A DNA stretch of 64,000 bases from Candidatus Nyctobacter psychrophilus. Lineage in GTDB: Bacteria > Vulcanimicrobiota > Vulcanimicrobiia > Vulcanimicrobiales > Vulcanimicrobiaceae. The stretch is from positions 62,001-126,000 of the forward strand of contig JACRTY010000049.1 in NCBI GenBank assembly GCA_014305025.1. Reading direction: 5' to 3'. Of this stretch, positions 1-64,000 are shown one piece after another. The position numbers and the translations under genes are program-made. Under the pieces are notes generated by a model. The model had not been told where the DNA came from. It saw nothing but the letters and a program-made list of their open reading frames with translations, and ran no database searches. The number at the start of each line of letters is the position of its first letter. The stretch's first letter is position 1.

Positions 1-987
1 CTCAAAGAACTCGAACTCGCCGTCGGTAGTGCGCAGGCGCAGCAATTGCGGCTCGAAGAGACGTTGTACGCCGACCTCGTCGAAACAGTCGCTCAATCCG
101 TCGACGCGCTGCTGGCCACGGCCGATGCCCTCGCCGAACTCGACGTGGCGTGTTCGCTTGCCCAGACGGCGGCTGAACGCGGCTACGTGCGGCCGCAGTT
201 CGGGGAGAACAGCAGCGTCGACGTCGTCGATGGCCGCCACCCGGTCATGGAAGCGGTTGCGGACACGCCGTTCGTGCCCAACGACGTGCATTTGGCGGAA
301 GAGGCCGCGCGCTTCGTGCTGTTGACCGGTCCCAACATGGGCGGGAAGTCAACCTATTTGCGTCAGACGGCGCTGCTCGTGATCCTCGCGCAGATCGGCT
401 CTTTCGTGCCCGCGCGCTCGATGACGCTGGGGGTCGTCGACCGCATCTTCACGCGCATCGGCGCAGGCGACGATCTCGCCTCGGGCCAATCGACCTTCTA
501 CGTCGAGATGTCCGAAGCGTCGAACATCCTGCGGCGTTGCACGCGGCGCAGTCTGCTGCTTATCGACGAGGTCGGCCGCGGCACCGGTACGATCGACGGT
601 CTCGCGATCGCGCAAGCGATCTGCGAGTATCTGCTCGGGCTCGACGGCCAGGCGCCGCTGACGCTCTTCGCCACGCATTTCCACGAACTGGTCGCGCTCG
701 CGGAGCGCTGGCCGCTGGTCGCCAATTTCCATGTGACGGCCGTCGAGAATACCTTGCGCGCCGGCGCCCCCGTTTTCTCGCATCGCGTCCTGCCCGGCAG
801 CACGTCCCGCTCGTTCGGCATCGAAGTGGCCAAGATGGCCGGCCTGCCGGGCGGCGTGATCGCGCGCGCCAAAGAGATCGCCGCCGCGCTCGACCAGCGC
901 CCGACGCTGGAGGGTCAAGTCCCGTTACGAACGCGGCTCGCCGCCCCAAGCGGTCGCGAGGAGATGCAGCTAGCGCTCGAGCTGTAA
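1..987 (+). CDS. mutS: DNA mismatch repair protein MutS, C-terminal part (cut by window start)
   Basis: The reading frame is open from base 1, so only about the last 328 residues are visible; the mismatch-binding N-terminal domains lie outside. The visible part is the end of the clamp/lever region followed by the MutS ABC-type ATPase domain. The Walker A P-loop GPNMGGKST is encoded around 328-354 and the Walker B segment LLLIDEVGRGT around 553-585, followed by the FATHFHEL switch region near 670. MutS recognises mismatches after replication and recruits MutL. The tail after the ATPase is short. All visible catalytic motifs are intact, so this looks functional. No mutL is seen downstream; the next DNA is a gene remnant. 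Confidence 0.97.
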   Translation, partial: LKELELAVGSAQAQQLRLEETLYADLVETVAQSVDALLATADALAELDVACSLAQTAAERGYVRPQFGENSSVDVVDGRHPVMEAVADTPFVPNDVHLAEEAARFVLLTGPNMGGKSTYLRQTALLVILAQIGSFVPARSMTLGVVDRIFTRIGAGDDLASGQSTFYVEMSEASNILRRCTRRSLLLIDEVGRGTGTIDGLAIAQAICEYLLGLDGQAPLTLFATHFHELVALAERWPLVANFHVTAVENTLRAGAPVFSHRVLPGSTSRSFGIEVAKMAGLPGGVIARAKEIAAALDQRPTLEGQVPLRTRLAAPSGREEMQLALEL

Positions 988-1122
988 ACGGACCCCGCTC
1001 TCATACGAAACATCGGCGATTCCGTGCATCCGCCCGGTGAGTTGTGGGCTGAAGTCCCTCCGATGGAGCGGCTTATAGCAGCGTTTCAACTCGCCCTCAC
1101 CTACGCGCAGATGAAAGGTACG

Positions 1123-1353
1123 ATGGAGATCAGCTCCGACTTCGCCGATCTGTTGCGAGCGTTCAACGCCGAAGAAGCACGCTACCTGGTGATCGGCGCG
1201 CTGGCAAACTTCGGGGCGCCGCTAGACCGCCTGAGCGCCGCAGACCTTACTTCGGATGACCGTCTTTATGATGGGCGTGATTCCGCTGCGGCCGGCCGCG
1301 ACAAGGATTGGATCGACGTCCGGCGTTTGGAGCGAGCACGCGACCGCACGTGA
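1123..1353 (+). pseudogene. Collapsed nucleotidyltransferase gene (MNT/AbiEii-like remnant)
   Basis: The N-terminus (MEISSDFADLLRAFNAEEAR then YLVIG) is the typical beginning of small minimal-nucleotidyltransferase family proteins. Immediately after YLVIGA the sequence jumps to what looks like a mid-protein segment (LANFGAPLDRLSAADL) and then to the usual C-terminal motif (GRDKDWIDVRRLER). The central part, including the strand with the catalytic acidic pair, is missing, as expected after one or more internal deletions. About 75 residues remain of a family usually about twice that length or more. I read it as a dead remnant; a working short protein is unlikely. An upstream in-frame start at 1024 exists but adds no recognisable sequence. 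Confidence 0.55.
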
Positions 1354-1379
1354 AGGGCGCCACAGGATTTTCGACGCTG

Positions 1380-1545
1380 ACCCGGCACGTACCGAATAGC
1401 GTTCGCGCGTCAGGAACCCGGTGAAGAGTCCGGGACGGTCGCGCCACTGTAAGCGGGGAGCCGCTTTCGGTCACTGCCGGTAACGGCGGGAAGGCCGCAA
1501 GCACGACGGCTACGATCCGCGAGTCAGGACACTGCAAGCGAACGC
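1380..1545 (+). promoter_or_regulatory. Cobalamin (adenosylcobalamin) riboswitch
   Basis: The leader of the downstream TonB receptor carries the hallmark blocks of the cobalamin riboswitch in order. There is a GGAACCCGGTGAAGAGTCCGG block near 1413-1433, the GCCACTGTAAG element near 1443-1453, a GTCACTG and GGGAAGG segment near 1470-1494, and the B12-box-like CCGCGAGTCAGGA near 1517-1529. The element ends about 40-55 bases before the start codon, fitting control of translation initiation or termination of a vitamin B12 uptake receptor. Exact ends are approximate. Confidence 0.93.
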
Positions 1546-1583
1546 GTTTTTGCACCACCTCGCGAAAGGGTCGGAAAAACATC

Positions 1584-3626
1584 GTGTTAGACGTTTGCGT
1601 CGCGCGCCGCGTTGGCGCCATGGTTTCTCTAGGTCTTACGGTAACGCTGTTCGCATGGGCGCCGAGTGAAGCACGCGTAGCAACGCCGCTGCATGCCCCC
1701 CCGTTGCCGGCGGCTCGGGCAGTGCCCCCGCCAAGTCCGTCGACGACAACGTTGCCGGAACCGTCGTCTTCGCAATCGCCGGCAGGCGTCTTGCGTCAGA
1801 TCGGCCGCGTCGTCACGAGCGACCGCCGCAACGAACCGGCCGGCGAAACGTCGCGGACGACGTTCGTGGTCGATCGTGCGCGCATCGAAGCCTATGGTGC
1901 GCGCACCGTTGCCGATGCGCTGCAAGACGTACCGGGGGTTCAACTGTACCGCAATGGCGCATTCGGTCAACAAGTAAACTACGGCATCCGGGGTTCGACG
2001 TCGGCACAGACCTTGCTCCTCGTCGACGGGCAACCGGTTGCCGATCCGACGACGGGTGGGGCATACCTCGAAAATCTCTCGACGGTCGGCGTCAACCGGA
2101 TCGAAATCGTGGAGAGCGGTGCGTCCACCCTTTACGGTACGAGCGCGATCGGCGGCGTCATCAACGTGATCACGAGCGTTCCGCGCCGCGCCTATCTGGA
2201 AGCCGCCGACGGCTCCTTTGCCGATCGCGATTTGCGCGTCGCCGCCGGCAACGGCCGCATCGGGGCGTCGTTTGAGCGCCATGTCGCGACCGATGCCTAC
2301 GGTTACCCGGGATTCACCTATGGCCGCGGCACGTGCGTTTTTGTTCAGCCCTGCGCCTTTGCGGGGGGCAGCCGGGTCAACGGCTACGGCGATCAAAGCG
2401 CAGGCCGCGTTTCGCTCGACGTTCCGGTCGGCGGAGGTTTTGTGGTCCGCGCGCACGCCGACGACGCTGCTTTATCGATCGGCGTTCCGGGACAGCTAAC
2501 GTTCCTCACTCCGCAGACGACGCAGAGGTTCTCGAACGCGACCGGCCTTTTTGAAGTCGAACGCAGGACACGCGCGTCTTCGCTGACACTCGACGTCTCG
2601 GGCGTCAATGGCCGCTTCACCTTCGGCGATCCATCGTTCGGCGAATACGACACCTTTTTTGGTCGAGCGCAACTCTCGCTCAAGGAAGCCGCAACGTTCG
2701 GCCGCGACGACCTGGTCGCCGGCATTGATCTCGGTCGCCAAAGCGGCGTGTTCACGGCGCCGTCATCGACGTCTTCGGGAAGTGGCTCGACGCCGGCGAC
2801 GATTACACCGCCGTCCGCGACGGGCGCGAGTGAGTCGCAAGTGGCTGCCTACGTGCAGTTCGGAACGGCGCCGTTTGCCGGAGCGCGTATCACGGCGGGA
2901 TTGCGCGGCGAAAACGATGCGCCGCACGGAACGGTGTTCGCACCGTCGCTCGGCGGCGTGATGCACGCCGGCGCACTGCGTTTTGCCGGTAACGTCGGCG
3001 AGTCGTTTCGCGTGCCGACGATTCAAGATTTGTACTACCCCGTAGACTCGAACCCGGGTTTACAGCCTGAAAAGGCCGCGGTCGCCGACGCGACGGTGGA
3101 TTACGAAGGGCGTAGTGGCACGCTTTCGGTCGGTTGGTTCGCGCGCGGCGGCTCAAACTTCATCGTCGTCGATCCGCTGACGTTCATACCGTATAATGCG
3201 CAGCGGGCTCAAACCGCCGGCATCGCCGTGACCGCACAATCAAAACCGTTCGCTGGCGTCATCGCCGACCTTAGTTTTACGGACCTCTATAAAGCGCTGA
3301 ACCTGTCGACCGGCGCGCGGCTTCCGCAGAATCCCGTTGGCCAGGCGACGCTTGGCCTCATGCGTCCCTTCGGACGTGACCGTTACTCCTATGGTCTGCG
3401 CTGGCGCATCGTCGGCTCGGACGGCAACGACGCGACCTACGTGCCCCGACCGCTAACGGCCACGTACGATGCCTACGACTCATTCGACGCTTTCGTGCGC
3501 TACAAGCTCGCACCGCAGACCGTGCTGACCGTGCGCGGTTTCAACCTCGGTGACGAGCACGCGGCCCCTATCTTCGGCTACCCGCTGCCGGGGCGTCGCC
3601 TCTTTGTCGAACTTTCCACGCGCTGA
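1584..3626 (+). CDS. TonB-dependent outer-membrane receptor, BtuB-like (probable corrinoid uptake)
   Basis: A 680-residue TonB-dependent receptor. An N-terminal signal sequence is followed by a Pro/Ser-rich stretch, then a plug domain at roughly residues 80-215 (VADALQDVPGVQLYRN, the GIRG motif, LLLVDGQPV, and the IEIVESGASTLYG...IGGVINVIT segment), and a beta-barrel to the C-terminus. It ends in alternating hydrophobic residues with a terminal arginine (LFVELSTR) rather than the classic terminal Phe. The GTG at 1584 gives an N-region with arginines; an in-frame ATG at 1620 is an alternative. The cobalamin riboswitch directly upstream strongly suggests that the substrate is cobalamin or a related corrinoid. 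No BtuCDF transporter lies beside it; a Ni/Co permease is found at 32500. Confidence 0.9.
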   Translation: MLDVCVARRVGAMVSLGLTVTLFAWAPSEARVATPLHAPPLPAARAVPPPSPSTTTLPEPSSSQSPAGVLRQIGRVVTSDRRNEPAGETSRTTFVVDRARIEAYGARTVADALQDVPGVQLYRNGAFGQQVNYGIRGSTSAQTLLLVDGQPVADPTTGGAYLENLSTVGVNRIEIVESGASTLYGTSAIGGVINVITSVPRRAYLEAADGSFADRDLRVAAGNGRIGASFERHVATDAYGYPGFTYGRGTCVFVQPCAFAGGSRVNGYGDQSAGRVSLDVPVGGGFVVRAHADDAALSIGVPGQLTFLTPQTTQRFSNATGLFEVERRTRASSLTLDVSGVNGRFTFGDPSFGEYDTFFGRAQLSLKEAATFGRDDLVAGIDLGRQSGVFTAPSSTSSGSGSTPATITPPSATGASESQVAAYVQFGTAPFAGARITAGLRGENDAPHGTVFAPSLGGVMHAGALRFAGNVGESFRVPTIQDLYYPVDSNPGLQPEKAAVADATVDYEGRSGTLSVGWFARGGSNFIVVDPLTFIPYNAQRAQTAGIAVTAQSKPFAGVIADLSFTDLYKALNLSTGARLPQNPVGQATLGLMRPFGRDRYSYGLRWRIVGSDGNDATYVPRPLTATYDAYDSFDAFVRYKLAPQTVLTVRGFNLGDEHAAPIFGYPLPGRRLFVELSTR

Positions 3627-4246
3627 ATGTCCCACGTCACGCTCGGCAGCTGCAAGTTTCGGAACGTACGATCTATCGCGATGTCGACGAACTTACGTTG
3701 TGCGGCGTCCCGATCGAAGGCGAAGCGGGCCGGGGCTGCCGGCTTCCAAAGGCATTCGAGATTCCGCCACTGATGTTCGAACGGCATGAGATCGAGGCGT
3801 TGGTCGTCGGCGTGCGTCTCGTGGAAGCGTGGTGCGGTCCGGATCTCGCAGCTTCGGCGCGCTCGGCGCTCGACCGCATACGGGGTGCCGTTCCCGAAGC
3901 GCTTGTCGATCGCATCGATGATGCCCGCGTGTATGCGCCGCGCTTCGCTGGACGTACCCCGCAGCATTTTGAGATGACTCGGCACGCGATCGATCAACGC
4001 CGGCGTCGCGAACTGCGCTACCGTGGCGAGGACGGGACGCTCAGCGAGCGTGTGATCCGTCCTCTCGGACTCTATTTTTGGGGCAAGGTCTGGACGGTCG
4101 CCGCGTGGTGCGAAATGCGTAACGACTTCCGCAGCTTTCGGCTCGACCGGATCGGCGCGCCAACCTTGCGTGAGCCGTTCGACGACGAACCCGATAAATC
4201 GCTGGACGCATTCCTGATGGGGGTTCGCGGTGAATCCAATCCGTAA
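3623..4246 (+). pseudogene. WYL-domain (YafY-type) transcriptional regulator, N-terminally truncated
   Basis: The body is a clear YafY-type regulator: the recognition part of a helix-turn-helix (VSERTIYRDVDEL), the typical GVPIEGEAGRG link, then a WYL ligand-sensing domain (PLGLYFWGKVWTVAAWCE, FRLDRIG). The first 20-25 residues of the usual DNA-binding domain are absent and the second helix seems shortened (ARQLQVSERT). No ATG, GTG or TTG lies upstream in frame until TTG 3698, which would remove the helix-turn-helix. A CTG at 3623 overlaps the TGA of the receptor gene. Either it starts at that CTG or the gene is decaying; its neighbours on both sides are also broken. It overlaps the next gene by 17 bases, an inherited operon arrangement. 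Confidence 0.6.
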
Positions 4247-5055
4247 TACGTTTACGATTGTTCCGGACGGGCCGTTTTCACTTTCCGCCGCCGCCAATTT
4301 CGGCTTCGGCCCGCAGATGGCGCGTCCCAAACCGCATGCCGGCGTGCATCTGCGCCAAGACAGCGCCGGCAATGTGCATGGTGAGGTCCTCGGCGGTGCT
4401 GATCCCGCGCGTGTGAAGGCGCAGGTCGCCAGAGTCTTGTCGCTCGATCGGCCGGGCTCGGCATGGGTGCAGATCGGCAAAGGCGACCGCATTATCGCAG
4501 CACTCCAGAAAGACTTTCCAGGCCTGCGGCCGGTACTGTTCTATTCGCCCTACGAGGCTGCCGCGTGGAGCGTCTTGAGCCAGCGCCGACATCGTGCCCA
4601 AGCGGCGCTCCTGAGAAAACGGCTTTCGGCGGCGCACGGCGCGGTTTTCGCGTTGCCTGACGGGCCGCTCGAAGCGTTTCCCTTACCGCAAGCACTCTTG
4701 CGAGTCAAGGCGTTTGAGGGCATCGAACCAGAACGCATGGAGCGTTTGCATAGCATCGCGCGCGCGGCGCTGGACGGCAGACTCGACCCGGGACGTCTGC
4801 TTGCAATGAAGCCTGAGGCGGCCGGCCTCATTCTGCTGCGCTCGACCGGTGCGACGGACATTTTGACGCTGCACGAACCACACATGCCCGAGTACATGGC
4901 GCACTTCTACCATCTCGAGAAGCGCGCCGGCATTGAGGATGAGATCTTGCGTATTTGCGTATTGCAGAAGCCTGGCGGCCATTTAGAACCTGGCCATGGT
5001 CCTTATCCGTGTCGCCGGTGATCGAGCGGGTTTATCGTTCGGGAGGCCCCGCTAA
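4230..5055 (+). pseudogene. AlkA-type DNA-3-methyladenine glycosylase, degenerate
   Basis: Starting at GTG 4230, the sequence resembles HhH-GPD glycosylases that excise alkylated bases (FYSPYEAAAWSVLSQRRHR is the typical start of the catalytic domain). Three defects are visible. The helix-hairpin-helix loop expected between LLAMKPEAA and GLILLRSTGATD is missing, so the DNA-binding hairpin is deleted. Near 4950 the frame shifts: the family motif AEAWRPFRTW appears in another frame. A second shift follows, after which VLIRVAGDRAGLSFGRPR reads to a stop at 5053-5055. The uninterrupted frame instead ends at 5021 with an unrelated tail. I conclude this is a pseudogene. It follows the WYL gene, a common operon partner for such glycosylases. 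Confidence 0.7.
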
Positions 5056-5090
5056 CGCCTTAGAGCTTTGAGCGTCGGCCGTTTATGGGA

Positions 5091-5697
5091 CTAAACCGCT
5101 CGCCCATCGCGGGATGGGAGGGCGAATTCCCGGGGCCGTGTCGTGTTGTCGATGAGGTGAACGCGGTCGCTCAGTTCGATCGCTCGCGGCAGATTGGCGA
5201 GGCTCCGAATGTACCTTCGGTGGACGTCTTCCTCCGGTATGTCGTGCCCCGTCTCCTCGACGCGTTTCGCGATGCGAGCCAAATTGATCGCCGGATCGTC
5301 GGTTCCGCCGGATCGTCAGTTCCAATGTAGACGAGAATAGGAACGTAACCCCTTGCGGTGGGCCGCGGCCATCAGACGCTCGTTGTTATGGCCCGCCAGC
5401 GTGGTCTCGAACGCGAAGCTGAGCCCGTTGCGCCAGGAAGGCGTCGGCGCGCCGTACCAGCTCGCGACCGGCCGCAAGGCTGGCGGTTTGAGGACGCTCG
5501 GGCACAATCTCACGGGCAATGGCGTCGGCGTTGAGGTAAGGCGCATTCGGTGAAAGCTCGGCGACGGCTGACGTCCGGAACGCTGTAGTTTTTCCGGAAC
5601 CGTTCGGGCCGGCGTAGACGGCCAACACCGGGCGCACGCTCAGTCTGCGTCCTCGCGCGGCGATCCGGCTATGATCGGGCGATATTTTCGCGAGCAC
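5091..5697 (-). pseudogene. Zeta-toxin/UDP-GlcNAc-kinase-like P-loop kinase, frameshifted
   Basis: Read on the minus strand, three pieces in successive frames make one zeta-toxin-like protein. The first has the P-loop AGPNGSGKTT and YLNADAIAREI. The second has LSFAFETTLAGH. The third has ARIAKRVEETGHDIPEE and RRYIRSLANLPRAIELSDRV. The first frame change is near 5425-5445. The second coincides with a 17-bp tandem duplication around 5298-5332 (two copies of a GGAAC.GACGATCCGGC unit), which alone would break the frame. The family phosphorylates UDP-N-acetylglucosamine or similar and is often a toxin. Here it is inactive, and no intact antitoxin is recognisable beside it. Confidence 0.75.
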
Positions 5698-5804
5698 CAG
5701 GTTCGCGGGGACTCGGCCGTAGTGAGCGTATCAGGATTACAGCCGAGGGCTTAACGGAACGCATGTTGGAGCGAGTTCATGGGAAGCGTAGTGTCGCAGG
5801 CAGC

Positions 5805-5870
5805 GCGGCCCCGGTTTTAGGCCATCGCGTGGCGGGCCGCCGCCTGTTGGTGGAACTTTCGACGCGCTAA
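5805..5870 (+). pseudogene. 3' scar of a second TonB receptor gene
   Basis: The last 21 codons before the TAA at 5868 read AAPVLGHRVAGRRLLVELSTR. This matches the end of the receptor encoded at 1584-3626 (AAPIFGYPLPGRRLFVELSTR) closely in sequence and in reading frame to the stop. Nothing receptor-like is recognisable upstream in that frame. It looks like the tail of a lost or rearranged paralogue, placed at the far side of the decay zone. Confidence 0.6.
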
Positions 5871-5920
5871 CCTGCGTTTCGGGCGCCGGATGACACGCTT
5901 AGAATCCGGTGAACGAATGG

Positions 5921-5974
5921 CGTTCCCAGGGCCTTCCCGGCATGGAAGGTCCCGTTTCCCAGGACCTTCCATGC
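5921..5974 (+). repeat. Two direct copies of a CCAGGnCCTTCC repeat forming a hairpin
   Basis: Copies lie at 5921-5938 (CGTTCCCAGGGCCTTCC) and 5953-5970 (CGTTTCCCAGGACCTTCC), with a third relative at 27762-27778. The second copy also forms a perfect 13-bp inverted repeat with 5940-5952, with a 9-base loop. It sits only 13 bases before the start codon of the next receptor gene, so it could act as an operator, a translation-controlling hairpin or a dispersed palindromic repeat. Confidence 0.5.
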
Positions 5975-5987
5975 TGGGGCTGTCAGA

Positions 5988-8900
5988 ATGCGCTCCGGCA
6001 TGAGAGGGTTGCTGCGCATCTGCGCGTCTACGTTGGTCCTCGCGCTGACGTTCGGCGCGGCGGGTGGTATGGCACGCGCGCAAAGCGATACCGGCGAGAT
6101 CGTTATTTCGGTCATCGACGCCGCCAGCGGCAAGCCGATCGGGAACGCGCGGACGATTCTGGTCGGGCCGCAGACGGCAAGCTCGTTGACGACCGCCGCG
6201 GGCAAGATCGACTACACCGACGTTCCGACCGGCATTTATCGCGTTCGCGTCATGCGCTCGGGGTATCAATCCGGCGTATCGAACGAGTTCGACGTGCTCA
6301 ATGGCCGTGCGGTCAATGTGCGCGTCTCGCTTTCGAGCGCAACCGGGGGCCTACGTATCATCGGCACCGTAACCGCGCGGTCGACGGTGACCGTGAGCGC
6401 CGGCGACCTCGGCGAAAACAGCCCCGTGCGCCGCATTTCCAATTCGTTGACCGATGCGCTCGATCAGATCGCCGGCGTGACGGTCTCCCAAGACCAAACC
6501 GATCCCAACAGCGCGGTCACGATCTCGCTGGCCAATCACGATGAGTCGCAGACCGCGATCTCGCTCGATGGTATTCCGCTGGCTGCACCGGGCTCGACGG
6601 CGAACCTCGGCGCGATCGGCACCGATCTGTTCGCGGGCTCGAGCGTCACCCGTTCGCCGCTCGCCGGCGCCCTTGGCGGAGGCGTCAACTTCCGCACCTT
6701 GCAGCCGACGCAGGCGCTCCAGGTGCGAGCCTCCGGAACCACGGGGACGTTCGATCGTTCAAACTACTCGCTGGCGGCAACCGGCAGCATCGGCTCGCTC
6801 GGCCTCGCGTTGCAGCACACGTGGCGCGGCGCCAACAGCCCGCTGACGTTCCAGGATTACCAGGACCAGAGCGGACTGACCTATCCGCACGAAGGCGAGT
6901 CGTCCAGCCTCGGCGATTTCGTCAAGTTTCGCTACCGGCTCGGCGACGAGCGCACGACGATCAGCGGCACCGCGCTGAGCAACAACCGCGATGCCCATGC
7001 CATCTGCGCGCGCGATGTGACGCTCTTGCCGTGCGGCATCGGCCCCGGAAATCAGAATTTCGGACGGTTCGGGTTTGCCTATGCGACGGTACAGTCGCTG
7101 GTCGGCACCGTCACGACCAACTTTTCCGCGTACGAAAGTTCAAGCCGCCAGACGACCGACGACGGCAACCGGTACGTGTTGCAGGCGCCGGGCGACCTGC
7201 CGTCGTTCGGGCCGCCGGGTCTTCCTACCGACGCCTGCGGCGCGACGGCGACCGACTACGGCGAATGCCTCGATCCGTCGCTGGCCACGAATTCAACGTT
7301 GACGCGTGGCGTGGCCTATAACGCTTCGATCGCGCAAGGCCGCCATACGATTGCGCTGGGCGGCAACACGTACGGCTCGCTCGACGACTCGCAGCCGATT
7401 GCCGGCTCGCGCTTCGAAGTCCCGTATCGCAATGCGATTTCGTCGACGAGTTACACGCTGTCGGATACCATCAAGTCGAACGATCGCCTGACGTTGCAGC
7501 CGCACGTGTCGCTGGTCAACACGACGACGCTCGGCACCAGCGCCTTAGCCGGGTTCGGCGCGACGTGGCAGCCGCAGGCGGCCGACTCGTTCAGCGCATC
7601 GATCAACGTCGGCAGCTCGCAGCCCAACGTCAACTTGAACCGCTCGTACAGCGATCCCGTGGGCGCGCGCTTCGACTGTCAAGCCGGAACCGCCGTCGTC
7701 AGCGGACCCGGCGACGAGAACGGCGGCAAGCAGTCGGCAGTCAGTCTCGACACCTCTTGGACGCACAATTTCCGGTCCGGGGGCTCGGTGACGGCCGACG
7801 TATTCTCGCAAGTGCAGACGGGGCAGATCATCAGCGCGCTGATCGGAGAACCGGCGACGTATTATCCGACGGGCTATCTGACCGATCTGTTGGGAGCCTA
7901 TCGCGCGCCGAGCGTCTGCGGTGCAAATGCCGCACCCCCCGCCGTCTTCGCCCAGGAGAACGTCGGTGGGACGCGGCGGCTGTACCAAGGCGTTAACCTC
8001 AGCGGGCGGATTCCGCTCGGCCGCTTCTTCGTTTTACTCCCGAACTATTCGCTCAACCAGGCCGAACTGACGGCCGCGAGCGGACGGCTCGAAGACGGGC
8101 CCTCGACGACGCTCGTCGGCGCGCAGCTTCCGAACCGGCCGCTGCATCGCGCCGGACTCACGCTCGACGGTTATCTGCCGCGCAGCGGAATCGAAGTGCT
8201 CGCGAACGCGCGCTACACCGGCGCCAACAATCAGCAGAATCTCGGCCCGTACGTGCAAGTCTCGGCCGGCCTCTCACACCAGTTCGGCCCCGGGCAAGTG
8301 ACGCTGTTCGAAAACAACGTGTTCAACACGTACGGCGGCGAGTTTGCGACCGATGCCGACGTGTTGCCCTTACCGCTTTCGAACGGAACCCTGTTCCGCA
8401 CCGCCGCAACGCCGCTGCTTCCGCGTACGATCAACCTCTCGTACACGCTCAACATCGGCGGCCCGCGGCCGGGTCCGGCGATTGCGGCGGTTTCCAACAT
8501 TGCGCGCAGCCCTCAAACGCAACCGAGCGCTCCCGGAACCAGCGGCGGAGGCGGAGGGGGCAGCCGCTTCGTTCCGGTGCCGCCGCCGCCGGGAACGGAT
8601 CCGCTCTCGCTTGCGACGACGCGTCCATCGTGTGATGCAAACGCGCAGAGCGATGGAAAGCCGCTGTTTGGTGCGCTGCGCGCGTACATCGCCGCGTACG
8701 AAGCAAGAACGGCGCTGCCGAGCGTCCCCAACCTGCAAGTCCTCCCGCATACGACGAGCGCCGAAAGTTCGGTCCCGTACTATCTGGAGCTGCGTCCGAA
8801 CTTCCGCCGGCCCGGTGCCGCCGGAGGCTCGGCATCTTCCAGCGGCCCGAGTTTCGGCGGTTTCGGAAACCGGCGCGGCGAGGGCCCGCCCCCCACGGGC

Positions 8901-9230
8901 GGTCCTCCCGAAGGCGGCCCGCCGGAAGGTGCACCGCCGGCGGTGGTAGGCAACGCACCGCCGAGCGCGACGAGCGACGCACAGCGCGCGGCCTTTCGCA
9001 ACAGTCCGGCCGTGCGCGCCTTCCGAGGTTTCAGCGGGTGCGCTTACATTACGGTTCTGTCCGCAAGCGATGCCAAGGCCAAGGGAATCGCCTTGGCGGG
9101 CGGGGGCCGCCCGGCGCTGCTCTACGTCCCCACGGTCGGCTTGGTCTTCGTGCGCCCGCCCGAACTCCCCCAAGGCGGCGGCAGCTTGAAGCCGGCCGCT
9201 ACACCGGCGCCTTCGCAGCCCGGAGGATAG
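5988..9230 (+). CDS. TonB-dependent receptor with N-terminal CarboxypepD-like domain and long C-terminal extension
   Basis: A 1080-residue outer-membrane receptor. A signal peptide (residues 1-32, ending MARAQ) is followed by a carboxypeptidase-regulatory-like beta-sandwich (about 35-110, with IDAASGKPIGNARTIL and VPTGIYRVRVMRSGYQ), a plug (about 130-235, SLTDALDQIAGVTVSQD and TAISLDGIPLAAPG), and a barrel ending near residue 824 (INLSYTLNIG). Unusually, about 255 further residues follow. They comprise a Gly/Pro-rich linker, a segment with a single CDANAQ cysteine, a second Gly/Pro-rich linker (GPPPTGGPPEGGPPEG) and a final compact domain of about 75 residues ending near the stop. Standard receptors end with the last barrel strand, so the extension is odd. 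The substrate is unknown; there is no riboswitch or transporter nearby. Confidence 0.9.
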   Translation: MRSGMRGLLRICASTLVLALTFGAAGGMARAQSDTGEIVISVIDAASGKPIGNARTILVGPQTASSLTTAAGKIDYTDVPTGIYRVRVMRSGYQSGVSNEFDVLNGRAVNVRVSLSSATGGLRIIGTVTARSTVTVSAGDLGENSPVRRISNSLTDALDQIAGVTVSQDQTDPNSAVTISLANHDESQTAISLDGIPLAAPGSTANLGAIGTDLFAGSSVTRSPLAGALGGGVNFRTLQPTQALQVRASGTTGTFDRSNYSLAATGSIGSLGLALQHTWRGANSPLTFQDYQDQSGLTYPHEGESSSLGDFVKFRYRLGDERTTISGTALSNNRDAHAICARDVTLLPCGIGPGNQNFGRFGFAYATVQSLVGTVTTNFSAYESSSRQTTDDGNRYVLQAPGDLPSFGPPGLPTDACGATATDYGECLDPSLATNSTLTRGVAYNASIAQGRHTIALGGNTYGSLDDSQPIAGSRFEVPYRNAISSTSYTLSDTIKSNDRLTLQPHVSLVNTTTLGTSALAGFGATWQPQAADSFSASINVGSSQPNVNLNRSYSDPVGARFDCQAGTAVVSGPGDENGGKQSAVSLDTSWTHNFRSGGSVTADVFSQVQTGQIISALIGEPATYYPTGYLTDLLGAYRAPSVCGANAAPPAVFAQENVGGTRRLYQGVNLSGRIPLGRFFVLLPNYSLNQAELTAASGRLEDGPSTTLVGAQLPNRPLHRAGLTLDGYLPRSGIEVLANARYTGANNQQNLGPYVQVSAGLSHQFGPGQVTLFENNVFNTYGGEFATDADVLPLPLSNGTLFRTAATPLLPRTINLSYTLNIGGPRPGPAIAAVSNIARSPQTQPSAPGTSGGGGGGSRFVPVPPPPGTDPLSLATTRPSCDANAQSDGKPLFGALRAYIAAYEARTALPSVPNLQVLPHTTSAESSVPYYLELRPNFRRPGAAGGSASSSGPSFGGFGNRRGEGPPPTGGPPEGGPPEGAPPAVVGNAPPSATSDAQRAAFRNSPAVRAFRGFSGCAYITVLSASDAKAKGIALAGGGRPALLYVPTVGLVFVRPPELPQGGGSLKPAATPAPSQPGG

Positions 9231-9242
9231 CGCCGCGAGGAC

Positions 9243-9692
9243 TCACGGCGCGCGCTGAGCCCAGGCCGCCGTGGCCACGCGCCACGTTGAGCCTCGCTTG
9301 TGCAGCACGAGCGTCCAGTCGCCGGCTTGCGAAGCGGTTTTGTGCTTTACGTTCATCGACAGGCGCATCGCGAGAACGATATACGTTCGGGACGGCGTCG
9401 CGTCGCTGAAGACCGGCGTTGCTTCCGTGACCTTGAGGCCGGTCGTGCCCGTGGCGCTCAAGCTCTTTTGCAGCGCCGCGAACCAACGGCGGCACGCGTC
9501 GGGGCCGCTCCAGGTGTAGGGTGGGAAGTCGTCCACCACGGTAGCGCTTGCTGTGCAAATTTTGCGCAGTGTTGTCGTATCCTGCGCGTTGAGCGAGCCG
9601 ATCAGCCGCTGCGCGGTGGCCAACGCTGCCGGGTCTGCCCCGGCCGCCGATGGGGTTGTTCGGACGGCAACGACGAGCATCGCGGCGCACAA
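9243..9692 (-). CDS. Secreted SnoaL/DUF4440-like (NTF2-fold) protein
   Basis: A 149-residue protein with a short hydrophobic N-terminus (MLVVAVRTTPSAAG) that looks like a signal peptide, followed by an NTF2-like fold pattern. The pattern includes an N-terminal helix (TAQRLIGSLNAQDTTTLRKI), WSGPDACRRWFAAL, and a final GDWTLVLHKRGSTWRVATAAWAQ strand pair typical of SnoaL/DUF4440 proteins. Such proteins are often ketosteroid-isomerase-like or merely ligand-binding; no catalytic residue can be assigned here. The TTG at 9692 is the first usable start, with ATG 9680 as alternative; the hydrophobic stretch seems to extend upstream of any normal start codon. It follows the PEBP gene on the same strand with a 56-base gap and converges on the receptor gene. 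Confidence 0.65.
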   Translation of the reverse strand: MCAAMLVVAVRTTPSAAGADPAALATAQRLIGSLNAQDTTTLRKICTASATVVDDFPPYTWSGPDACRRWFAALQKSLSATGTTGLKVTEATPVFSDATPSRTYIVLAMRLSMNVKHKTASQAGDWTLVLHKRGSTWRVATAAWAQRAP

Positions 9693-9748
9693 GAGCGCAA
9701 GCGTAACTCGGTACGCGACGCGGATCGGAGGGCGTGCAGTCCAGTCGT

Positions 9749-10255
9749 TTAGGTGTTCGATGATCGGCCGTACGTTCCGACGATGTGCGCGGTCGCAAGC
9801 GTGTGGGACGCCACCGTAAACTCCAGCTTGGCGCCCGTCGTCGAGCCGTCGAGCGGCAGCTTCTCCGTGTCGACGGCATGCAGCGTAAGATTGTAGTGGT
9901 GCGCCGGTCCCGGCGGCGGACAGGGGCCGCCATATTCATTCTTGCCGAAGTCGTTGTGTCCAAGCACCTCACCGTGCATGAACGCGGCCACGTTCTTGCG
10001 GCCGCCGTCGTCCTTTAGTTCCCGCGCGTCGCCCGGGATGTTGAACATGACCCAATGGTAGAAGCCCCCCGACGTGGGCGCGTCCGGGTCGTGCATGACC
10101 AGCGCGAAGCTTTTCGTGCCTTGCGGTACCTCGCTCCAACTGAGTTGCGGCGAGCGGTTGTCCCCCGTGCAGCCCATGTCGTTGAAGACCATGCTCTTAG
10201 GGATCGTCCCGCCGTCGGTGAAGGCCGTACTTTGAAGCTTCATGCCGGGCTTCAT
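9749..10255 (-). CDS. YbhB/YbcL-family phosphatidylethanolamine-binding-like (PEBP) protein
   Basis: About 168 residues with the complete bacterial PEBP signature: LQSTAFTDGGTIPKSMVFNDMGCTGDNRSPQLSW at the N-terminus, SFALVMHDPDAPTSGGFYHWVMFNIP (DPDAP and the H-W ligand-site region), then a GPCPPPG..HHYNLTLHAVD segment forming the anion-binding pocket. The usual bacterial proteins are about 150-185 residues and cytosolic or periplasmic; their role is unclear. I chose ATG 10255; a TTG at 10312 would add 19 residues without family similarity. The gene is divergent from the multicopper-oxidase fusion at 10393. Confidence 0.85.
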   Translation of the reverse strand: MKPGMKLQSTAFTDGGTIPKSMVFNDMGCTGDNRSPQLSWSEVPQGTKSFALVMHDPDAPTSGGFYHWVMFNIPGDARELKDDGGRKNVAAFMHGEVLGHNDFGKNEYGGPCPPPGPAHHYNLTLHAVDTEKLPLDGSTTGAKLEFTVASHTLATAHIVGTYGRSSNT

Positions 10256-10351
10256 ACCCGCCGGCCGCCCCGTCACGCTAAGCCTGACGCCCTCGAAGCG
10301 GTCTCGGGCCAAGGAGCCAAGGGAACTGCTTTAGGCGCGCCGCATCTTCGC

Positions 10352-10367
10352 GTTAGGAACTCCTAAC
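10352..10367. promoter_or_regulatory. Palindromic operator-like site upstream of the oxidase-permease fusion
   Basis: A perfect inverted repeat, GTTAGGA-AC-TCCTAAC, ends 25 bases before the ATG of the fusion gene and lies between two divergent genes. Its TTAGG...CCTAA arms recall the arms of DtxR/IdeR-type metal-repressor boxes, though the centre is shorter than in the classical 19-bp box. Its position fits a repressor site for a metal-regulated gene. Confidence 0.5.
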
Positions 10368-10392
10368 TCCGGGAAAACGAGACTTCGCGTCC

Positions 10393-12294
10393 ATGACTGT
10401 CGTATGCCTGATCCGGCTCCTTAGCATCGCCTTCGCGATCCTGGCTTTTCCGGCTGTGGCATCCGCGGATGCCGATGAGGCCGCTGCGCCAAATCCCGAC
10501 GCCGGCCCGGTGGGAATGCAGCCCCTGACCGGACCGGCGCCCAAAGCGACGCCCTTCCCGGGCGAGTCGCGGCTCAGGCAACGAGCCGACGGAACCTTCG
10601 CGGCGATTCCGCAGGTCCGCGGTAAGACCAAAACGTTCACGATCGTCGCCCGTCCGGCGCCGTGGACGCTCAAGCCGGGGCTCACGGTGATGGCCAAGAC
10701 GTATAACGGCGTCGTCCCCGGACCGACGCTCGTCGTTAACCAAGGCGACCGCGTCGTTATCGACTACCGCAATGAACTCGACGTCCCCGACACGATCCAT
10801 CTGCACGGGATCCATAGTTTTCCGGTCGACATGGACGGCGTCCCGGGATCGTCGCAAGCAATGGTGCCGCCGCACGGGACGTATCGCTACGCGTTTACCG
10901 CCGATCAGACCGGCACGTTCATCTATCATACGCACGACCGTAAAGCCATGCTCGACTCCGGGCTCTACGGCGGCATCATCGTCCAACCAACCCATCCGCG
11001 TCCCGAGGAACGGGTGGCGCGCGACTACCTCGAGATCGTCTCGGCGTGGTACATCAACAGCGCGAGCGAGAGTGAATTCACGATCAACGGTAAGGAGTAT
11101 CCGGCCACTCGTCCGATCGATGTGAAGCACGGCGAACTGATCCGCCTGCGCTGGATCAATATTTCGGCTGAAAACTTTCACACGATGCACACCCACGGGC
11201 ACTACATGACGATCATCGCCCGCGACGCGATGCCGGTCGACGGAAAGGACGTCGAAGACACCGTCGAGATCGGTCCCGGACAACGTGTGGACACGACGAT
11301 TCTCGCCAATGCGCATCCCGGAACGTGGCTCGTGCACTGTCACGTCCTCGATCACATCGAAGACGCGCAAGGAATGCCCGACGGCTTGATCACCGCGCTG
11401 CACTACATCGGAACGCCGAACCGCACGACCGCGATGTACGTCGCGATGACGCGCACGCACAAGGGCGGCGACACCGTTTCGCATGGCGCCCCCGCACCCA
11501 ATGCCGGCAAGATGTCGTTCGGAATGACGGCGCTGCTGGGCGCGTTTGCGGGATTGACGATCTTCCTGGGCCTGCCGATCGCCCGCGCGCGCAAACTCAA
11601 GCCCGCGGCCGTCAACATCCTCAACGCTTTTGCAATCGGCATCCTCGTGTATCTCGTCATCGAGATCTCGATGAACGCGATCATCCCCGTCAATCGCGCC
11701 GTGGCGGCTTGGCATAGCGGCGCGGCATTCCCGTTCGCCCTCGTCTTTGCGCTGGCGGCGGGCCTTGTCTTCGGCCTGGTGGGACTCGGCGCGGCGTCCA
11801 CGGCGCTGGTCAAGCGCAGCGCGCAATCCGCCGTCGAGCGCCCGCTCGTGCTGGCGGCGCTCATTGCGGTCGGCATCGGCGCGCACAACTTCGCGGAAGG
11901 ACTGGCCATCGGCGCCTCCGCCGCTTCCGGGGCGACGGCGATCGCCGCGGGCTTAATCGTCGGCTTCGCGCTGCACAACGCGACTGAGGGTTTCGGGATC
12001 GCCGCACCGCTCGCCGGAAAAGTGGTTCCCTCGTGGGCGCAGATCGGCCTCGCCGGCCTGGTCGCGGGCGGTCCGACGTTTTTTGGAACGCTGGTCGGTT
12101 ATGCGTTCAACTCGCCGGTGCTCTCGGTGCTGTTCCTGGCGACGGCGATCGGAGCGCTCGTGTTCGTGATCGGCGAACTCTGGTCGGTGCTCAAAAAGAC
12201 CGGCGTAACCGTCGCGGCGACCTCGATGGTCAGCGCAGGGTTTGCGTTGGCGTTCATCACCGAACTGATCGTCGACCTCAACGGCGGCGGCTGA
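10393..12294 (+). CDS. Fusion protein: exported multicopper oxidase joined to a ZIP-family metal permease
   Basis: A 633-residue protein with two recognisable halves. Residues 1-26 are a signal peptide. Residues about 70-350 are a cupredoxin-type multicopper oxidase with all four copper-ligand motifs: HLHG (H136, H138), YHTH (H179, H181), HTMHTHGH (H263, H266, H268) and HCHVLDHIEDAQGM (H315, C316, H317, H321, M328). After a short linker, residues about 372-632 form roughly eight membrane helices of ZIP type with the two metal-site motifs HNFAEG (H498, E502) and HNATEG (H528, E532). ZIP proteins import Zn2+, Fe2+ or Mn2+; multicopper oxidases can oxidise Fe2+, Mn2+ or Cu+. The fusion places an oxidase domain outside the inner membrane directly on a divalent-metal permease. 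The function is inferred; no stop or frameshift separates the halves. Confidence 0.88.
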   Translation: MTVVCLIRLLSIAFAILAFPAVASADADEAAAPNPDAGPVGMQPLTGPAPKATPFPGESRLRQRADGTFAAIPQVRGKTKTFTIVARPAPWTLKPGLTVMAKTYNGVVPGPTLVVNQGDRVVIDYRNELDVPDTIHLHGIHSFPVDMDGVPGSSQAMVPPHGTYRYAFTADQTGTFIYHTHDRKAMLDSGLYGGIIVQPTHPRPEERVARDYLEIVSAWYINSASESEFTINGKEYPATRPIDVKHGELIRLRWINISAENFHTMHTHGHYMTIIARDAMPVDGKDVEDTVEIGPGQRVDTTILANAHPGTWLVHCHVLDHIEDAQGMPDGLITALHYIGTPNRTTAMYVAMTRTHKGGDTVSHGAPAPNAGKMSFGMTALLGAFAGLTIFLGLPIARARKLKPAAVNILNAFAIGILVYLVIEISMNAIIPVNRAVAAWHSGAAFPFALVFALAAGLVFGLVGLGAASTALVKRSAQSAVERPLVLAALIAVGIGAHNFAEGLAIGASAASGATAIAAGLIVGFALHNATEGFGIAAPLAGKVVPSWAQIGLAGLVAGGPTFFGTLVGYAFNSPVLSVLFLATAIGALVFVIGELWSVLKKTGVTVAATSMVSAGFALAFITELIVDLNGGG

Positions 12295-12335
12295 AACCGA
12301 TTCTGCTTCGATGGTGCGCGAATTCCGGACGGCGT

Positions 12336-12600
12336 TCAAGCACCATCGTGGAAAATGATGCCGAGCGTGTAGCGCCGGCCGGCTCGCACCGTGCTGACGC
12401 CATGCCGTAGGATGACGCGGTACACGCCGCGCGTGCCACGCACCGGCCGTTGGTTGACGGCGAAGATGACGGCGGCACCGCGCGCGAGCGAGACGACCTG
12501 CGCCCGCGACTGCATGCGCGGCCGCTGTTCGGTCAACACGGACGTACTGGAAGAACTGGGACTCGGCGAGCAAACACGTGCGCTCGCCCGGCTGCGGCAA
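12336..12600 (-). pseudogene. C-terminal remnant of a 2OG-Fe(II) oxygenase (PKHD type)
   Basis: On the minus strand the sequence ends with the characteristic tail of 2-oxoglutarate/Fe(II) oxygenases: LTEQRPRMQSRAQVVSL, GAAVIFAVNQRPVRG, YRVILRHGVSTVRAG and TLGIIFHDGA. The RHGVSTVR segment carries the 2-oxoglutarate-binding arginine and the metal-ligand histidine. Upstream of LTEQRPRM no frame continues the family, and the first HxD half of the iron site is missing, so only about 55-60 family residues remain. It is squeezed between the oxidase-permease fusion and the peptidase gene. Confidence 0.6.
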
Positions 12601-12667
12601 ATCCGTAGCGTTGCGCCGGTTCTTTTTGAGCGAGGCCCGGTCAGCGCAGCGTACGAAGACTCACCCC

Positions 12668-14782
12668 ATGCGCTCGCATCGTTTCGTCGCGTTCTTGTCG
12701 TTGGGCGCCTTGCTCGGCGCGACGCCGACCGGCCTGGGGCCGTACCCGCCGACGCCCAAGATTGCGGTTGTCGATCACCTCTTCGGACGCACGTATGTCG
12801 ATGATTACCGCTGGTTGGAAGACGACGATGCGCCACGCGTGAAGGCATGGGCGGCGCGTCAGCGCGCGTACGCCCTCGACTATCTCCGCAGCCGTCCCAG
12901 TTATGCGCCGCTGCGCGCGCGCATCCGTCAACTCAGATCGACCTCGACGGCGCGCTTCGCTTTGCAGATCGACGCCGACCGCTTCGTGTACGAACGCACG
13001 ACGCCGCCTCAAGCGCAGCCGGCGCTCGTCGAACGCGAGGGACTTGCCGGCGGCGAACGCGTTCTCTACGATCCGGTCGCGGCCGCGCACGGCGGCACGC
13101 CCGAAGCGATCGAAGCAATCTTCCCTTCTCCCGACGGCTCGAAGGTCGCGTTCACGACCCAAGCCGGCGGCTCCGAAGAAGAGACCATGCACGTCGTGGA
13201 TGCGGCAACGGGCTCGCCGCTCGCCGACACGATCGCGCACGCGGGCGGCGGCGTCAGTCCCTCGGCGCTCGTGTGGGACGCCGACGGCCGCGGCTTTCTC
13301 TACGCGCGCTGGCCGCGCGATGTTCCGGCCGCGCAGCGGCACTTCAACATCGCGCTGTACCACCACGCCCTCGGCGCCGATCCCGCCGCCGACGCGTACG
13401 TGTTCGGCCACGGGCAGTCGCAGGTTGCCGAATATGCGTTGTTACGCTCGCGCGACGGTTCGCGGACTGCGGCGCTGATCGAACCGGGTGATCTCGGCGA
13501 CTACGCGGTCTGGGTGCGGGACGGCTCGGGCCCATTCACCCGAGTCGCAAGCATCGCGGATCACGTCAAGAGCGCGGCGTTCCTGGGCAACACGTTGCTG
13601 CTGCGCACGAGCGCACGTCATCCGACGTTCGACGTGCTGGCGCTCGACGCCGGCACGCCATTTTCGGCGGCGCGCATCTTCATCGCGGCCGGCCGGCTGC
13701 CGCTCGAAGATCTGTACGTCGCGGACGACGCGTTGTACGCCACCTATAGCGACGGCGGTGATTCGCTCGTGCGGCGTTTCGCTGCAAGCGGAAAACCGCT
13801 GGGCGCGATCGCCCTTCCGCCCCACGTTGCCGTCAGGGGCGTCGCGGGCGATCCGACGCGCGCTCCGGTCATCATCGACTACGCGTCCTACGATACGCCG
13901 GGGCGCTGGCTGCGTTACGATCCCGCGACGAACGCGACAATGCCGACGGGCATCGAAACGAAACCGCCGGCCGATTACTCACGGCTCATCGTGCGCCGCG
14001 TCTTCGTCCCCTCAAGCGACGGAACGGTGCGCATTCCGCTCTCCATCGTTCACTTGCCCGGTGTACGGACCGACGGTAGCGCCCCGACGGTCCTGTACGC
14101 TTACGGCGGCTACGGCATCATTACGGCGCCGAACTTCGTCGGCACCGGGCTCGCGTGGCTGGAGCGCGGCGGCGTGCTGGCCGATGCGAACGTACGCGGC
14201 GGCGGCGAGTACGGCGAGGCGTGGCACCGAGCCGCGTTGCACGCGACCAAGACCAAGAGCTCCGACGACCTGGCCGCGTGCGCGCGCTATCTGGAAACGC
14301 ATGGCTACGGCGACGCGCGGCATCTCGGCATTCTCGGCGGCAGCGACGGCGGCTTTCTGATGGGCCTCGCGATCACGCGCAACCCGAGCGTGTACCGGGC
14401 CGTGGTCGGCGAAGTCGGTATCTACGACATTCCGCGCTGGCAACGCTCGCCCAACGGTGCCTCGAACGTCCCCGAGTTCGGCGATGCGCGCACCGCAGCA
14501 GACTTCGCCTATATCATGCGCCAGTCACCCTATCAGAACGTGCGCGACGGCGTCGCCTATCCCGCCATGTTGCTGACGACCGGGGAAAACGATCCGCGCG
14601 TCAGCCCGATGAACTCACGCAAGATGACCGCGCGGCTGCAGGCAGCGACGAGTTCTCGTAACCCGATCCTGTTGATTCAAAATGCGGGCCAAGGCCACGG
14701 CATCGGCAATTCCTTCGAACAGGGCGTCAGCGACGACGCTAACGTGATGACGTTCTTCGCAAGCCAACTCGCGGGTCGTTAG
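12668..14782 (+). CDS. Prolyl oligopeptidase family serine peptidase (S9A), exported
   Basis: A 704-residue protein. ATG 12668 gives a good signal peptide (MRSHRFVAFLSLGALLGATP); a start at 12578 would put about 30 charged residues in front. The N-terminal half has the DDYRWLEDDDAPRVKAWAARQ entry motif and the seven-bladed propeller typical of prolyl oligopeptidases. The C-terminal alpha/beta-hydrolase domain carries the catalytic triad: Ser559 in GGSDGGF, Asp642 in TTGENDPRVSP and His677 in GQGHGIG. The family cleaves short peptides after proline; with a signal peptide it would act in the periplasm. It ends one base before the convergent GH15 gene, so any terminator is shared. Confidence 0.95.
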   Translation: MRSHRFVAFLSLGALLGATPTGLGPYPPTPKIAVVDHLFGRTYVDDYRWLEDDDAPRVKAWAARQRAYALDYLRSRPSYAPLRARIRQLRSTSTARFALQIDADRFVYERTTPPQAQPALVEREGLAGGERVLYDPVAAAHGGTPEAIEAIFPSPDGSKVAFTTQAGGSEEETMHVVDAATGSPLADTIAHAGGGVSPSALVWDADGRGFLYARWPRDVPAAQRHFNIALYHHALGADPAADAYVFGHGQSQVAEYALLRSRDGSRTAALIEPGDLGDYAVWVRDGSGPFTRVASIADHVKSAAFLGNTLLLRTSARHPTFDVLALDAGTPFSAARIFIAAGRLPLEDLYVADDALYATYSDGGDSLVRRFAASGKPLGAIALPPHVAVRGVAGDPTRAPVIIDYASYDTPGRWLRYDPATNATMPTGIETKPPADYSRLIVRRVFVPSSDGTVRIPLSIVHLPGVRTDGSAPTVLYAYGGYGIITAPNFVGTGLAWLERGGVLADANVRGGGEYGEAWHRAALHATKTKSSDDLAACARYLETHGYGDARHLGILGGSDGGFLMGLAITRNPSVYRAVVGEVGIYDIPRWQRSPNGASNVPEFGDARTAADFAYIMRQSPYQNVRDGVAYPAMLLTTGENDPRVSPMNSRKMTARLQAATSSRNPILLIQNAGQGHGIGNSFEQGVSDDANVMTFFASQLAGR

Positions 14783-14783
14783 C

Positions 14784-16598
14784 CTACGCCGGGGTGGTGG
14801 ACTGATCGGCGCGTTGTTTCGCCGGCCCCGCATACCGCTCGAGGTTGAGCGCCGTGTTGACCAGCGCGAGGTGCGAGAACGCCTGCGGAAAGTTGCCGAC
14901 GAGCCGGCCTCGCTCCACATCGTATTCTTCGCTGAGCAGTCCGAGATCGTTGCGCAGCGCGAGCAGCTTCTCGAAGAGCCGGCGAGCGTCGTCGTAGCGG
15001 CCGGCGAGGGTGTAATTGTCGGCGAGCCAAAAACTGCACGCCAAGAACGCGCCTTCGCCCGGCGGCAGCCCGTCGACGTTGAGCCCCGGCTCGGTCGAAT
15101 ACCGCAGCACGAAGGGATCGAAGAAGAGTTCTCGTTCCACGGCCGCGAGCGTCCCGCGCACGCGCTGGTCGCCGGGCGGTAAAAAACCGACCAGTGGGAT
15201 CAGCAAAACGCTGGCATCGAGTTGCTGCGAGCCGTAAGACTGCGTGAACGTCCCGCGGCGCTCATCGTAGGCCCGCTCGCAGACTTCACGATGAACGCGG
15301 TCGCGCATCGCCCGGTACTCCGCAAGCGGCCCCGCATAGCCGAAGTCTTCGATGATTTTGACCGCGCGGTCGAAGGCTACCCACGCCATCACCTTGGAGT
15401 GCGTGAAGTGCCGGCGGCCGCCGCGCACCTCCCACATGCCGTTGTCGGCGGGATTCTGCCAATGGTGGGCGACGTAGTCGATCACGCCGCGCAGCATCGC
15501 CCACGTCTCCTCGCTTGCCACCATGCCGCCCTTGAGCGCGGCGTAACCCGCGTCGACGACTTCCCCGTACACGTCGAGCTGGAACTGATCGGAGGCGGCA
15601 TTACCGACGCGGACCGGAGCCGATGCTTCGTAACCGGGTAAAAACGTCAACTCGTATTCCGCCAAGCGGCGCTCGCCGCCGACGCCGTACATGATCTGCA
15701 CTTTATCGGGATCGCCCGCGATCGTGCGCACCAGCCACTTCATGAAGTCGCCGGCTTCATCGAAGTAGCCGGCGTTCATCAGGGCGATCAAGGTGAAGGT
15801 CGCGTCGCGCAACCAGCAATAGCGGTAATCCCAGTTGCGCACGCCTCCGATCGCTTCGGGCAGCGACGTCGTCGGTGCGGCGACGATTGCTCCCGTCGGC
15901 GCATAGGTTAAGGCCTTGAGCGTCAGAAGCGAGCGCATCACCGCATCGCGATAGCGGCCCCGGTACGCAGAACGCTGCGCGAACCCACGCCACCACGCAA
16001 GGGTCTGGGCCAGCGCCGTAGCGGGATTAAGGGCGTCGGGCCGTGCCTCGTGTGAAAGGAACGCCGACATGACGAAGCTCACGCGTTCGCCCTCCCGCGC
16101 GTCGAAGGCGGCCTCGATCGTCGTACCACGACGCTCGAGTGCGACGTCTGCCGTGAGCGCCAAGGCGAGGGGACCGCTGACGGCGAGCACCGAGCGCTCG
16201 CTTGCACTAAACCACGGAACGACCTCGCCGTAGTCGAAGCGGGGTTCGAACGTCAGGGACATCGGTACCGTTCCGGCGACGCCTTCGACGATGCGAACGA
16301 CGCGCCGGTACGGGGTGCCCGTCGGCATGAAATCGACGACTCGCACCGTGCCTTCGCGCGCCCGCATCGTGGTTTCGAGCACCAGCGTATCATCGACGTA
16401 CCGGCGCGTCGCTGCGCCGGACGGACGGCGCGGCGCGAGCATCCATGTTCCGTTCGCCCGCTCACCGATGAGCGCCGCGAAGGCGGCCATCGAATCGAAG
16501 CGCGGTAATGGTAGCCAATCGAGGGAACCATCCTCGGCGATCAAAGCCGCAGTGTGCGTGTCCCCGATCAGTGCGTAATTTTCTATGCGAGAAGTCAT
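14784..16598 (-). CDS. GH15 family glycoside hydrolase (glucoamylase/trehalase type)
   Basis: A 604-residue protein starting at ATG 16598 (SRIENYALIGDTHTAALIAEDGSLDWLPLPRFDS), the standard opening of bacterial GH15 enzymes with an N-terminal beta-sandwich. An (alpha/alpha)6 barrel follows, with GGVRNWDYRYCWLRDATFTL near residues 250-270 and the DQFQLDVYGEVVDA region near 355-370, both hallmarks of the family. No signal peptide is seen, so it is probably cytosolic. Relatives hydrolyse terminal glucose from maltooligosaccharides or trehalose; substrate cannot be decided here. No trehalose synthesis gene is adjacent. It is divergent from the amyloid-type operon at 16820. Confidence 0.93.
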   Translation of the reverse strand: MTSRIENYALIGDTHTAALIAEDGSLDWLPLPRFDSMAAFAALIGERANGTWMLAPRRPSGAATRRYVDDTLVLETTMRAREGTVRVVDFMPTGTPYRRVVRIVEGVAGTVPMSLTFEPRFDYGEVVPWFSASERSVLAVSGPLALALTADVALERRGTTIEAAFDAREGERVSFVMSAFLSHEARPDALNPATALAQTLAWWRGFAQRSAYRGRYRDAVMRSLLTLKALTYAPTGAIVAAPTTSLPEAIGGVRNWDYRYCWLRDATFTLIALMNAGYFDEAGDFMKWLVRTIAGDPDKVQIMYGVGGERRLAEYELTFLPGYEASAPVRVGNAASDQFQLDVYGEVVDAGYAALKGGMVASEETWAMLRGVIDYVAHHWQNPADNGMWEVRGGRRHFTHSKVMAWVAFDRAVKIIEDFGYAGPLAEYRAMRDRVHREVCERAYDERRGTFTQSYGSQQLDASVLLIPLVGFLPPGDQRVRGTLAAVERELFFDPFVLRYSTEPGLNVDGLPPGEGAFLACSFWLADNYTLAGRYDDARRLFEKLLALRNDLGLLSEEYDVERGRLVGNFPQAFSHLALVNTALNLERYAGPAKQRADQSTTPA

Positions 16599-16689
16599 CG
16601 ATGGAGCCACGTTTATGGCGACCGGCCGCTCGTTCTTTCCGGCGGCACCCCCTTTATCGATGGTTTTTCGAAATAGTCGTACCACTAAA

Positions 16690-16741
16690 GGCCCAAATAA
16701 GCCCTAGGGACGGTGCCCATCGGCACTTTTGCCTTATTGGG
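16690..16741 (+). promoter_or_regulatory. Structured leader upstream of the fap-like operon (possible attenuator)
   Basis: Within the 221-base divergent gap, CCCAAATAAG (16692-16701) can pair, with one bulged A, with CTTATTGGG (16733-16741). Inside this, GTGCC-CATC-GGCAC (16113 bases offset by the window, i.e. 16713-16726) forms a tight hairpin followed directly by TTTT, like a short intrinsic terminator. The alternative folds suggest attenuation or an RNA thermometer/riboswitch-like control about 80 bases before the first gene. No known riboswitch class fits. Confidence 0.35.
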
Positions 16742-16819
16742 TCTTGGAGTATCTTCAAATCCCGTCGCGGGGTTTCCAGCGGCGGGATCGTCAGTGTGAA
16801 CCATCGTTTGGAGACGAAC

Positions 16820-17230
16820 GTGTTTCGATTTCCCGTAGCTCTCATTGGGGTGATGCTTTCAGCGCTCCCGGTTGCGGCATTCGCCGACCCGGTGCCGCTG
16901 GGCGACATCACCAATACCGCGACGCTCGACGGCTCGGCATTTGCGCACGCCATCGGCTTGGTGCGGGTCAATGTGGCGGCGGGCGTCGGCAACGAGCAGA
17001 TCAACACCGCTACGATCGGCTTCGGCCGCTCGGCTTCGGACGCGATGCTGGCCGGCGTCTCCACGAGCCAGAAAATCGGTCCTATCCAAACCGTCAACCT
17101 CGGCGCGCACGACCGGGTCATCCTGTCGCCGGGCGCCTTCGCTCATGCCAGCGGCCTCGTTCAAGTGAACCAAACCGCGGGCAACGGCAATGCTTCGACC
17201 AACGCCTTCACACTGCAGGTCCACCCCTAA
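16820..17230 (+). CDS. FapB-like small secreted amyloid-repeat protein
   Basis: A 136-residue exported protein. GTG 16820 is chosen because GGAG lies seven bases upstream and the product begins with a clean signal peptide (MFRFPVALIGVMLSALPVAAFA). The mature part has two imperfect repeats, each ending in the same motif: LVRVNVAAGVGNEQIN (about residues 46-61) and LVQVNQTAGNGNASTN (about 111-126). The V-N-x-x-A-G-x-G-N-x-x-x-N pattern recurs in the next protein and resembles the amyloid-core repeats of Pseudomonas FapB/FapC. By position and small size it corresponds to FapB, the minor nucleating subunit. It is followed by the large repeat protein after 42 bases. Confidence 0.75.
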   Translation: MFRFPVALIGVMLSALPVAAFADPVPLGDITNTATLDGSAFAHAIGLVRVNVAAGVGNEQINTATIGFGRSASDAMLAGVSTSQKIGPIQTVNLGAHDRVILSPGAFAHASGLVQVNQTAGNGNASTNAFTLQVHP

Positions 17231-17272
17231 CCCCATGCGACCCTTTCGTCCCTTTCGAACTGTGAGGTCATC

Positions 17273-18958
17273 GTGAACCGATCTTTCCTTTCCGTGCTGG
17301 GCACGGTAGCCATCGTCGCAGCAGCCGGCTCTCCGGTGCTCGCCGACGGAACCAGCAATCAAAATAGTTCCGGCGCTTCGGGCGTCATCACCATCAGCCC
17401 CACCGCGATCCTGACCGGCAACGTGCTCAAAGCGGCCTCCGGCAATGCCGGGGTCAACGTTGCGTCAGGCGTCGGCAACAGCCAGACGAACATGACGATC
17501 ATCCACGGCAACGGCACGCTCAGCAGCGCGCTGACCGGCGCCGGTGCGGGCAAGACCGCCGCGTCGAGCGCATCCTGCAACTGCTCGTCCAACGGCGGTC
17601 TGCGGCTCAACCAGTCGACGACCGACCTCAACGGCGTGCGCGTTCAGGGCAACGGCCTGACCGAAACCAATACGAACACCGTGAGCGACCATCTGGCGAT
17701 CACGGCCAACGAGAACTCGACCTATAATCGCAACAGAACGTCGAGCTCGAACAGCAACTCGACGGCGACGACGACCAACATGAAGTTCGAAGCAAAACAG
17801 GCTTCGAGCGCATCGAATTCGGCGTCGAACTCCTCGGCCACGCTCAACGAGTCGGCCAGTGCGACTCAGGACAGCAACTCCTCGAACAGCAAGAACCGGA
17901 GCGCCTCGTCTTCGAGCAGCAGCTCTTCGAACAGTAACAGCAACTCGAGCAACAGCGCGAACAGCCACAATGACTCGAGCAACAGTTCGAACAGCCACGC
18001 AGACTCCAGCAACAGCGCGAACAGCCATCGTGACTCGAGCAACAGCGCCAACGATCACAGCGATTCGAACGCCAACGTCTCGGCTAACGGTTCCCAGAAG
18101 TCGAAGTCGTCTGGTTCGAGCGCGTCGAACCACACGCACTACAACAACGGCGGCGGCAATTTCGGTGAGTCGCAGGACCATTCCAAGAACAATAGCTCCT
18201 CGGGCGATTTCAACGCCAGCGCGAGCCAGTCGGCCAACGACAACTCCAACAGCAACAATTCGTCGGACAAGAACGCCAACAGCAACAACTCGTCCGACAA
18301 CAATGCCAACAGCAACAACTCGTCCGACAAAAATTCCAATAGCAACAAGTCGGCCAGCAGCTCGGCATCGGCCAACGCCGCCAACGCAAGCGCCGCGGCC
18401 TCAGCGGAAAACGCGTCGAGCCACAAGGACGCTTCCGCGACGCTGAACGCAAGCGCCTCGGCGACGAACAGCGCTTCGAGCTCGAAGAACAGTGCCTCCT
18501 CGAGCATGAGCATGTCGGGCAACACGACCACGACCAACAAGAGCGCCTCGAGCAATTCGTCTCTGTCGGACAACAGTTCCAGCACGTTCAACGAGAACGT
18601 CGACGCGACGCAGACGCACACGGTCACCAACTCCCAGACCTTCACGGCAACCGGGTCCGTGAACGCCGGCGCCGATGGCGTCGGAGCGGGTGCCACGGGC
18701 AACATCGGCGTCAACGTGGCGGCGGGCGCCTTCAACAACCAAGCCAACGCGACGCTGATCAGCGCTCCGGGCAACATGGGCCAGAGAGCGTCGATCCGCG
18801 CCAACCAGAACGTTTCGGGTCTCCGTAACATCCTGACGGCCAACACCAACGCCTCGGCCACCGGGAACACGTTCAACGGTGCAAGCGGTAACCTCAGCTT
18901 GAACGTTGCCGCCGGCGTCGGCAACCAACAGAGCAACTCCCTCGTCGTTCAACCCTAA
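17273..18958 (+). CDS. fapC: FapC-like large Ser/Asn-rich amyloid subunit
   Basis: A 561-residue secreted protein (GTG 17273 preceded by GAGG; signal peptide to about residue 25, ending VLADG). It has three copies of an amyloid-type motif: GVNVASGVGNSQTN (about 60-73), GVNVAAGAFNNQAN (about 479-492) and LNVAAGVGNQQSN (about 543-555). Between the first and second copies lies a very low-complexity linker of about 330 residues dominated by Ser, Asn, Ala, Asp and Lys, including 10-residue tandem repeats. This layout, amyloid repeats separated by variable linkers, is that of FapC, the main subunit of Pseudomonas Fap fibrils. A CNC pair sits near residue 101, away from the C-terminus. The linker is far longer than usual. 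Function as fibre subunit is inferred. Confidence 0.82.
   Translation: MNRSFLSVLGTVAIVAAAGSPVLADGTSNQNSSGASGVITISPTAILTGNVLKAASGNAGVNVASGVGNSQTNMTIIHGNGTLSSALTGAGAGKTAASSASCNCSSNGGLRLNQSTTDLNGVRVQGNGLTETNTNTVSDHLAITANENSTYNRNRTSSSNSNSTATTTNMKFEAKQASSASNSASNSSATLNESASATQDSNSSNSKNRSASSSSSSSSNSNSNSSNSANSHNDSSNSSNSHADSSNSANSHRDSSNSANDHSDSNANVSANGSQKSKSSGSSASNHTHYNNGGGNFGESQDHSKNNSSSGDFNASASQSANDNSNSNNSSDKNANSNNSSDNNANSNNSSDKNSNSNKSASSSASANAANASAAASAENASSHKDASATLNASASATNSASSSKNSASSSMSMSGNTTTTNKSASSNSSLSDNSSSTFNENVDATQTHTVTNSQTFTATGSVNAGADGVGAGATGNIGVNVAAGAFNNQANATLISAPGNMGQRASIRANQNVSGLRNILTANTNASATGNTFNGASGNLSLNVAAGVGNQQSNSLVVQP
17945..18064 (+). repeat. Four 30-bp tandem repeats inside the fapC-like gene
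   Basis: Units at 17945-17974, 17975-18004, 18005-18034 and 18035-18064 encode variants of the decapeptide SSNS(A/S)N(S/D)HxD. DNA identity between units is high and changes cluster at the last codons, so the array grew by tandem duplication and probably varies in length between strains. Confidence 0.85.
18260..18349 (+). repeat. Three 30-bp tandem repeats inside the fapC-like gene
   Basis: Units at 18260-18289, 18290-18319 and 18320-18349 encode SSD(K/N)N(A/S)NSN(N/K). They are unrelated in detail to the array at 17945 but share its 10-residue period, hinting that the linker length per repeat is constrained. Confidence 0.85.
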
Positions 18959-19028
18959 ACCAAAAACGGACGGCGGCGCGGAATCTACCGCGTCGTCGTC
19001 CTCGTTCTTTTCATCGGGGAATTCCACA

Positions 19029-19742
19029 GTGAAGCGATCTTGGTTCATCCTCACCGCGCTCGTCGCGGCGCTCCTCTGGCCGGCGCAACCGGTGCGCGCG
19101 AACGACAGCGTCGGCGCGCTCGTGGCCGTGCAGGGCGAGGATGCGGTTCACCACGTGCTGAGCATGCGCGAGCGGCGCTTCGACGGCATCGTCGAAGAGC
19201 GGCTCGATTTCTCGTGCGGCGCGGCGGTCCTGGCGACACTGTTCCGTGACGGGTACGCGGCGCCGGTTACGGAGCGCGACGTGTTCGCCGGGATGCTCAA
19301 CGTCTCGGATGCCGCAACCGTCAGCCGGCGCGGCTTCTCACTGCTGGACATCAAGAATTATGCTAAGACCGTTGGGCTCGGAGCCGAGGGATTCAACCTC
19401 CCCATTCGCTCGCTCGGCGATCTCAAAGTGCCCGGAGTCGTCCTCCTCAACTATCACGGCTATCATCATTTCGCGCTTCTGCGCCACCTCGACGACCAGT
19501 ATGCGTACGTCGCGGATCCGGCGCTGGGAAACCGCGTTCTTTCACTGCCCGATTTCGCATCAGAATGGAATGGTATCGTGCTCGTCATACTCGGCCAGGG
19601 CTATCGTACCGATAACGTGCTCGCGCGCGTGAAGGCGCCGCTCGGCACGAGCGATCTGCTGGCAGCGTCGCCGAACACGCCGCTGCCGGAAGTCAACGCG
19701 ACGTTGATGTTCATCGGCGCGCCTGCGGTGCAACGGATATGA
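19029..19742 (+). CDS. fapD: FapD-like C39-type cysteine peptidase, exported
   Basis: A 237-residue protein with a signal peptide (KRSWFILTALVAALLWPAQPVRA; start GTG 19029). It carries a papain-like C39 fold: catalytic Cys63 in RLDFSCGAAVLATLF, His146/147 in YHGYHHFALLRHL and Asp163 in YVADPALGN. In Pseudomonas, FapD is a periplasmic C39-like peptidase needed for Fap fibre secretion; C39 enzymes of ABC exporters are instead fused to transporters, which is not the case here. The position directly after the large repeat protein, followed by an ATGA overlap with the next gene, matches the fap operon. Substrate is presumably one of the neighbouring secreted proteins (inference). Confidence 0.85.
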   Translation: MKRSWFILTALVAALLWPAQPVRANDSVGALVAVQGEDAVHHVLSMRERRFDGIVEERLDFSCGAAVLATLFRDGYAAPVTERDVFAGMLNVSDAATVSRRGFSLLDIKNYAKTVGLGAEGFNLPIRSLGDLKVPGVVLLNYHGYHHFALLRHLDDQYAYVADPALGNRVLSLPDFASEWNGIVLVILGQGYRTDNVLARVKAPLGTSDLLAASPNTPLPEVNATLMFIGAPAVQRI

Positions 19743-20620
19743 AACGCTCTCTCGTCGCGGCAGCGCTTCTGGCGAGCGTGGTTCTTCCGGCCACGTCGGT
19801 TCGGGCCGACGATTCCGTCGATGCCGCGTTCGGCGCGAAGGCTCCGGCGGCTGCGCCTCTGGCCGATGCCGCATTGCGTGACGTCCGTGGTCACTATATC
19901 GTACCGCAATCCGCCGCCGCTCCCATCGGCGCACGGGCGCTGAACGCAAGCGCGGCATCGGCGACGCAAACGGCGACGGCGGGAGCATCTTCAAGCAGCG
20001 CCGGCAGCGCAGTGCCGGGAGGGGGTAACGCTCTGGGAGGCCGCGTCGTTTACTTCGGATTCGACTTGAGTTCCGTGTTTACGACGCACGGGCCGGGAGG
20101 TGCGACGACGTACAGCGCCGGTGAAGCCGTCGGTATCGACTTGAGCGGTGCCAAGCCGGTCGTGACCGTCAACTCGTACACCGCGCGCGGCGGCGCCGCA
20201 GGCGGCTCCGTAGCGGGAAGCGGAAGCACCGCCGGCACGATCGCCGACGGTCGCATCGCCGGCGTTGGGCAGACGATCCAGATCGCGGGCAACGGCAATA
20301 CCGTCACCAATGGCGCCACGGTGGACGTTTCCACGGTACGCCCGACGCTGGTTCTCAATTCGCTGTCGGGCACGGCGTGCGGCTCACCGTGTACCGTAAA
20401 CGTGGACCCGGGAGCACTGGGCGTCGCCATCAATCTGCCGGGCGGCCAAATTTCTCAGGGCATTGCGGGCGGCTCGGTGTATCAAGCGGTGCAGCTCACG
20501 ACGGGCGGCAACGCGGTTGCCAACCAACTGAAGCTTGCGCTGCAGGTGGCGCCCGGCACGGGAACGGCGGTGACCGCGCCGGTCAACCTCATTCCCTCCA
20601 CGCTGCAGTTGCTTCACTAG
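19739..20620 (+). CDS. Secreted accessory protein in the FapE position
   Basis: A 293-residue exported protein (ATG 19739 overlapping the previous TGA; signal peptide ending SVRADD). It opens with an Ala-rich stretch containing LADAALRDVRGHYIVP, then a Ser/Gly/Ala-rich linker, then a repetitive Gly/Val/Thr-rich beta-type region. That region has IQIAGNGNTVTNGATVDV and NLPGGQISQGIAGGSVYQA, reminiscent of the amyloid-repeat proteins next door. A C-x-x-x-C pair lies at C214 and C218. I do not find a firm family match; the FapE assignment rests on order (between FapD and FapF) and secretion. It could be a minor fibre component or assembly factor. Confidence 0.65.
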   Translation: MKRSLVAAALLASVVLPATSVRADDSVDAAFGAKAPAAAPLADAALRDVRGHYIVPQSAAAPIGARALNASAASATQTATAGASSSSAGSAVPGGGNALGGRVVYFGFDLSSVFTTHGPGGATTYSAGEAVGIDLSGAKPVVTVNSYTARGGAAGGSVAGSGSTAGTIADGRIAGVGQTIQIAGNGNTVTNGATVDVSTVRPTLVLNSLSGTACGSPCTVNVDPGALGVAINLPGGQISQGIAGGSVYQAVQLTTGGNAVANQLKLALQVAPGTGTAVTAPVNLIPSTLQLLH

Positions 20621-20652
20621 CGAACGACCTCCATTCCAGAAAGCGTTTTGTG

Positions 20653-22143
20653 ATGAAATCGACCATGCTTCGCCGTTCCGCCGCCTGTAGCGTTTTGCTC
20701 GGCTTTGCGACGCCGCTCATCGGTGCGGCACCCGCGCCGAAAAGCGCGGGGGCGAACCTCGCCGATCAGTTCAAACATCAGCTCGTCGCTCAAGTCGTTG
20801 CCATCGCGCCGGCGCCCGCGGCCCGCAAGAAAGCACCTTCGAGAGTAACCTCCAAGGTCGTGGCCATCGTGCCGGGCAACGCGGACGCAGCCGCGCTTCA
20901 AGCCACGCTCCTCGCGGTCGAAGAGCGCTTGCAAGCCAAGAACGGCGATCAGCAGGCGCAGATCAACGAGTTGCGCTCGGAGATTGCGCAACTCAAGGCG
21001 ATGCGGGCTGCCGGCGTCGTCGGGCCCGTGTCACCGCGAAGCTTGGCGGCGGTCAGACCCGCGAGCGGCGCGACCGCGCGGACCTCGGCTGCGACAACGG
21101 CTGCCTCCGCAACCGCCGGCGGTGCAACGAAGACCGTCGCCAGTGCAGCGGTGCCGGCCGGTGCTCCCGAACAGGCTGCGTTGACGACCGCTCCCACCGA
21201 CGCCAGCGTCCAATCGGTCTACCAGCAGCAGAACGCACTGTTTCGCCGAAACTTGACCGTGACGCCCAGCATTACGCGCGCATACAGCGACAACCGGTTC
21301 TTTACGCTCAACGGTTTCCTCGCTCTTGATGCGATTTTTTTGGGCAACATCAATGTGACGCAGCAGCGTAGCGACATCACGGAGCTGGGTCTCAACGCGA
21401 CGTACGGCTTGACCGACCGCCTTCAGATCGAAGGTCAGGTCCCGTACTTTAGCCGTTCGACCACGTTCTCATCAGTGGGCGCCAACGAGTCGGGCGCATT
21501 GCCTTCGCAGGACCGCGTCACGAGCAGCGGTATCGGCGACGTCTTGCTCGGCGGCTATTATCAACTCGCCCGGGAAAAAGGCAACGCTCCGGGCGTGACC
21601 CTCAATGCGCACGTCTCCCTGCCGACCGGACGCTCCCCGTACGGCATCAAGTTGCTCAACGATGCCAGCAATTCCAGTCTGCAATATCCCGGCGCTCTTC
21701 CGACGGGCTCGGGCGCCATGGGTTATGAACTCGGTGCCAGTTTCGTGAAGACGAGTGATCCCGCGATTTTCTTCGGCGGCGCGAACGTCTATTACAACCA
21801 CCCGACGTCGTTCCGCGATCTGAGTACCGACCCGACCGTGCACCAGCCGGGCATTGCTCAGCCCGGCAACGCTTTCCAGTACCAGATCGGCACGGCGTTC
21901 GCCCTCAACGAAAAGACGTCGCTCTCGTTCGCCTTCGACGACATTACGACGGGCGAGACCGTTTTACAACCGATTCACGGTAAGCGCACGAGCGTGGTGG
22001 GTAGCGGAACCAACGCGGCATATCTGAGTATCTCCGCTGGGTACGCCCGCGACCGCCATCAGACCGTCATCACGGAATTCGACCTCGGCCTCACGCAGGA
22101 CGCCCCGAATTTCCAGCTCAACCTCCGCCTCCCCCACCACTAA
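20653..22143 (+). CDS. fapF: FapF-like outer-membrane exporter: coiled coil plus beta-barrel
   Basis: A 496-residue protein. After a signal peptide (KSTMLRRSAACSVLLGFATPLIGA) and a basic/Ala-rich stretch comes a clear coiled coil at about residues 77-118 (LLAVEERLQAKNGDQQAQI then ELRSEIAQLKAMRA). A Thr/Ala/Pro-rich linker to about 185 follows, then a beta-barrel of the phenol-degradation/MetA-like porin type with regular outer-membrane strands (LGLNATYGLTDRLQIEGQVPYF, GIGDVLLGGYYQLA) ending in NFQLNLRLPHH. Pseudomonas FapF has exactly this architecture, a periplasmic trimerising coiled coil and a 12-strand pore that secretes FapB, FapC and FapE. It is the last gene of the set. Bases 20621-20652 hold only the spacer. 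Confidence 0.83.
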   Translation: MKSTMLRRSAACSVLLGFATPLIGAAPAPKSAGANLADQFKHQLVAQVVAIAPAPAARKKAPSRVTSKVVAIVPGNADAAALQATLLAVEERLQAKNGDQQAQINELRSEIAQLKAMRAAGVVGPVSPRSLAAVRPASGATARTSAATTAASATAGGATKTVASAAVPAGAPEQAALTTAPTDASVQSVYQQQNALFRRNLTVTPSITRAYSDNRFFTLNGFLALDAIFLGNINVTQQRSDITELGLNATYGLTDRLQIEGQVPYFSRSTTFSSVGANESGALPSQDRVTSSGIGDVLLGGYYQLAREKGNAPGVTLNAHVSLPTGRSPYGIKLLNDASNSSLQYPGALPTGSGAMGYELGASFVKTSDPAIFFGGANVYYNHPTSFRDLSTDPTVHQPGIAQPGNAFQYQIGTAFALNEKTSLSFAFDDITTGETVLQPIHGKRTSVVGSGTNAAYLSISAGYARDRHQTVITEFDLGLTQDAPNFQLNLRLPHH

Positions 22144-22148
22144 CAACG

Positions 22149-22253
22149 GAAAGGGCTCTAAATTCAACGCATGGCGTCGTCGCTACGAGCCTCATGGCCC
22201 ACAAGCCATTTCGGCTCTAGGCTCCTCGCCCTGCGCTAAATTAGAGCCCTTTC
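22149..22253 (+). terminator. Long structured inverted repeat after the fap-like operon
   Basis: Perfect 13-bp arms (GAAAGGGCTCTAA at 22149-22161 and TTAGAGCCCTTTC at 22241-22253) enclose 79 bases. These contain further pairings: GAGCC/GGCTC around a nested ATGGC/GCCAT hairpin near 22187-22216. It begins 6 bases after the exporter stop codon. It may be the operon terminator, a stable 3' RNA end or a small structured RNA. It lacks a strong T-run. Confidence 0.5.
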
Positions 22254-22304
22254 GTGCGTGGCCAGGCCAGGTAGTTTAACGCTTTCAAGAGTAAGCGCTA
22301 AGCC

Positions 22305-22775
22305 GTGAAACGTCCGTGGCTGCTCGTTCCGCTGTTCGTGCTCGCCTTAAGTGCGGCAGCCGTGGCGAAGGGCGCCACCTTTGTTTCGGATAGCTACATC
22401 GGGCCTGGCGTTGGGCATTTTCAGTACTACGGGCGCTGGGAACACGTGCGTCGCTATCGCGACGGCCGGCTGTTCGGTACGAGTAGCCGCACCGCATCCC
22501 TCGGCGCCGCCGTGACGTTGTCGTTCGTCGGAACCGTGGTGCAATTGTACGGCGTGCGAGGTCCGGGCGGCGGGCATGCCATCATCACGCTCGACGGACA
22601 ACGGTATCGTGACCTCGATTTTTATGCACCGACGAAGACCGTGCGCGCCGTCGTTTTCACCAGTCCGGATCTGCCCCCGGGGCGGCACCGGCTGACGCTC
22701 GCGGCCCTTGGAGACGCACGGGTACCGGGTCATCGCAGCAGTTACGTGAACATTTCGGGTGCCGTCTATAAGTAG
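22305..22775 (+). CDS. Secreted protein of unknown function, beta-rich
   Basis: A 156-residue exported protein (GTG 22305; signal peptide KRPWLLVPLFVLALSAAAVA). The mature part is beta-rich and ends with the pattern PPGRHRLTLAALGDAR...SYVNISGAVYK. Together with VQLYGVRGPGGGHAIITLDGQ, this resembles jelly-roll carbohydrate-binding-like domains found as accessory modules in glycosidases. I cannot name the family. Its 3' end overlaps the start of carA by 17 bases, so the two are cotranscribed, though no functional link is evident. Confidence 0.6.
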   Translation: MKRPWLLVPLFVLALSAAAVAKGATFVSDSYIGPGVGHFQYYGRWEHVRRYRDGRLFGTSSRTASLGAAVTLSFVGTVVQLYGVRGPGGGHAIITLDGQRYRDLDFYAPTKTVRAVVFTSPDLPPGRHRLTLAALGDARVPGHRSSYVNISGAVYK

Positions 22776-23853
22776 GCCGGCTCCCGCTGCGCTGCTCCTC
22801 GCCGACGGAACGCGTTTCGACGGTGATGGCGTCGGTGACGACGCTCTGGCTCTGGGAGAAGCCGTGTTTTACACCGGCATGACCGGCTACGAAGAAGCGC
22901 TGACCGATCCGTCTTACGCGGGTCAACTCTTGACGTTCACGTATCCGATGATCGGCAACTACGGCGTCTCCGGCGACGCGATGCAGCACGGTCGGGCCTG
23001 CGTCGCGGGAGCGATTCTCAAACGCCTCGCGCGGCATCCCTCTCACCACGCGAGCACGAGCGATCTCGCAACCTGGCTCGTCGCCCAGAGCGTTCCGACC
23101 CTCACCGGCATCGACACGCGTGCGCTCACGACGGTGTTGCGTGAACACGGAACGATTCCCGCGGCCTTGGCCGTTGGTTCGGACGCGATCGAAGAGATGG
23201 AGGACGCACTGGTCCGATTCGCGTGCGAAACCAGAACGGACGGATTGGTGGCCGAAGTCGCGAGCCGCACGATGCAGACGATCGCTCCCGACGCTGCCGG
23301 GCCGCATGTCATCGTGCTGGATTGCGGCGTGAAGCGGGCGATCGTGCGCGACCTACGGGCGCTCGGGGCGCGCCTTACGATCCTGCCCTACGGAGCCTCG
23401 CAGGCCGAGATCATGGCCCACGAACCCGATGGACTGGTCATCTCGCCGGGTCCGGGGGATCCGACCGATCTGCCCCTGACGATCGCAACCGTGCGCGGAC
23501 TGGTTGGCCGGCTGCCGATGTTCGGAGTGTGTTTGGGACACCAACTCTTGGCGCTGGCGTGCGGCGGACGAACCTACAAGCTGCCGTACGGTCATCGCGG
23601 CGGCAACCAGCCGGTGATGGACCTCGAGCGCGATGCCGTCATGGTGACGGCGCACAATCACGGCTATGCGGTCGACGGTGCGTCGCTGCCGGCCGACTTG
23701 GAACCCACGATGGTCAACCTCAACGACGGCACGAACGAGGGCTTCCGGCATCGCAGTTTGCCGATAACGGCGGTGCAATTTCATCCCGAAGCGTCGCCCG
23801 GCCCCTCCGACGCGCGTTTCTTATTCGCCGAGTGGCTTGGTTCACTACCGTAA
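22759..23853 (+). CDS. carA: Carbamoyl-phosphate synthase small (glutaminase) subunit
   Basis: A 364-residue protein. The N-terminal CPSase small-chain domain (LLLADGTRFDGDGVG, GEAVFYTGMTGYEEALTDPSY) is followed by a class-I glutamine amidotransferase domain. The nucleophile is the Cys in MFGVCLGHQLLALA, and the His-Glu pair is in QFHPEASPGP. It hydrolyses glutamine and channels ammonia to CarB for pyrimidine and arginine synthesis. GTG 22759 overlaps the preceding gene; the usual length of about 360-380 is met. CarB lies at 46596, about 23 kb downstream on the same strand, instead of next door. Confidence 0.97.
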   Translation: MPSISRPAPAALLLADGTRFDGDGVGDDALALGEAVFYTGMTGYEEALTDPSYAGQLLTFTYPMIGNYGVSGDAMQHGRACVAGAILKRLARHPSHHASTSDLATWLVAQSVPTLTGIDTRALTTVLREHGTIPAALAVGSDAIEEMEDALVRFACETRTDGLVAEVASRTMQTIAPDAAGPHVIVLDCGVKRAIVRDLRALGARLTILPYGASQAEIMAHEPDGLVISPGPGDPTDLPLTIATVRGLVGRLPMFGVCLGHQLLALACGGRTYKLPYGHRGGNQPVMDLERDAVMVTAHNHGYAVDGASLPADLEPTMVNLNDGTNEGFRHRSLPITAVQFHPEASPGPSDARFLFAEWLGSLP

Positions 23854-24716
23854 CGATCCGGTTTCGCTGTGCAGCGCCGGCGGTTCTGCTGAGCCTGTAC
23901 GCACCGGCTGCGGTCGTCCACCCGGCACTTGCTGCTGCGCAGAGTCTGCGGACGCTGCACGTGCGCGATTTCTCGATGGCCGTCGATCGCCGTGACCTTG
24001 TGGTCGGTGAACGTTTTCATTTGACGATCCACGCCGCCGTCGCCGAAGAAGTAACGTCGCTCGATGAGATCGCATTGCCCAATCTGTCCGCATTCGAAGA
24101 ACTGGGTGACGAACGCCGTTGCGCCGCGAGCGGGCGCGGAACCGAATGTTTCGAAACGCTGACGCTTGACGCAACCGCTTCCGGCGCCGTGACGATCGCG
24201 CCGGCCGCGCTTGATGCGGTCGATGGCAGAACCGGCCGCCCAAGCCGCTTTCAGACCAATCCCGTGCGGGTCCGGATCGCCCCCGCACCGTTCGTCGACG
24301 CCGTGCAGGCAACGTTCGTTCAGGCCGCGTGGCTGGCGGCGCGATTCGCGGCGCTCGGCGTGCTCCTGGTGGGCGCCGCGGTTGCGCTCGCGTTTGTCCG
24401 CGGCCGCGCACGTGGTACGCGCGTCGCCGCGCCGGTCTCAACCACGTCCATGGCGTCCACCGGCCCCGATGAGCGCCTGCGTGAGCTGGTGGCGATGCTC
24501 GCGCGCGAACCGACGCGGGCGCATGCGGTGGCGCTGCGCGCCGCACTCCGCGAGCGCGCCGGAGCTCGTGCCGATGAGACCTTGGCCGACTTGGCACGTC
24601 GCGGCGCGACGCCGGGCCGCGCCGGCGCCGCACTTGCCGCCGTTGAACGGGCGAGTTTTTGTGAAGACGACCGGGTCGCCGAGGCGGCGCGCGAGGCACT
24701 GCCATACCTCTCCTGA
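23832..24716 (+). CDS. BatD-like membrane protein
   Basis: About 294 residues. GTG 23832 overlaps the end of carA by 22 bases. The N-terminal hydrophobic signal (RCAAPAVLLSLYAPAAVVHP) is followed by an exported beta-type domain (VDRRDLVVGERFHLTIHAAV, then SLDEIALPNLSAFEELGDER), one transmembrane helix (AALGVLLVGAAVALAFV, about residues 178-195) and a cytosolic tail rich in Ala and Arg. The layout matches short BatD ('oxygen tolerance') proteins that accompany MoxR ATPases. The next gene is a MoxR ATPase, which supports this. Sequence identity to named BatD proteins cannot be judged here. Confidence 0.7.
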   Translation: MAWFTTVTIRFRCAAPAVLLSLYAPAAVVHPALAAAQSLRTLHVRDFSMAVDRRDLVVGERFHLTIHAAVAEEVTSLDEIALPNLSAFEELGDERRCAASGRGTECFETLTLDATASGAVTIAPAALDAVDGRTGRPSRFQTNPVRVRIAPAPFVDAVQATFVQAAWLAARFAALGVLLVGAAVALAFVRGRARGTRVAAPVSTTSMASTGPDERLRELVAMLAREPTRAHAVALRAALRERAGARADETLADLARRGATPGRAGAALAAVERASFCEDDRVAEAAREALPYLS

Positions 24717-25630
24717 AGCCGGCCGTCCTCATCGAAGCGCTCGCGCAGACGATCGTCGGCCAGCGTGCCACCCTTGAAGCACTCGTCCGCGCGGCAATTG
24801 CGGGCGGTCACGTGTTGCTCGAAGGACCGCCGGGCCTCGCCAAAACGCTGGCGTGCCGGGCACTCGCGGCCGCGCTCGACGGCAGCTTCAAGCGCATCCA
24901 GTTCACCCCGGACCTTTTGCCGAGCGACGTCGTCGGGACGCGCGTCTTCGATCAGCGCAGCGGGGATTTCACGACGGTCGTCGGCCCCGTCTTCGCAAAC
25001 GTCGTGCTCGCCGACGAGATCAATCGTGCTCCGGCCAAAGTGCAGTCGGCTCTGCTCGAAGCCATGCAAGAGCGTCAGGTGACGATCGGTCCGCACACGC
25101 ATGCCTTACCCGATCCCTTCATCGTGACCGCGACGATGAATCCGCTCGACGGCGACGGCACCTACGCTTTGCCGCTGGCGCAGATGGACCGCTTCCTCGT
25201 CAAGGTCGTCGTCGATTACCCCTCCCGCAGCGAGGAACTCGCGATCTTGGAACGCTTCGGGGGTGAAGCTCCGGCGTTCGAGCGTCACGTCGCGGGAATG
25301 GCGGATGTCTTGCGCTGGCGAACCCAGGCACACGGTATCTTCGTCGACCGGCGCGTCGCCGCGTACATCGTTGCGCTCGTGGGCGCGACCCGCGAACCGC
25401 AGCCGTACGTCGAGCGCGGCGCCGGTCCTCGCGCGACGTTGGCGCTCGCCGCGATGTCCCGCGCCAGTGCACTGGTTGACGGCCGGACCTTCGTTACGCC
25501 CGACGACGTGCGCGCCAATGCTGCCGCCGCCTTGCGCCACCGCATAACGTTCAACTATCGCTTGTTGGCCGAACGGATTGACGCCGAGGTCATCGTGGCG
25601 GAACTGATCGCCGCAGTACCCGTGCCATAG
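24713..25630 (+). CDS. MoxR-family AAA+ ATPase
   Basis: About 305 residues. Homology (VLIEALAQTIVGQRATLEAL before the P-loop) extends upstream of the first ordinary start, GTG 24812, which would leave only a few residues before Walker A. The only plausible earlier start is CTG 24713, overlapping the TGA of the previous gene (CTGA). Motifs: Walker A GPPGLAKT, Walker B VVLADEINRAP, sensor 1 VTATMNPLDGDGTY and the sensor 2/arginine region near the end. MoxR ATPases act as chaperones for metal-cofactor insertion or envelope complexes with DUF58 and VWA partners. Here those partners are about 9-12 kb away at 34693 and 37475. Confidence 0.88.
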   Translation: MKPAVLIEALAQTIVGQRATLEALVRAAIAGGHVLLEGPPGLAKTLACRALAAALDGSFKRIQFTPDLLPSDVVGTRVFDQRSGDFTTVVGPVFANVVLADEINRAPAKVQSALLEAMQERQVTIGPHTHALPDPFIVTATMNPLDGDGTYALPLAQMDRFLVKVVVDYPSRSEELAILERFGGEAPAFERHVAGMADVLRWRTQAHGIFVDRRVAAYIVALVGATREPQPYVERGAGPRATLALAAMSRASALVDGRTFVTPDDVRANAAAALRHRITFNYRLLAERIDAEVIVAELIAAVPVP

Positions 25631-25745
25631 TCTTTGCCCAGTGGGGGCAACCGAGTGCCGGATTGACCGGCGCTTTGCCGGGAAAGAGTGTACGCACACA
25701 GCCCGCGTTCGACGCCGGGTCGTCGCCCTACGGAGTGAACCGTCC

Positions 25746-25922
25746 ATGGATTCCTTGGTTTTATGCGAGTACTGTCGGCACGGTGCGACGTTGCACTCGA
25801 CCGACGGCTGCGCGTCGGCGCGTTGCCAGTGCCGCCAAACGCGCGAAGCGATTGTGACGGCGGCGTTGCTCGAAGCGAAACGCGAGATCCACGACGCGTA
25901 CCGGATGCCTCAGCAGCTCTGA
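25746..25922 (+). CDS. Small four-cysteine protein of unknown function
   Basis: A 58-residue protein starting at ATG 25746. Cysteines are spaced C-x2-C (CEYCRHG) then C-x5-C-x-C (CASARCQC), which with nearby histidines could form a small zinc site. The C-terminal half is a charged amphipathic helix (EAIVTAALLEAKREIHDAYR). Longer upstream starts (25641) add Arg-rich, unlikely sequence. I do not recognise the family. Confidence 0.45.
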   Translation: MDSLVLCEYCRHGATLHSTDGCASARCQCRQTREAIVTAALLEAKREIHDAYRMPQQL

Positions 25923-26002
25923 GAAGCAGTCTAAGCGGCGCGCCGCTTTCGTTTTAAGCGGCTTCGCTGGAATTCCGAACGGCCGGGGCGAATCCTCGAC
26001 CA

Positions 26003-26965
26003 ATGCCTCGCCGTCTCGCGCAGCACGGTGCGCTCGCGGTCGCGCTCGCGATCGCCACTTTCCCGACCGGCGTCAGGGCGGCCGAAGAACCACCGCCGAG
26101 TCCCTCGCCCACGCCAAGCCCCAACCCCGTCGCCGAACGCATCTTCGCGCGCGCGCGCGACGCTTGGCGCACGCCGACCGGCGTACCGTATTTACGCTAT
26201 GGGGCGCTCGTGCGCTATCTGCACAACGGGCATGTCTTCGACAATTGGTGGGATGCCTACTATCGTAGCCGTGACGGCGCGTTGTCGCTCGAGCAACTGC
26301 ACGACATTGCGGAGGAAAAACATCGTCTGGGCGGCGTCCCGTTCTCGATCTTCGGCTTCACGTTTTTCGACACCAACCCCGACGCCGAGCCTATTCGGCT
26401 CGACGCGCCTCGCATCGATCCCGTTTCCTCGTTCGGAATCTTGACCCGTGGCGTCCTCGGGCGCTCGACGCCGCGCGCGTCGCGTGCGAGCCCCACTCCG
26501 AGCGTGACCCCGAGCAGCAGTGCGACCCCAGCCCCCCAACCAAGCGACGCTTTTCGCGAGATCGCCCACGTGGAAGCGAGCACGCGCGACTATCAGATCG
26601 ACCTTGCCGGTACGGATCGCGTCGTCGGGGTCCCGGCGCTACACTTGACGTTAACGCCGCTGCGGGACCCCGACACGAACCGGTTACGCGATCTGTGGGT
26701 CGATCCATCGACGTACCGGACCGTCCAACTCAACGTGCAAGGACTGCTCGGCGCCAAGCCGTATGACGGCGTCGAGTGGACGGTGCGGTACGTCGTGCTC
26801 GGCGGTCACAATTACGTGCAGCAAATCGTGGCCGACGCGCCGCTCCACTTCGGTCTCGATACGTCGGTTCCGAAGTTCGAGTTCGATTTTGTCGACTATC
26901 ACTTCCCGAGTGAAGTCCCGCAATTCACTTTCGATCATTCGCTGGTGGGTCCCGATCGCTCGTGA
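26003..26965 (+). CDS. Exported protein of unknown function with Pro/Ser linkers
   Basis: A 320-residue protein with a signal peptide (PRRLAQHGALAVALAIATFPTGVRA) and a (P/S/T)-rich segment (EEPPPSPSPTPSPNP). Next comes an alpha/beta region (ARDAWRTPTGVPYLRYGALVRYLH, WWDAYYRSRDGALSLEQLHD), a second Ser/Pro/Thr linker around residues 155-185, and a C-terminal beta domain (VVGVPALHLTLTPLRDPDTN, LRDLWVDPSTYRTVQLNV). The later half recalls outer-membrane lipoprotein-sorting-type folds in which substrate lipids or proteins are carried (LWVDPxTY is a recurrent phrase there). Assignment is tentative. It converges with the dienelactone hydrolase-like gene. Confidence 0.6.
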   Translation: MPRRLAQHGALAVALAIATFPTGVRAAEEPPPSPSPTPSPNPVAERIFARARDAWRTPTGVPYLRYGALVRYLHNGHVFDNWWDAYYRSRDGALSLEQLHDIAEEKHRLGGVPFSIFGFTFFDTNPDAEPIRLDAPRIDPVSSFGILTRGVLGRSTPRASRASPTPSVTPSSSATPAPQPSDAFREIAHVEASTRDYQIDLAGTDRVVGVPALHLTLTPLRDPDTNRLRDLWVDPSTYRTVQLNVQGLLGAKPYDGVEWTVRYVVLGGHNYVQQIVADAPLHFGLDTSVPKFEFDFVDYHFPSEVPQFTFDHSLVGPDRS

Positions 26966-26978
26966 GGGCCTTGGGTGG

Positions 26979-27710
26979 TCAGGTTAGGTTCCTTGCCAAA
27001 AAGGACTGAACGCGGTCCCAGGCGTCGGCCGTCTCGCGCGTAGACATCGAGTTTCCCGTCGTGCGGAAGAAGGAGTGCCCCACGTTGGGGTACGCCTGAA
27101 CGTCGAAGCGCTTGTTGTTCGAGCGCAACGTTTCGACGGTCAACTCGACATCGCTCTGCGTGATCAACTCGTCGCGCCCGCCGAAGACCAGGAGCAGCGG
27201 CGCCCGGATATCGTGAGCATCCTCGAGTGGAGCTGCTTCACCGCTGGGCATGAGTGACGCAATGCTTTGGCCGTAAAAGACCACGGCCGCATTGATGCCT
27301 GGTAACGTTGCCGTCACAAACGCGACCGTGCCGCCGAAGCCGAAGCCCCACGTGCCGATATGGCCGCTCTCGACGAAAGGCTGATCGTTGAGCCAGTCGC
27401 GCGCGGCTGCAACGTCGCCGCAAACTTGGGCTTTCCTCACCGCGGCGGCGGCCTCTTCGCCGCGCGCTCGGCCTTCAGGGGTAAACGGCAGTCGTAAGGA
27501 CGGATGCGTTCGGTAGAAATAATTGATGGCGAGACCGGCGTACCCGAGGCTTGCCAGCAGATCGGTGATGCGACGCAACTCATCGTCGAAACCGTACACG
27601 CCTTCGAGCACGATCACGGCCGGATAGCGGCCTTCGCTGCCGGGCCGCGCCAGATAGGCCGGCATCTGCCCGTTGCCGGTGCCGATGGTAAGGTCGTTAT
27701 GAAGGATCAT
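26979..27710 (-). CDS. Dienelactone hydrolase-like protein lacking the catalytic nucleophile
   Basis: A 243-residue alpha/beta-hydrolase of the dienelactone hydrolase family: PAVIVLEGVYGFDDELRRITDLLASLGYAGLAINYFYR at the N-terminus is typical. The nucleophile elbow normally reads G-x-C-x-G-G, but here is GFGFGG, with Gly124 (codon at 27339-27341) where Cys is expected. The other triad members remain: Asp180 in FGGRDELI and His212 in NVGHSFFR. It therefore may be a binding protein or use another residue. No signal peptide. The frame is intact and codon use ordinary, so it is not an obvious pseudogene. Confidence 0.85.
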   Translation of the reverse strand: MILHNDLTIGTGNGQMPAYLARPGSEGRYPAVIVLEGVYGFDDELRRITDLLASLGYAGLAINYFYRTHPSLRLPFTPEGRARGEEAAAAVRKAQVCGDVAAARDWLNDQPFVESGHIGTWGFGFGGTVAFVTATLPGINAAVVFYGQSIASLMPSGEAAPLEDAHDIRAPLLLVFGGRDELITQSDVELTVETLRSNNKRFDVQAYPNVGHSFFRTTGNSMSTRETADAWDRVQSFLARNLT

Positions 27711-27761
27711 GACGCCTGCTCCCCCGACGCGATTTTGCCCAATGTCCGACGCAGGGGACGG

Positions 27762-27778
27762 AGTTCCCCGGTCCTTCC
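27762..27778 (+). repeat. Third copy of the GTTCCCnGGnCCTTCC repeat
   Basis: AGTTCCCCGGTCCTTCC matches the two copies at 5921 and 5953. Here it lies in the 121-base gap between the divergent hydrolase-like and phosphatase genes and is flanked by complementary CGCAG/CTGCG ends, so it can also fold. Confidence 0.4.
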
Positions 27779-27831
27779 ATCTGCGCGTGAAAACGAAGTT
27801 GTCCGGTCATCGGTAGCGAAGGCCAAAACCG

Positions 27832-29082
27832 ATGGTGACGCGCCGGACGCTGGTGACGTTGGTCCTGTTCGTCGGACTGCTCGCCGCATTTGCGTTCGCG
27901 ACGTATTTGTCGTATTGGGGCGGCGTCGGCATCCGTGACGCCTTTGCCTACCAGTCGGCCGTCGTCGCCGCGCAGCGCGATTCGGAGTTGCTGGAAGTCG
28001 AACAATTCGAGCGGCGTTCGAGCCCCGAAGACGTGCGTCCGTACGAGAAGTTATTGGCGAGCGACCTCGAGCGGGTCGACGGGATCGCGCAGACCGATGG
28101 CGAGCGTGCGCCGCATTTTGCGTTTCCTGCCGGCCGCGACCAGTACGAACGGCTTACCGCCGAGCTGCTGAGGCGCGAGGCGCTGGGACAACAGCGCTTC
28201 GACACCACGGTTTCCGTTAACACGCGCACCCGCGACCTTTCGAACGGGCTGTTCGCGGTGGTGGCGTTGCTGTTTGCACTCGTCGTCGGGCGTTTGCGGC
28301 GGGTCGTGGACGAAAGCCGCGTCGTCGTCGAGGGTTTGCAGAAGGCCGTTCTTTCCAAGCGCCGTGACGTCCCCAACGTCGATGTCGGTAGCGTGCTGCT
28401 TTCGGCCACGCAAGGTTCCAATGTCGGCGGCGACACGTACGACGCTTTCACCTTCGACCGGCGCCACGCGATGTTCTTGGTTGCCGATGTTAGCGGTAAA
28501 GGGCTCGCTGCCGCCGTCGACACGGCCCTTGTGAAGTACAGCATTCGAACGCTGTTCTCCGAACATCACGATCCCGGTGAAGTGCTGGCGCGCTTCGGCG
28601 CCTTGTATGCCCGGTCGGCTGATCGCCCCGAGACCTTTGTGGTTCTCTTTCTCGCGGTCATCGATTTGCAGACCGGCTGCCTGCGCTATGCCTCCGCGGG
28701 ACACGAACCGGCCTGGCTGCGCCGTTCGGCCGCCGTCACGCAGCTTGCTCCGACGGGCCCCATCGTCGGCATCGAGGACGAGCCGCAGTACGGAACGTGC
28801 GAGCTGATGCTTGCGGAGGATGACCTCTTGATCGTCACGACCGATGGCCTCACCGAATCGCGTGACGCTCATCGCCAGTTCCTGGGCCCCCAGGGCGCCG
28901 CCAACTGGTTCACCGACCTCGACGGCAATGCTCAGATGATGGCCGACACAATCGTGCGCCGCTTGCGCCACCGTTCACGCCGCATCGCCGACGATCTGGC
29001 GATCCTGGTGGTGCGCTATGCGCCGTCCGCGCGCGGCGAGGCGCCGAACCGCGTGCTGGAGACAGCGACGGGATCTCGCTGA
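27832..29082 (+). CDS. Membrane-bound PP2C/SpoIIE-type serine phosphatase
   Basis: A 416-residue protein. An N-terminal transmembrane helix (TLVTLVLFVGLLAAFAFATYL), an extracytoplasmic helical sensor of about 115 residues, a second transmembrane helix (LFAVVALLFALVVGRL, about 140-157) and a cytosolic PP2C-like SpoIIE domain. Metal-site motifs are GGDTYDAF, LVADVSGKGLAAAV and TDGLTES...DDLAILVV. Such phosphatases dephosphorylate anti-anti-sigma factors or reset partner-switch systems in response to an envelope signal. No anti-sigma or STAS gene is adjacent. ATG 27832 is a standard start. Confidence 0.92.
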   Translation: MVTRRTLVTLVLFVGLLAAFAFATYLSYWGGVGIRDAFAYQSAVVAAQRDSELLEVEQFERRSSPEDVRPYEKLLASDLERVDGIAQTDGERAPHFAFPAGRDQYERLTAELLRREALGQQRFDTTVSVNTRTRDLSNGLFAVVALLFALVVGRLRRVVDESRVVVEGLQKAVLSKRRDVPNVDVGSVLLSATQGSNVGGDTYDAFTFDRRHAMFLVADVSGKGLAAAVDTALVKYSIRTLFSEHHDPGEVLARFGALYARSADRPETFVVLFLAVIDLQTGCLRYASAGHEPAWLRRSAAVTQLAPTGPIVGIEDEPQYGTCELMLAEDDLLIVTTDGLTESRDAHRQFLGPQGAANWFTDLDGNAQMMADTIVRRLRHRSRRIADDLAILVVRYAPSARGEAPNRVLETATGSR

Positions 29083-29148
29083 TTGCCGGAGCGCGATTGA
29101 TCGCCCGTAAGGTATCGACTCTTTTCTTCGTTCGTCATCTGCGCGCGA

Positions 29149-29577
29149 TCACAACGTTGTGAAACTCCCGATGACGCCGCTGCTTTCGTGCGAACCGCAG
29201 GGCGGGGGCCCCGTCGGCGCTTGATAGTGGAGCGAGTACGTCGTCGCCGGCGAGAGTAACGGCACGGGGATCGCGTGATAGGATGACGCCGGAAGTGAAG
29301 TCGGCAGACCCGTCGGAAGCGGCGACGGCGCCGGGCCGGGCGGACCTATTGGAACGGTGGGGCCGCCCGCCGGTTGCAAGCTAAACGTTCCGTCTGTCGG
29401 GGATCCGACGATGATGATTCCGATGCTTGCCGCCACGCCGGTGGAAGCCGGTGCAGGCGCGAAAAGCTGGGGCGGAGCAATGACGTAGAGCGGGCACGAA
29501 ATGCCGTTCGACGAGCATGCGGCAACCATCGTCGAGGCGATGGCAAAAAATGGTACGGCCAGCGGTCGAATAGTCAC
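29149..29577 (-). CDS. Small Pro-rich lipoprotein
   Basis: A 142-residue protein with a lipoprotein signal (AVPFFAIASTMVAAC, lipidated Cys about residue 21). The mature part is Pro/Gly/Ser-rich and contains beta-type segments (GVAASIGIIIVGSPTDGTFSLQPAGG; SYHAIPVPLLSPATTYSLHYQAP) resembling an Ig/Big-like fold with fibronectin-like spacing. Function unknown. It is the most downstream of several small lipoprotein genes on this strand. Confidence 0.65.
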   Translation of the reverse strand: MTIRPLAVPFFAIASTMVAACSSNGISCPLYVIAPPQLFAPAPASTGVAASIGIIIVGSPTDGTFSLQPAGGPTVPIGPPGPAPSPLPTGLPTSLPASSYHAIPVPLLSPATTYSLHYQAPTGPPPCGSHESSGVIGSFTTL

Positions 29578-29641
29578 GATCGTTTCCTCCGTTGGAAAGC
29601 AGTGTCGCTCTTGATAGAGGGGATGCTCGTTCGCGATCCGC

Positions 29642-30037
29642 TTAAGGAGCTGCGACGCTTACCGGGGCGGAAATGCTCAGGACGCCTGGATCTCCCGAGA
29701 AACTCAAGAGACAAGAGCCGTTTACGAGCGGCGTCACGACGACCGTCGACGTGTGATGCTGCGGGGGCGTCGGCGAACTGACGCCGACGACGGACGTCGG
29801 GCCCTGCGTGCAGTTATCGCTTTCCTTCGGGGCCGATGTCTGTTGCGGGGGAAGGAGAATGGTGACGGTCACCTGCGCTGCAACGCCGATGGCGTTGAAG
29901 GTGAGTGGCTTTTGCGACGTTAAGCCGAGCGCTGGCGCCGGAACCGGACGGTTCGGACAAGCGCACATTCCCGAACCACCACATGCACTGAGCAACGCAG
30001 TCCCGACGGTCAGCAAGGACCATCTCGTAAGCCTCAC
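29642..30037 (-). CDS. Small lipoprotein with beta-sandwich-like domain
   Basis: A 131-residue protein. GTG 30037 gives a lipoprotein signal (TRWSLLTVGTALLSACGGSG) with the lipidated Cys after LLSA. The mature part (LTFNAIGVAAQVTVTILLPPQ; TSTVVVTPLVNGSCLLSFSGDPGVLSISAPVSV) is beta-rich and looks like a bacterial Ig-like domain. A start at 30208 is possible but would bury the signal. It is 64 bases upstream of the 29577 lipoprotein gene, same strand. Function unknown. Confidence 0.6.
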   Translation of the reverse strand: MRLTRWSLLTVGTALLSACGGSGMCACPNRPVPAPALGLTSQKPLTFNAIGVAAQVTVTILLPPQQTSAPKESDNCTQGPTSVVGVSSPTPPQHHTSTVVVTPLVNGSCLLSFSGDPGVLSISAPVSVAAP

Positions 30038-30093
30038 CGCTCCACATTTCGCGCTGCGGCATGCAGCGGTGCAGGCAAAGCATGTCGCAAAGT

Positions 30094-30273
30094 TCATGGT
30101 GCGAACGCTTGGGGCGCTGCTGGAGCGTTGACGACGCGAATCGCGCCCTGCATGCCGTTGTCGGTTTCCGACCGCGCCGTGGGACAGGCGCGGGCCTTGT
30201 TCGAGCATCCCGTCTCGAGAACCGCAATGGTGGCCAACGCCAACAGAACGACGACTATCGCCAACGATCGCAC
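30094..30273 (-). CDS. Possible very small lipoprotein
   Basis: A 59-residue frame on the minus strand from GTG 30273: a strongly hydrophobic N-terminus (RSLAIVVVLLALATIAVLETGC) followed by a polar tail ending QAFAP. The cysteine follows a G as in lipoproteins, but the residue three before it is Glu rather than Leu, so lipidation is uncertain. It lies in line between two other small lipoprotein genes. Confidence 0.4.
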   Translation of the reverse strand: MRSLAIVVVLLALATIAVLETGCSNKARACPTARSETDNGMQGAIRVVNAPAAPQAFAP

Positions 30274-30460
30274 CGTGTTTACATCGCTCGTCAGGGCTAT
30301 GTCACTGACTCATATTGGCTATACAGCCTCGGGGGACCTTTCTAACTCCAAGCCGCCACCCGAGCCGGCGATTTCGTTCAAGCGCACTGGCGCCCGGGCG
30401 TCGACTATACCGTTCCAACGCGATGCGTGGTCACAATCCGGGGACGATATCGGGCCTAGA

Positions 30461-30718
30461 TCAAAGGCGGTTCCCTTGCGGCGACGGCAATTGCGAGGGA
30501 GATGCGGACGGTGACGGAGACGGAGATGACGAGGGTGAGGGAGACGGCGAGGGCGACGGTGATCGCGCCGGCGAGGGCGATGGAGACGGCGAGGGTGAAA
30601 TCGGGGCGGCGGTACCCGCAGTCGGGATGCCGGTTCCGTTACCGCAGCCGATCGCAAGCGCGGTCGCCGAAATACCGACGAGCAATCCTGCGAGACGAAG
30701 GACGGAACGGCCGCTCAT
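30461..30718 (-). CDS. Small lipoprotein with Ser-Pro repeat tail
   Basis: An 85-residue protein: lipoprotein signal (SVLRLAGLLVGISATALAIGC) then a short Gly/Thr segment and a tail of about 20 Ser-Pro dipeptides encoded by a GGCGA-type hexamer repeat at roughly 30495-30605. The tail may be a cell-wall-spanning or extended linker, but there is no domain after it. Function unknown. The divergent LuxR gene begins 95 bases away. Confidence 0.55.
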   Translation of the reverse strand: MSGRSVLRLAGLLVGISATALAIGCGNGTGIPTAGTAAPISPSPSPSPSPARSPSPSPSPSPSSSPSPSPSASPSQLPSPQGNRL

Positions 30719-30813
30719 GATCGTGCAGATTCGGCGCCGGCGGGCGGCTTAGCCTTGCTGAGCCAGGACTTCACTCAGAGGGGCCGTGCCCGTCGCGATG
30801 GGAACCTCACATC

Positions 30814-32337
30814 ATGAAGTCCCGGGTCGCCGCCGCATCAGACTGGTTGGTCCGCGCTCGCGACGACTTCCGGGCCGCGCGGTTCGCCTCTGCTGCCGAG
30901 ACCCTCGACCTTGCGGTCGCCTCACAACGCGTTGTCGCTCCTGAAGCGTTCCTCTTGCGCGCCAGGATCGCCCTGAAAAACGATCCGGCGGCGGCCCTAG
31001 CGTATCTGACCCGGCATCGCGCAGCGTTTCATGCAAGTCGCGACCGCGCTTCGGCGACAATGCTGCGCGGCGCTGCATACGCTCGGTTGGGGGACTTTAA
31101 GTCTTCAACCGCAGCATTTCGGGATGCTTCGGCAACGCTGCGTGCCGACGATCCGCTTCAACTGGACGTTGCGTATCGTCGTGCGTTCGCGTTGTGGATG
31201 GCGCGGAAGTTGGATGCGGCGGAACGATGCCTTGCACCCGTCGAAGAGCAGGCCACAGGCGATCTCGCGATTGAAGCACGCCATCTGCGCGGCCTTATTC
31301 TGGGATCGAGAGGAAACATCGCCGCGCAAGGCGCCATCCTGCTCGAAATGTTGCCGGCGCTACGCGCACCCGGCGTTCTTGTCCTCGACCGTGGCATCAT
31401 CGCGAGCCAGTTCGCTTCGTTGGCTTGCGAATTACCGAGCCCAGCGTTGCGAGACGCGGCCAACGCCGAAGTCGCGCTCGTACCGTGGACACCGGAGATG
31501 GCAGAAAGCCAGTTCGATGCGTTGCGCGAGCTTGCCTGGGGCGACGCCTTGCAAGGCGATCACTTCAACGCGTTTCGTCGCCTGAAGGCTGCGGCTGCGA
31601 TCGCTCCGACCCCGGCCTGGCGCACGCTGTCACTGTGCGACCGTGCGTACCTGGCGGACGCCTTCGGGGAACGACGCTGGGCCGCCCAAGAGCTGCGTGA
31701 CGCGACCGAACTCGCGGACAGCGTGAGCTGGCATTCGACGCGCGGTGAGGAGCGGTTCGCGCTCTCGCTCCTCGCCGAACTGTATGCACCGCGCGATCCG
31801 TCCCTTGCACTGACGTACGTCGCTCGCTATCAAGACACGGCTGGCGGTGTCGCGCGCGTCCTTTCCTCGCACGACGATCGCAGGGTCGACGCCATGGAAG
31901 CGTATTCCGCTGGGGTCGTGCGGCGTGCGCTGGGCGAAACGGCGGAAGCGGTGCGGCTGATTCGGAGGGCGTGGGACATTTACGACGCGATCGGTTACGA
32001 CTGGCGGGCAGGGCGTGCCGCCATCGCACTTGCGGAATTGCTTGGCGACGAAGATTGGCGAACGAAGGCGGCCCAGAAGTTGCGGCCATATGGGCGGAGT
32101 TGGCTGGTCGCGCCGAACCAGCCGCATCTGGCCGAGGTACCGGAGCTTTCGCGCCTCACCGATGCGCAACGAACGGTGCTCGAACTCATCGTCCAGGGAA
32201 AATCAACGGCCGAGATTTCAAGCGAACTGGGCCGTAGTGAGTTCACGATTCGCAATCACGTCAAGTCCATCTTTAAGACGATCGGCGTCAACACGCGCCC
32301 CGCGTTAATCGCGCGAATCACCGGTACGGCGCGCTGA
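30814..32337 (+). CDS. LuxR-type transcriptional regulator with long TPR-like N-terminal region
   Basis: A 507-residue protein. Residues 1-430 are helical and Ala/Arg/Leu-rich with repeating pairs (AGRAAIALAELLGDE, ALGETAEAVRLIRRAWDIYD), consistent with tetratricopeptide-type repeats. Residues about 440-505 form a LuxR/GerE helix-turn-helix (LTDAQRTVLELIVQGKSTAE, then FTIRNHVKSIFKTIGVNTR). There is no receiver or ATPase (MalT/STAND) motif, so it would sense through protein or ligand binding by the repeats. It is divergent from the lipoprotein run and is a candidate regulator of it. ATG 30814 is a standard start. Confidence 0.85.
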   Translation: MKSRVAAASDWLVRARDDFRAARFASAAETLDLAVASQRVVAPEAFLLRARIALKNDPAAALAYLTRHRAAFHASRDRASATMLRGAAYARLGDFKSSTAAFRDASATLRADDPLQLDVAYRRAFALWMARKLDAAERCLAPVEEQATGDLAIEARHLRGLILGSRGNIAAQGAILLEMLPALRAPGVLVLDRGIIASQFASLACELPSPALRDAANAEVALVPWTPEMAESQFDALRELAWGDALQGDHFNAFRRLKAAAAIAPTPAWRTLSLCDRAYLADAFGERRWAAQELRDATELADSVSWHSTRGEERFALSLLAELYAPRDPSLALTYVARYQDTAGGVARVLSSHDDRRVDAMEAYSAGVVRRALGETAEAVRLIRRAWDIYDAIGYDWRAGRAAIALAELLGDEDWRTKAAQKLRPYGRSWLVAPNQPHLAEVPELSRLTDAQRTVLELIVQGKSTAEISSELGRSEFTIRNHVKSIFKTIGVNTRPALIARITGTAR

Positions 32338-32362
32338 CGTGCCGTTATTTGAGCTCACCGAT

Positions 32363-32379
32363 GAGGCAGCCGCAGCCTG
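32363..32379. repeat. 17-bp element shared with 59660, terminator-like
   Basis: GAGGCAGCCGCAGCCTG occurs here and identically at 59660-59676, each time within 6-30 bases after a stop codon. AGGC/GCCT can pair. It may be a terminator or a dispersed palindrome. The rest of 32338-32499 holds no recognisable feature. Confidence 0.45.
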
Positions 32380-32499
32380 ACGTAGGCGAGCGTCGTAACG
32401 GTTGGCCCCGGTGCGTTAGACCGCGTAACGTCTTCATCGTATACAAATACCGCTCGGGCAGTCTCTTTGCGGTCATATGGCGTACACTTTCGTTCGCCG

Positions 32500-33609
32500 A
32501 TGCTCGTTGCCGACAATCCGGTGCCAACCGCCACTCGCACGCGTACGTTCAGTTTTTCCGCGCTGGCCCGAGTCTTCGATGACAGTGACCGCGACGTTCG
32601 CGCGAAGGTCATCAGCCTGTACGCTTTTCTCGGGCTCCTCAACGTGGGCGGGTGGGTGCTGGCGTTCGTGGCCTTCTCGAGCCGGCCGATCCTCTTGGGG
32701 ACGGCGCTGCTGGCGTACACGTTCGGGCTGCGGCATGCCGTCGACGCCGATCACATCTCGGCAATCGACAACGTAACGCGCAAGCTGATGCAGGACGGGA
32801 AGCGGCCCGTCGGCGTCGGCTTTTTCTTTTCGCTCGGGCATTCGACCGTCGTCGTCGCGCTGACGGTCGGCATCGCGGTCGCGGCGAGCGCCATCAAGCA
32901 TACGATTCCGAACCTGCAAAACGTCGGCGGTCTCATCGGAACGTCTGTGTCCGCCACGTTCTTGTACGCGATCGCGATCATCAACCTGCTCGTGCTGATC
33001 GAAATAGTGCGCGCGTTTCGTTGCGTGCGTCGCGGCGGGACGTACGACGAACAAAGCATCACCGAATTTCTCGATCAGCGTGGGCTGATGGGGCGCTTCT
33101 TCAAGCCGCTGCTGCGCATCGTCGGCAAAAGCGTCAATATGTATCCGATCGGCTTTCTGTTTGGTCTGGGCTTCGACACGGCGACCGAAGTGGGACTGCT
33201 GGGCATCGCGGCGGTCGAGGCCGGAAAAGGTCTCCCGATCTTCGCCATCCTGATTTTCCCGCTGTTGTTCACCGCCGGCATGGCGCTGATCGACACGAGC
33301 GACAGCATCTTGATGCTCGGCGCGTACGGCTGGGCCTTCGTCAAACCGATCCGCAAACTCTATTACAACATGACGATCACCCTCGTCTCGGTTCTCGTAG
33401 CGCTCGTCGTCGGCACGATCGAGGCGCTCAGCATCGTGGCCGGTCAGCTCAACTTGCGCGGCGGCATGTGGAACGGCATCAGCAACCTGAGCAGCAACTT
33501 CGGCGTGCTAGGTTACATCATCGTCGGCATCTTCGTACTGAGCTGGGGCATCTCGACGCTCGTCTACCGGTTACGGCGCTACGATGACACGGAGATTTCG
33601 ACCGTGTGA
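32500..33609 (+). CDS. NiCoT-family nickel/cobalt transporter
   Basis: About 369 residues with eight membrane helices. The family signature RHAVDADHISAIDNVTRKL lies in the second helix, followed by FFFSLGHSTVVV and LGFDTATEVGLL (the GxDTATE motif), all characteristic of NixA/HoxN permeases that import Ni2+ or Co2+ at high affinity. Start ATG 32500; ATG 32467 would add 11 residues. No urease or hydrogenase genes are present, but the window has a cobalamin-controlled receptor at 1584, so cobalt for corrinoids is one possibility (inference). Convergent with the DUF2332 gene, one base apart. Confidence 0.93.
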   Translation: MLVADNPVPTATRTRTFSFSALARVFDDSDRDVRAKVISLYAFLGLLNVGGWVLAFVAFSSRPILLGTALLAYTFGLRHAVDADHISAIDNVTRKLMQDGKRPVGVGFFFSLGHSTVVVALTVGIAVAASAIKHTIPNLQNVGGLIGTSVSATFLYAIAIINLLVLIEIVRAFRCVRRGGTYDEQSITEFLDQRGLMGRFFKPLLRIVGKSVNMYPIGFLFGLGFDTATEVGLLGIAAVEAGKGLPIFAILIFPLLFTAGMALIDTSDSILMLGAYGWAFVKPIRKLYYNMTITLVSVLVALVVGTIEALSIVAGQLNLRGGMWNGISNLSSNFGVLGYIIVGIFVLSWGISTLVYRLRRYDDTEISTV

Positions 33610-33610
33610 C

Positions 33611-34654
33611 TCAGACTTGCCAGGTGACGTCGCCGCCATGGAGCGAAGCGCGTGCGAGCCCGATCTCTTCACCGCTCGGCCACAGTTGCAGCACGACGTT
33701 TGGGCCGGAACGGGGTTCCAACGAAAGCCGCGCCAGGGGCGCGTCGCTCGTTGCGTGCTCGCCGGCACGCGCGAGGATTGCATCGACGATCGTCTGGCAG
33801 TTTTTCGATAGATATTGCATGACGACCGCATGAAAGACGATGGTCACCGTTCCCGGGCTTGGTTCCGCAAGTTTCTCCGCTAACCACGCCGGGGCGTCGG
33901 CCCTGTCCACCGTCGCCGCAACGCTGCGAGCAACGCTACAGGCTGCGTCGAGCCGCGCCAAGCGATCGCGTTGGTCGGCCCACACGAAGGAGCGCAGCCG
34001 CACGCTGCCCGCTTCGCTCGTCGCATCGATCGGGGCGAGATCGCAGCCCCTTCGTTCGGCTATGGCGACCGGCAGCGCCTCGCTATTGAAGGGCAACGTC
34101 GCATCCGCGAAGTGTTCGTCCAAGCAGACCGGTGAGCTCGGCGGTCCCCACGTCCACTCGCCGGCACGATAGCGGTACTTGTCCCAGCGTAACAAAAAAC
34201 CAGCGCTGGCGCCGAGTTCCAGGAGCCGGAGCGGTCGCCCGAACCGGGCGGCCAGCATGAGGAATCCGCCCAGCAGCGCCGCCGCCCGGCTGACCTCGTT
34301 GGTCTGCACGGGCTCGAGGAGCCCACGGTGGAGCATGGGCTGTTCGGCAGCGATGACGTTGCTGAAGGCCGCCCAGGCCGCAATCGCGTCGCCGTCGCCC
34401 CCGCAGGACGGATAATGGCGGGCTAAGGCCGGCGCTTCTCCCGCAAGAGCCAAGCGATGCACGGCTGCCATCAGTCGCAGCGCGAGCGCTGATTCCGGCG
34501 GATCGTCGCCATGCGGCGCGAGCAGCGCGCCCAGCGGCCCTCTGCGGGACCGCAGATCGGCGGCGCACCGCTCGAGCAGCGCACCGTACAGCGGCGAGCC
34601 CAGCCCGTAACACCACTGCGCTTGCAGTTTGAACGCGGAGACGAGCGATTCCAT
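33611..34654 (-). CDS. DUF2332 family protein
   Basis: A 347-residue protein starting at ATG 34654 (MESLVSAFKLQAQ). It matches DUF2332: CYGLGSPLYGALLERCAADL at the N-terminus, LLELGASAGFLLRWDKYRY (a SAM-type glycine-rich loop) in the middle and TVTIVFHAVVMQYLS followed by VVLQLWPSGEEIGLARASLHG near the end. The central loop suggests a methyltransferase-like fold, but the biochemical activity is unknown. The gene is divergent from the DUF58 gene with only 38 bases between starts. Confidence 0.88.
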   Translation of the reverse strand: MESLVSAFKLQAQWCYGLGSPLYGALLERCAADLRSRRGPLGALLAPHGDDPPESALALRLMAAVHRLALAGEAPALARHYPSCGGDGDAIAAWAAFSNVIAAEQPMLHRGLLEPVQTNEVSRAAALLGGFLMLAARFGRPLRLLELGASAGFLLRWDKYRYRAGEWTWGPPSSPVCLDEHFADATLPFNSEALPVAIAERRGCDLAPIDATSEAGSVRLRSFVWADQRDRLARLDAACSVARSVAATVDRADAPAWLAEKLAEPSPGTVTIVFHAVVMQYLSKNCQTIVDAILARAGEHATSDAPLARLSLEPRSGPNVVLQLWPSGEEIGLARASLHGGDVTWQV

Positions 34655-34692
34655 CGGACGGCAAACGTTTCCATGGCCGCGAAAAGCACGGC

Positions 34693-35511
34693 ATGAACGC
34701 CTTCGGGCCGCGACTGCGGGCTGCACTCCTTGCGGGGCGACGTGCGAACGTACGAGGCTACGGGATCGTCGCGCCACGCCGTGGCGACGGGTACGAGTTT
34801 GCCGAACTTCGCGCGTACATGGACGGCGACGATCCGCGCCGGATCGACTGGGCCGCGACGGCACGCGCGGGAGCCCTGCAAACGCGCGTGATGCTGGAAG
34901 ACGCGACGCTCGTGCTGGCGGCCGTCGTCGACGGCTCGGCGTCCATGCACGTCGGCCGGACGACGAGCAATTATGATGCCGGCTGCACAGCGGCGCGCAT
35001 GTGGTACGATGCGGCCATCGACGACGATCGGTGCGCGCGCATCGGCTTCGGAGCGCACATGTTTCCGGCCGTGCGCGGGCGCGCAGCAGCGGCCGCGTGC
35101 GCTGCGATCCGCGACCCGATCGGAACGGTTCCCGGCGACGCCTTGCATCTGGCTCTTGCAGCGTTGCCGCGCGGGGCGCGCTTGCTGCTCATCAGCGATT
35201 TTTACGATCTGACCAATCTCGGGGATGAACTGCGCGCGTGCGCGAACCGGTTTGACCTCACGGCGTTGCTGGCGGCCGATCCATGGCGCGCAGGACTGCC
35301 GCTACGGGGCTTCGTCCGGTTGCGCGATGCCGAATCGAGTCGCGTCGAGCGCCTTTACGTCGGCGCGGCTGCGCGTGCTCGTTATCGCGCAGCGGTCGCG
35401 GCGCGCGAAAAAATGGTCTTGACCGCGCTGCGCGACGTCGGCGCACGGACCGCAGTCCTCGACGCCGCCGCACCGGAGGCCGCCTTCGCCGCCGCCTTCG
35501 GGCTGGGATGA
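34693..35511 (+). CDS. DUF58 domain protein (MoxR-system partner)
   Basis: A 272-residue protein with the DUF58 signature early (GDGYEFAELRAYMDGDDPRR, then IDWAATARAGALQTR) and a degenerate von Willebrand-like fold (VLAAVVDGSASMHVG resembles a MIDAS start). DUF58 proteins work with MoxR ATPases and VWA membrane proteins. Here the MoxR gene is at 24713 and the VWA gene at 37475, so the usual operon is split by unrelated genes. No membrane helix is present. Confidence 0.85.
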   Translation: MNAFGPRLRAALLAGRRANVRGYGIVAPRRGDGYEFAELRAYMDGDDPRRIDWAATARAGALQTRVMLEDATLVLAAVVDGSASMHVGRTTSNYDAGCTAARMWYDAAIDDDRCARIGFGAHMFPAVRGRAAAAACAAIRDPIGTVPGDALHLALAALPRGARLLLISDFYDLTNLGDELRACANRFDLTALLAADPWRAGLPLRGFVRLRDAESSRVERLYVGAAARARYRAAVAAREKMVLTALRDVGARTAVLDAAAPEAAFAAAFGLG

Positions 35512-35537
35512 GGCGTTAAAAGTTTAGGACCAGATCA

Positions 35538-36434
35538 TCAGGCGCCGCGCAGCTGTACCAGCGCCCGATCGATGTGGCGAAGTTGTTCGACTGCCGTTGA
35601 GAGTTCGGAGGAGACGGCGTCTACGTCCGCATCATGCGATGCGGAGCCGAGTTCGTCCAAACGCGCAGCGACGTGCGCGAGAAGACGACGAAGGCCGCGA
35701 GTACCGCCCAGTACCAGCGTCGCGGCGAAAGAAGTTCGCCCGCGATCAACGCAAGCGTGGACGCCAGGGTCACTTGGATCGCTTGCCGTGTCGCGGGCGC
35801 AAGCCGTTGCGTCTTAGATGCCGGGCGCCGGCTGCGCCCGCACGGCGCTACTCGGAACATGCCGGTGAGCGCCGCAATGTGCGGCGTGGTGCGGCCTCCC
35901 AATGTGAGGCGGCGAGCGCCGGTGCGAGGGTTTCGAGAACCGCGCGTTGCCGGGCGCCGAAGGTTGCTATCGCGCGCCGCACGATCTGCTGCCGGTCAGG
36001 CAATATGACGAAGCTCAGAAGGAACGCGCAGGCCGTGCCGATTCCGATCGCTGCAATCGACCACGGCAACTGCGCCGGCGTGGCGCCCAAGAAGAGCGCG
36101 AAGAAGTAGCCGAAAAACGCCAGCAAACCCAGTGCAACGAAGCGGGGACTGAAGCGCCGCAGCCAGACCGCGCCGACGGCATCGAGGCGATCCGATGAGA
36201 ACTGAGCAGCGAGCCGAGCGTCAACGTGCACAGCGCAGGTAGCGGCAGCAGCACGGTCGTGACGCCGGCCAGGATTTCGGTGCTCAGCGGCGCTCCCGCA
36301 AAGCGGGCCAGCAGTTCCGCAACGCCGACGGCTGCGGCGAGCGTCGTGCGCACGGCCGCGTGCAAACGTTCGAGCCTCGGATCCGATGCCACGACGCGGT
36401 CCCACGCGCCCGCAGCCGCCGTCTGCCAACGCAT
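35538..36434 (-). pseudogene. FUSC-family (aromatic acid exporter-like) membrane protein, broken
   Basis: Pieces of one FUSC-type protein lie in different minus-strand frames. From ATG 36434: MRWQTAAAGAWDRVV and hydrophobic helices to LTLGSLLSS. After a shift near 36200: LGLLAFFGYFFALFLGATPA, ACAFLLSFVILPDRQQIVRR, ending at a stop near 35848. After another break: RQAIQVTLASTLALIAGELL and RWYWAVLAAFVVFSRT. In a further frame: AARLDELGSASHDADVDAVS and the tail EQLRHIDRALVQLRGA ending at 35538. The linker that usually joins the last two parts is missing. At least three lesions make this a pseudogene. Confidence 0.75.
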
Positions 36435-36521
36435 GATCCCGTGACGTGCTTGCTTCACCGCGTTGTTCTGCCCGAAATTCGTGCGCCAGGCCCGGCCGCT
36501 GGTGAAGCGAACGCGTTTCCG

Positions 36522-37478
36522 ATGAGGCGCTCAACGTTTACGGTCGCGTCGCTGGCGATGGCCACCGTCGGCCGGCCGCACGGTGTTCGAGCGTCGGAAC
36601 CCCTGAGCGTTCTGTATGCCGGATCGCTCGTTACCCCGATGGAGCGCTCCGTTGCGCCGGCGCTCGCGAAGCAGGGCATCGACTTCCGCGGCGAAGCCAA
36701 GGGCAGTCTCGCGCTGGCGAATCTGATTGCGGGCGGATTGCGGCAACCCGACGTTTTCATCAGTGCCGATCCCAAACTGATCGACGGCTTGATGGAAGGC
36801 GCACAGCCGCTGGCGCGTTGGGAGATCACCTTTGCGACGACGCGCCTGGTCGTCGGCTACGCGCGGGGCTCACGCTTCGCCGACGATTTCCAACGCGTCG
36901 CGCGCAGAGAGAAGAAGATTGGCGACGTGCTGCTCGAGCCCGGGTTAAGGCTGGGCCGCACCGATCCTGCGCTCGATCCCAAAGGCTACCGTTCGATCAT
37001 CGCGACCAAACTGCTCGCACGGGGCGGTGGACCGCCCGACCTCGCGCGGCGACTGCTGGGCGCCGAGCGTAATCCCGCGCAGATTCTGCCCGAAGAAACC
37101 TTGCTCGCGCGACTGGAGAGCGGTGACGTGGACGCGGCATTTTTGTATGCGACCGAAGCAATTGCGCGCAACGTACCTTTTGCCGAGTTGCCGGTAAGCG
37201 CAAACCTCGGCGATCCCGAGCAGGCCGCGCACTACGCCAGCGTCAGCGTAACGATCGACGGGAAAGTCCACGTGGGCGGCATCGCGGCTTACGCGCTGAC
37301 GATTCCAACCGTCGCCGTCCACCCGGCGACGGCGCAGCGCTTCGTCGTGTTTCTCTTCTCACCCGGAGGCCGGAGACTGTTGACCGGGAGCGGCATGACG
37401 TTGATCCACCCCGTAATCGGCGGCGACGCGAAGGCCGTACCGGCCGGCGTGCGCCGCGCTACCCGAGTGAGCCGGTGA
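36522..37478 (+). CDS. Molybdate/tungstate-type extracellular solute-binding protein
   Basis: A 318-residue exported protein (ATG 36522; signal RRSTFTVASLAMATVGRPHGVRAS). It has the ModA/WtpA periplasmic-binding fold: LSVLYAGSLVTPMERSVAPAL, GSLALANLIAGGLRQPDVFISAD, RLGRTDPALDPKGYRS (the Asp-Pro ligand loop) and DAAFLYATEAIA. No ABC permease or ATPase gene is adjacent; the next gene, overlapping by 4 bases, is a VWA protein. Thus either the transporter is encoded elsewhere or the binding protein serves another role. Confidence 0.85.
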   Translation: MRRSTFTVASLAMATVGRPHGVRASEPLSVLYAGSLVTPMERSVAPALAKQGIDFRGEAKGSLALANLIAGGLRQPDVFISADPKLIDGLMEGAQPLARWEITFATTRLVVGYARGSRFADDFQRVARREKKIGDVLLEPGLRLGRTDPALDPKGYRSIIATKLLARGGGPPDLARRLLGAERNPAQILPEETLLARLESGDVDAAFLYATEAIARNVPFAELPVSANLGDPEQAAHYASVSVTIDGKVHVGGIAAYALTIPTVAVHPATAQRFVVFLFSPGGRRLLTGSGMTLIHPVIGGDAKAVPAGVRRATRVSR

Positions 37479-38398
37479 CGTTCGCCCGACCGCTCGGCCT
37501 GGCCATCGCGCTCGTCGCAGCAGCGCTTTTCGTGTGGCTGTACCTGACGATCGAACGCCGGTCCCGCGCGCAAGCGCTCGCGTATTCCGATCTCGCCTTT
37601 GCGCTCGACGCCTTGCGCCCCGCGCGCTGGCCGGCGGCGCTCATCCTGACCGCGTATGCGTGCGGATGCGCGGTGCTCGCGCTAGCGCTTGGCGGCCCCC
37701 ATTTCTTGGCCCGCGTCCCGACGCACGACGGCACGGTCGTGCTCTGCATCGATACGTCGGGTTCGATGCGCGCGACCGACCTTGCGCCGACGCGGGCCGA
37801 CGCTGCAAAAGCGGCGGCGCGGGCCTTTGTCGACGCCGTACCCGCCGGCACGCGCATCGGAATCGTCAGTTTCTCGAGCGGCGCCAACGCCATCCTTGCG
37901 CCTACCGACGATCGCGATGCCGTGCACGAGGCGCTCGCGCGCATCCCACCGCCCGACGGCGCCACGGCGATCGGCGACGCGCTCGCCGTCGCCGCGCAAG
38001 GGATGCCCTCCCGGGGCCGGCGCATCATCGTACTTTTGACCGACGGCATCAATAATCGGGGTGCCGATCCCATCGCCGTCTCGCAGAACCTCGGGCAACA
38101 CGGCATTCGAATCGAAACGGTCGGCGTCGGTTCGAGCGGAAGCGGCGAGCTTATTCCGGGCACAAGCGAACAGGCCGATCTCGACGCAAGCGCCCTTGAA
38201 ACGATCGCCCAGAACGGCGCAGGCCGTTACGTCGCAGCGAGCGACGCGGCGTCGTTGCGCGATGCGTTCCGGGGACTCGCCTTCGAAACCGTGTGGGAGA
38301 AGCGCCGCGTCGACGGCAGCTTACCCTTTGCCTTGGGCGGCGGTGCGTTGCTGTTGGCGACGCTACTTGGCGGCTTCGCGCTTGGTAAGTTTCCGTGA
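37475..38398 (+). CDS. VWA-domain membrane protein (BatA-like, MoxR-system partner)
   Basis: A 307-residue protein starting GTG 37475 in GTGA overlap with the previous stop. It has two N-terminal membrane helices (residues about 8-25 and 50-70), then a von Willebrand factor A domain (about 88-275) with an intact MIDAS: DTSGSM, the T of PPDGATAIGDAL, and LTDGINNRG. A C-terminal membrane helix (FALGGGALLLATLLGGFAL) follows. This is the Bat/Aerotolerance layout. Partners are the DUF58 (34693), MoxR (24713) and BatD-like (23832) genes. Confidence 0.88.
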   Translation: MTFARPLGLAIALVAAALFVWLYLTIERRSRAQALAYSDLAFALDALRPARWPAALILTAYACGCAVLALALGGPHFLARVPTHDGTVVLCIDTSGSMRATDLAPTRADAAKAAARAFVDAVPAGTRIGIVSFSSGANAILAPTDDRDAVHEALARIPPPDGATAIGDALAVAAQGMPSRGRRIIVLLTDGINNRGADPIAVSQNLGQHGIRIETVGVGSSGSGELIPGTSEQADLDASALETIAQNGAGRYVAASDAASLRDAFRGLAFETVWEKRRVDGSLPFALGGGALLLATLLGGFALGKFP

Positions 38399-38411
38399 GG
38401 GCTGCGCCACC

Positions 38412-38642
38412 CTATTTGATGAGCGACTGGTCCTTGTCGGCGAATTTGCCGAGGCTGTTGATGACCACGATCGCTAAAATCGTCACGACGAGCGCGTAGC
38501 CGAATTCCGGCGCCAGTCCCTTGCCCGCCGGTAAAAACGTTTTGATCAAGTCGGTAATCGCCGTGTTCCATGCCAGCGCCGCAATGAGGCCGAATGCCGC
38601 CGTTGCTAGAGCGATCATGGTCGTGAGGTAAGCGCCTCGCAT
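38412..38642 (-). CDS. DUF5654 family small membrane protein
   Basis: A 76-residue protein with two membrane helices (TTMIALATAAFGLIAALAW and GYALVVTILAIVVINSLGKF) joined by a short loop (NTAITDLIKTFLPAGKGLAPEF), the usual layout of DUF5654 proteins. Function unknown. It is convergent with the VWA gene. Confidence 0.75.
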   Translation of the reverse strand: MRGAYLTTMIALATAAFGLIAALAWNTAITDLIKTFLPAGKGLAPEFGYALVVTILAIVVINSLGKFADKDQSLIK

Positions 38643-38725
38643 GGGATCTCCTCGTGCGGCGAAACGGGTGGGGCGAGGTCCGTTCCGTTTAGGACAAAAG
38701 CGACCCTCTCAGCGGCCAGAACTTT

Positions 38726-39505
38726 TCACAGGCTCTTCGCGTGGCGGATCATGCCGCCGTCCATGAAGTACGTGGAACCCGTGACGTAAGCGGCCTCATC
38801 GCTTGCGAGGAAGGCACAAAGCCCCGCAATTTCTTGCGGCTGGCCCATGCGGTCGAGCGGAATCTCGCTGAGCAGCTCCTTGTGCTTTTTTGGATCTTCC
38901 TTCGTCTCTTTATCGAGCGGCGTATCGATGGCGCCGGGCGCGATGTTGTTCACGGTGATCTTGTGCGGTGCCAACTCGAGGCAAATTGTCCGCATCAACA
39001 TGCGCAAGCCGCCTTTGGCGGCGCAGTACGGCGCGTTGGTCGGCATCGGAAGGTCTTCGTGAACCGACGAAATGTTGACGATCCGTCCGCCTTCGCCTTG
39101 CTTGACCATTTGCCGCGCCGCATGTTGACTGCACAACCACGGTCCCGTTAAATCGACGGCGATGACGTGATCCCATTCGTGGAGCGGAGTCTCCAGAAAC
39201 GGCATCTCTTTCTCGACGCCCGCGTTATTCACCATGATGTCGATGCGCCCCAACCGGCGTACCGTTTGATCGACCAAGGCCGCCACGTCATTCTCTTTAC
39301 TGACGTCGCCTTGCAGCGCGACGGCGTGGCCGCCCTCCCGCTCGATCGTTGCCACGACGTCCTGCGCCTTGTCGGGCTGCGTGACGTAGTTGACCACCAC
39401 GTGCGCGCCTTCTTTTGCAAGCCGGATCGCCGTTGCCTTACCGATCCCGGTGGCTGCGCCGGTCACGATAGCGACCTTGCCGCTCAATCTTCCATTGCCG
39501 TTCAT
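38726..39505 (-). CDS. SDR-family oxidoreductase (glucose 1-dehydrogenase-like)
   Basis: About 259 residues, classical short-chain dehydrogenase: cofactor motif TGAATGIGKA, NNAG, the catalytic Ser in VNISSVHE, Tyr and Lys in YCAAKGG, and the C-terminal PGAIDTPLDKET and YVTGSTYFMDGG motifs. The closest style is glucose 1-dehydrogenase. ATG 39505 overlaps the stop of the upstream TIM-barrel gene (ATGA); a TTG at 39523 is less likely. The pairing with a sugar-isomerase-like enzyme suggests sugar or polyol oxidation (inference). Confidence 0.92.
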   Translation of the reverse strand: MNGNGRLSGKVAIVTGAATGIGKATAIRLAKEGAHVVVNYVTQPDKAQDVVATIEREGGHAVALQGDVSKENDVAALVDQTVRRLGRIDIMVNNAGVEKEMPFLETPLHEWDHVIAVDLTGPWLCSQHAARQMVKQGEGGRIVNISSVHEDLPMPTNAPYCAAKGGLRMLMRTICLELAPHKITVNNIAPGAIDTPLDKETKEDPKKHKELLSEIPLDRMGQPQEIAGLCAFLASDEAAYVTGSTYFMDGGMIRHAKSL

Positions 39506-40362
39506 CGCGTTCTCCGTTGCCAAGCGAGATCGAGGCCGCGTTTGCTTTCACTGACGACCTCATTGAGATCGTCGTCGTACAGCGAATCCGGAACGTCCTT
39601 CGAGAATATTTCGAGCGCGTACGGTCCTTTGAAATTCATTGAATCGACCGCGCCGACGAAACCGGCCATGTCGATCGGCCCATGACCCACGATCGTGCGA
39701 TCGAGGAACGAACGCGGCCGGCGCCAGTCGCTCACCTGGACGACGAAGATGCGGTCACCGCACGCCCGGATATGATCGGCGAGCAGCGGGTCCTGCCAGA
39801 GATTCCACACGTCGACGCATAACCCGAACGCCGGATGGTCCACATCGCGCAGCATGTCGAGGGCCTGCGGCAACGACCAGACGAACGTGTCTTTGTTCAT
39901 CACTTGAGGATTGAGCGGTTCGAGCGCGATCCGCACGCCGTGCTCGGCGGCGAAGGTGCAGAGTTCCCGAAACTCGCGCACCGCGACGCTCCATGCCTCT
40001 TCAACGTTGCCCTTCGGCGCCTGTCCCGTGTTGACGACGAACGGCGCATCGGGCACGGCCGGCGCCAAGTGCTCGATCGTCGTGCGAAAGCGGGCGCTAC
40101 GTTCCTCCGGTTTCTCGGGCATCGGGTTCATGTTGTCGGGAAAAACGGTGTGCAACTTACCTTGTACGGAGCCGACCGTCAGGCCGCTGTTGGTCAGGCG
40201 GTCAAGTTGATCGCGCCGTTGAGCGGCGTCTTCACTGAGCTTTTGTTCGCAGAGTTCGATCGCGCGCGCACCGAGCGCCGGAAACCGCTCCAGGTCGCGT
40301 TCGAAACTCCAGGGCATCGTCGTGTACTCGCTGATGCCGAAGGTATAGTCGGAATCCACCAT
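39502..40362 (-). CDS. Sugar phosphate isomerase/epimerase-like TIM-barrel protein
   Basis: A 286-residue AP-endonuclease-2/xylose-isomerase-like TIM barrel: FGISEYTTMPWSFERDLERF at the start, RIALEPLNPQV (the first metal-binding Glu), FGLCVDVWNLWQDP, DRIFVVQVSDWRRPRS, HGPIDMAGFV and PYALEIFS (the last metal-binding Glu). Relatives isomerise or epimerise sugars or act on inositols and hydroxypyruvate. ATG 40362 is used; an upstream ATG at 40416 adds 18 unlikely residues. Operon with the SDR. Confidence 0.85.
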   Translation of the reverse strand: MVDSDYTFGISEYTTMPWSFERDLERFPALGARAIELCEQKLSEDAAQRRDQLDRLTNSGLTVGSVQGKLHTVFPDNMNPMPEKPEERSARFRTTIEHLAPAVPDAPFVVNTGQAPKGNVEEAWSVAVREFRELCTFAAEHGVRIALEPLNPQVMNKDTFVWSLPQALDMLRDVDHPAFGLCVDVWNLWQDPLLADHIRACGDRIFVVQVSDWRRPRSFLDRTIVGHGPIDMAGFVGAVDSMNFKGPYALEIFSKDVPDSLYDDDLNEVVSESKRGLDLAWQRRTR

Positions 40363-40473
40363 CACCTCGTCGTCGTCGCTGCTTGCAGCGTACCCGCCGG
40401 TTCGAACGGCAATCACCGCCGACGGTTAATCTCCGACGTTTTCGACCGGGCGCTCGCTGGGAAGAGTCGATGT

Positions 40474-41946
40474 GTGACGGATCGTATAGCGCGTACCGCT
40501 CGTTGCTGCGCGGTCGGCACGATCGTGCTCTTGGCCGTTGCCTTTGTGGTCGTGCGGCCGCCGGTCCCGCCCGGTCCCTATATGCGCGACTTCGAGCCCC
40601 AGTACGCGGCCGGAGCGACGTACGCGGCCGGCCTGAACCCCTATGCGGTTGCTATTTGGGCGGCAGAACGTACCGTGCCCGGCGTGGATCCGCGGCATGA
40701 AGAACTGCTGCCGTTCGTCGGCGCGCCTGTGACCTTGCCGTTGGCAGCCGCGCTCGCTCGTTTACCGTATCTGGTGGCTGCGGCGCTCTGGAGTCTGGTC
40801 ATTGCAGCCGCAGTCGCCACGATCTTGCTCGGTGCCTTCACCCTGGCGGGCGGCCGCCCCAATCTGGGGAACCTTTTCGCGCTCGTTGCGCTGTGCATCG
40901 GGTTCACGCCCCTGATCAGCGGCATTTCGCTCGGTCAAGAAGTGCTACCGGCGCTGGCGGGGGTCGTCGCAGCATCATGGCTTGCGAACGATCGCCGCGC
41001 TCCGCGTTGGACGCGCGGCGTTGCGGCGTCGTTGTGCGGCTTCAAGCCGACGATCGCGGCGTTGCTCGTGCCGCTATTGTTTCGGCGGCGCTGGAGCGGC
41101 GTGTTGGTGACCGCCGCAGCGCTAATCGGGGCGGGCTGTTTTCTGGCGGTCCACGGTATGAACGGGATTGCCGCTTATCTGGCGGCGTTGCGCGGCCAAG
41201 GCACGGCCGAACGCTTCGACGTCATCCAATTCACGCCGTTTGCCATCGCCTACGACTTCGGGCTCGGGCCGCGGGGGGCGTCGGCGGTGAGTATCTCGCT
41301 GGCCCTGGCCGCGCTGCTCATTGCCGCGTGGACGATTCGGGAGCGGCGGCGTACCGACGTCGAGTCGGTCGCGCTGGCCGCGGCGGCTTTTCCGCTGGTT
41401 TGCCCGTTCCTTCACGCCCACGATCTCAGCGTGACGTTGCTGCCGGGACTGCTGTGTGTGGTGCGCGCACGCGGCGCAGCGTGGCTGGCGGCGGCGTGCG
41501 GTCTGCTCTTAGTCGGCGGCGGCTGGTTCGGCTTTTCGCAAGGGCTCGACGGCCTCGGGTTTACGCTTGGGCTGTTTCTCGTCGCGGTCTTCGCCGTCAT
41601 CGCACTGGCCGGCCCGGCCGTCGGGCTGGTTCGTCTAGCGCCGTTGGGTCTCGTGCCCCTAGCCCTGGCGTACGGCTGGTTTGCGATCGCTCATCCGATA
41701 ACGTTTTGGCCTGCCGCGCTTCCGTCCGGTTTCGCCGTACCCGGACATCCCGCGGCCAGCGTTGTCTGGGAGATCGAGCAGCGCGTCAATGGCCTCGAAC
41801 GACCCGATGCGTGGTGGGCCTCGCTACGGGCCGTGTCGCTCGCGGGCTCGGCCATGTTGTTCGGCGCCATGGTCGCCCTTCTGCGACCCGAACGGGCCCT
41901 CGAGCGGCGGCCCCGCATGCTTGCGTGGCTCCTCGTAGAAGGCTGA
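40474..41946 (+). CDS. GT87/DUF2029-type membrane glycosyltransferase
   Basis: About 490 residues with roughly ten membrane helices. After the first helix (CCAVGTIVLLAVAFVVV) comes the catalytic-loop pattern MRDFEPQYAAGATYAAGLNPYA, where an acidic pair near the first loop is typical of polyprenyl-phosphate-mannose-dependent (DUF2029/GT87) transferases. GVAASLCGFKPTIAALLVPLLF is another family segment. It would transfer a sugar from a lipid carrier on the outer face of the inner membrane. GTG 40474 is chosen since longer upstream frames overlap the divergent gene. The next gene starts 4 bases after its stop. Confidence 0.8.
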   Translation: MTDRIARTARCCAVGTIVLLAVAFVVVRPPVPPGPYMRDFEPQYAAGATYAAGLNPYAVAIWAAERTVPGVDPRHEELLPFVGAPVTLPLAAALARLPYLVAAALWSLVIAAAVATILLGAFTLAGGRPNLGNLFALVALCIGFTPLISGISLGQEVLPALAGVVAASWLANDRRAPRWTRGVAASLCGFKPTIAALLVPLLFRRRWSGVLVTAAALIGAGCFLAVHGMNGIAAYLAALRGQGTAERFDVIQFTPFAIAYDFGLGPRGASAVSISLALAALLIAAWTIRERRRTDVESVALAAAAFPLVCPFLHAHDLSVTLLPGLLCVVRARGAAWLAAACGLLLVGGGWFGFSQGLDGLGFTLGLFLVAVFAVIALAGPAVGLVRLAPLGLVPLALAYGWFAIAHPITFWPAALPSGFAVPGHPAASVVWEIEQRVNGLERPDAWWASLRAVSLAGSAMLFGAMVALLRPERALERRPRMLAWLLVEG

Positions 41947-41950
41947 CGGG

Positions 41951-42727
41951 GTGCACAGCCGTTGGGTCACCGTCGACGGGACGCCGGTTCACGTGCGTGC
42001 ATGGGGCGACGGATCACGGCCTGCCATTGTGTTCGTGCACGGTCTGGTCGTAGCGTCGGACGCCATCGTTCCGACCGCCGAACGCCTCGCGCCCTGGTTC
42101 GACGTCTACGCACCCGATTTGCCGGGCTTTGGCCGCAGCGCGGCGACGGAGACGCTCTCGATCGCGCAACTTGCGCGGGCCGTCCAAGGCTGCATCGAAT
42201 CCTTAAAACTCGAGCGTGTGACCGTGGTCGGACATTCCTTCGGCTGCCAAGTCGTCGCGCATTTCATGCGCGACCGTCCCGCGCGGGTCGCCGCGGTCGT
42301 TCTTCAGGCGCCGAGCGTCGATGCCGCGGCCCGCACACTGCACCAACAGATTCGGCGCATTCGCGTCAACAGCGCGCGAGAGCGAGCGACGGCGCTGGAA
42401 GCGATCTCGCGCCGCGATTACCGCCGCGCCGGTTTCGCGCGCTGTTGGGGAACGCTGCGGCAATCGCTCGAAGACGCGATCGAAGACAATGTCGCGACGA
42501 TCGACGCGCCGGCCCTGGTGGTCTGCGGTGGGCGCGATCCGGTCGTGCCGGCTCGCTGGGCGCGGCGCCTCGTCGATCTGTTGCCGCAAGGCGAACTGCT
42601 GGTGATCCCCGACGCAACGCACAGCGTGCCGTTTACGCAGCCCGAAGCCTTTGCGGCCGCCATCTCCGGCTTCATTGCTTCGCATTGTGGGAACCGGGCA
42701 CGCTCGGCACTCTCGCGCAGCGCTTAA
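41951..42727 (+). CDS. Alpha/beta-fold hydrolase
   Basis: A 258-residue alpha/beta hydrolase: PAIVFVHGLVVASDAIVPTA (oxyanion HG), DLPGFGRS, the nucleophile elbow VVGHSFGCQV (Ser), Asp in VCGGRDPVVP and His in DATHSVPFTQ. No signal peptide. The substrate is unknown; similar proteins are esterases or C-C hydrolases. It is 4 bases after the glycosyltransferase and probably cotranscribed. Bases 42728-42884 hold no gene I can support. Confidence 0.9.
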   Translation: MHSRWVTVDGTPVHVRAWGDGSRPAIVFVHGLVVASDAIVPTAERLAPWFDVYAPDLPGFGRSAATETLSIAQLARAVQGCIESLKLERVTVVGHSFGCQVVAHFMRDRPARVAAVVLQAPSVDAAARTLHQQIRRIRVNSARERATALEAISRRDYRRAGFARCWGTLRQSLEDAIEDNVATIDAPALVVCGGRDPVVPARWARRLVDLLPQGELLVIPDATHSVPFTQPEAFAAAISGFIASHCGNRARSALSRSA

Positions 42728-42884
42728 GGCGCGACGCTTTTCCCGATCGCGAGCGTCAGCAGATCGTACGCCACGATGACGATCGGTTTTTACGATCGAA
42801 CGCACGATGGTCGCCGGCGTCACGCTGGGCAACCAGTACGAACCACGACATCCAGACGGCAACCCGTCATCGAGGCACAGAAAG

Positions 42885-43433
42885 ATGGATCAAATCGTCA
42901 GCCATGTCGGCAGCCTTGGCTGGGTGGCGCTCAAGGCGCTGCTCCTCTTCCTGACGGCGGTGGCCGGATTTCGTTTGGCCGAACGGCGCACGGTGGCGCA
43001 GATGGGAGCCTTCGATTTTGTCGCCGCCGTCGCCGTCGGGGCCGTCGTCGGCCGCGTACCGAACTCCACGACGACGAGTTTTTTGCAAGGCGCGGTCACG
43101 CTCATCGCAATTTTAGCAGCGCACGCGCTGCTGACACGCTTGCGGTATCATGGCACCATCGCGGCCTTGGTCGATCATCCGCCGCGGCTGCTGGTGGTGC
43201 ACGGCCGAGTCAAAGAATCGCAGATGCGCCGCTCGGGGCTCACGCGAGGCGACTTGTTCGCCTTGTTGCGAGGGCATGATGTACACGCGCTTGCCGACGT
43301 GCGCTATGCGATCTTCGAACATCGCGGGACGCTTTCCGTGGTGCGAGAACGCGGGCAACGCGATCCCGATGGAGAGATCCTCGAGATCGTGCACCACCAT
43401 GGCGATGCGCCGTTACCGCGTGAAGAAACGTAA
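42885..43433 (+). CDS. DUF421 (YetF-type) membrane protein
   Basis: A 182-residue protein from ATG 42885. Three N-terminal membrane helices (ALKALLLFLTAVAGFRLAERRT, FDFVAAVAVGAVVGRV, AVTLIAILAAHALL) carry the conserved R-x-A-E-R-R-T and FDF motifs. A cytosolic DUF421 domain follows (HPPRLLVVHGRVKESQMRRSGLTRGDL; ADVRYAIFEHRGTLSVVR). The family is widespread, often around 150-230 residues, of unknown function. It ends five bases before the convergent MFS gene. Confidence 0.88.
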   Translation: MDQIVSHVGSLGWVALKALLLFLTAVAGFRLAERRTVAQMGAFDFVAAVAVGAVVGRVPNSTTTSFLQGAVTLIAILAAHALLTRLRYHGTIAALVDHPPRLLVVHGRVKESQMRRSGLTRGDLFALLRGHDVHALADVRYAIFEHRGTLSVVRERGQRDPDGEILEIVHHHGDAPLPREET

Positions 43434-43437
43434 AAGT

Positions 43438-44652
43438 TCAGCCGAAGTCGCTCCCGCGGCGTTCGGGGCCAAGTGCGGCGATCAACGCGACGGCGCCAAA
43501 GACGATGAGCATGATGATGGACAGCGCTTTTGCGTAGTCTGCGCCACCGTGATCGCGTAACGGAAACGTTCCCTTGGCGAAGGCGGCTTCCAATTGCGCC
43601 GCTCCGGCGGAGAGCAGATTGCCGAGCTGGTACGTCAGTCCCGGGAACGTGCCACGCACGTCTGCGGGGGACAGTTCGTTGAGGTGAACCGGGACCACTC
43701 CCCACGCACCCTGCACGAAGAACTGCAACACGAACGCACCCAGTGCAAGCAGCGCTACGGATGGTGCGAACATCCATAGCGGGATCGTGAGGATTCCGAG
43801 GCAGGCAGCCGCGACGATGGTACGGCGGCGTCCGAAGCGCTGCGAGAGGCCGCCGAACAACGTTCCACCGGCGATCGCGCCGATGTTGGCAACGATCGCG
43901 AGCACGGAGGTCAGGCCGACGGCAAGCCCGCGCTGTTCGCGCAAGAACGTCGGATAGAGATCCTGAGAGCCGTGCGACATGAAGTTAAATGCCGTCATCA
44001 GGACGATCGCGTAGACATAGAGTCCGGGCCGTCGCACGATGGAGCGCCGCAAGCCGGGTCCCTCACCGCCGTTGCGCGCTCTCTGCGCGCGCCAGGCGGT
44101 CGATTCCGGGACAGCCGCGCGGATGTAGACGACGAGCAGCGCCGGCGCGGCCCCGACGAAGAACATGGCTCGCCAGCCGAAGTGCGGGAAGACGGCATAG
44201 AAGGCAATCGCCGCGAGCAGGAAACCGCACGCATAGCCTTGCTGCAGCACGCCCGAAAAAAAGCCCCGGCGCTCGGCCGGCAGCGACTCGAGCGCCAGCG
44301 CTGCGCCGACGCCCCACTCGCCGCCCATCGCGATGCCGTACAGCGCTCGCAGGACGAGAAAGACGAAAAACGACGGCGCAAAGCCGGTTGCGAGTTCGAG
44401 CGCCGAATACAGCAGGATGTTCACCATCAGCGGTCCGCGGCGTCCGAACCGATCGGCGCAGACGCCGAAGATGAGTGCGCCGAGCGGCCGGAACATCAAC
44501 GTCAGCGTGATCGCGCCCAAGACCGCCACGATCCCTTGGTGAAACGTGGCGGAAATGTCTTTGATGACGAAGGTGACGAGAAAGAAGTCGAACGCATCGA
44601 GCGTCCAGCCCAAGAACGCGGCGATGAACGTGCGCCGCTGGACGGCGGTCAT
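43438..44652 (-). CDS. MFS transporter (metabolite:H+ symporter type)
   Basis: A 404-residue major-facilitator protein with 12 predicted helices. Family motifs: [16 protein letters not shown] in helix 1, [21 protein letters not shown] (the loop 2-3 G-x-x-x-D-R-x-G-R-R signature), [20 protein letters not shown] and [13 protein letters not shown] in the second half. The D-x-F-D motif of helix 1 and GGEWG are typical of carboxylate and sialate symporters. ATG 44652 is used; longer upstream reading overlaps pdxH. The substrate is not determinable. Confidence 0.9.
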
Positions 44653-44724
44653 GCAAAGACCGTACCGTTTTGCGGGGCGCATTTCCCGCGGGCACGACGC
44701 GACGCCGCCGAGGACCCGGACGTC

Positions 44725-45372
44725 GTGAGCCCGGACGACCGCATTCGCGCCGCACGGATCACGTATCAAAAGGGGGCTCTCACGGAAGCTGACGTCGCGC
44801 CCGACCCGCTGGCGCAATTTCACGTCTGGCTTGAAGAAGCGCTTGCAGACCCGGACCTCCGCGAACCGTACGCGATGACCCTTGCAACGGTCGGGGACGA
44901 AGCACAACCTGCGGCGCGCATCGTCCTGCTGCGTGGCTACGATCAGCGCGGCTTCGTCTTCTTTACGAACTACGACAGCCGCAAGGGCCGGGAACTAGCC
45001 GGCCATCCACGCGCGGCGCTGTTGTTTTACTGGCCATCGCTCGAGCGGCAAATTCGGATCGACGGCTCGGTCGAGCGCCTTCCGGCGTTTGAATCGGACG
45101 CGTACTTCGCGCTACGGCCGCGCGGTCATCGCGTGAACGCATGGGCCTCAAAGCAGAGCAGCGTCGTCCCAGATCGTGCCTTCCTGGAAGCGCAGATGGC
45201 GCAAGAAGACAGACGTTTCCGGGACGTCGACGTGCCACGGCCGCCGTACTGGGGCGGCTACCGCGTCGAACCGCATGCCTTCGAGTTTTGGCAGGGAAGG
45301 CCGAACCGGCTACATGACCGCATCGCATACGTCCACGACGGCGCTTGGCACGTGAAGCGCCTATCGCCATGA
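44725..45372 (+). CDS. pdxH: Pyridoxamine 5'-phosphate oxidase
   Basis: A 215-residue FMN enzyme completing pyridoxal 5'-phosphate synthesis or salvage. The signatures are [19 protein letters not shown] with the SRKG FMN loop, [27 protein letters not shown] and the C-terminal [20 protein letters not shown] and LHDRI tail. GTG 44725 gives the normal length (about 210-220). It is divergent from the MFS gene and convergent with the topoisomerase gene. Confidence 0.96.
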
Positions 45373-45391
45373 AGTCCGAACGTTGTGGGCT

Positions 45392-46555
45392 TTACGCCGC
45401 CTGCCGGGTCCGCCGACGTTTTGTTTGCGCCGCTTTCAAGGAGCGTTCGAGCCGCGCTAAGCGCTGGCGCTCGATGTCGCGTTCTCCGAGTTCGGTCAGA
45501 AACTTCAGGACGCGGCGCTCGTCGTCATCGAGCCCCCGCGCTTCGCCGGCAGCGCGGACCGGGGACAAATCCAGCTTGAGTTCGTCGAGGTAGGTTTCAA
45601 TGACGGCGGGATGCACGTAACTCTTGCGACAGACCGTCGGCGTATTGCCCAGCCGTTTGGCGGTGACCGTCACCGCAGCCGTGACGTTGTGTTTGGCGTC
45701 GGCTACCGAACCGGCGACCCCCGCTTTTTCAAGTTCCGTCGCACAGATGACGCTGGCGGCGAACGTGCGGAAATCCTTCGCCGAGAAGTCGCTGCCCATC
45801 GTGTCGCGGAGGTAGTCGTTGACGTCGTCCGATTGTACGGGGTGGACGTGACCCTCATCGTCGAGAAAGGAGAACAACAGCTCTCCCGGTAGGTGCCGGC
45901 AGCGCGCGATCGTTTTGGCGAGCCGCTTATCGTCGATCGTGATCGCGTGCTCCACGCCGCTCTTGCCGCGGAATCTCAGGCGGATGCGCTTCTCGCCGAT
46001 CACGCGCACGTGCCTGGGCCGTAAGGTCGTGAGCCCGTACGAACCGTTGTCGCGTGCGTATGTCTCGTTGCCGACTCGAATCAGCGTATCGTCGAGCATC
46101 CGCACGACCGTCGCAATGACCTTTTCACGCGACATGCATTCCCGCTTGAGGTCTTTTTCGACGCGCGCGCGTAATGTGGGCAGCGCCTCTCCAAAAGCGA
46201 TCGTGGAAACGTACTTGTTCTCGTCGCGCACTTCACGCCAGCGCTTGTGATAGCGATACTGCTTACGGCCCTTTGCGTCTCGCGCCGTTGCTTGCAGGTG
46301 GCCGTTGGGCAGCGGACAGATCCATACGTGCTCGTACGCCGGCGGAACGCCGATCGACTTGATGCGGCGCAGTCCATCGTCGTCGGTGATGCGTTTGCCG
46401 TCGGGTGAGAAAAACGCGAAGCCGGAGCGGACCTTCTTTCGCGTGATGCCCGGCATCGTGTCGTCGACGTAGCGCAGTCCGGCGGAGCGGGCGTGCTCGA
46501 CTTCGGGAATTGTCGCGCTCACGCCCGCTACGTACCCGCGCGGCTGTCGGGTCAT
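45392..46555 (-). CDS. DNA topoisomerase IB (bacterial/poxvirus type)
   Basis: A 387-residue type IB enzyme: an N-terminal domain (GLRYVDDTMPGITRKKVRSGF), the QYRYHKRWREVRDENKY segment with active-site Arg and Lys, YGLTTLRPRHV, a second half with SAKDFRTFAASV, and the nucleophile Tyr in PTVCRKSYVHPAVIE. It relaxes supercoils via a 3'-phosphotyrosyl link. ATG 46555 is used; GTG 46522 is an alternative. Bacterial relatives are about 330-390 residues. The C-terminus is Lys/Arg-rich. Divergent from carB with 40 bases between starts. Confidence 0.94.
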   Translation of the reverse strand: MTRQPRGYVAGVSATIPEVEHARSAGLRYVDDTMPGITRKKVRSGFAFFSPDGKRITDDDGLRRIKSIGVPPAYEHVWICPLPNGHLQATARDAKGRKQYRYHKRWREVRDENKYVSTIAFGEALPTLRARVEKDLKRECMSREKVIATVVRMLDDTLIRVGNETYARDNGSYGLTTLRPRHVRVIGEKRIRLRFRGKSGVEHAITIDDKRLAKTIARCRHLPGELLFSFLDDEGHVHPVQSDDVNDYLRDTMGSDFSAKDFRTFAASVICATELEKAGVAGSVADAKHNVTAAVTVTAKRLGNTPTVCRKSYVHPAVIETYLDELKLDLSPVRAAGEARGLDDDERRVLKFLTELGERDIERQRLARLERSLKAAQTKRRRTRQAA

Positions 46556-46595
46556 ACTCGAAAACAGGCATCCGGTTTGACATCCTGGTAACGGG

Positions 46596-49500
46596 GTGGT
46601 CGTGCCCCGCCGTAACGTCCTTGTGATCGGTTCGGGCCCGATCGTCATCGGGCAGGCGGCGGAGTTCGATTACGCCGGGGTTCAGGCGTGCCGAGCCCTG
46701 CGTGAGGAAGGGCACCGAGTCGTGCTCGTCAACTCGAATCCGGCGACGATCATGACGGACCCCCAGATCGCCGATGCCGTCTACCTCGAGCCCTTGACGG
46801 TGGCATCGCTCGAAGCCATCATCGAGCGGGAACGCCCCGACGCACTGCTGCCGACGCTCGGCGGACAGACGGGCCTCAACCTTGCCGTAGAACTTGCCGA
46901 AAGCGGCGTCATCGAGCGCTACGGCCTCGAGTTGCTCGGCACGCCGGTCGAGACGATTCGTCTCGCCGAAGATCGCGCGCGTTTCAAAGAAGCGATGCTG
47001 GCGATCGGGGAGCCCGTGCCGCCGAGCGCGATCGTCACCGACATCAGAGCGGCCGTCGCGTTTGCCGGTGAGGCAGGCTACCCGCTCATCGTTCGCCCCG
47101 CGTACACGCTGGGGGGGACCGGCGGCGGCGTCGTGCGCGACGAAACGGAATTGCGCGAAACGCTCGCCGTCGGCCTCGAAGCATCGCTCATCCATCAAGC
47201 GCTCGTGGAAACCAGTCTGTTGGGCTGGAAAGAAATCGAGTACGAAGTCCTACGCGACGGCGCGAATAACTGCATCGTCGTCTGCAACATGGAAAACGTC
47301 GATGCGGTCGGCGTGCATACCGGTGACTCGATCGTCGTTGCGCCGTCGCAGACGCTCAGCGACGTGGAATACCAAATGTTGCGCACGGCAAGCATCAACG
47401 TCATTCGGGCGCTTGCCGTGCAAGGCGGCTGTAACATCCAATTCGCGCTGCATCCCGAGCGCAGCGAATACAACATCATCGAGGTCAACCCGCGCGTCTC
47501 GCGCAGTTCGGCGCTGGCATCCAAAGCCACGGGTTATCCGATCGCCAAGATCGCAACGAAGATCGCGCTCGGAATGACGCTTGACGAAATCGAGAATCCG
47601 GTAACCGGGGTCACCAAGGCCGCGTATGAGCCGACGCTCGACTACGTCGTCGTCAAAATCCCGCGCTGGCCGTTCGACAAATTTCCGCGCGCCGACACGC
47701 GCCTAGGCACCCAGATGAAGTCGACCGGCGAAGCGATGGGCATCGGACGCACGTTTGGCGCGGCGTTGATGAAAGCCGTCCGCGGCCTCGACCTTGGGCG
47801 CGAAACGTTGACCGGTGCGCTCGAACGCTGGAGCGACGACGATCTCGAAAACGCACTGGTTGCGCCGACGCACGAGCGCCTCTTCGCGGTTGCAGAAACG
47901 CTGCGCCGCGAGGGCGACATCGCCCGGCTGGCGGGTTTGACGTCGATCGATCCGTTCTGGCTTTGGGAGTTGCGCGAACTCGTCGATCTCGAGGGGCGCT
48001 TGCGAGCCGATGCCGCACCGGTCGACGTGCGCCTGGCGCTCGAAGCGGGCTACTCGCGGGCCGCGCTCGCGCAACTATCCGGGCGCGATGCCGCGCCGGC
48101 CGGCAACAATGTCGTCGGGCTTCGGTCGCAAAGCGACGGCGCCGCATTTCGCATGGTGGACACCGCCGCCGCCGAATTTCCAGCGCGCTCGCCCTACTAT
48201 TACCTCTCGCGTTTCGAACGCGATGAGATGCGGGCACCGAAACGGGAAGCGATCGTCGTCGTCGGCAGCGGTCCCATTCGCATCGGACAGGGCATCGAGT
48301 TCGATTACAGTTGCGTGCATGCCGCGTGGGCATTGCGCGACGCGGGGCGGGCCGCCGTGGTCGTCAACAACAACCCCGAAACGGTGTCGACCGATTTCGA
48401 TATTTCGGACGTTCTCGTGTTTGAACCGCCCGGCGCCGACGAAGTGGAGGCGGCGTACGAAGCGACGCACGCCGTCGGCGTGATGCTGGCCTTCGGGGGC
48501 CAGACCGCAATCAATCTTGCCGGTTCGCTGGCCGAGCGCGGCGTTGCAATCGTCGGCAGTGATCGGCAGAGCGTCGACATGGCGGAAGATCGCGAGAAAT
48601 TCGAAGCCGCGCTGCAGCGTTTGGGGATGGCGCGCCCGCAAGGTCGTGCGGCGGCATCGTTCCGCCAAGCGCGTGCAATTGCGCGCGAACTGGGATTTCC
48701 GGTGCTCGTGCGCCCGTCGTACGTGCTCGGCGGCCGCGGCATGGAGATCGTCTACAACGAAGGGCAACTCGCCGGCTACGTCGAGACGGCGCCGCCCATC
48801 ACGCCGGGCGCACCGCTCCTGGTCGACAAGTATTTGCGCGGGCTCGAAGTGGAAGTCGATGCCGTCTACGACGGTACGGACGTGCTCGTACCGGGTATCT
48901 TCGAGCATATCGAACGAGCCGGGATTCATTCCGGCGATTCGATTTCGGTGTACCCGCCCCAGACCGTCGACCCTACGATGCAGGCGCGCATCCTCGACGT
49001 CACGCGCGCAATCGCTCATGAACTCGGCGCACGCGGACTACTGAACATTCAGTTCGTCATCCATCGGGGCGAGCTGTACATCATCGAAGCCAATCCACGT
49101 GCAAGCCGCACGGTGCCGATCATCTCGAAGGCGACCGGCGTCAACCTCGTTGCCGCGGCGACGCGCGTCGCGCTCGGTGAAAAACTGGCCGACCTGCCGT
49201 ACGGGACCGGGCTCCTTGCGGACGCGCCGTTCGTCGTCGTCAAAGTGCCGGTTTTTTCGTTCGCCAAGATGCGCGGTGTCGAGACGATCCTCGGTCCGGA
49301 AATGAAGTCGACCGGCGAAGTTCTGGGCATCGACGGCACGTTCGCGGGCGCGCTGCGCAAAGGGTTTATTGCGGCCGGGGTGCGTCTGCCGTCTGCTTCC
49401 GCCAACGGCGCGGCCGGGCGCGTCTTGGTGACGATTTCGGATGGCGACAAAGCCGAGGCTGTGCCCGTCATCCGCCGCTATGCGGACCTCGGCTACGCGC

Positions 49501-49814
49501 TCGTAGCGACCCACGGCACGCACCGGCTGCTCATCGGCAACGGCATTGCGGCGCAGCGCATCAACAAGATCGCCGAAGGGTCACCTCACGTACTGGATGC
49601 CATCGTCGCGCGTTCCGTCGCCCTCGTCATCAACGCGGCAGGTCCGCACGAACAAAACGACGGCTACCGCATCCGCCGCGCGGCTGTCGAATCGAGCGTT
49701 GCCTGCCTTACGAGTCTCGACACCGCACGCGCCCTCGCCGACGCGCTGGGATCGGAAGCGGGACCGCCGCGGTCCCTGCAAGACTATCGGTCGGCGGCGA
49801 CCGTGCGAGTATAA
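46596..49814 (+). CDS. carB: Carbamoyl-phosphate synthase large subunit
   Basis: A 1072-residue protein of standard length with two homologous ATP-grasp halves. The first begins VLVIGSGPIVIGQAAEFDYAG, the second IVVVGSGPIRIGQGIEFDYS near residue 550. Each has a glycine-rich loop (TLGGTGGGVV in the first, VLGGRGMEIV in the second) and ENP-type metal sites (IEVNPRVSRS, IIEANPRASRT). The end is an MGS-like allosteric domain (about 935-1055, KAEAVPVIRRYADLGYALVATHGTHRLL). It makes carbamoyl phosphate with CarA, which is encoded at 22759. Confidence 0.98.
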   Translation: MVVPRRNVLVIGSGPIVIGQAAEFDYAGVQACRALREEGHRVVLVNSNPATIMTDPQIADAVYLEPLTVASLEAIIERERPDALLPTLGGQTGLNLAVELAESGVIERYGLELLGTPVETIRLAEDRARFKEAMLAIGEPVPPSAIVTDIRAAVAFAGEAGYPLIVRPAYTLGGTGGGVVRDETELRETLAVGLEASLIHQALVETSLLGWKEIEYEVLRDGANNCIVVCNMENVDAVGVHTGDSIVVAPSQTLSDVEYQMLRTASINVIRALAVQGGCNIQFALHPERSEYNIIEVNPRVSRSSALASKATGYPIAKIATKIALGMTLDEIENPVTGVTKAAYEPTLDYVVVKIPRWPFDKFPRADTRLGTQMKSTGEAMGIGRTFGAALMKAVRGLDLGRETLTGALERWSDDDLENALVAPTHERLFAVAETLRREGDIARLAGLTSIDPFWLWELRELVDLEGRLRADAAPVDVRLALEAGYSRAALAQLSGRDAAPAGNNVVGLRSQSDGAAFRMVDTAAAEFPARSPYYYLSRFERDEMRAPKREAIVVVGSGPIRIGQGIEFDYSCVHAAWALRDAGRAAVVVNNNPETVSTDFDISDVLVFEPPGADEVEAAYEATHAVGVMLAFGGQTAINLAGSLAERGVAIVGSDRQSVDMAEDREKFEAALQRLGMARPQGRAAASFRQARAIARELGFPVLVRPSYVLGGRGMEIVYNEGQLAGYVETAPPITPGAPLLVDKYLRGLEVEVDAVYDGTDVLVPGIFEHIERAGIHSGDSISVYPPQTVDPTMQARILDVTRAIAHELGARGLLNIQFVIHRGELYIIEANPRASRTVPIISKATGVNLVAAATRVALGEKLADLPYGTGLLADAPFVVVKVPVFSFAKMRGVETILGPEMKSTGEVLGIDGTFAGALRKGFIAAGVRLPSASANGAAGRVLVTISDGDKAEAVPVIRRYADLGYALVATHGTHRLLIGNGIAAQRINKIAEGSPHVLDAIVARSVALVINAAGPHEQNDGYRIRRAAVESSVACLTSLDTARALADALGSEAGPPRSLQDYRSAATVRV

Positions 49815-49826
49815 GGCGAGCAGTTC

Positions 49827-50210
49827 GTGTTTGAGCATCCTGCTCCAATCCAACCGCTCGTCGCGCTCGGCGTCGTGGCTGCGACCGCCGTTACCGACGC
49901 CGTCTATGTCATGTTCACGGCAGCAGTATCAGGCCGCCAGCGTGTCGCCGCAGCGTCGTGGAGCAGCCTCTGGTACCTGCTCTCATCGTTCGCGGTCATT
50001 TCATACACGCAGAATTGGGTGTACGTGATCTTTTCCGCGCTCGGCTCGTGGATCGGCGCTTTTACCTCGATGTCGTTGCTCCACAAGTCTCCCGCTCGTG
50101 CTACGAGCCCCGCTAAGCCGCCGTTCGACCCTGCGTTTAGAGTTCCTTACGGCTTTGGATTCGCACCATATTCCCGTGACGATCATCCAGGGCGATCACG
50201 ACTATATTGA
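49827..50210 (+). CDS. Small membrane protein, C-terminus probably altered
   Basis: A 127-residue protein with three membrane helices in the first 85 residues (QPLVALGVVAATAVTDAVYV; SSLWYLLSSFAVISYT; WVYVIFSALGSWIGAFTSM), resembling small DUF-type inner-membrane proteins. The last 40 residues (after SLLHK) are Pro/Arg-rich and overlap, in another frame, a hydrolase remnant, so the natural stop may have been lost. Function unknown. Confidence 0.5.
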   Translation: MFEHPAPIQPLVALGVVAATAVTDAVYVMFTAAVSGRQRVAAASWSSLWYLLSSFAVISYTQNWVYVIFSALGSWIGAFTSMSLLHKSPARATSPAKPPFDPAFRVPYGFGFAPYSRDDHPGRSRLY

Positions 50211-50373
50211 CCTGTCTGGTTCTCGCTGGTCGGCCGTGAAGCATCGTACTTCACTTGTGCAAGTGAACGTCGTGCGAAATGCGTGCCATTACATTTGGGT
50301 GGACGATCCCACCGCGTTTTCGAGGGACTTAAACGTGGGTTTGTCCCGCGCGTTCAAAGTATCCGGGCGATGA
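50115..50373 (+). pseudogene. C-terminal remnant of an alpha/beta hydrolase
   Basis: The frame ending at TGA 50371 reads FLTALDSHHIPVTIIQGDHD followed by YIDLSGSRW, VQVNVVRNACHYIWVDDPTAF. These are the acid (Asp in GDHDYID) and His (ACHYIW) regions of alpha/beta hydrolases. The whole N-terminal two thirds, including the nucleophile, is missing; upstream DNA encodes a membrane protein in another frame. Its TGA overlaps the ATG of the following gene (ATGA), a trace of an earlier operon. Confidence 0.6.
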
Positions 50374-51212
50374 GCACCGGATGCAAGCTTACCGTCACAA
50401 TCGCTTGCCTTTTTGTCGTGACGCACGTCGTCACGGGAGGTTCACCTGCGGTTGCACGCGCGGTGGCCGCGTCGTCAGCAGGCGGCTCGACGGAATGGCT
50501 GACGGTCCAGTCCGGGCGGCTGAAAGCGCAGGTCTATGCGAGCCCGCAAGCGAGGACGAGGCCGGTTTTAGTCATCGTGCTCCATGGCGACGCGCCGTTT
50601 AACAAACCTGACTATCAGTACCGCTTCGCGCAGCGTGCTGCCGCGTCGGGAAACGTGCTTGCTGCCGCGATTCTCCGGCCCGGCTACACGGATCCGTCCG
50701 GCGACACTTCCTCGGGAGTGCGTGGGCTGACGACCGGCGACAACTATACGTCGGCTCGCATCGCGATGATCGCGACCGCCATTCGGGAACTTGCTCAGCA
50801 ATATCACGCGCGCGCGACCGTCCTGGTCGGACATTCTGGAGGCGCGGCCATCGCGGCGGACATTCTGGCGCTCCGCCCGCGACTCGCAGGGCGTGCCTTG
50901 TTGGTATCCTGCCCCTGTGACGTCCCGCAGTGGCGGTCGTACATGAAGACGGCATATCCCACGCCGCTTTGGGACAAGCCGGTGCGGAGTCTCTCGCCGC
51001 TCGCGCTTGCATCGCGGGTCCCGGCGAAGGACCGGGTCGTGATGATGGTCGGCACAAAGGATCGTGTCGCGCCCGCCACCTTTACGCAGGCTTATGCCCG
51101 CGCGCTGCTTCGGAGAGGGGTCGACGTGAATGTCGTTCAGTTGCCCGGCAAAGGTCACGAAATTTTGCTCGAGCCTGCAGTGCTGAGCGAGTTGGAGGCG
51201 CTTCTTCGATGA
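50370..51212 (+). CDS. Exported alpha/beta hydrolase
   Basis: A 280-residue protein from ATG 50370 with a signal sequence (KLTVTIACLFVVTHVVTGG). The fold is alpha/beta hydrolase: PVLVIVLHGDAPFNKPDYQY (oxyanion), nucleophile Ser in VLVGHSGGAAIAADI, Asp in VGTKDRVAP and His in LPGKGHEILLEP. Likely a periplasmic esterase or peptidase-like enzyme (inference). It follows a dead hydrolase remnant with an overlapping start. Confidence 0.82.
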   Translation: MSTGCKLTVTIACLFVVTHVVTGGSPAVARAVAASSAGGSTEWLTVQSGRLKAQVYASPQARTRPVLVIVLHGDAPFNKPDYQYRFAQRAAASGNVLAAAILRPGYTDPSGDTSSGVRGLTTGDNYTSARIAMIATAIRELAQQYHARATVLVGHSGGAAIAADILALRPRLAGRALLVSCPCDVPQWRSYMKTAYPTPLWDKPVRSLSPLALASRVPAKDRVVMMVGTKDRVAPATFTQAYARALLRRGVDVNVVQLPGKGHEILLEPAVLSELEALLR

Positions 51213-51306
51213 CATGAGCGCCAGAACTGAGAGCGAGCCGTCCGCCGGGATTCAGGATACGTCAAGCCGTCGTCGTCCGCATGAGGGCTACCAGTAGGCC
51301 CCAGAC

Positions 51307-51322
51307 GACTAGACCACTAGTC
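51307..51322. promoter_or_regulatory. Palindromic operator of the toxin-antitoxin pair
   Basis: GACTAG-ACCA-CTAGTC is a perfect 6-bp-arm inverted repeat 23 bases before the antitoxin ATG. Phd/VapB-type antitoxins bind such palindromes to repress their own operon. A possible -10 hexamer, TACGAT, lies between it and the start codon. Confidence 0.6.
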
Positions 51323-51345
51323 ATTTCTTGGTGTACGATGTAGCC

Positions 51346-51585
51346 ATGAAAACCGTTGCCGTATTCGAAGCGAAGACCCACTTCTCGGCGCTGATCGAAG
51401 AAGCTAGGAACGGCGAAACGATCATGGTCACAAGAAATGGGCGAGCGGTGGCGCAAATCGGCCCCGTCGCTTCCCATGGAGCGAAGACTAGAGCTCAGGA
51501 AGCGATGAAGCGAATCCTTTCGAGTAAGGCGACGCTTGGAGATTCAACGGTTCGCGAATTGATCGAAGGAGGCCGCCGCTATTAA
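51346..51585 (+). CDS. Phd/YefM-type antitoxin
   Basis: A 79-residue protein from ATG 51346: KTVAVFEAKTHFSALIEEAR with GETIMVTRNGRAVAQIGPV is the DNA-binding Phd/YefM fold. The tail (MKRILSSKATLGDSTVRELI) would wrap the toxin. It neutralises the PIN toxin encoded immediately downstream and autoregulates through the palindrome at 51307. Confidence 0.9.
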   Translation: MKTVAVFEAKTHFSALIEEARNGETIMVTRNGRAVAQIGPVASHGAKTRAQEAMKRILSSKATLGDSTVRELIEGGRRY

Positions 51586-51595
51586 GCGCGTAGCC

Positions 51596-51997
51596 GTGCT
51601 GGACGCATCCGCCGCAATATCATGGTTCTTCGAAGACGAACGCGACAAGGAGTCGATCGCAATGGCTAAGACCGTGAGTAAAAACGGCGCGATCGTACCG
51701 GCGTTATTCCGCTGGGAAATTCAAAACGCGCTCGTGATGGCGGTTCGCCGAAAGCGCCTTTCGTTCGGCCAAGTTGCCGAGCACTTGCAGGCGCTTGACG
51801 AACTCGACCTCCAGGTTGACGGTTTCGTCCTGACATCTTCCCATACACTGGGACTCGGATTGGCACAGCGCTTCGAATTAACGGCCTACGATGCCGCTTA
51901 TTTGGAATTAGCCGTTCGCCGTTCATCGCCGATCATGACGCGAGACGACAAGCTCTTATCGGCCGCGGCCGATCTGGCCCTACTATGGAAGTCCTGA
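51596..51997 (+). CDS. PIN-domain ribonuclease toxin (VapC type)
   Basis: A 133-residue PIN protein: first Asp in LDASAAISWFFEDE, conserved Glu in PALFRWEIQNAL, and acidic residues in YDAAYLELA and IMTRDDKLL. VapC toxins cleave tRNA or rRNA. GTG 51596 is the first ordinary start, but in-frame homology (KRVAVLDAS) extends to ATT 51581, which overlaps the antitoxin stop (ATTAA), so the natural start may be that ATT. All catalytic acids are present. Confidence 0.9.
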   Translation: MLDASAAISWFFEDERDKESIAMAKTVSKNGAIVPALFRWEIQNALVMAVRRKRLSFGQVAEHLQALDELDLQVDGFVLTSSHTLGLGLAQRFELTAYDAAYLELAVRRSSPIMTRDDKLLSAAADLALLWKS

Positions 51998-52078
51998 TCG
52001 ACCCCCGGAGCCGCGCCTAGTCGATCGCTTAGTGACGGCGCGGGGCCATTTCATGAAGATAAGGGACGCCCGACCGGA

Positions 52079-52352
52079 GCGTTCGAACGCCTCTGTCTGG
52101 GAGCACTTACAGTGTTCGTCGCTTCCGCTGACGGCATGCTCCGAGAGAGGAACCGCCATGTGCCCCAAGTGTCTTGCATGGCCTTGTTAGCCGCTGCCCG
52201 CGCCGCCGCTCATCGCGCCGAGCGCGGCATTAATCTCGCGGACGCTGCGAGCGACAGGCATGATCGATCGCACTGAACTCACCGTGAACGAGAACGGAGA
52301 ACGGCATGGAGCCTTCGAGAATCGTCTAGATGACGCCGTTGCTAGGCATCGC
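52079..52352 (+). pseudogene. Decayed duplicate of the 53290-53588 segment
   Basis: This stretch parallels 53290-53588: a GCGTTC-AACG start, a GAGAGGAACCGCC ribosome-binding region, MCPKCLA (versus MCPECLA) cut by a TAG after ten codons, then GERHGAFENRLDDAVAR (versus GERHGSSENRLAHAVAR). It thus carries dead copies of the small CPxC protein and of the first codons of the DUF899 gene. Divergence is considerable, so the duplication is old. Confidence 0.6.
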
Positions 52353-53246
52353 CCCCAGGCCGTCTTTTTGCACGGCCGTGACTCCCTTCATCATGTCGTT
52401 CCAAGCCTCGGTTGTTGCCGGCGCAAGCGAGATGATCGCGTTTTTACCGGCGGGTTGCTCGTGGTAGCGAGCGTAGATCCCGCCGCGGCGGCAGGCCGAA
52501 ACAGCCGCGCTAATATGGGCAGGCGGAACGTCCGGGTCGGCGCGCCCCAGCGACAAAGTACACCGCGCTGCCTCGCATCGCGGATACGATACTATCGGCA
52601 TCGGAGCCTGGAAGCGCGCCGCCGATGGGAAGATACGCAGCGAAGTGGCGGTGGGAATACAGCGCAACATCGAACACCACAAACGCCCCATTGGAGACGC
52701 CTCCAGATACGTATGTTGCGGCATCAATCGCGAAGGCGCTTTCGAAGGCATCGACGACGCCCGTGACCCTGGCGACGGCTACTTTAACCGATGTCGCGTC
52801 GGCTAGGCCGGGGACGCGCAACGAGATCACTCTCCGATTCCCGCTCGCCCGGAAGTAAGATGACTACCATTACCACGCGCCCTTTGGGTACGGCATACGC
52901 GACCGGTACCAGGCGGTCATCGACGTGAACCAGACTTCATGAACCCCCGGGAATGCAAGTGGTCGACCGCCCTGCCCCTTAATAAGGGCTGCAACTGCAG
53001 CAGCATCGAGCTGCTCTTGGAGTGCTTTCTCGTCGGCTATTTTCGGATGCTGCATAGTCCATGTGATATCGAGCGATCCAATGGCGTCGTCGGTACGTTG
53101 CACGTCGGTTCGCAGAACATCGTATTCACGCTGCAGCGTGTTGATCTTCGCTGCGGTATCGTTGGCGACCGCGGCGCGGGCGAACAGCACGGCGCCCAAG
53201 AGCAGGGCCGTGACAACGGCGGTGCCTTTAGCCTGTGATAAGCCAT
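52326..53246 (-). pseudogene. Exported alpha/beta hydrolase (esterase/LpqC-like), multiply frameshifted
   Basis: On the minus strand an AAGGAGG ribosome-binding site precedes ATG 53246, but the signal peptide continues in another frame (VVTALLLGAVLFARAAVAND). Then a coiled region (KINTLQREYDVLRTDVQRTD) and RPLAFPGVHEVWFTSMTAWY follow. After another break come VPKGRVVMVVILLPGERE, then VVDAFESAFAIDAATYVSGG with the nucleophile elbow GGVSNGAF. A final shift near 52540 leads to DPDVPPAHISAAVSACRRGG, YHEQPAGKNAI and the stop at 52326. At least four lesions make it inactive. Confidence 0.7.
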
Positions 53247-53368
53247 TGGCCCTCCTTTCGAGACGAAGACTCAAAATGTCGGTTCCGGCAGCGTTCAAAC
53301 GTCTCTTGTTCGGACATCGATCACGAGTTCGCCACGCATCGAGTGCATGTCCGGAAAGAGGAATCACC

Positions 53369-53590
53369 ATGTGCCCCGAGTGCCTTGCCGGCGAGGTCTT
53401 GATCGCCGCTACCCGCGCGGCGTCCAGCCTGATGCTGGGGTCCTCCATAAGGCCGGGCGCGGCGTTTGCCATGCGAACGCTCCGCGCGCAAGCCGCTCGC
53501 TGCCAAACCGAGCCGTCGTTGAAAACGAAAGGAGAACGGCATGGATCGTCCGAGAATCGTCTCGCGCACGCAGTGGCTCGCTGCGCGTAA
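53369..53590 (+). CDS. Small CPxC protein upstream of DUF899
   Basis: A 73-residue protein (ATG 53369, good ribosome-binding site GAAAGAGG). It begins MCPECLAGEVLIAATRAASS and continues with helix-forming residues; the final 20 residues overlap the next gene in another frame. The CPxC pair suggests a redox or metal role beside the thiol-type DUF899 protein, but no function is established. A decayed copy lies at 52158. Confidence 0.5.
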   Translation: MCPECLAGEVLIAATRAASSLMLGSSIRPGAAFAMRTLRAQAARCQTEPSLKTKGERHGSSENRLAHAVARCA

Positions 53591-54299
53591 GGAACTGCTG
53601 CTCAAAGAGAAGGCCGCCACTCGAGCGCGCGACGCACTGAGTGCGGAGCGGCGCGCGCTGCCGATGGTCGAAATCGAAAAGGAGTACGTGTTCGACGGCC
53701 CGCATGGGCACGCGAGCCTGCGCGATCTTTTCGACGGGCATCAGCAGCTGATCGTCTATCATTTCATGTTCGACCCGAGTTGGGACGAAGGCTGTCCGAG
53801 CTGCTCCTACTTCGCCGACAACTTCACCGGCGCACTCACGCACCTGCCGGCTCGCGACACGTCGTTCGTCGTCGTTTCGCGGGCGCGGCGCGCGAAGCTG
53901 GCCGCCTTCGAGCAGCGGATGGGTTGGAGCTTCCCGTGGTTCTCGTCGTTCGGCAACGACTTCAACTACGACTTCGGGGTCACGCTCGACGCTGCTGCGG
54001 GAAGCGTGGAATACAACTACGAGAATGCTGCGAAGCTCCGGGAATCCGGCAAGATTTGGATCGAAGATGGCGAGCTGCCGGGCTTGAGCGTCTTCCTACG
54101 TGACGGCGGCCGCATCTTCCACACCTACTCGGCCTATCAGCGCGGTCTCGATCTGATGCTCAACACCTACAACTTCCTGGATCATACCCCGCTTGGGCGG
54201 CAAGAAGAAGACGAAGCCCATGTCATGGCGTGGGTGCGCCATCACGACAAGTATGCATCTGGTCACCCTTCACCCCAAACGATTGGAGTAACGGCATGA
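53541..54299 (+). CDS. DUF899 (thioredoxin-like) protein
   Basis: A 252-residue protein from ATG 53541 with an AAAGGAG ribosome-binding site. DUF899 motifs: SRTQWLAARKELLLKEKAAT, the FDGPHGHASLRDLFDGHQQL strand, HFMFDPSWDEGCPSCSYFAD with redox pair C85/C88, WSFPWFSSFGNDFNYDFGV, and the C-terminal FHTYSAYQRGLDLMLNTYNF. The family has an AhpC/TSA-like fold and unknown activity. ATGA overlap with the next gene links it to the DGPF/sigma-factor operon. Confidence 0.93.
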   Translation: MDRPRIVSRTQWLAARKELLLKEKAATRARDALSAERRALPMVEIEKEYVFDGPHGHASLRDLFDGHQQLIVYHFMFDPSWDEGCPSCSYFADNFTGALTHLPARDTSFVVVSRARRAKLAAFEQRMGWSFPWFSSFGNDFNYDFGVTLDAAAGSVEYNYENAAKLRESGKIWIEDGELPGLSVFLRDGGRIFHTYSAYQRGLDLMLNTYNFLDHTPLGRQEEDEAHVMAWVRHHDKYASGHPSPQTIGVTA

Positions 54300-54640
54300 G
54301 GGAATTTACGCTTCTGTTCCGCGGAGGCGATCAGTCGGCGTCACCCGAGACCATGGAGCGGCGCATGCAAAAGTGGGGCGCCTGGATCAACGAATTGCGG
54401 GCCGGCGGGTATGTCAAGGAATTGGGCCGGCCGCTCGAGGAGGGCGGCAAAGTCGTGCGCGCCCAAGCGAAGACGATCACGGATGGACCGTACGCCGAAA
54501 CCAAGGATATCGTAGGCGGCTTCCTGATCGTGCAGACCGACGATCTCGCGCAGGCGGCGGAACTGGCCCGCGGCTGTCCCATTCTCGAAATCGGCGGCTT
54601 GGTTGAAGTGCGCCCGGTCATGGAGATGAGCCTGCCATAA
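54296..54640 (+). CDS. DGPF/YCII-family protein
   Basis: A 114-residue protein: REFTLLFRGGDQSASPETME, GGYVKELGRPLEEGGKVVR, the family signature TDGPYAETKDIVGGFLIVQ and a final CPILEIGGLVEVRPV. YCII/DGPF proteins are dimeric alpha+beta proteins that regularly accompany ECF42-type sigma factors, as here. Their role is unknown; a sensor or an effector of the sigma factor has been considered. Start ATG 54296 in ATGA overlap. Confidence 0.93.
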   Translation: MREFTLLFRGGDQSASPETMERRMQKWGAWINELRAGGYVKELGRPLEEGGKVVRAQAKTITDGPYAETKDIVGGFLIVQTDDLAQAAELARGCPILEIGGLVEVRPVMEMSLP

Positions 54641-55893
54641 ATCCAAGCGAGCATCTCTTTCGGCGCGAGTCGGGGCGCATCGTCGCGACCTTGACCCGCG
54701 TCTTCGGTATCGGGAACCTGGCGCTGGCAGAAGACGTCACGCAAGACGCCTTCTGCCGCGCGCTGGAGGTCTGGAAATTCCGCGGCGTGCCGGCCAACCC
54801 GTCGGCGTGGCTGATGGCGACCGCAAAGAACCGCGCGCTCGACGTACTGCGCCGCGAACGAACTGAGCGCACGTTCGCGCCCGAACTCGAGCGGCGTTTC
54901 GAAAACGAAGCGTTGCTGGAGCCGGCCTTTTCCCAACTCTTCGAACCGAACGCGATCAAAGACGATCCGCTGCGTATGATCTTCTCATGCTGCGATCCGC
55001 GTCTCGCGGAGAAGGCGCAAGTCGCGCTCGTGCTGCACATCGTGTGCGGATTCGGCAGCGGGGAAGTCGCGGGCGCGTTCGTCAGCACGAAGGCGGCCGT
55101 CGAAAAGCGGATCGAGCGCGGGAAGCATGCGCTGACGCAAACGACGGCACTGTTCGACATCGCCGACGCCGCCGATTTCGAGGCGCGCTTGCCTGCCGTG
55201 CAGCGCGCGCTCTATTTGCTCTTCAACGAAGGCTATCACGGCGCATCCGCCGAGTCGGCGGTGCGGACCGAACTCTGTCGCGAGGCGATCCGTTTAGGAG
55301 CGCTGCTGTGCGCGCACCGACTTGGCGCGAGTCCGGCGTCGCACGCGCTGCTCGCGCTGATGTATTTGCATGCGGCGCGCTTGCCGGCGCGGCTCAACCC
55401 CGCGGGCGAGCTGGCGTCGCCGTCCGAGCAGGATCGCTCCCGCTGGAATCCGCGCCTGGTCGTTGAAGGCCGCCGCTTACTCGAACTGTCCGCCACGGGC
55501 CGGGAGTTGAGCACGTATCACCTCGAGGCTGCCATCGCAGCCGTGCATGCAGACGCACGACGCATCGAGGATACGGATTGGCAGCAGATCGTCTCATTGT
55601 ACGACACGCTGCTGGCGCTCGCGCCGTCGGCGGTCGTCGCTCTCAACCGCGCCATCGCCGTCGGGCAATGCAAGGGGCCGCAGTGCGGGCTCGCGGAGAT
55701 CGAGGCGATCGCCGACAGTAAGCGGCTTGCCGCGTACCCATTTTATTTCGCAGCCCGCGGCGAGTTCGAGTTTCAAAACGGAGAACTCATGCGGGCGCGC
55801 CGACATTTTGAATCCGCCGCTGCACTGGCGCGCAACCCGATGGAGCGCCGGTTCTTCGAGCAACGCGTCGCCGCGTGCGCCCTCGCACCGTGA
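54637..55893 (+). CDS. ECF42-type RNA polymerase sigma factor with TPR-like C-terminal extension
   Basis: About 418 residues. Sigma region 2 (EDVTQDAFCRALEVWKFRGV then PSAWLMATAKNRALDVLRRE) and region 4 (LVLHIVCGFGSGEVAGAFVST then AVEKRIERGKHAL) occupy the first half. A helical extension of about 220 residues (ALYLLFNEGYHGASAESAVR, RLNPAGEL, DWQQIVSLYDTLLALAPSAV, ALNRAIAVG) makes it an ECF42-type factor, a group that goes with DGPF proteins and lacks a classical anti-sigma factor. Homology (HLFRRESGRIVAT) begins before the first ordinary start (TTG 54691); the frame reaches back to ATA 54637, which overlaps the previous TAA. Confidence 0.9.
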   Translation: MNPSEHLFRRESGRIVATLTRVFGIGNLALAEDVTQDAFCRALEVWKFRGVPANPSAWLMATAKNRALDVLRRERTERTFAPELERRFENEALLEPAFSQLFEPNAIKDDPLRMIFSCCDPRLAEKAQVALVLHIVCGFGSGEVAGAFVSTKAAVEKRIERGKHALTQTTALFDIADAADFEARLPAVQRALYLLFNEGYHGASAESAVRTELCREAIRLGALLCAHRLGASPASHALLALMYLHAARLPARLNPAGELASPSEQDRSRWNPRLVVEGRRLLELSATGRELSTYHLEAAIAAVHADARRIEDTDWQQIVSLYDTLLALAPSAVVALNRAIAVGQCKGPQCGLAEIEAIADSKRLAAYPFYFAARGEFEFQNGELMRARRHFESAAALARNPMERRFFEQRVAACALAP

Positions 55894-56029
55894 CGCTTGC
55901 GGGAACGCAGTGCATCCTACGTCCGTGGCAAGTTCGCGACGGAGGCCGGCTGGCGCGCATCGCCAATGATCCGGGTGTTTCACGCTACATGACGCTGCAA
56001 TTTCCGTGGCCGTATGAACGCAGCGACGC
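55890..56029 (+). pseudogene. N-terminal remnant of a GNAT acetyltransferase
   Basis: From GTG 55890 (GTGA overlap with the sigma-factor stop): VTLAGTQCILRPWQVRDGGR, LARIANDPGVSRYMTLQFPW, PYER. This is the standard start of RimJ-type GNAT acetyltransferases. After about 45 residues it runs into unrelated, Arg-rich sequence; the acetyl-CoA-binding part is absent. Confidence 0.5.
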
Positions 56030-56054
56030 CCGCGGACCTGGAGACGTGGCTCAA

Positions 56055-56150
56055 TCTCACCCCCGAGATCCTGATGGATGGAACGATTCTCGTTGTCGAA
56101 CCGCCGCGCCGGCTCGTGATCGCATGGCACGAGCTCGAAGATGGGGCGGC
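56055..56150 (+). pseudogene. Fragment of an SRPBCC/AHSA1-like protein
   Basis: The frame contains LTPEILMDGTILVVEPPRRL followed by VIAWHELEDG, the central strand pair (EVEPPRRLV.TWH) of SRPBCC/AHSA1 proteins. Only about 30 residues match, and both flanks are unrelated. AHSA1-like genes are common near DGPF/YCII genes, so this may be a lost member of that operon. Confidence 0.4.
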
Positions 56151-56226
56151 GACGCAGCACGCCGCGCGCTGCGGGCATGACGTGACGGCGCCTTTGCCGA
56201 GATCGTCGGCAAAGGCGCCCGGCTCC

Positions 56227-56595
56227 TTATTTACGCTGGTGCAGGATGAACGTGTTGCCCTCGGTGTCTTCGCCGAAGGACATGCGGCAGGCGGGCGTAT
56301 CTTCGAGCTCGCCATGGAACGTGACGCCGCGCGCTTTGTTCTGCGACGTCGCCGCTTCGAGATCGGGCACCGCGAACATCACGCCGTGGCTGGTCTGAAT
56401 CGGACCGTCTTCGTGCGGCTTGTATAACCCGAAGGTCTCCCCGCCTGGAAACGTCCATTCGCTGACCATGCCCTCGTAACGCATCGACGGCTCCATACCG
56501 AGCAGGTCGGTATAAAACTTCGTCGCTCGTTGCAAATCGGCAGCGTAATAGTAGCTCGCGTCGATTCCGGTCACTTTAGGGATCGTGTCGATCAT
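56227..56595 (-). CDS. VOC-family (glyoxalase/bleomycin-resistance-like) protein
   Basis: A 122-residue protein starting at ATG 56595: YYYAADLQRATKFYTDLLGM, SEWTFPGGETFGLYKP, HGVMFAVPDLEAATSQ and SFGEDTEGNTFILHQRK form one complete VOC module of two beta-alpha-beta-beta-beta units. Family members bind a metal and act on glyoxal adducts, antibiotics or aromatic compounds; substrate unknown here. Confidence 0.88.
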   Translation of the reverse strand: MIDTIPKVTGIDASYYYAADLQRATKFYTDLLGMEPSMRYEGMVSEWTFPGGETFGLYKPHEDGPIQTSHGVMFAVPDLEAATSQNKARGVTFHGELEDTPACRMSFGEDTEGNTFILHQRK

Positions 56596-56733
56596 CTTCG
56601 GCCTCCTTGTGGTCCCGATGCGTTCGACGCGGCAGCAGCCTCGCCTCGGACTCAGGCCGACCGCCCGCGGCATGACCCAGCACTAGCCGATTCGCCGATG
56701 CGCGGAAGCGCCTCACCCGGCATACTTCGGTGC

Positions 56734-57687
56734 ATGGATACGACCGAACATAACACGCTGACCGCGTTGTCGGCGCAACTAGCTGCGGCCGTGGCCGCCG
56801 CGGCGGCCTCGATCGCCTATGTGGACGCTCATCCGCGGCGCGACGCGAGCGGCATCGCCTGGGACGAGCATCACCTCGTGACCGTCGAGCACGCGATCGA
56901 GCGGGAGGAAGAGATCGAAATTCTCCTCGACGGCGCGACCAAGGCCAACGCGACCCTCGTCGGCCGCGACTCCGCAACCGACGTCGCCCTTCTCCACACG
57001 CAAGCCACCTTGGCGCCCGCGCAGCGAGCCGATCCCGCGGCGCTGCGGGTCGGCACCTTGGTCCTTGCCGTCGGCCGTGACGAAGATGCGCAGCCGGCGG
57101 CGAGCTTCGGCGTGATCAGTTCGCTCGATGGACCGTGGCGCACATGGCGCGGCGGCAGCGTCGATCGCTTCATCCGTCCCGACATCAACCTGTATCGCGG
57201 TTTCTCCGGCGGAGCGCTCGTCGATGTTGCGGGGGCGGTAGTCGGCATGAACACGTGGGGCTTATCGCGACGGACGGCGCTCACGCTACCGGTACCGACG
57301 CTGGAACGCATCGTTGATGAACTGAGGGCCGGCGGTCGCGTTCGCCGCGGCTATCTCGGCGTTGCATTGCAGAGCGTTCGACTACCCGAAGCGCTGCGCA
57401 CGGCGCACGGACTCGTTCAACGCAGTGCACCAATCGTTGTCGAGGTCGCTCCCGGCGGACCGGCCGAGCACGCCGGCGTCACGATCGGTGACGTCGTTCT
57501 TACGCTGAGCGCCAGCACGATCCAAGACGTCGATGACCTCCAGAACGCGCTGGCGCGCATCGCGCTTGGCTCGGCACAGAGCTTGCGAATCCTGCGTGGC
57601 GGAGAGGCGCGCGAGCTTCGCGTGGTCGTCGCGGAACAACCCCGAGGTGCTTGCGGCGACCCAAGTACGGGGAACGGCGATGAGTGA
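56734..57687 (+). CDS. Trypsin-like serine protease with PDZ domain (HtrA-like), no signal peptide
   Basis: A 317-residue protein from ATG 56734. An S1 protease domain carries His53 in VTVEHAIE, Asp83 in SATDVALLH and Ser158 in RGFSGGALV; the segment GFSGGAL replaces the usual GNSGGPL. A PDZ domain (about 212-305; RRGYLGVALQSVRL, VVEVAPGGPAEHAGV, GDVVLTLSASTIQDVDDL) follows. No secretion signal is visible, so it may act in the cytosol. It overlaps the next protease gene by 8 bases. Confidence 0.9.
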   Translation: MDTTEHNTLTALSAQLAAAVAAAAASIAYVDAHPRRDASGIAWDEHHLVTVEHAIEREEEIEILLDGATKANATLVGRDSATDVALLHTQATLAPAQRADPAALRVGTLVLAVGRDEDAQPAASFGVISSLDGPWRTWRGGSVDRFIRPDINLYRGFSGGALVDVAGAVVGMNTWGLSRRTALTLPVPTLERIVDELRAGGRVRRGYLGVALQSVRLPEALRTAHGLVQRSAPIVVEVAPGGPAEHAGVTIGDVVLTLSASTIQDVDDLQNALARIALGSAQSLRILRGGEARELRVVVAEQPRGACGDPSTGNGDE

Positions 57688-58249
57688 CGTGGGCGAAGTC
57701 CTCGCGGCCACCGCTTCGCGATTGCGCCGATCGACGGTGCGCGTTCACGATGCGCAGGGATGCTGTTCCGGTTCCGGCGTCGCCTGGGGAGGTCGCGGCG
57801 ATTTGATCCTGACGAACGCGCACGTCGTGGGCGGTGGAGGCGACGCCGTGGTGGAGTGCGACGGCGGCCGGCGCGCGCGCGCCCACGTGATCGCCCGGGA
57901 TACCCGCCTCGATCTGGCGGCGTTGCACGTGCCGGGCACGACGCTTCCGCTCGCCGAGGTGCGGCGCGCCCGCAGCGTTGCGCCGGGCGAATTGGTGCTC
58001 GCCGTCGGCAATCCGCTGGGGCTGGTCGGGGCGCTCTCGGTCGGACTCGTGCAGCGTTGCAACGCCCGCTGGGTCGTAGCAGATGTGAATCTTGCACCGG
58101 GAAATTCGGGTGGACCGCTCGCCGACGCCGCGGGCCGCGTGGTCGGCATCAACAGCATGGTGGCGGCTGGGCTTGCCTATGCCGTTCCGAGCGCGGCGAT
58201 CGCCGCGTGGCTCGAGCGGTTGCGGCTCGGCGCAATGCGCGCTGCGTGA
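57680..58249 (+). CDS. Second trypsin-like serine protease, PDZ-less
   Basis: A 189-residue minimal S1 protease: His48 in LTNAHVV, Asp78 in TRLDLAALH and Ser143 in APGNSGGPLADAAG; all three triad residues present. There is no PDZ domain and no signal peptide. ATG 57680 overlaps the first protease gene, and its stop overlaps the start of the LuxR-type gene (GTGA). The pair of proteases with a regulator is likely translationally coupled. Confidence 0.9.
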   Translation: MSDVGEVLAATASRLRRSTVRVHDAQGCCSGSGVAWGGRGDLILTNAHVVGGGGDAVVECDGGRRARAHVIARDTRLDLAALHVPGTTLPLAEVRRARSVAPGELVLAVGNPLGLVGALSVGLVQRCNARWVVADVNLAPGNSGGPLADAAGRVVGINSMVAAGLAYAVPSAAIAAWLERLRLGAMRAA

Positions 58250-58854
58250 TCCGTACCGTCGTTTGCGCGGGTCCCGAAGGCGTGCGTGCGGGTCTGGCGG
58301 CCTTGGTGCGGCGCGAACCGCAACTGGCGCTCGTCGGGGAAGCCACACCCGCGGACCTGAGGCGCATGGTCAACGCGCTCGCTCCCGACGTGGTGATCGA
58401 ACGCCGCGACCGCGATCACGGTGCGGCGGCGTTACGCGTTCCCAGCGTGTCGCTGGTGTCCGATCCGCGCGCCGCTTGGGAGAGCGAGCGGCTCGATACG
58501 GTGCGCGGTCCGCACGCGATCCTTGCCGACGATGCGAACGCCGACGCGATTGTGGCGGCGATCGCCGCCGTCGCAGCCGGACTGAACGCTTTCCCCGCGC
58601 ACCTCTCGGCAACGCGGGCGCCCGTGACGCCTGATGACGAACGGACGAGCGTGCCCGAGCGCCTAACGCTTCGGGAAACCGACGTGCTCGCAGAGCTGGC
58701 GCGCGGCGTGCCCAACAAGGCGATAGCGGCGCGCCTGGCGATCTCCGAGCACACCGTCAAATTCCACATCGCGTCGATCTTCACAAAGCTCGGCGTCGCC
58801 AGCCGCACGGAAGCCGTCGCGCAGGGCATCCGCTTAGGGCTGGTCATGGTATAG
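58246..58854 (+). CDS. LuxR/NarL-type regulator with degenerate receiver
   Basis: A 202-residue protein from GTG 58246. The N-terminal half has the layout of a receiver domain (RTVVCAGPEGVRAGLAALVR, ALAPDVVIERRDRDHG, VPSVSLVSD) but the phosphorylatable Asp after the third strand is absent (R at that place). The C-terminal LuxR helix-turn-helix is normal (LTLRETDVLAELARGVPNKA, AARLAISEHTVKFHIASIFT, KLGVASRTEAVAQG). It may respond to a ligand or protein rather than phosphorylation. Cotranscribed with two proteases. Confidence 0.88.
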   Translation: MIRTVVCAGPEGVRAGLAALVRREPQLALVGEATPADLRRMVNALAPDVVIERRDRDHGAAALRVPSVSLVSDPRAAWESERLDTVRGPHAILADDANADAIVAAIAAVAAGLNAFPAHLSATRAPVTPDDERTSVPERLTLRETDVLAELARGVPNKAIAARLAISEHTVKFHIASIFTKLGVASRTEAVAQGIRLGLVMV

Positions 58855-58991
58855 CAGAACCCGGCGCTGAAATTGCATGATCCGCGGCGAAGCGGCACGG
58901 TGAAGGTGGGAGTCGGGCAAAGCCCGACAAAGTCACGGGCGATGCACTTTTGCTCGGTCTCGCACAGGGTGTCGTGAGCGCGGACGCTGCA

Positions 58992-59654
58992 ATGCCCGCG
59001 CGTGCGCGACACACGAAGCGCAACGTGATGTTCCTGTCGGCTGCCGCAGCCTTCGTGCTCGCGTGGTTTCTCATCCCGAACACGTGGCACGCGACCATAC
59101 GCTTCGTGACCGCCTTCGACGTCGCCGGCGCGCTCTTATTGGTGCTGATGGTCACGCTCGGCATGCACGCCGATGCCGCGTTGACCCGGCGCCGGGCGGC
59201 ACTCGACGATCCCGGCCGCAACGTCATCATGCTGATCGTCATCCTGTGTGGGGTGGTGGGGTTCGCTGCCGCAATTACGGTGCTTGGTACCGAGCTTCCG
59301 AAAGTACACGGCGTTGCGCGGTATACCGACGTCATCATCGGCATCGCGGCGGTTGTGATCGGCTGGGCGCTGATCCATACGAACTTTCTCTTCCGGTACG
59401 CCTACCTGTACTACTACGACGAGGACGGCGACGGTAATCCCAGCGGCATCGATTTTCCCGGCAACGCGGCTCCGAACGACTTCGACTTCGCGTATTTCTC
59501 GTTCGTCATCGGAATGACGTTCCAGGTTTCGGACGTGCAAATCACGGAGACCCGCATCCGCCGCCAGGCGCTCGTGCACTCGTTGATCTCGTTCGCATAC
59601 AGCGCCGGCATCATCGCGCTCGGCGTCAATATCGCTTCAGGGTTGCTGCACTGA
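58992..59654 (+). CDS. DUF1345 family membrane protein
   Basis: About 220 residues with five membrane helices (FLSAAAAFVLAWFLI, VAGALLLVLMVTLGM, NVIMLIVILCGVVGFAAAI, VIIGIAAVVIGWALIHTNFL, SLISFAYSAGIIALGVNI). The conserved DUF1345 motifs are HTNFLFRYAYLYYYD, FDFAYFSFVIGMTFQVSDVQ and TRIRRQALVHSLISF. Function unknown. A start at 58950 would add 14 residues. It is convergent with the efflux operon. Confidence 0.9.
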   Translation: MPARARHTKRNVMFLSAAAAFVLAWFLIPNTWHATIRFVTAFDVAGALLLVLMVTLGMHADAALTRRRAALDDPGRNVIMLIVILCGVVGFAAAITVLGTELPKVHGVARYTDVIIGIAAVVIGWALIHTNFLFRYAYLYYYDEDGDGNPSGIDFPGNAAPNDFDFAYFSFVIGMTFQVSDVQITETRIRRQALVHSLISFAYSAGIIALGVNIASGLLH

Positions 59655-59659
59655 GCGTG

Positions 59660-59676
59660 GAGGCAGCCGCAGCCTG
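59660..59676. repeat. Second copy of the 17-bp GAGGCAGCCGCAGCCTG element
   Basis: Identical to 32363-32379 and located between convergent genes, directly after the DUF1345 stop codon and at the stop of the adaptor gene. Consistent with a bidirectional terminator or dispersed palindrome. Confidence 0.45.
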
Positions 59677-61104
59677 CTATCCGCCGGAAGGCGCCAGCAG
59701 ATTGTAGCCGCCCTGGACGGCGATTGTCTCGCCTGCGCGTAATCCGGAGGTGATGACGATCGAGCGTCCATCGGTCGCACCGACCCGAACGTCACGCTGC
59801 AGGAACGGTCCGTTCTTGGACTGCGGAGCGTAGACGAACACGACCGTCTTTCCGGTCTCCGGATCCGTGACGACCGATGTGCTGGGCACGACGACGCCCG
59901 CCTCGTGCGCGACGACAATCGACGCAGCGACGGCTTGGCCGGCGACGGCGTCCGGCGGCAGGCCATCGATCACGATCGTCGACACCTGCGTGGTCGGATC
60001 CACGGCAGGAACGACCGCGGTAACGCGGCCGCGCGAGCGTTCCCCCGACGCCACGAGGGTTAGTTGCGCGCCGTCGCCCACGTTGACGCGCTGCGCATCG
60101 GCTCCGGGAACGCCGAGCGTAATTTGATGTTTCATCTCGGGATCGAGCGCGACGACCGGCGTCGTGGGGTCGACGGACTCGCCAGCGCGTTTGAGAATCG
60201 CGACGACGACGCCGCTGTTGGGCGCCCGCAAGATGCCGTTGTTGAAGTCGCGCTGCGCCGCGGCGACCCGCGCTTGCGCGGCTTCCGCCTGCGCGCCCGT
60301 CATGCCGCGATTGGCTTGCGCGGCGGTCAGATCGCTACGGGCCAGCGCGACGTCGGCCTGCGCTTGGCGCAGCGCGGCATCGTAGCCGGCGCCGGCGGCC
60401 GCGACGCGCGCATCGGCGCTGCGCTGATCGGCGAGATCGGACTGCAACTGCGCGCGCGCCGCCTGCACGTCTTTCTGTGCGATCACACCGCCGCGATACA
60501 AGGTCATTTGACGGTCGAGCGTTTCGCGGTCGGTACGGACCTTAACGGCCGCCTGCCGCGCAACCGAGACCGCGGTGATGCGATCGCTCAGCGCCGCGGG
60601 ACCACCCGAAAGCAGCAGGGTGACGTGCGCTTGGGCTGCATCAAGCCGGCGGCGCGCACTCGCCGCGGCCGCCGTGCCGACGCTGCCGCCTGCATAGGTC
60701 GCGGCTGCTGCCTCGGCATCGGCTTGCGCCTGCGCGACCGCATTGGCCAGCCCGGAACGGTCGAGTGCCGCAAGTTGTTGGCCGGCGCCAACCCGGTCTC
60801 CGACCGCAACATCGACCGACGCGAGCACGCCGGAAAGCGGGAACGCCAGTCGCACTTCGCTGCCCGCGGGCGGCCCGATGCGGCCTTGCGTCGCCAAAGT
60901 GACGTCGACCGTGCCGTTGCGCGCGTGGGCCGTCGCGACGGCGGGTGCCGTGGTGGCCGTCGACTGCGCGGCAGGCGTGACGGTAGCGCTGCGGGTGCCC
61001 AGATAGTACGCCGCGACGATCCCCAAGAAAAGCACGATGATGATGCCCAGCCCGATGAGCAGCCACGCGAATCGCGGCGACGATCTGCGAAGCGGGACGT
61101 TCAT
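59677..61104 (-). CDS. HlyD-type periplasmic adaptor of an RND efflux pump
   Basis: A 475-residue membrane-fusion protein. An N-terminal membrane anchor (FAWLLIGLGIIIVLFLGIVAAYYL) is followed by a lipoyl half-motif (SGVLASVDVAVGDRVGAGQQ), a long alpha-helical hairpin (about residues 115-290, many Ala/Gln), the second lipoyl half (GILRAPNSGVVVAILKRAGE) and beta-barrel and membrane-proximal domains. It bridges the RND pump and the TolC channel. ATG 61104 overlaps the TolC gene stop (ATGA); last gene of the operon. Confidence 0.92.
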   Translation of the reverse strand: MNVPLRRSSPRFAWLLIGLGIIIVLFLGIVAAYYLGTRSATVTPAAQSTATTAPAVATAHARNGTVDVTLATQGRIGPPAGSEVRLAFPLSGVLASVDVAVGDRVGAGQQLAALDRSGLANAVAQAQADAEAAAATYAGGSVGTAAAASARRRLDAAQAHVTLLLSGGPAALSDRITAVSVARQAAVKVRTDRETLDRQMTLYRGGVIAQKDVQAARAQLQSDLADQRSADARVAAAGAGYDAALRQAQADVALARSDLTAAQANRGMTGAQAEAAQARVAAAQRDFNNGILRAPNSGVVVAILKRAGESVDPTTPVVALDPEMKHQITLGVPGADAQRVNVGDGAQLTLVASGERSRGRVTAVVPAVDPTTQVSTIVIDGLPPDAVAGQAVAASIVVAHEAGVVVPSTSVVTDPETGKTVVFVYAPQSKNGPFLQRDVRVGATDGRSIVITSGLRAGETIAVQGGYNLLAPSGG

Positions 61105-62414
61105 TGGCCTACCTCCACAGCGAGCGTCGCGCGTGCTTTGGCGAGGTCGTACAGCGCCCCCAGCTCGTCCACGACGGTCTGATCGTACGTTTGGCGAGCG
61201 ATGACGACTTCTAGGCTCGACGATGCGCCGTTGCGGTAGCCCAGTTGCGTCGCGGCAAGTTCGGCTTGCGCTCCTTGGCGCGCACGCGTCGATGCTGCCG
61301 ACGCCCGTCGCAACGCGGTGACGTTACGCGCCGAAGCCGCAACTTCCAGGGTCACTGCGCGCCGCGCGACTTCAATCTGGGCGCGCGCTTGTGCGAGCCG
61401 CGCTTCTTCGATCAGCACGCGATCGTGGGCCGCGGCGCCGAACGGTATATTGAGCGCTGCGGTGATGGAAGGCGCTCCGATCGGCACGCCTGAATCGGTG
61501 CCCGTCGTATAGCCGCCGGTCACGGTAAGGGCGGGAAGACCCGTGCGTTGCGCCAGTTCGCGAGCCGCCACGCCGGCATTGTACGTCGCCGTTGCAGAGG
61601 ATATTTCGGCGCGGGTCGCAAGCGCCGTCGTTACGGCGGTCGCGGCACTCGGCACGTTACCGAATGGAGCGGCGTTTGCGAGGCCGGGAATGCTTACGGT
61701 CGTACCGCCGGCGACGCCTCCGGTTACACCGCCGCTGCGTCCGTTTTTCACAACGTTTTGAACGCTCGGCAAGCTGGAAACGGGAAGCGTCGTTTGCAGC
61801 ATGCTCGCCGGGACGGCGGTCTCGATCCGCAAGGCTTCGAGCGCGTTCTCGTCGGCGACGCGCGCCGTTTCTAGATCGGCGGTTGCGCGCGCGACCGCAA
61901 CGTCGGCGCGCAGCACGTCGAGTTGCGGCGCGTCGCCGGCAGCAAAGCGTTTTTGCGCTGCGTCCAGCTGGGCGGTTGCAAGCCCGAGCGCTTGCGAGCG
62001 CGCGTCGGCGATTGCGCGGGTGCGCAAGGCATCATAGTAGAGGCCGACCGTGCGCACGCGTTCGGTGCGCAGCGCGGTTGCAAAATCCGCACGCGAGGCG
62101 CTCATCAACAGGACGTTCTGGCGCACCGTCGGTCCATAGTTGAGGAAGTCCGTGATGTTGGTCTGCAGCCCCACGGTCAACGTGCGCGCGATGACATCGG
62201 GACCCGGCGGATTCCCTTGCGGCGCCTGAGCGTATGCCGTCGACAACGACGGGCTGATCAGGTTGCGCGCAACGCCCAGCGCGGCGGCGCTCTGCGCGAC
62301 GCGCGCGCTTGCCGCGACGACGTCGGGCGAGTTGTCCACGGCGCGATGCAGCGCTTCGTCGAGCGGGAAATTCGCAAACGACAGTGCGGCTGCAACGAAC
62401 ATCGTTGCGATCAC
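61101..62414 (-). CDS. TolC-type outer-membrane efflux channel
   Basis: A 437-residue protein with a signal sequence (IATMFVAAALSFA) and the paired helical repeats of outer-membrane efflux proteins: PLDEALHRAVDNSPDVVAASARVAQSAAAL in the first repeat, and LALAQ-type hairpins near residues 150-210. The second repeat is RLAQARAQIEVARRAVTLEV and LGYRNGASSSLEVVIARQTY. A Gly/Val-rich insertion lies about residues 225-255. The channel would export the substrate moved by the RND pump. It overlaps both neighbours by 4 bases. Confidence 0.9.
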   Translation of the reverse strand: MIATMFVAAALSFANFPLDEALHRAVDNSPDVVAASARVAQSAAALGVARNLISPSLSTAYAQAPQGNPPGPDVIARTLTVGLQTNITDFLNYGPTVRQNVLLMSASRADFATALRTERVRTVGLYYDALRTRAIADARSQALGLATAQLDAAQKRFAAGDAPQLDVLRADVAVARATADLETARVADENALEALRIETAVPASMLQTTLPVSSLPSVQNVVKNGRSGGVTGGVAGGTTVSIPGLANAAPFGNVPSAATAVTTALATRAEISSATATYNAGVAARELAQRTGLPALTVTGGYTTGTDSGVPIGAPSITAALNIPFGAAAHDRVLIEEARLAQARAQIEVARRAVTLEVAASARNVTALRRASAASTRARQGAQAELAATQLGYRNGASSSLEVVIARQTYDQTVVDELGALYDLAKARATLAVEVGQ

Positions 62415-64000
62415 GAAGCGGTCCGAATCAGCGGTTCCCGCGAGCGAAGGCGTTCGGTAACGATCGGCGCCGGACGATCTTTGCCGGCAAAGGCGGCGTA
62501 GAGCACCGGGATGACGATCAACGTAAAGATCGTCGCGGTGGACAAGCCGCCGATCACCGCGATAGCGAGCGGCTTTTCCATCTCTGCGCCTTGCCCGATG
62601 CCGAGGGCGAGTGGAAAGAGGCCGCCAATGGCGGCCAGCGTCGTCATCACGATCGGCCGCAGGCGCGCTTTGCCTGCCGCGACCAGCGACGCATCGACGC
62701 TTTCGCCGGCGCTGCGGTTTTTGTTCGCGACGTCGATCAGCAGGATGCCGTTCTTGACCACGACGCCGACGAGCAACAGCAAGCCCATGAACGACGACAC
62801 GTTGAAGGCCGTGCCCGTCAACAGCAGGCCGAGCGCAACGCCGATCAGCGCGAGCGGAATCGCGGTCAGGATCACCAGCGGCAGGCGGTAGGAGCGGAAC
62901 GTGGCGAGCATCACCGCAAAGACGAGCGCGATTGCGATCGCGATGACGCCGAAAAACTCGCTGAACGATTGCTTCTGCGTTGCCGCTTGACCGCCGATCT
63001 CGGTCGTGTATCCCGGTGGAAGCGGGATCGTGGCGAGCACGCGATTGATTCCCGCGGTGACGGTGGACAGGTTCGGGCCGGAGATGTTGGCCGTCACGCG
63101 CACGAGCGGCTGACCGTTCTCGGCCTTGAGGTCGCTGGCGAGACGCACCGGAATGACGGCCGCGAGTTGTCCGAGTGCCGTCGTCTGTCCTTTGGCGAAC
63201 AGCGGCAACGAGCCGATGTTGGTGGGCGTGGTCGCGGCCGCATCGGCGAGTTGGACGCGCACCGGAACGAGTCGGTTCGTCCCGGGGATTGAAGTGGCCA
63301 CGGTGCCCAGTGATTGGGCGGAGAGCGCGTCGCCGATATCGGTCGCCGTCAAACCGAGCGCCGCTAACTGGCCGCCGCGTGTCGCAATGCGCAGCGAAGG
63401 ACTGTTATAGATGATCCCGTTTGTTGCGTCGACCACCCCGGGCACGCTCGATATCTTGCCCGCAACTTTGGTCGCAAGCGCAATGAGCGTGTTCTGATCG
63501 CTCCCGCGAATCGATATCTCGATCGGCGAGGGAACGCCGGACAGATCGTTGATCGCATCCTCTAGAATCTGATGAAAATCCAACGTCGCCGACGGAATGG
63601 CCGCGTGGAGCCGTTGCCGTAGCCGGTCGCTGACGACGGGATAGGAGGCGCGTTTCGACTGATCGACCAGGCGCACGCGCAGGAGTCCCGAGCTGACCTG
63701 CGTCGGCGAATAGCCGTTGGAATCGATGCCCGTCAGTCGTCCGACCGACGCGACGGCAGGGTCCGCTTTTACGATGCGCTCCATGCGCGTCGCCGCGGCG
63801 TCACTGGCCGCGAGCGTCGTGCCGGTCGGCATCACATACGCGGCTTCGAATTGACCCTCGTCCATCGTCGGAAGAAAACCGCTCGGAAGGCTGCGCAGGA
63901 TGAGAACGGTAGCGACGAGGACGAGCGCCGAGCCGGCGTACACGACGAGCCGGTGTGTCAGCGCCCAGCGCAGCAACGGATCGTACCGGGCAAGCAACGT
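62411..64000 (-). CDS. RND-family efflux permease, C-terminal part (cut by window end)
   Basis: The frame is open to the end of the window, leaving about 529 residues, roughly the second half of an AcrB/CusA-type pump. Visible are the eighth-region membrane helix (LVVYAGSALVLVATVLILRS), the porter-domain strand FLPTMDEGQFEAAYVMPTGT, ATKVAGKISSVPGVVDATNG, and the C-terminal helix bundle (FGVIAIAIALVFAVMLATFR, GLLLLVGVVVKNGILLIDVA, PIVMTTLAAIGGLFPLALGIGQG). FLPTMDEG and the loops resemble HME/CusA-like pumps, but the helix-4 proton residues lie outside the window, so substrate type is open. Confidence 0.92.
   Translation of the reverse strand, partial: TLLARYDPLLRWALTHRLVVYAGSALVLVATVLILRSLPSGFLPTMDEGQFEAAYVMPTGTTLAASDAAATRMERIVKADPAVASVGRLTGIDSNGYSPTQVSSGLLRVRLVDQSKRASYPVVSDRLRQRLHAAIPSATLDFHQILEDAINDLSGVPSPIEISIRGSDQNTLIALATKVAGKISSVPGVVDATNGIIYNSPSLRIATRGGQLAALGLTATDIGDALSAQSLGTVATSIPGTNRLVPVRVQLADAAATTPTNIGSLPLFAKGQTTALGQLAAVIPVRLASDLKAENGQPLVRVTANISGPNLSTVTAGINRVLATIPLPPGYTTEIGGQAATQKQSFSEFFGVIAIAIALVFAVMLATFRSYRLPLVILTAIPLALIGVALGLLLTGTAFNVSSFMGLLLLVGVVVKNGILLIDVANKNRSAGESVDASLVAAGKARLRPIVMTTLAAIGGLFPLALGIGQGAEMEKPLAIAVIGGLSTATIFTLIVIPVLYAAFAGKDRPAPIVTERLRSREPLIRTAS

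Follow-up and report, generated by a model that had tools for sequence, protein, structure and literature searches.

Described systems and the compared locus

The described systems with which the locus reported here can be compared are the Pseudomonas fapABCDEF operon, the fap operons of other Pseudomonadota, Acinetobacter Fil, and curli (csg), whose exporter is different from that of Fap and which is not known to have a C39 peptidase. Curli shares with the locus amyloid export in diderms and Asn/Gln repeats, and its repeat number differs between lineages, as stated in the available part of PMC12822426. Papers on Pseudomonas describe FapF as a trimeric pore and the FapD cysteine as necessary, and report that FapE loses its N terminus and that the fibres are built of Greek-key layers; the cleavage target of FapD is left open in the accessible portion of PMC5557850. 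Two surveys from 2025, in the parts available (PMC12392863 and PMC12822426), portray Fap as “fixed”, almost always with three repeats, and the former gives three repeats in FapB for 93.9% of 1095, a usual rather than a defining property.

We analyzed a window of 64,000 nucleotides from a contig of Candidatus Nyctobacter psychrophilus, whose phylum, Candidatus Eremiobacterota, we infer from records of the same family. The window contains an operon that shares with Pseudomonas fapABCDEF five of the six genes, their order, homologous repeats, the C39 triad, FapE, and the FapF barrel, and differs from it in the lack of a detected fapA, a two-repeat FapB, a 370-residue Ser/Asn-rich linker in FapC, and a nonproteobacterial host; relatives of the window operon further differ from the Pseudomonas system in FapC proteins of 4 and 12 repeats. 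Judged from sequence comparison, the operon very probably represents a working Fap functional-amyloid secretion system in a diderm member of Eremiobacterota. The first-pass annotation had recognized a Fap operon outside Proteobacteria; this observation is confirmed and the interpretation supported, whereas its view that Fap occurs mainly in Proteobacteria is out of date, with reports from Desulfobacterota, Nitrospirota, and Bacillota in the available text of PMC12822426 (2025). Fap outside Proteobacteria is thus not new, and our literature search found no published account of it in Eremiobacterota; the fibre system is now placed in a lineage that NCBI puts in Bacillati.

Gene content and integrity of the operon

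Profile searches against NCBIfam identified five consecutive genes as FapB, FapC, FapD, FapE, and FapF in canonical order at window positions 16820-22143 on the plus strand (Table 1), in agreement with the initial reading of five consecutive secreted proteins; all five carry a signal-like N terminus as judged by eye. Intergenic spacings are 42, 70, -4, and 29 bases, and alternative starts lie at 16796-16853 for fapB, the start of which is uncertain, and at 20653 for fapF.

Table 1. Coordinates of the fap genes and of the hairpin in the window
Feature	Position	Strand	Description and matches
fapB	16820..17230	+	Small repeat protein; NCBIfam FapB 4.1e-13
fapC	17273..18958	+	561 aa, major fibre subunit; NCBIfam FapC 6.5e-9; PDB FapC 9nqd 1.2e-10
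Hairpin and T-rich tail, fapC-fapD gap	18968..19001	+	14-pair stem, 11 G-C, -29.3 kcal/mol
fapD	19029..19742	+	C39 cysteine peptidase; NCBIfam FapD 4.8e-54; Pfam Peptidase_C39 1.5e-15
fapE	19739..20620	+	Secreted accessory subunit; NCBIfam FapE 9.2e-12; LRDVRGHY motif
fapF	20650..22143	+	Outer-membrane exporter by homology; NCBIfam FapF 1.6e-77, profile 19-418 of 420

The profile matches of FapD and FapF, which had been put forward as a check, are significant and lie below the curated cut-offs; indeed, none of the five window proteins reaches its curated NCBIfam equivalog cut-off, and that of FapF is missed as well by Pseudomonadota loci L061-L072, in which the full gene set is present. Against Pfam, only the C39 family for FapD and Phenol_MetA_deg, a general barrel family, for FapF scored above cut-off; FapB and FapC matched no Pfam family, and the best match of FapE (0.77) was to an unrelated one. 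The catalytic residues C63, H146/H147, and D163 of FapD are intact exactly where they had been read. FapF, anticipated to be a FapF-like exporter, consists of a signal-like N terminus, a coiled-coil region, and a beta-barrel starting at about residue 185, with residues 185-497 matching the solved FapF structure (PDB 5o68, 2.6e-60); a 12-stranded trimeric barrel with a coiled coil is ascribed to it purely by this homology. A scan of viral contigs with FapF returned one 17-residue match (query 100-116, coiled coil, 71% identity), which was rejected as a FapF. A promoter scan returned 1 site, on the opposite strand, against 0.9 expected.

A decaying or nonfunctional operon could be suspected from the two repeats of FapB, where the loss of one could mean decay, and from the long branch of FapD; we consider this unlikely, given that all five frames are open, the catalytic residues are retained, GC3 is coding-like throughout, the FapC linker included, and both FapB repeats (46.6 and 47.3 bits) score like others.

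No FapA chaperone was detected in the host genome by model search, as the first-pass annotation had noted for the window. Among the 8 genomes of the family that bear the operon, the same search found FapA in 0; among 15 Pseudomonadota genomes, it found FapA in 6, and since the model also misses the other 9, a divergent FapA is possible in the eight. Lack of FapA is ordinary: many accepted Fap operons have no fapA, and the consulted part of PMC3792158 gives its absence in 6 of 16 genera.

Distribution, phylogeny, and related systems

The system is patchy: among 99 family genomes, a full FapF occurs in 8. In the seven genomes other than that of the host, the Fap genes follow the order seen in the window, and five of these genomes have all five genes; fapB is truncated by the contig edge in L016 and lies off the contig in L013. 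Omp85, an outer-membrane assembly family, is present in all five genomes tested of the eight. LptD was found in none of these five by a model that is positive in only 2 of 14 controls; the outer membrane may accordingly be unlike the one of Pseudomonas.

For comparison, we assembled a Pseudomonadota panel of L058-L072 (15 genomes from the phylum of the L025 genome, labelled Proteobacteria) and Aeromonas caviae. L067 has two Fap gene sets, with one FapD only in the FapD and FapD+FapF trees, and the L025 contig contains FapF only. The eight family sequences form one clade in the FapF tree and, within Fap, in the concatenated FapD+FapF tree (100/100). In the FapD tree, the window FapD, a long branch (1.92), fails to group with its relatives, all eight being together in a single clade in 46% of bootstrap trees; we therefore relied on the FapF and FapD+FapF trees. 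The fap loci of other Pseudomonadota (L058-L072 and L018) share the gene set of the window operon, with fapA undetected in 9 of 15, and occupy branches separate from the window clade in the FapF tree; in the AU test, a single clade of all Pseudomonadota Fap was not rejected (p 0.07).

Mis-binning of a proteobacterial operon is conceivable in a draft genome of 58 contigs; against such contamination, which is extremely improbable, the operon lies inside a 214-kb contig, its GC and GC3 are near those of three neighbouring genes, and its relatives in seven same-family genomes join it in the fully supported clade.

FapD and FapF are part of larger families, according to the available text of PMC3792158, and the locus could in principle be a broader FapD/FapF-type or Acinetobacter Fil-type system, in which a C39 peptidase and a barrel handle unrelated cargo. 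The FilB and FilC models do match, at 98 and 38 bits, but are outscored by those of FapD (183 bits) and FapF (261 bits); Fil was compared by HMM score only. Seven FapD/FapF-only loci (L019, L020, and L073-L077) resemble Fap in having a C39 peptidase with a secreted protein beside it and a FapF-like barrel close by, and differ in a literal RGG motif and in the lack of FapB/FapC repeats by the repeat HMM, one L076 ORF having a single regex match. These loci split from all Fap sequences with 100/100 support in the FapF and FapD+FapF trees and 100/99 in the FapD tree, and the window operon has both FapE and the FapB/FapC repeats, making unrelated cargo very unlikely and a true Fap operon the preferred reading.

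Variation in repeat number

Repeats were counted with an HMM seeded with 129 repeats from the very sequences then counted, and FapB and FapC were distinguished by position in the operon; the L076 ORF with the regex match was kept out of the seed set. Counts exclude fragments of 3.9 and 4.0 bits (L061 and L065) and single repeat-like matches of 14.6-20.4 bits in four FapE proteins (L065, L066, L068, and L070). The two proteins originally singled out for amyloid-type repeats are FapB and FapC. The window FapB has two imperfect 38-residue repeats, rather than the three usual in Fap, which by eye look like the first and third repeats of its relatives, and is probably the fibre nucleator. The window FapC has three imperfect repeats of about 38 residues, homologous to those of solved FapC, with the linker of about 370 residues (31% S, 20% N) between repeats 1 and 2.

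Three repeats were counted in 17 of 17 FapB and in 15 of the 16 detected FapC proteins of the Pseudomonadota panel, the L058 FapC being missed by the HMM and excluded from the 16. FapC of Eremiobacterota operons has 3, 4, or 12 repeats, the number being other than three in 3 of the 5 operon-bearing genera; the 12-repeat subunit, found in one genus (L012), is a four-repeat unit in triplicate. The AlphaFold model of the four-repeat FapC of a relative (L023), of low confidence (47.7), best matches the FapC fibril 9u4u in the PDB (E 5.2e-6; next 0.49; CsgA 8c50 only 2.5), in line with the repeat structure that had been proposed as a check. The FapE model (36.4) was too poor for structure search and was discarded as uninformative. 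Such natural variants permit comparison of repeat number with fibre layer geometry.

A leader motif in FapE and a proposed mechanism

A motif, [LM]xx[MLIVQ]xG[KRHE][YF], composed after viewing these sequences, as was the RGG pattern, occurs near the N terminus of 25 of 25 FapE proteins from two phyla (17 of 17 in Pseudomonadota); the corresponding figures are 0.056 of 25 for shuffles and 3 of 1626 for other ORFs. Its register matches that of the C39 double-glycine site, and in the window FapE it spans residues 46-53. A stricter pattern landed on the RGG site in only two of the seven FapD/FapF-only loci (L075 and L076); broadened to [LM]xxxRGG after that result and inspection of the loci, and hence not an independent test, it marks an RGG protein adjoining the peptidase in all seven. 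Because of the motif in C39 register in every FapE and the RGG protein in every FapD/FapF-only locus, FapE is a candidate substrate of FapD, and its leader motif a candidate cleavage site.

In the mechanism that we propose, Sec would export all five proteins, and FapB and FapC would stay unfolded in the periplasm, where FapD would cut the N-terminal leader of FapE at the degenerate double-glycine site L-R-D-V-R-G-H-Y, a step that may license or start export via the FapF barrel. Once outside, FapB would nucleate FapC; the FapC repeats would be stacked in cross-beta layers of the Greek-key type, from which the Ser/Asn-rich linker would loop out, and the predicted fibres may act in adhesion or the biofilm matrix. 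On balance, we lean slightly towards the broader view that Fap is not evolutionarily fixed: its modular subunit would have been resized in Eremiobacterota, once by duplication of a four-repeat block, with the export machinery unchanged; FapD would mature FapE at L-x-x-[ML]-R-G-[KR]-[YF] across phyla; and Fap would be one branch of a wide Sec/C39-peptidase/barrel secretion class, with the literal RGG site retained in the others.

Hairpin in the fapC-fapD intergenic gap

Terminator-like sites in the region number 9, versus 7.4 in shuffles. A hairpin comparable to that in the fapC-fapD gap occurs in one of the seven other operons (L012, -30.4), and its reading as a conserved feature was dropped because it is strong in only two of the eight. 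In the window operon, it is possibly an attenuator that keeps expression of the subunits above that of the machinery.

A fapBCDEF operon in the Vulcanimicrobiaceae

The window carries a real, complete-looking fapBCDEF operon, a known type of system in a little-studied phylum; what goes beyond current knowledge is the variable repeat architecture found in its family and a leader motif in FapE. The five genes lie on one strand with intergenic gaps of 42, 70, −4, and 29 bases, and the fapB-C-D-E-F order read by the first-pass annotation was borne out by the best NCBIfam matches, which fall in canonical order (FapB, 4.1e-13; FapC, 6.5e-9; FapD, 4.8e-54; FapE, 9.2e-12; FapF, 1.6e-77), the FapC model being additionally matched by the FapB-like protein. 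The same models upheld its assignment of the peptidase and the barrel, and the peptidase residues it had named (C63, H146/H147, and D163) are present in FapD. None of the 5 proteins reached its NCBIfam cut-off; the FapF cut-off was likewise missed by the Pseudomonadota loci with full gene sets (L061–L072). Compared by sequence, FapF matched crystallised FapF 5o68 across the barrel (2.6e-60), and FapC matched PDB entries 9nqd and 9u4u (about 1e-10).

Coordinates of fap genes and neighboring features in the window and in related loci (L numbers) of the same family
Locus	Feature	Position	Strand	Remark
Window	fapB	16820-17230	+	
Window	fapC	17273-18958	+	
Window	fapD	19029-19742	+	
Window	fapE	19739-20620	+	
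Window	fapF	20650-22143	+	
Window	Hairpin	18968-19001		
Window	Cobalamin riboswitch	1386-1557	+	68.6 bits; gathering score 31.5
L011	LuxR-type (GerE) regulator	8551-9327		
L012	fapC	7160-9808	-	
L014	LuxR-type (GerE) regulator	9041-9703		
L014	LuxR-type (GerE) regulator	9981-10940		
L016	LuxR-type (GerE) regulator	4526-5314		
L017	LuxR-type (GerE) regulator	2800-3348		

The genome is 3.22 Mb in size and 93% complete, and the contig bearing the operon is 214 kb long. Among 149 genomes of the phylum, the FapF model matched 8, every one from a single family; a clade-trained FapF profile matched 13 of 99 family genomes, 8 over the full length (5 of 38 genera) and 5 weakly (19–22 bits, N-terminal third only). 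All 5 genes were seen in 6 of the 8 loci (window, L011, L012, L014, L015, and L017), and the 2 incomplete loci lie at contig edges, the contigs starting within fapB (L016) and at fapC (L013). Judged by eye, fap neighborhoods vary among genera. A scan of 5 loci showed LuxR-type regulators flanking fap in 4, whereas in L012 the upstream regulator is of the BTAD/AAA type. Two of the 8 operons have a strong hairpin with a T-rich tail in the fapC–fapD gap, that of L012 coming directly 3′ of the fapC stop.

Earlier surveys describe Fap as confined to Beta-, Gamma-, and Deltaproteobacteria, with 6 of 16 genera lacking fapA (PMC3792158), and add 25 further genera and fapD–fapF pairs in 5 more phyla (PMC6173800); PMC12822426 names Desulfobacterota, Nitrospirota, and Bacillota besides Pseudomonadota, and its figure may include further unnamed phyla in grey. 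Literature searches returned no paper on Eremiobacterota and amyloid and, judged by title, none on Fap in the phylum under WPS-2 or Vulcanimicrobi; the phylum may therefore be new in print for Fap, yet could sit unnamed in the 2025 data. NCBI taxonomy resolves Eremiobacterota to Vulcanimicrobiota, within Bacillati. An outer membrane is likely, since Omp85 was present in all 5 genomes searched of the 8 bearing the operon. LptD (PF04453) was found in none of these 5 by a model that matches just 2 of 14 controls; their outer membrane may be without the usual LPS export protein, or their LptD may be too divergent for the model.

Phylogenetic position

In the FapF tree, the 8 family loci formed a single clade (support 100/100) within Fap, separate from 7 loci with a C39 peptidase and a FapF-like barrel only (FapD/FapF-only loci), and the combined FapD and FapF tree again placed them as one clade (100/100) within Fap, apart from those 7. 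The closest rows in the FapF tree were L062 and L025, both labelled Pseudomonadota (91/82); a topology uniting all Pseudomonadota Fap in a single clade was not rejected (p 0.07). Recent transfer of Fap into the family is unlikely because the branches are long.

Variable repeat architecture

Counted with a 40-column HMM made from 129 repeats, FapC has 3 repeats in the window, L013, L014, and L015, 4 in L011, L016, and L017, and 12 in L012. The L012 protein (882 aa) consists of a four-repeat unit in 3 tandem copies, mutually 49–57% identical (153/286, 127/257, and 145/255). FapB has 2 repeats in the window and 3 in 6 other loci, that of L016 being cut at the contig edge and that of L013 lying off the contig. 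Among the Pseudomonadota loci of the panel, 15 of 16 detected FapC proteins have 3 repeats (4 in L061; L058 was missed by the HMM), as do 17 of 17 FapB proteins. The published counts give three-repeat FapC in 1031 of 1094 cases and three-repeat FapB in 93.9% of 1095 (PMC12392863), and Fap is termed "evolutionarily fixed" in PMC12822426. FapC departs from 3 repeats in 3 of the 5 operon genera (L011; L012; L016 and L017). If departures occurred at the published frequency of 5.8%, the probability of this would be about 0.002; this hand calculation ignores shared ancestry, which is likely to matter here. One Pseudomonadota genome, L067, holds 2 adjoining gene sets with two each of FapB, FapC, FapD, and FapE.

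The AlphaFold model of a four-repeat FapC from the family (L023; the window's FapC entered only as a lower row of its alignment) has low confidence (47.7; pTM 0.55) and 4 alike beta-rich stretches. Its sole Foldseek match in the PDB at E ≤0.001 was 9u4u, a FapC fibril structure (probability 1.00; E 5.2e-6; TM 0.56 by target and 0.32 by query length), the second-best match having E 0.49. Given a weak model and a Foldseek comparison that is partly sequence-driven, the match counts as support rather than proof.

A leader-like motif in FapE

An HMM trained on FapE of the 8 family operons was run on 16 Pseudomonadota Fap loci and detected FapE in every one (17 proteins in total). In 16 of the 17, the first matched stretch is N-terminal and ends near model position 68 or earlier. 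It bears the motif [LM]xx[MLIVQ]xG[KRHE][YF], a pattern composed after viewing the same sequences. The pattern occurs in 25 of 25 FapE from both phyla, compared with 0.056 of 25 for shuffled sequences and 3 matches among 1626 other ORFs; in 21 of 25, again across both phyla, it takes the form RG[KR][YF]. C39 double-glycine leaders have L at −7, a hydrophobic residue at −4, and G at −2, and the FapE motif is in register with this consensus. The motif is a candidate site for FapD cleavage. According to PMC5557850, FapC secretion requires the FapD active-site cysteine, and about the first 70 residues of FapE yielded no observed peptides. That study noted GG and GA motifs in FapE and reported that Fap proteins lack a canonical C39 site; processing of FapF too was considered possible there and the FapD target left open. 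No prior description of the motif was noticed in the literature, judged mostly without full texts and with bioRxiv preprints outside its scope.

FapD/FapF-only loci

With a pattern fitted after viewing these sequences, [LM]xxxRGG occurs in ORFs near the peptidase gene in all 7 FapD/FapF-only loci (10 of 28 near ORFs vs 2 of 261 other ORFs). These loci, which have no FapB/FapC repeats by the repeat HMM, are possibly a separate class of fibre secretion. In each, one or two secreted-looking proteins bearing the pattern adjoin the C39 gene (L019, L020, and L073–L077); some of these proteins (in L019, L073, and L077) are Asn-rich near the C terminus.
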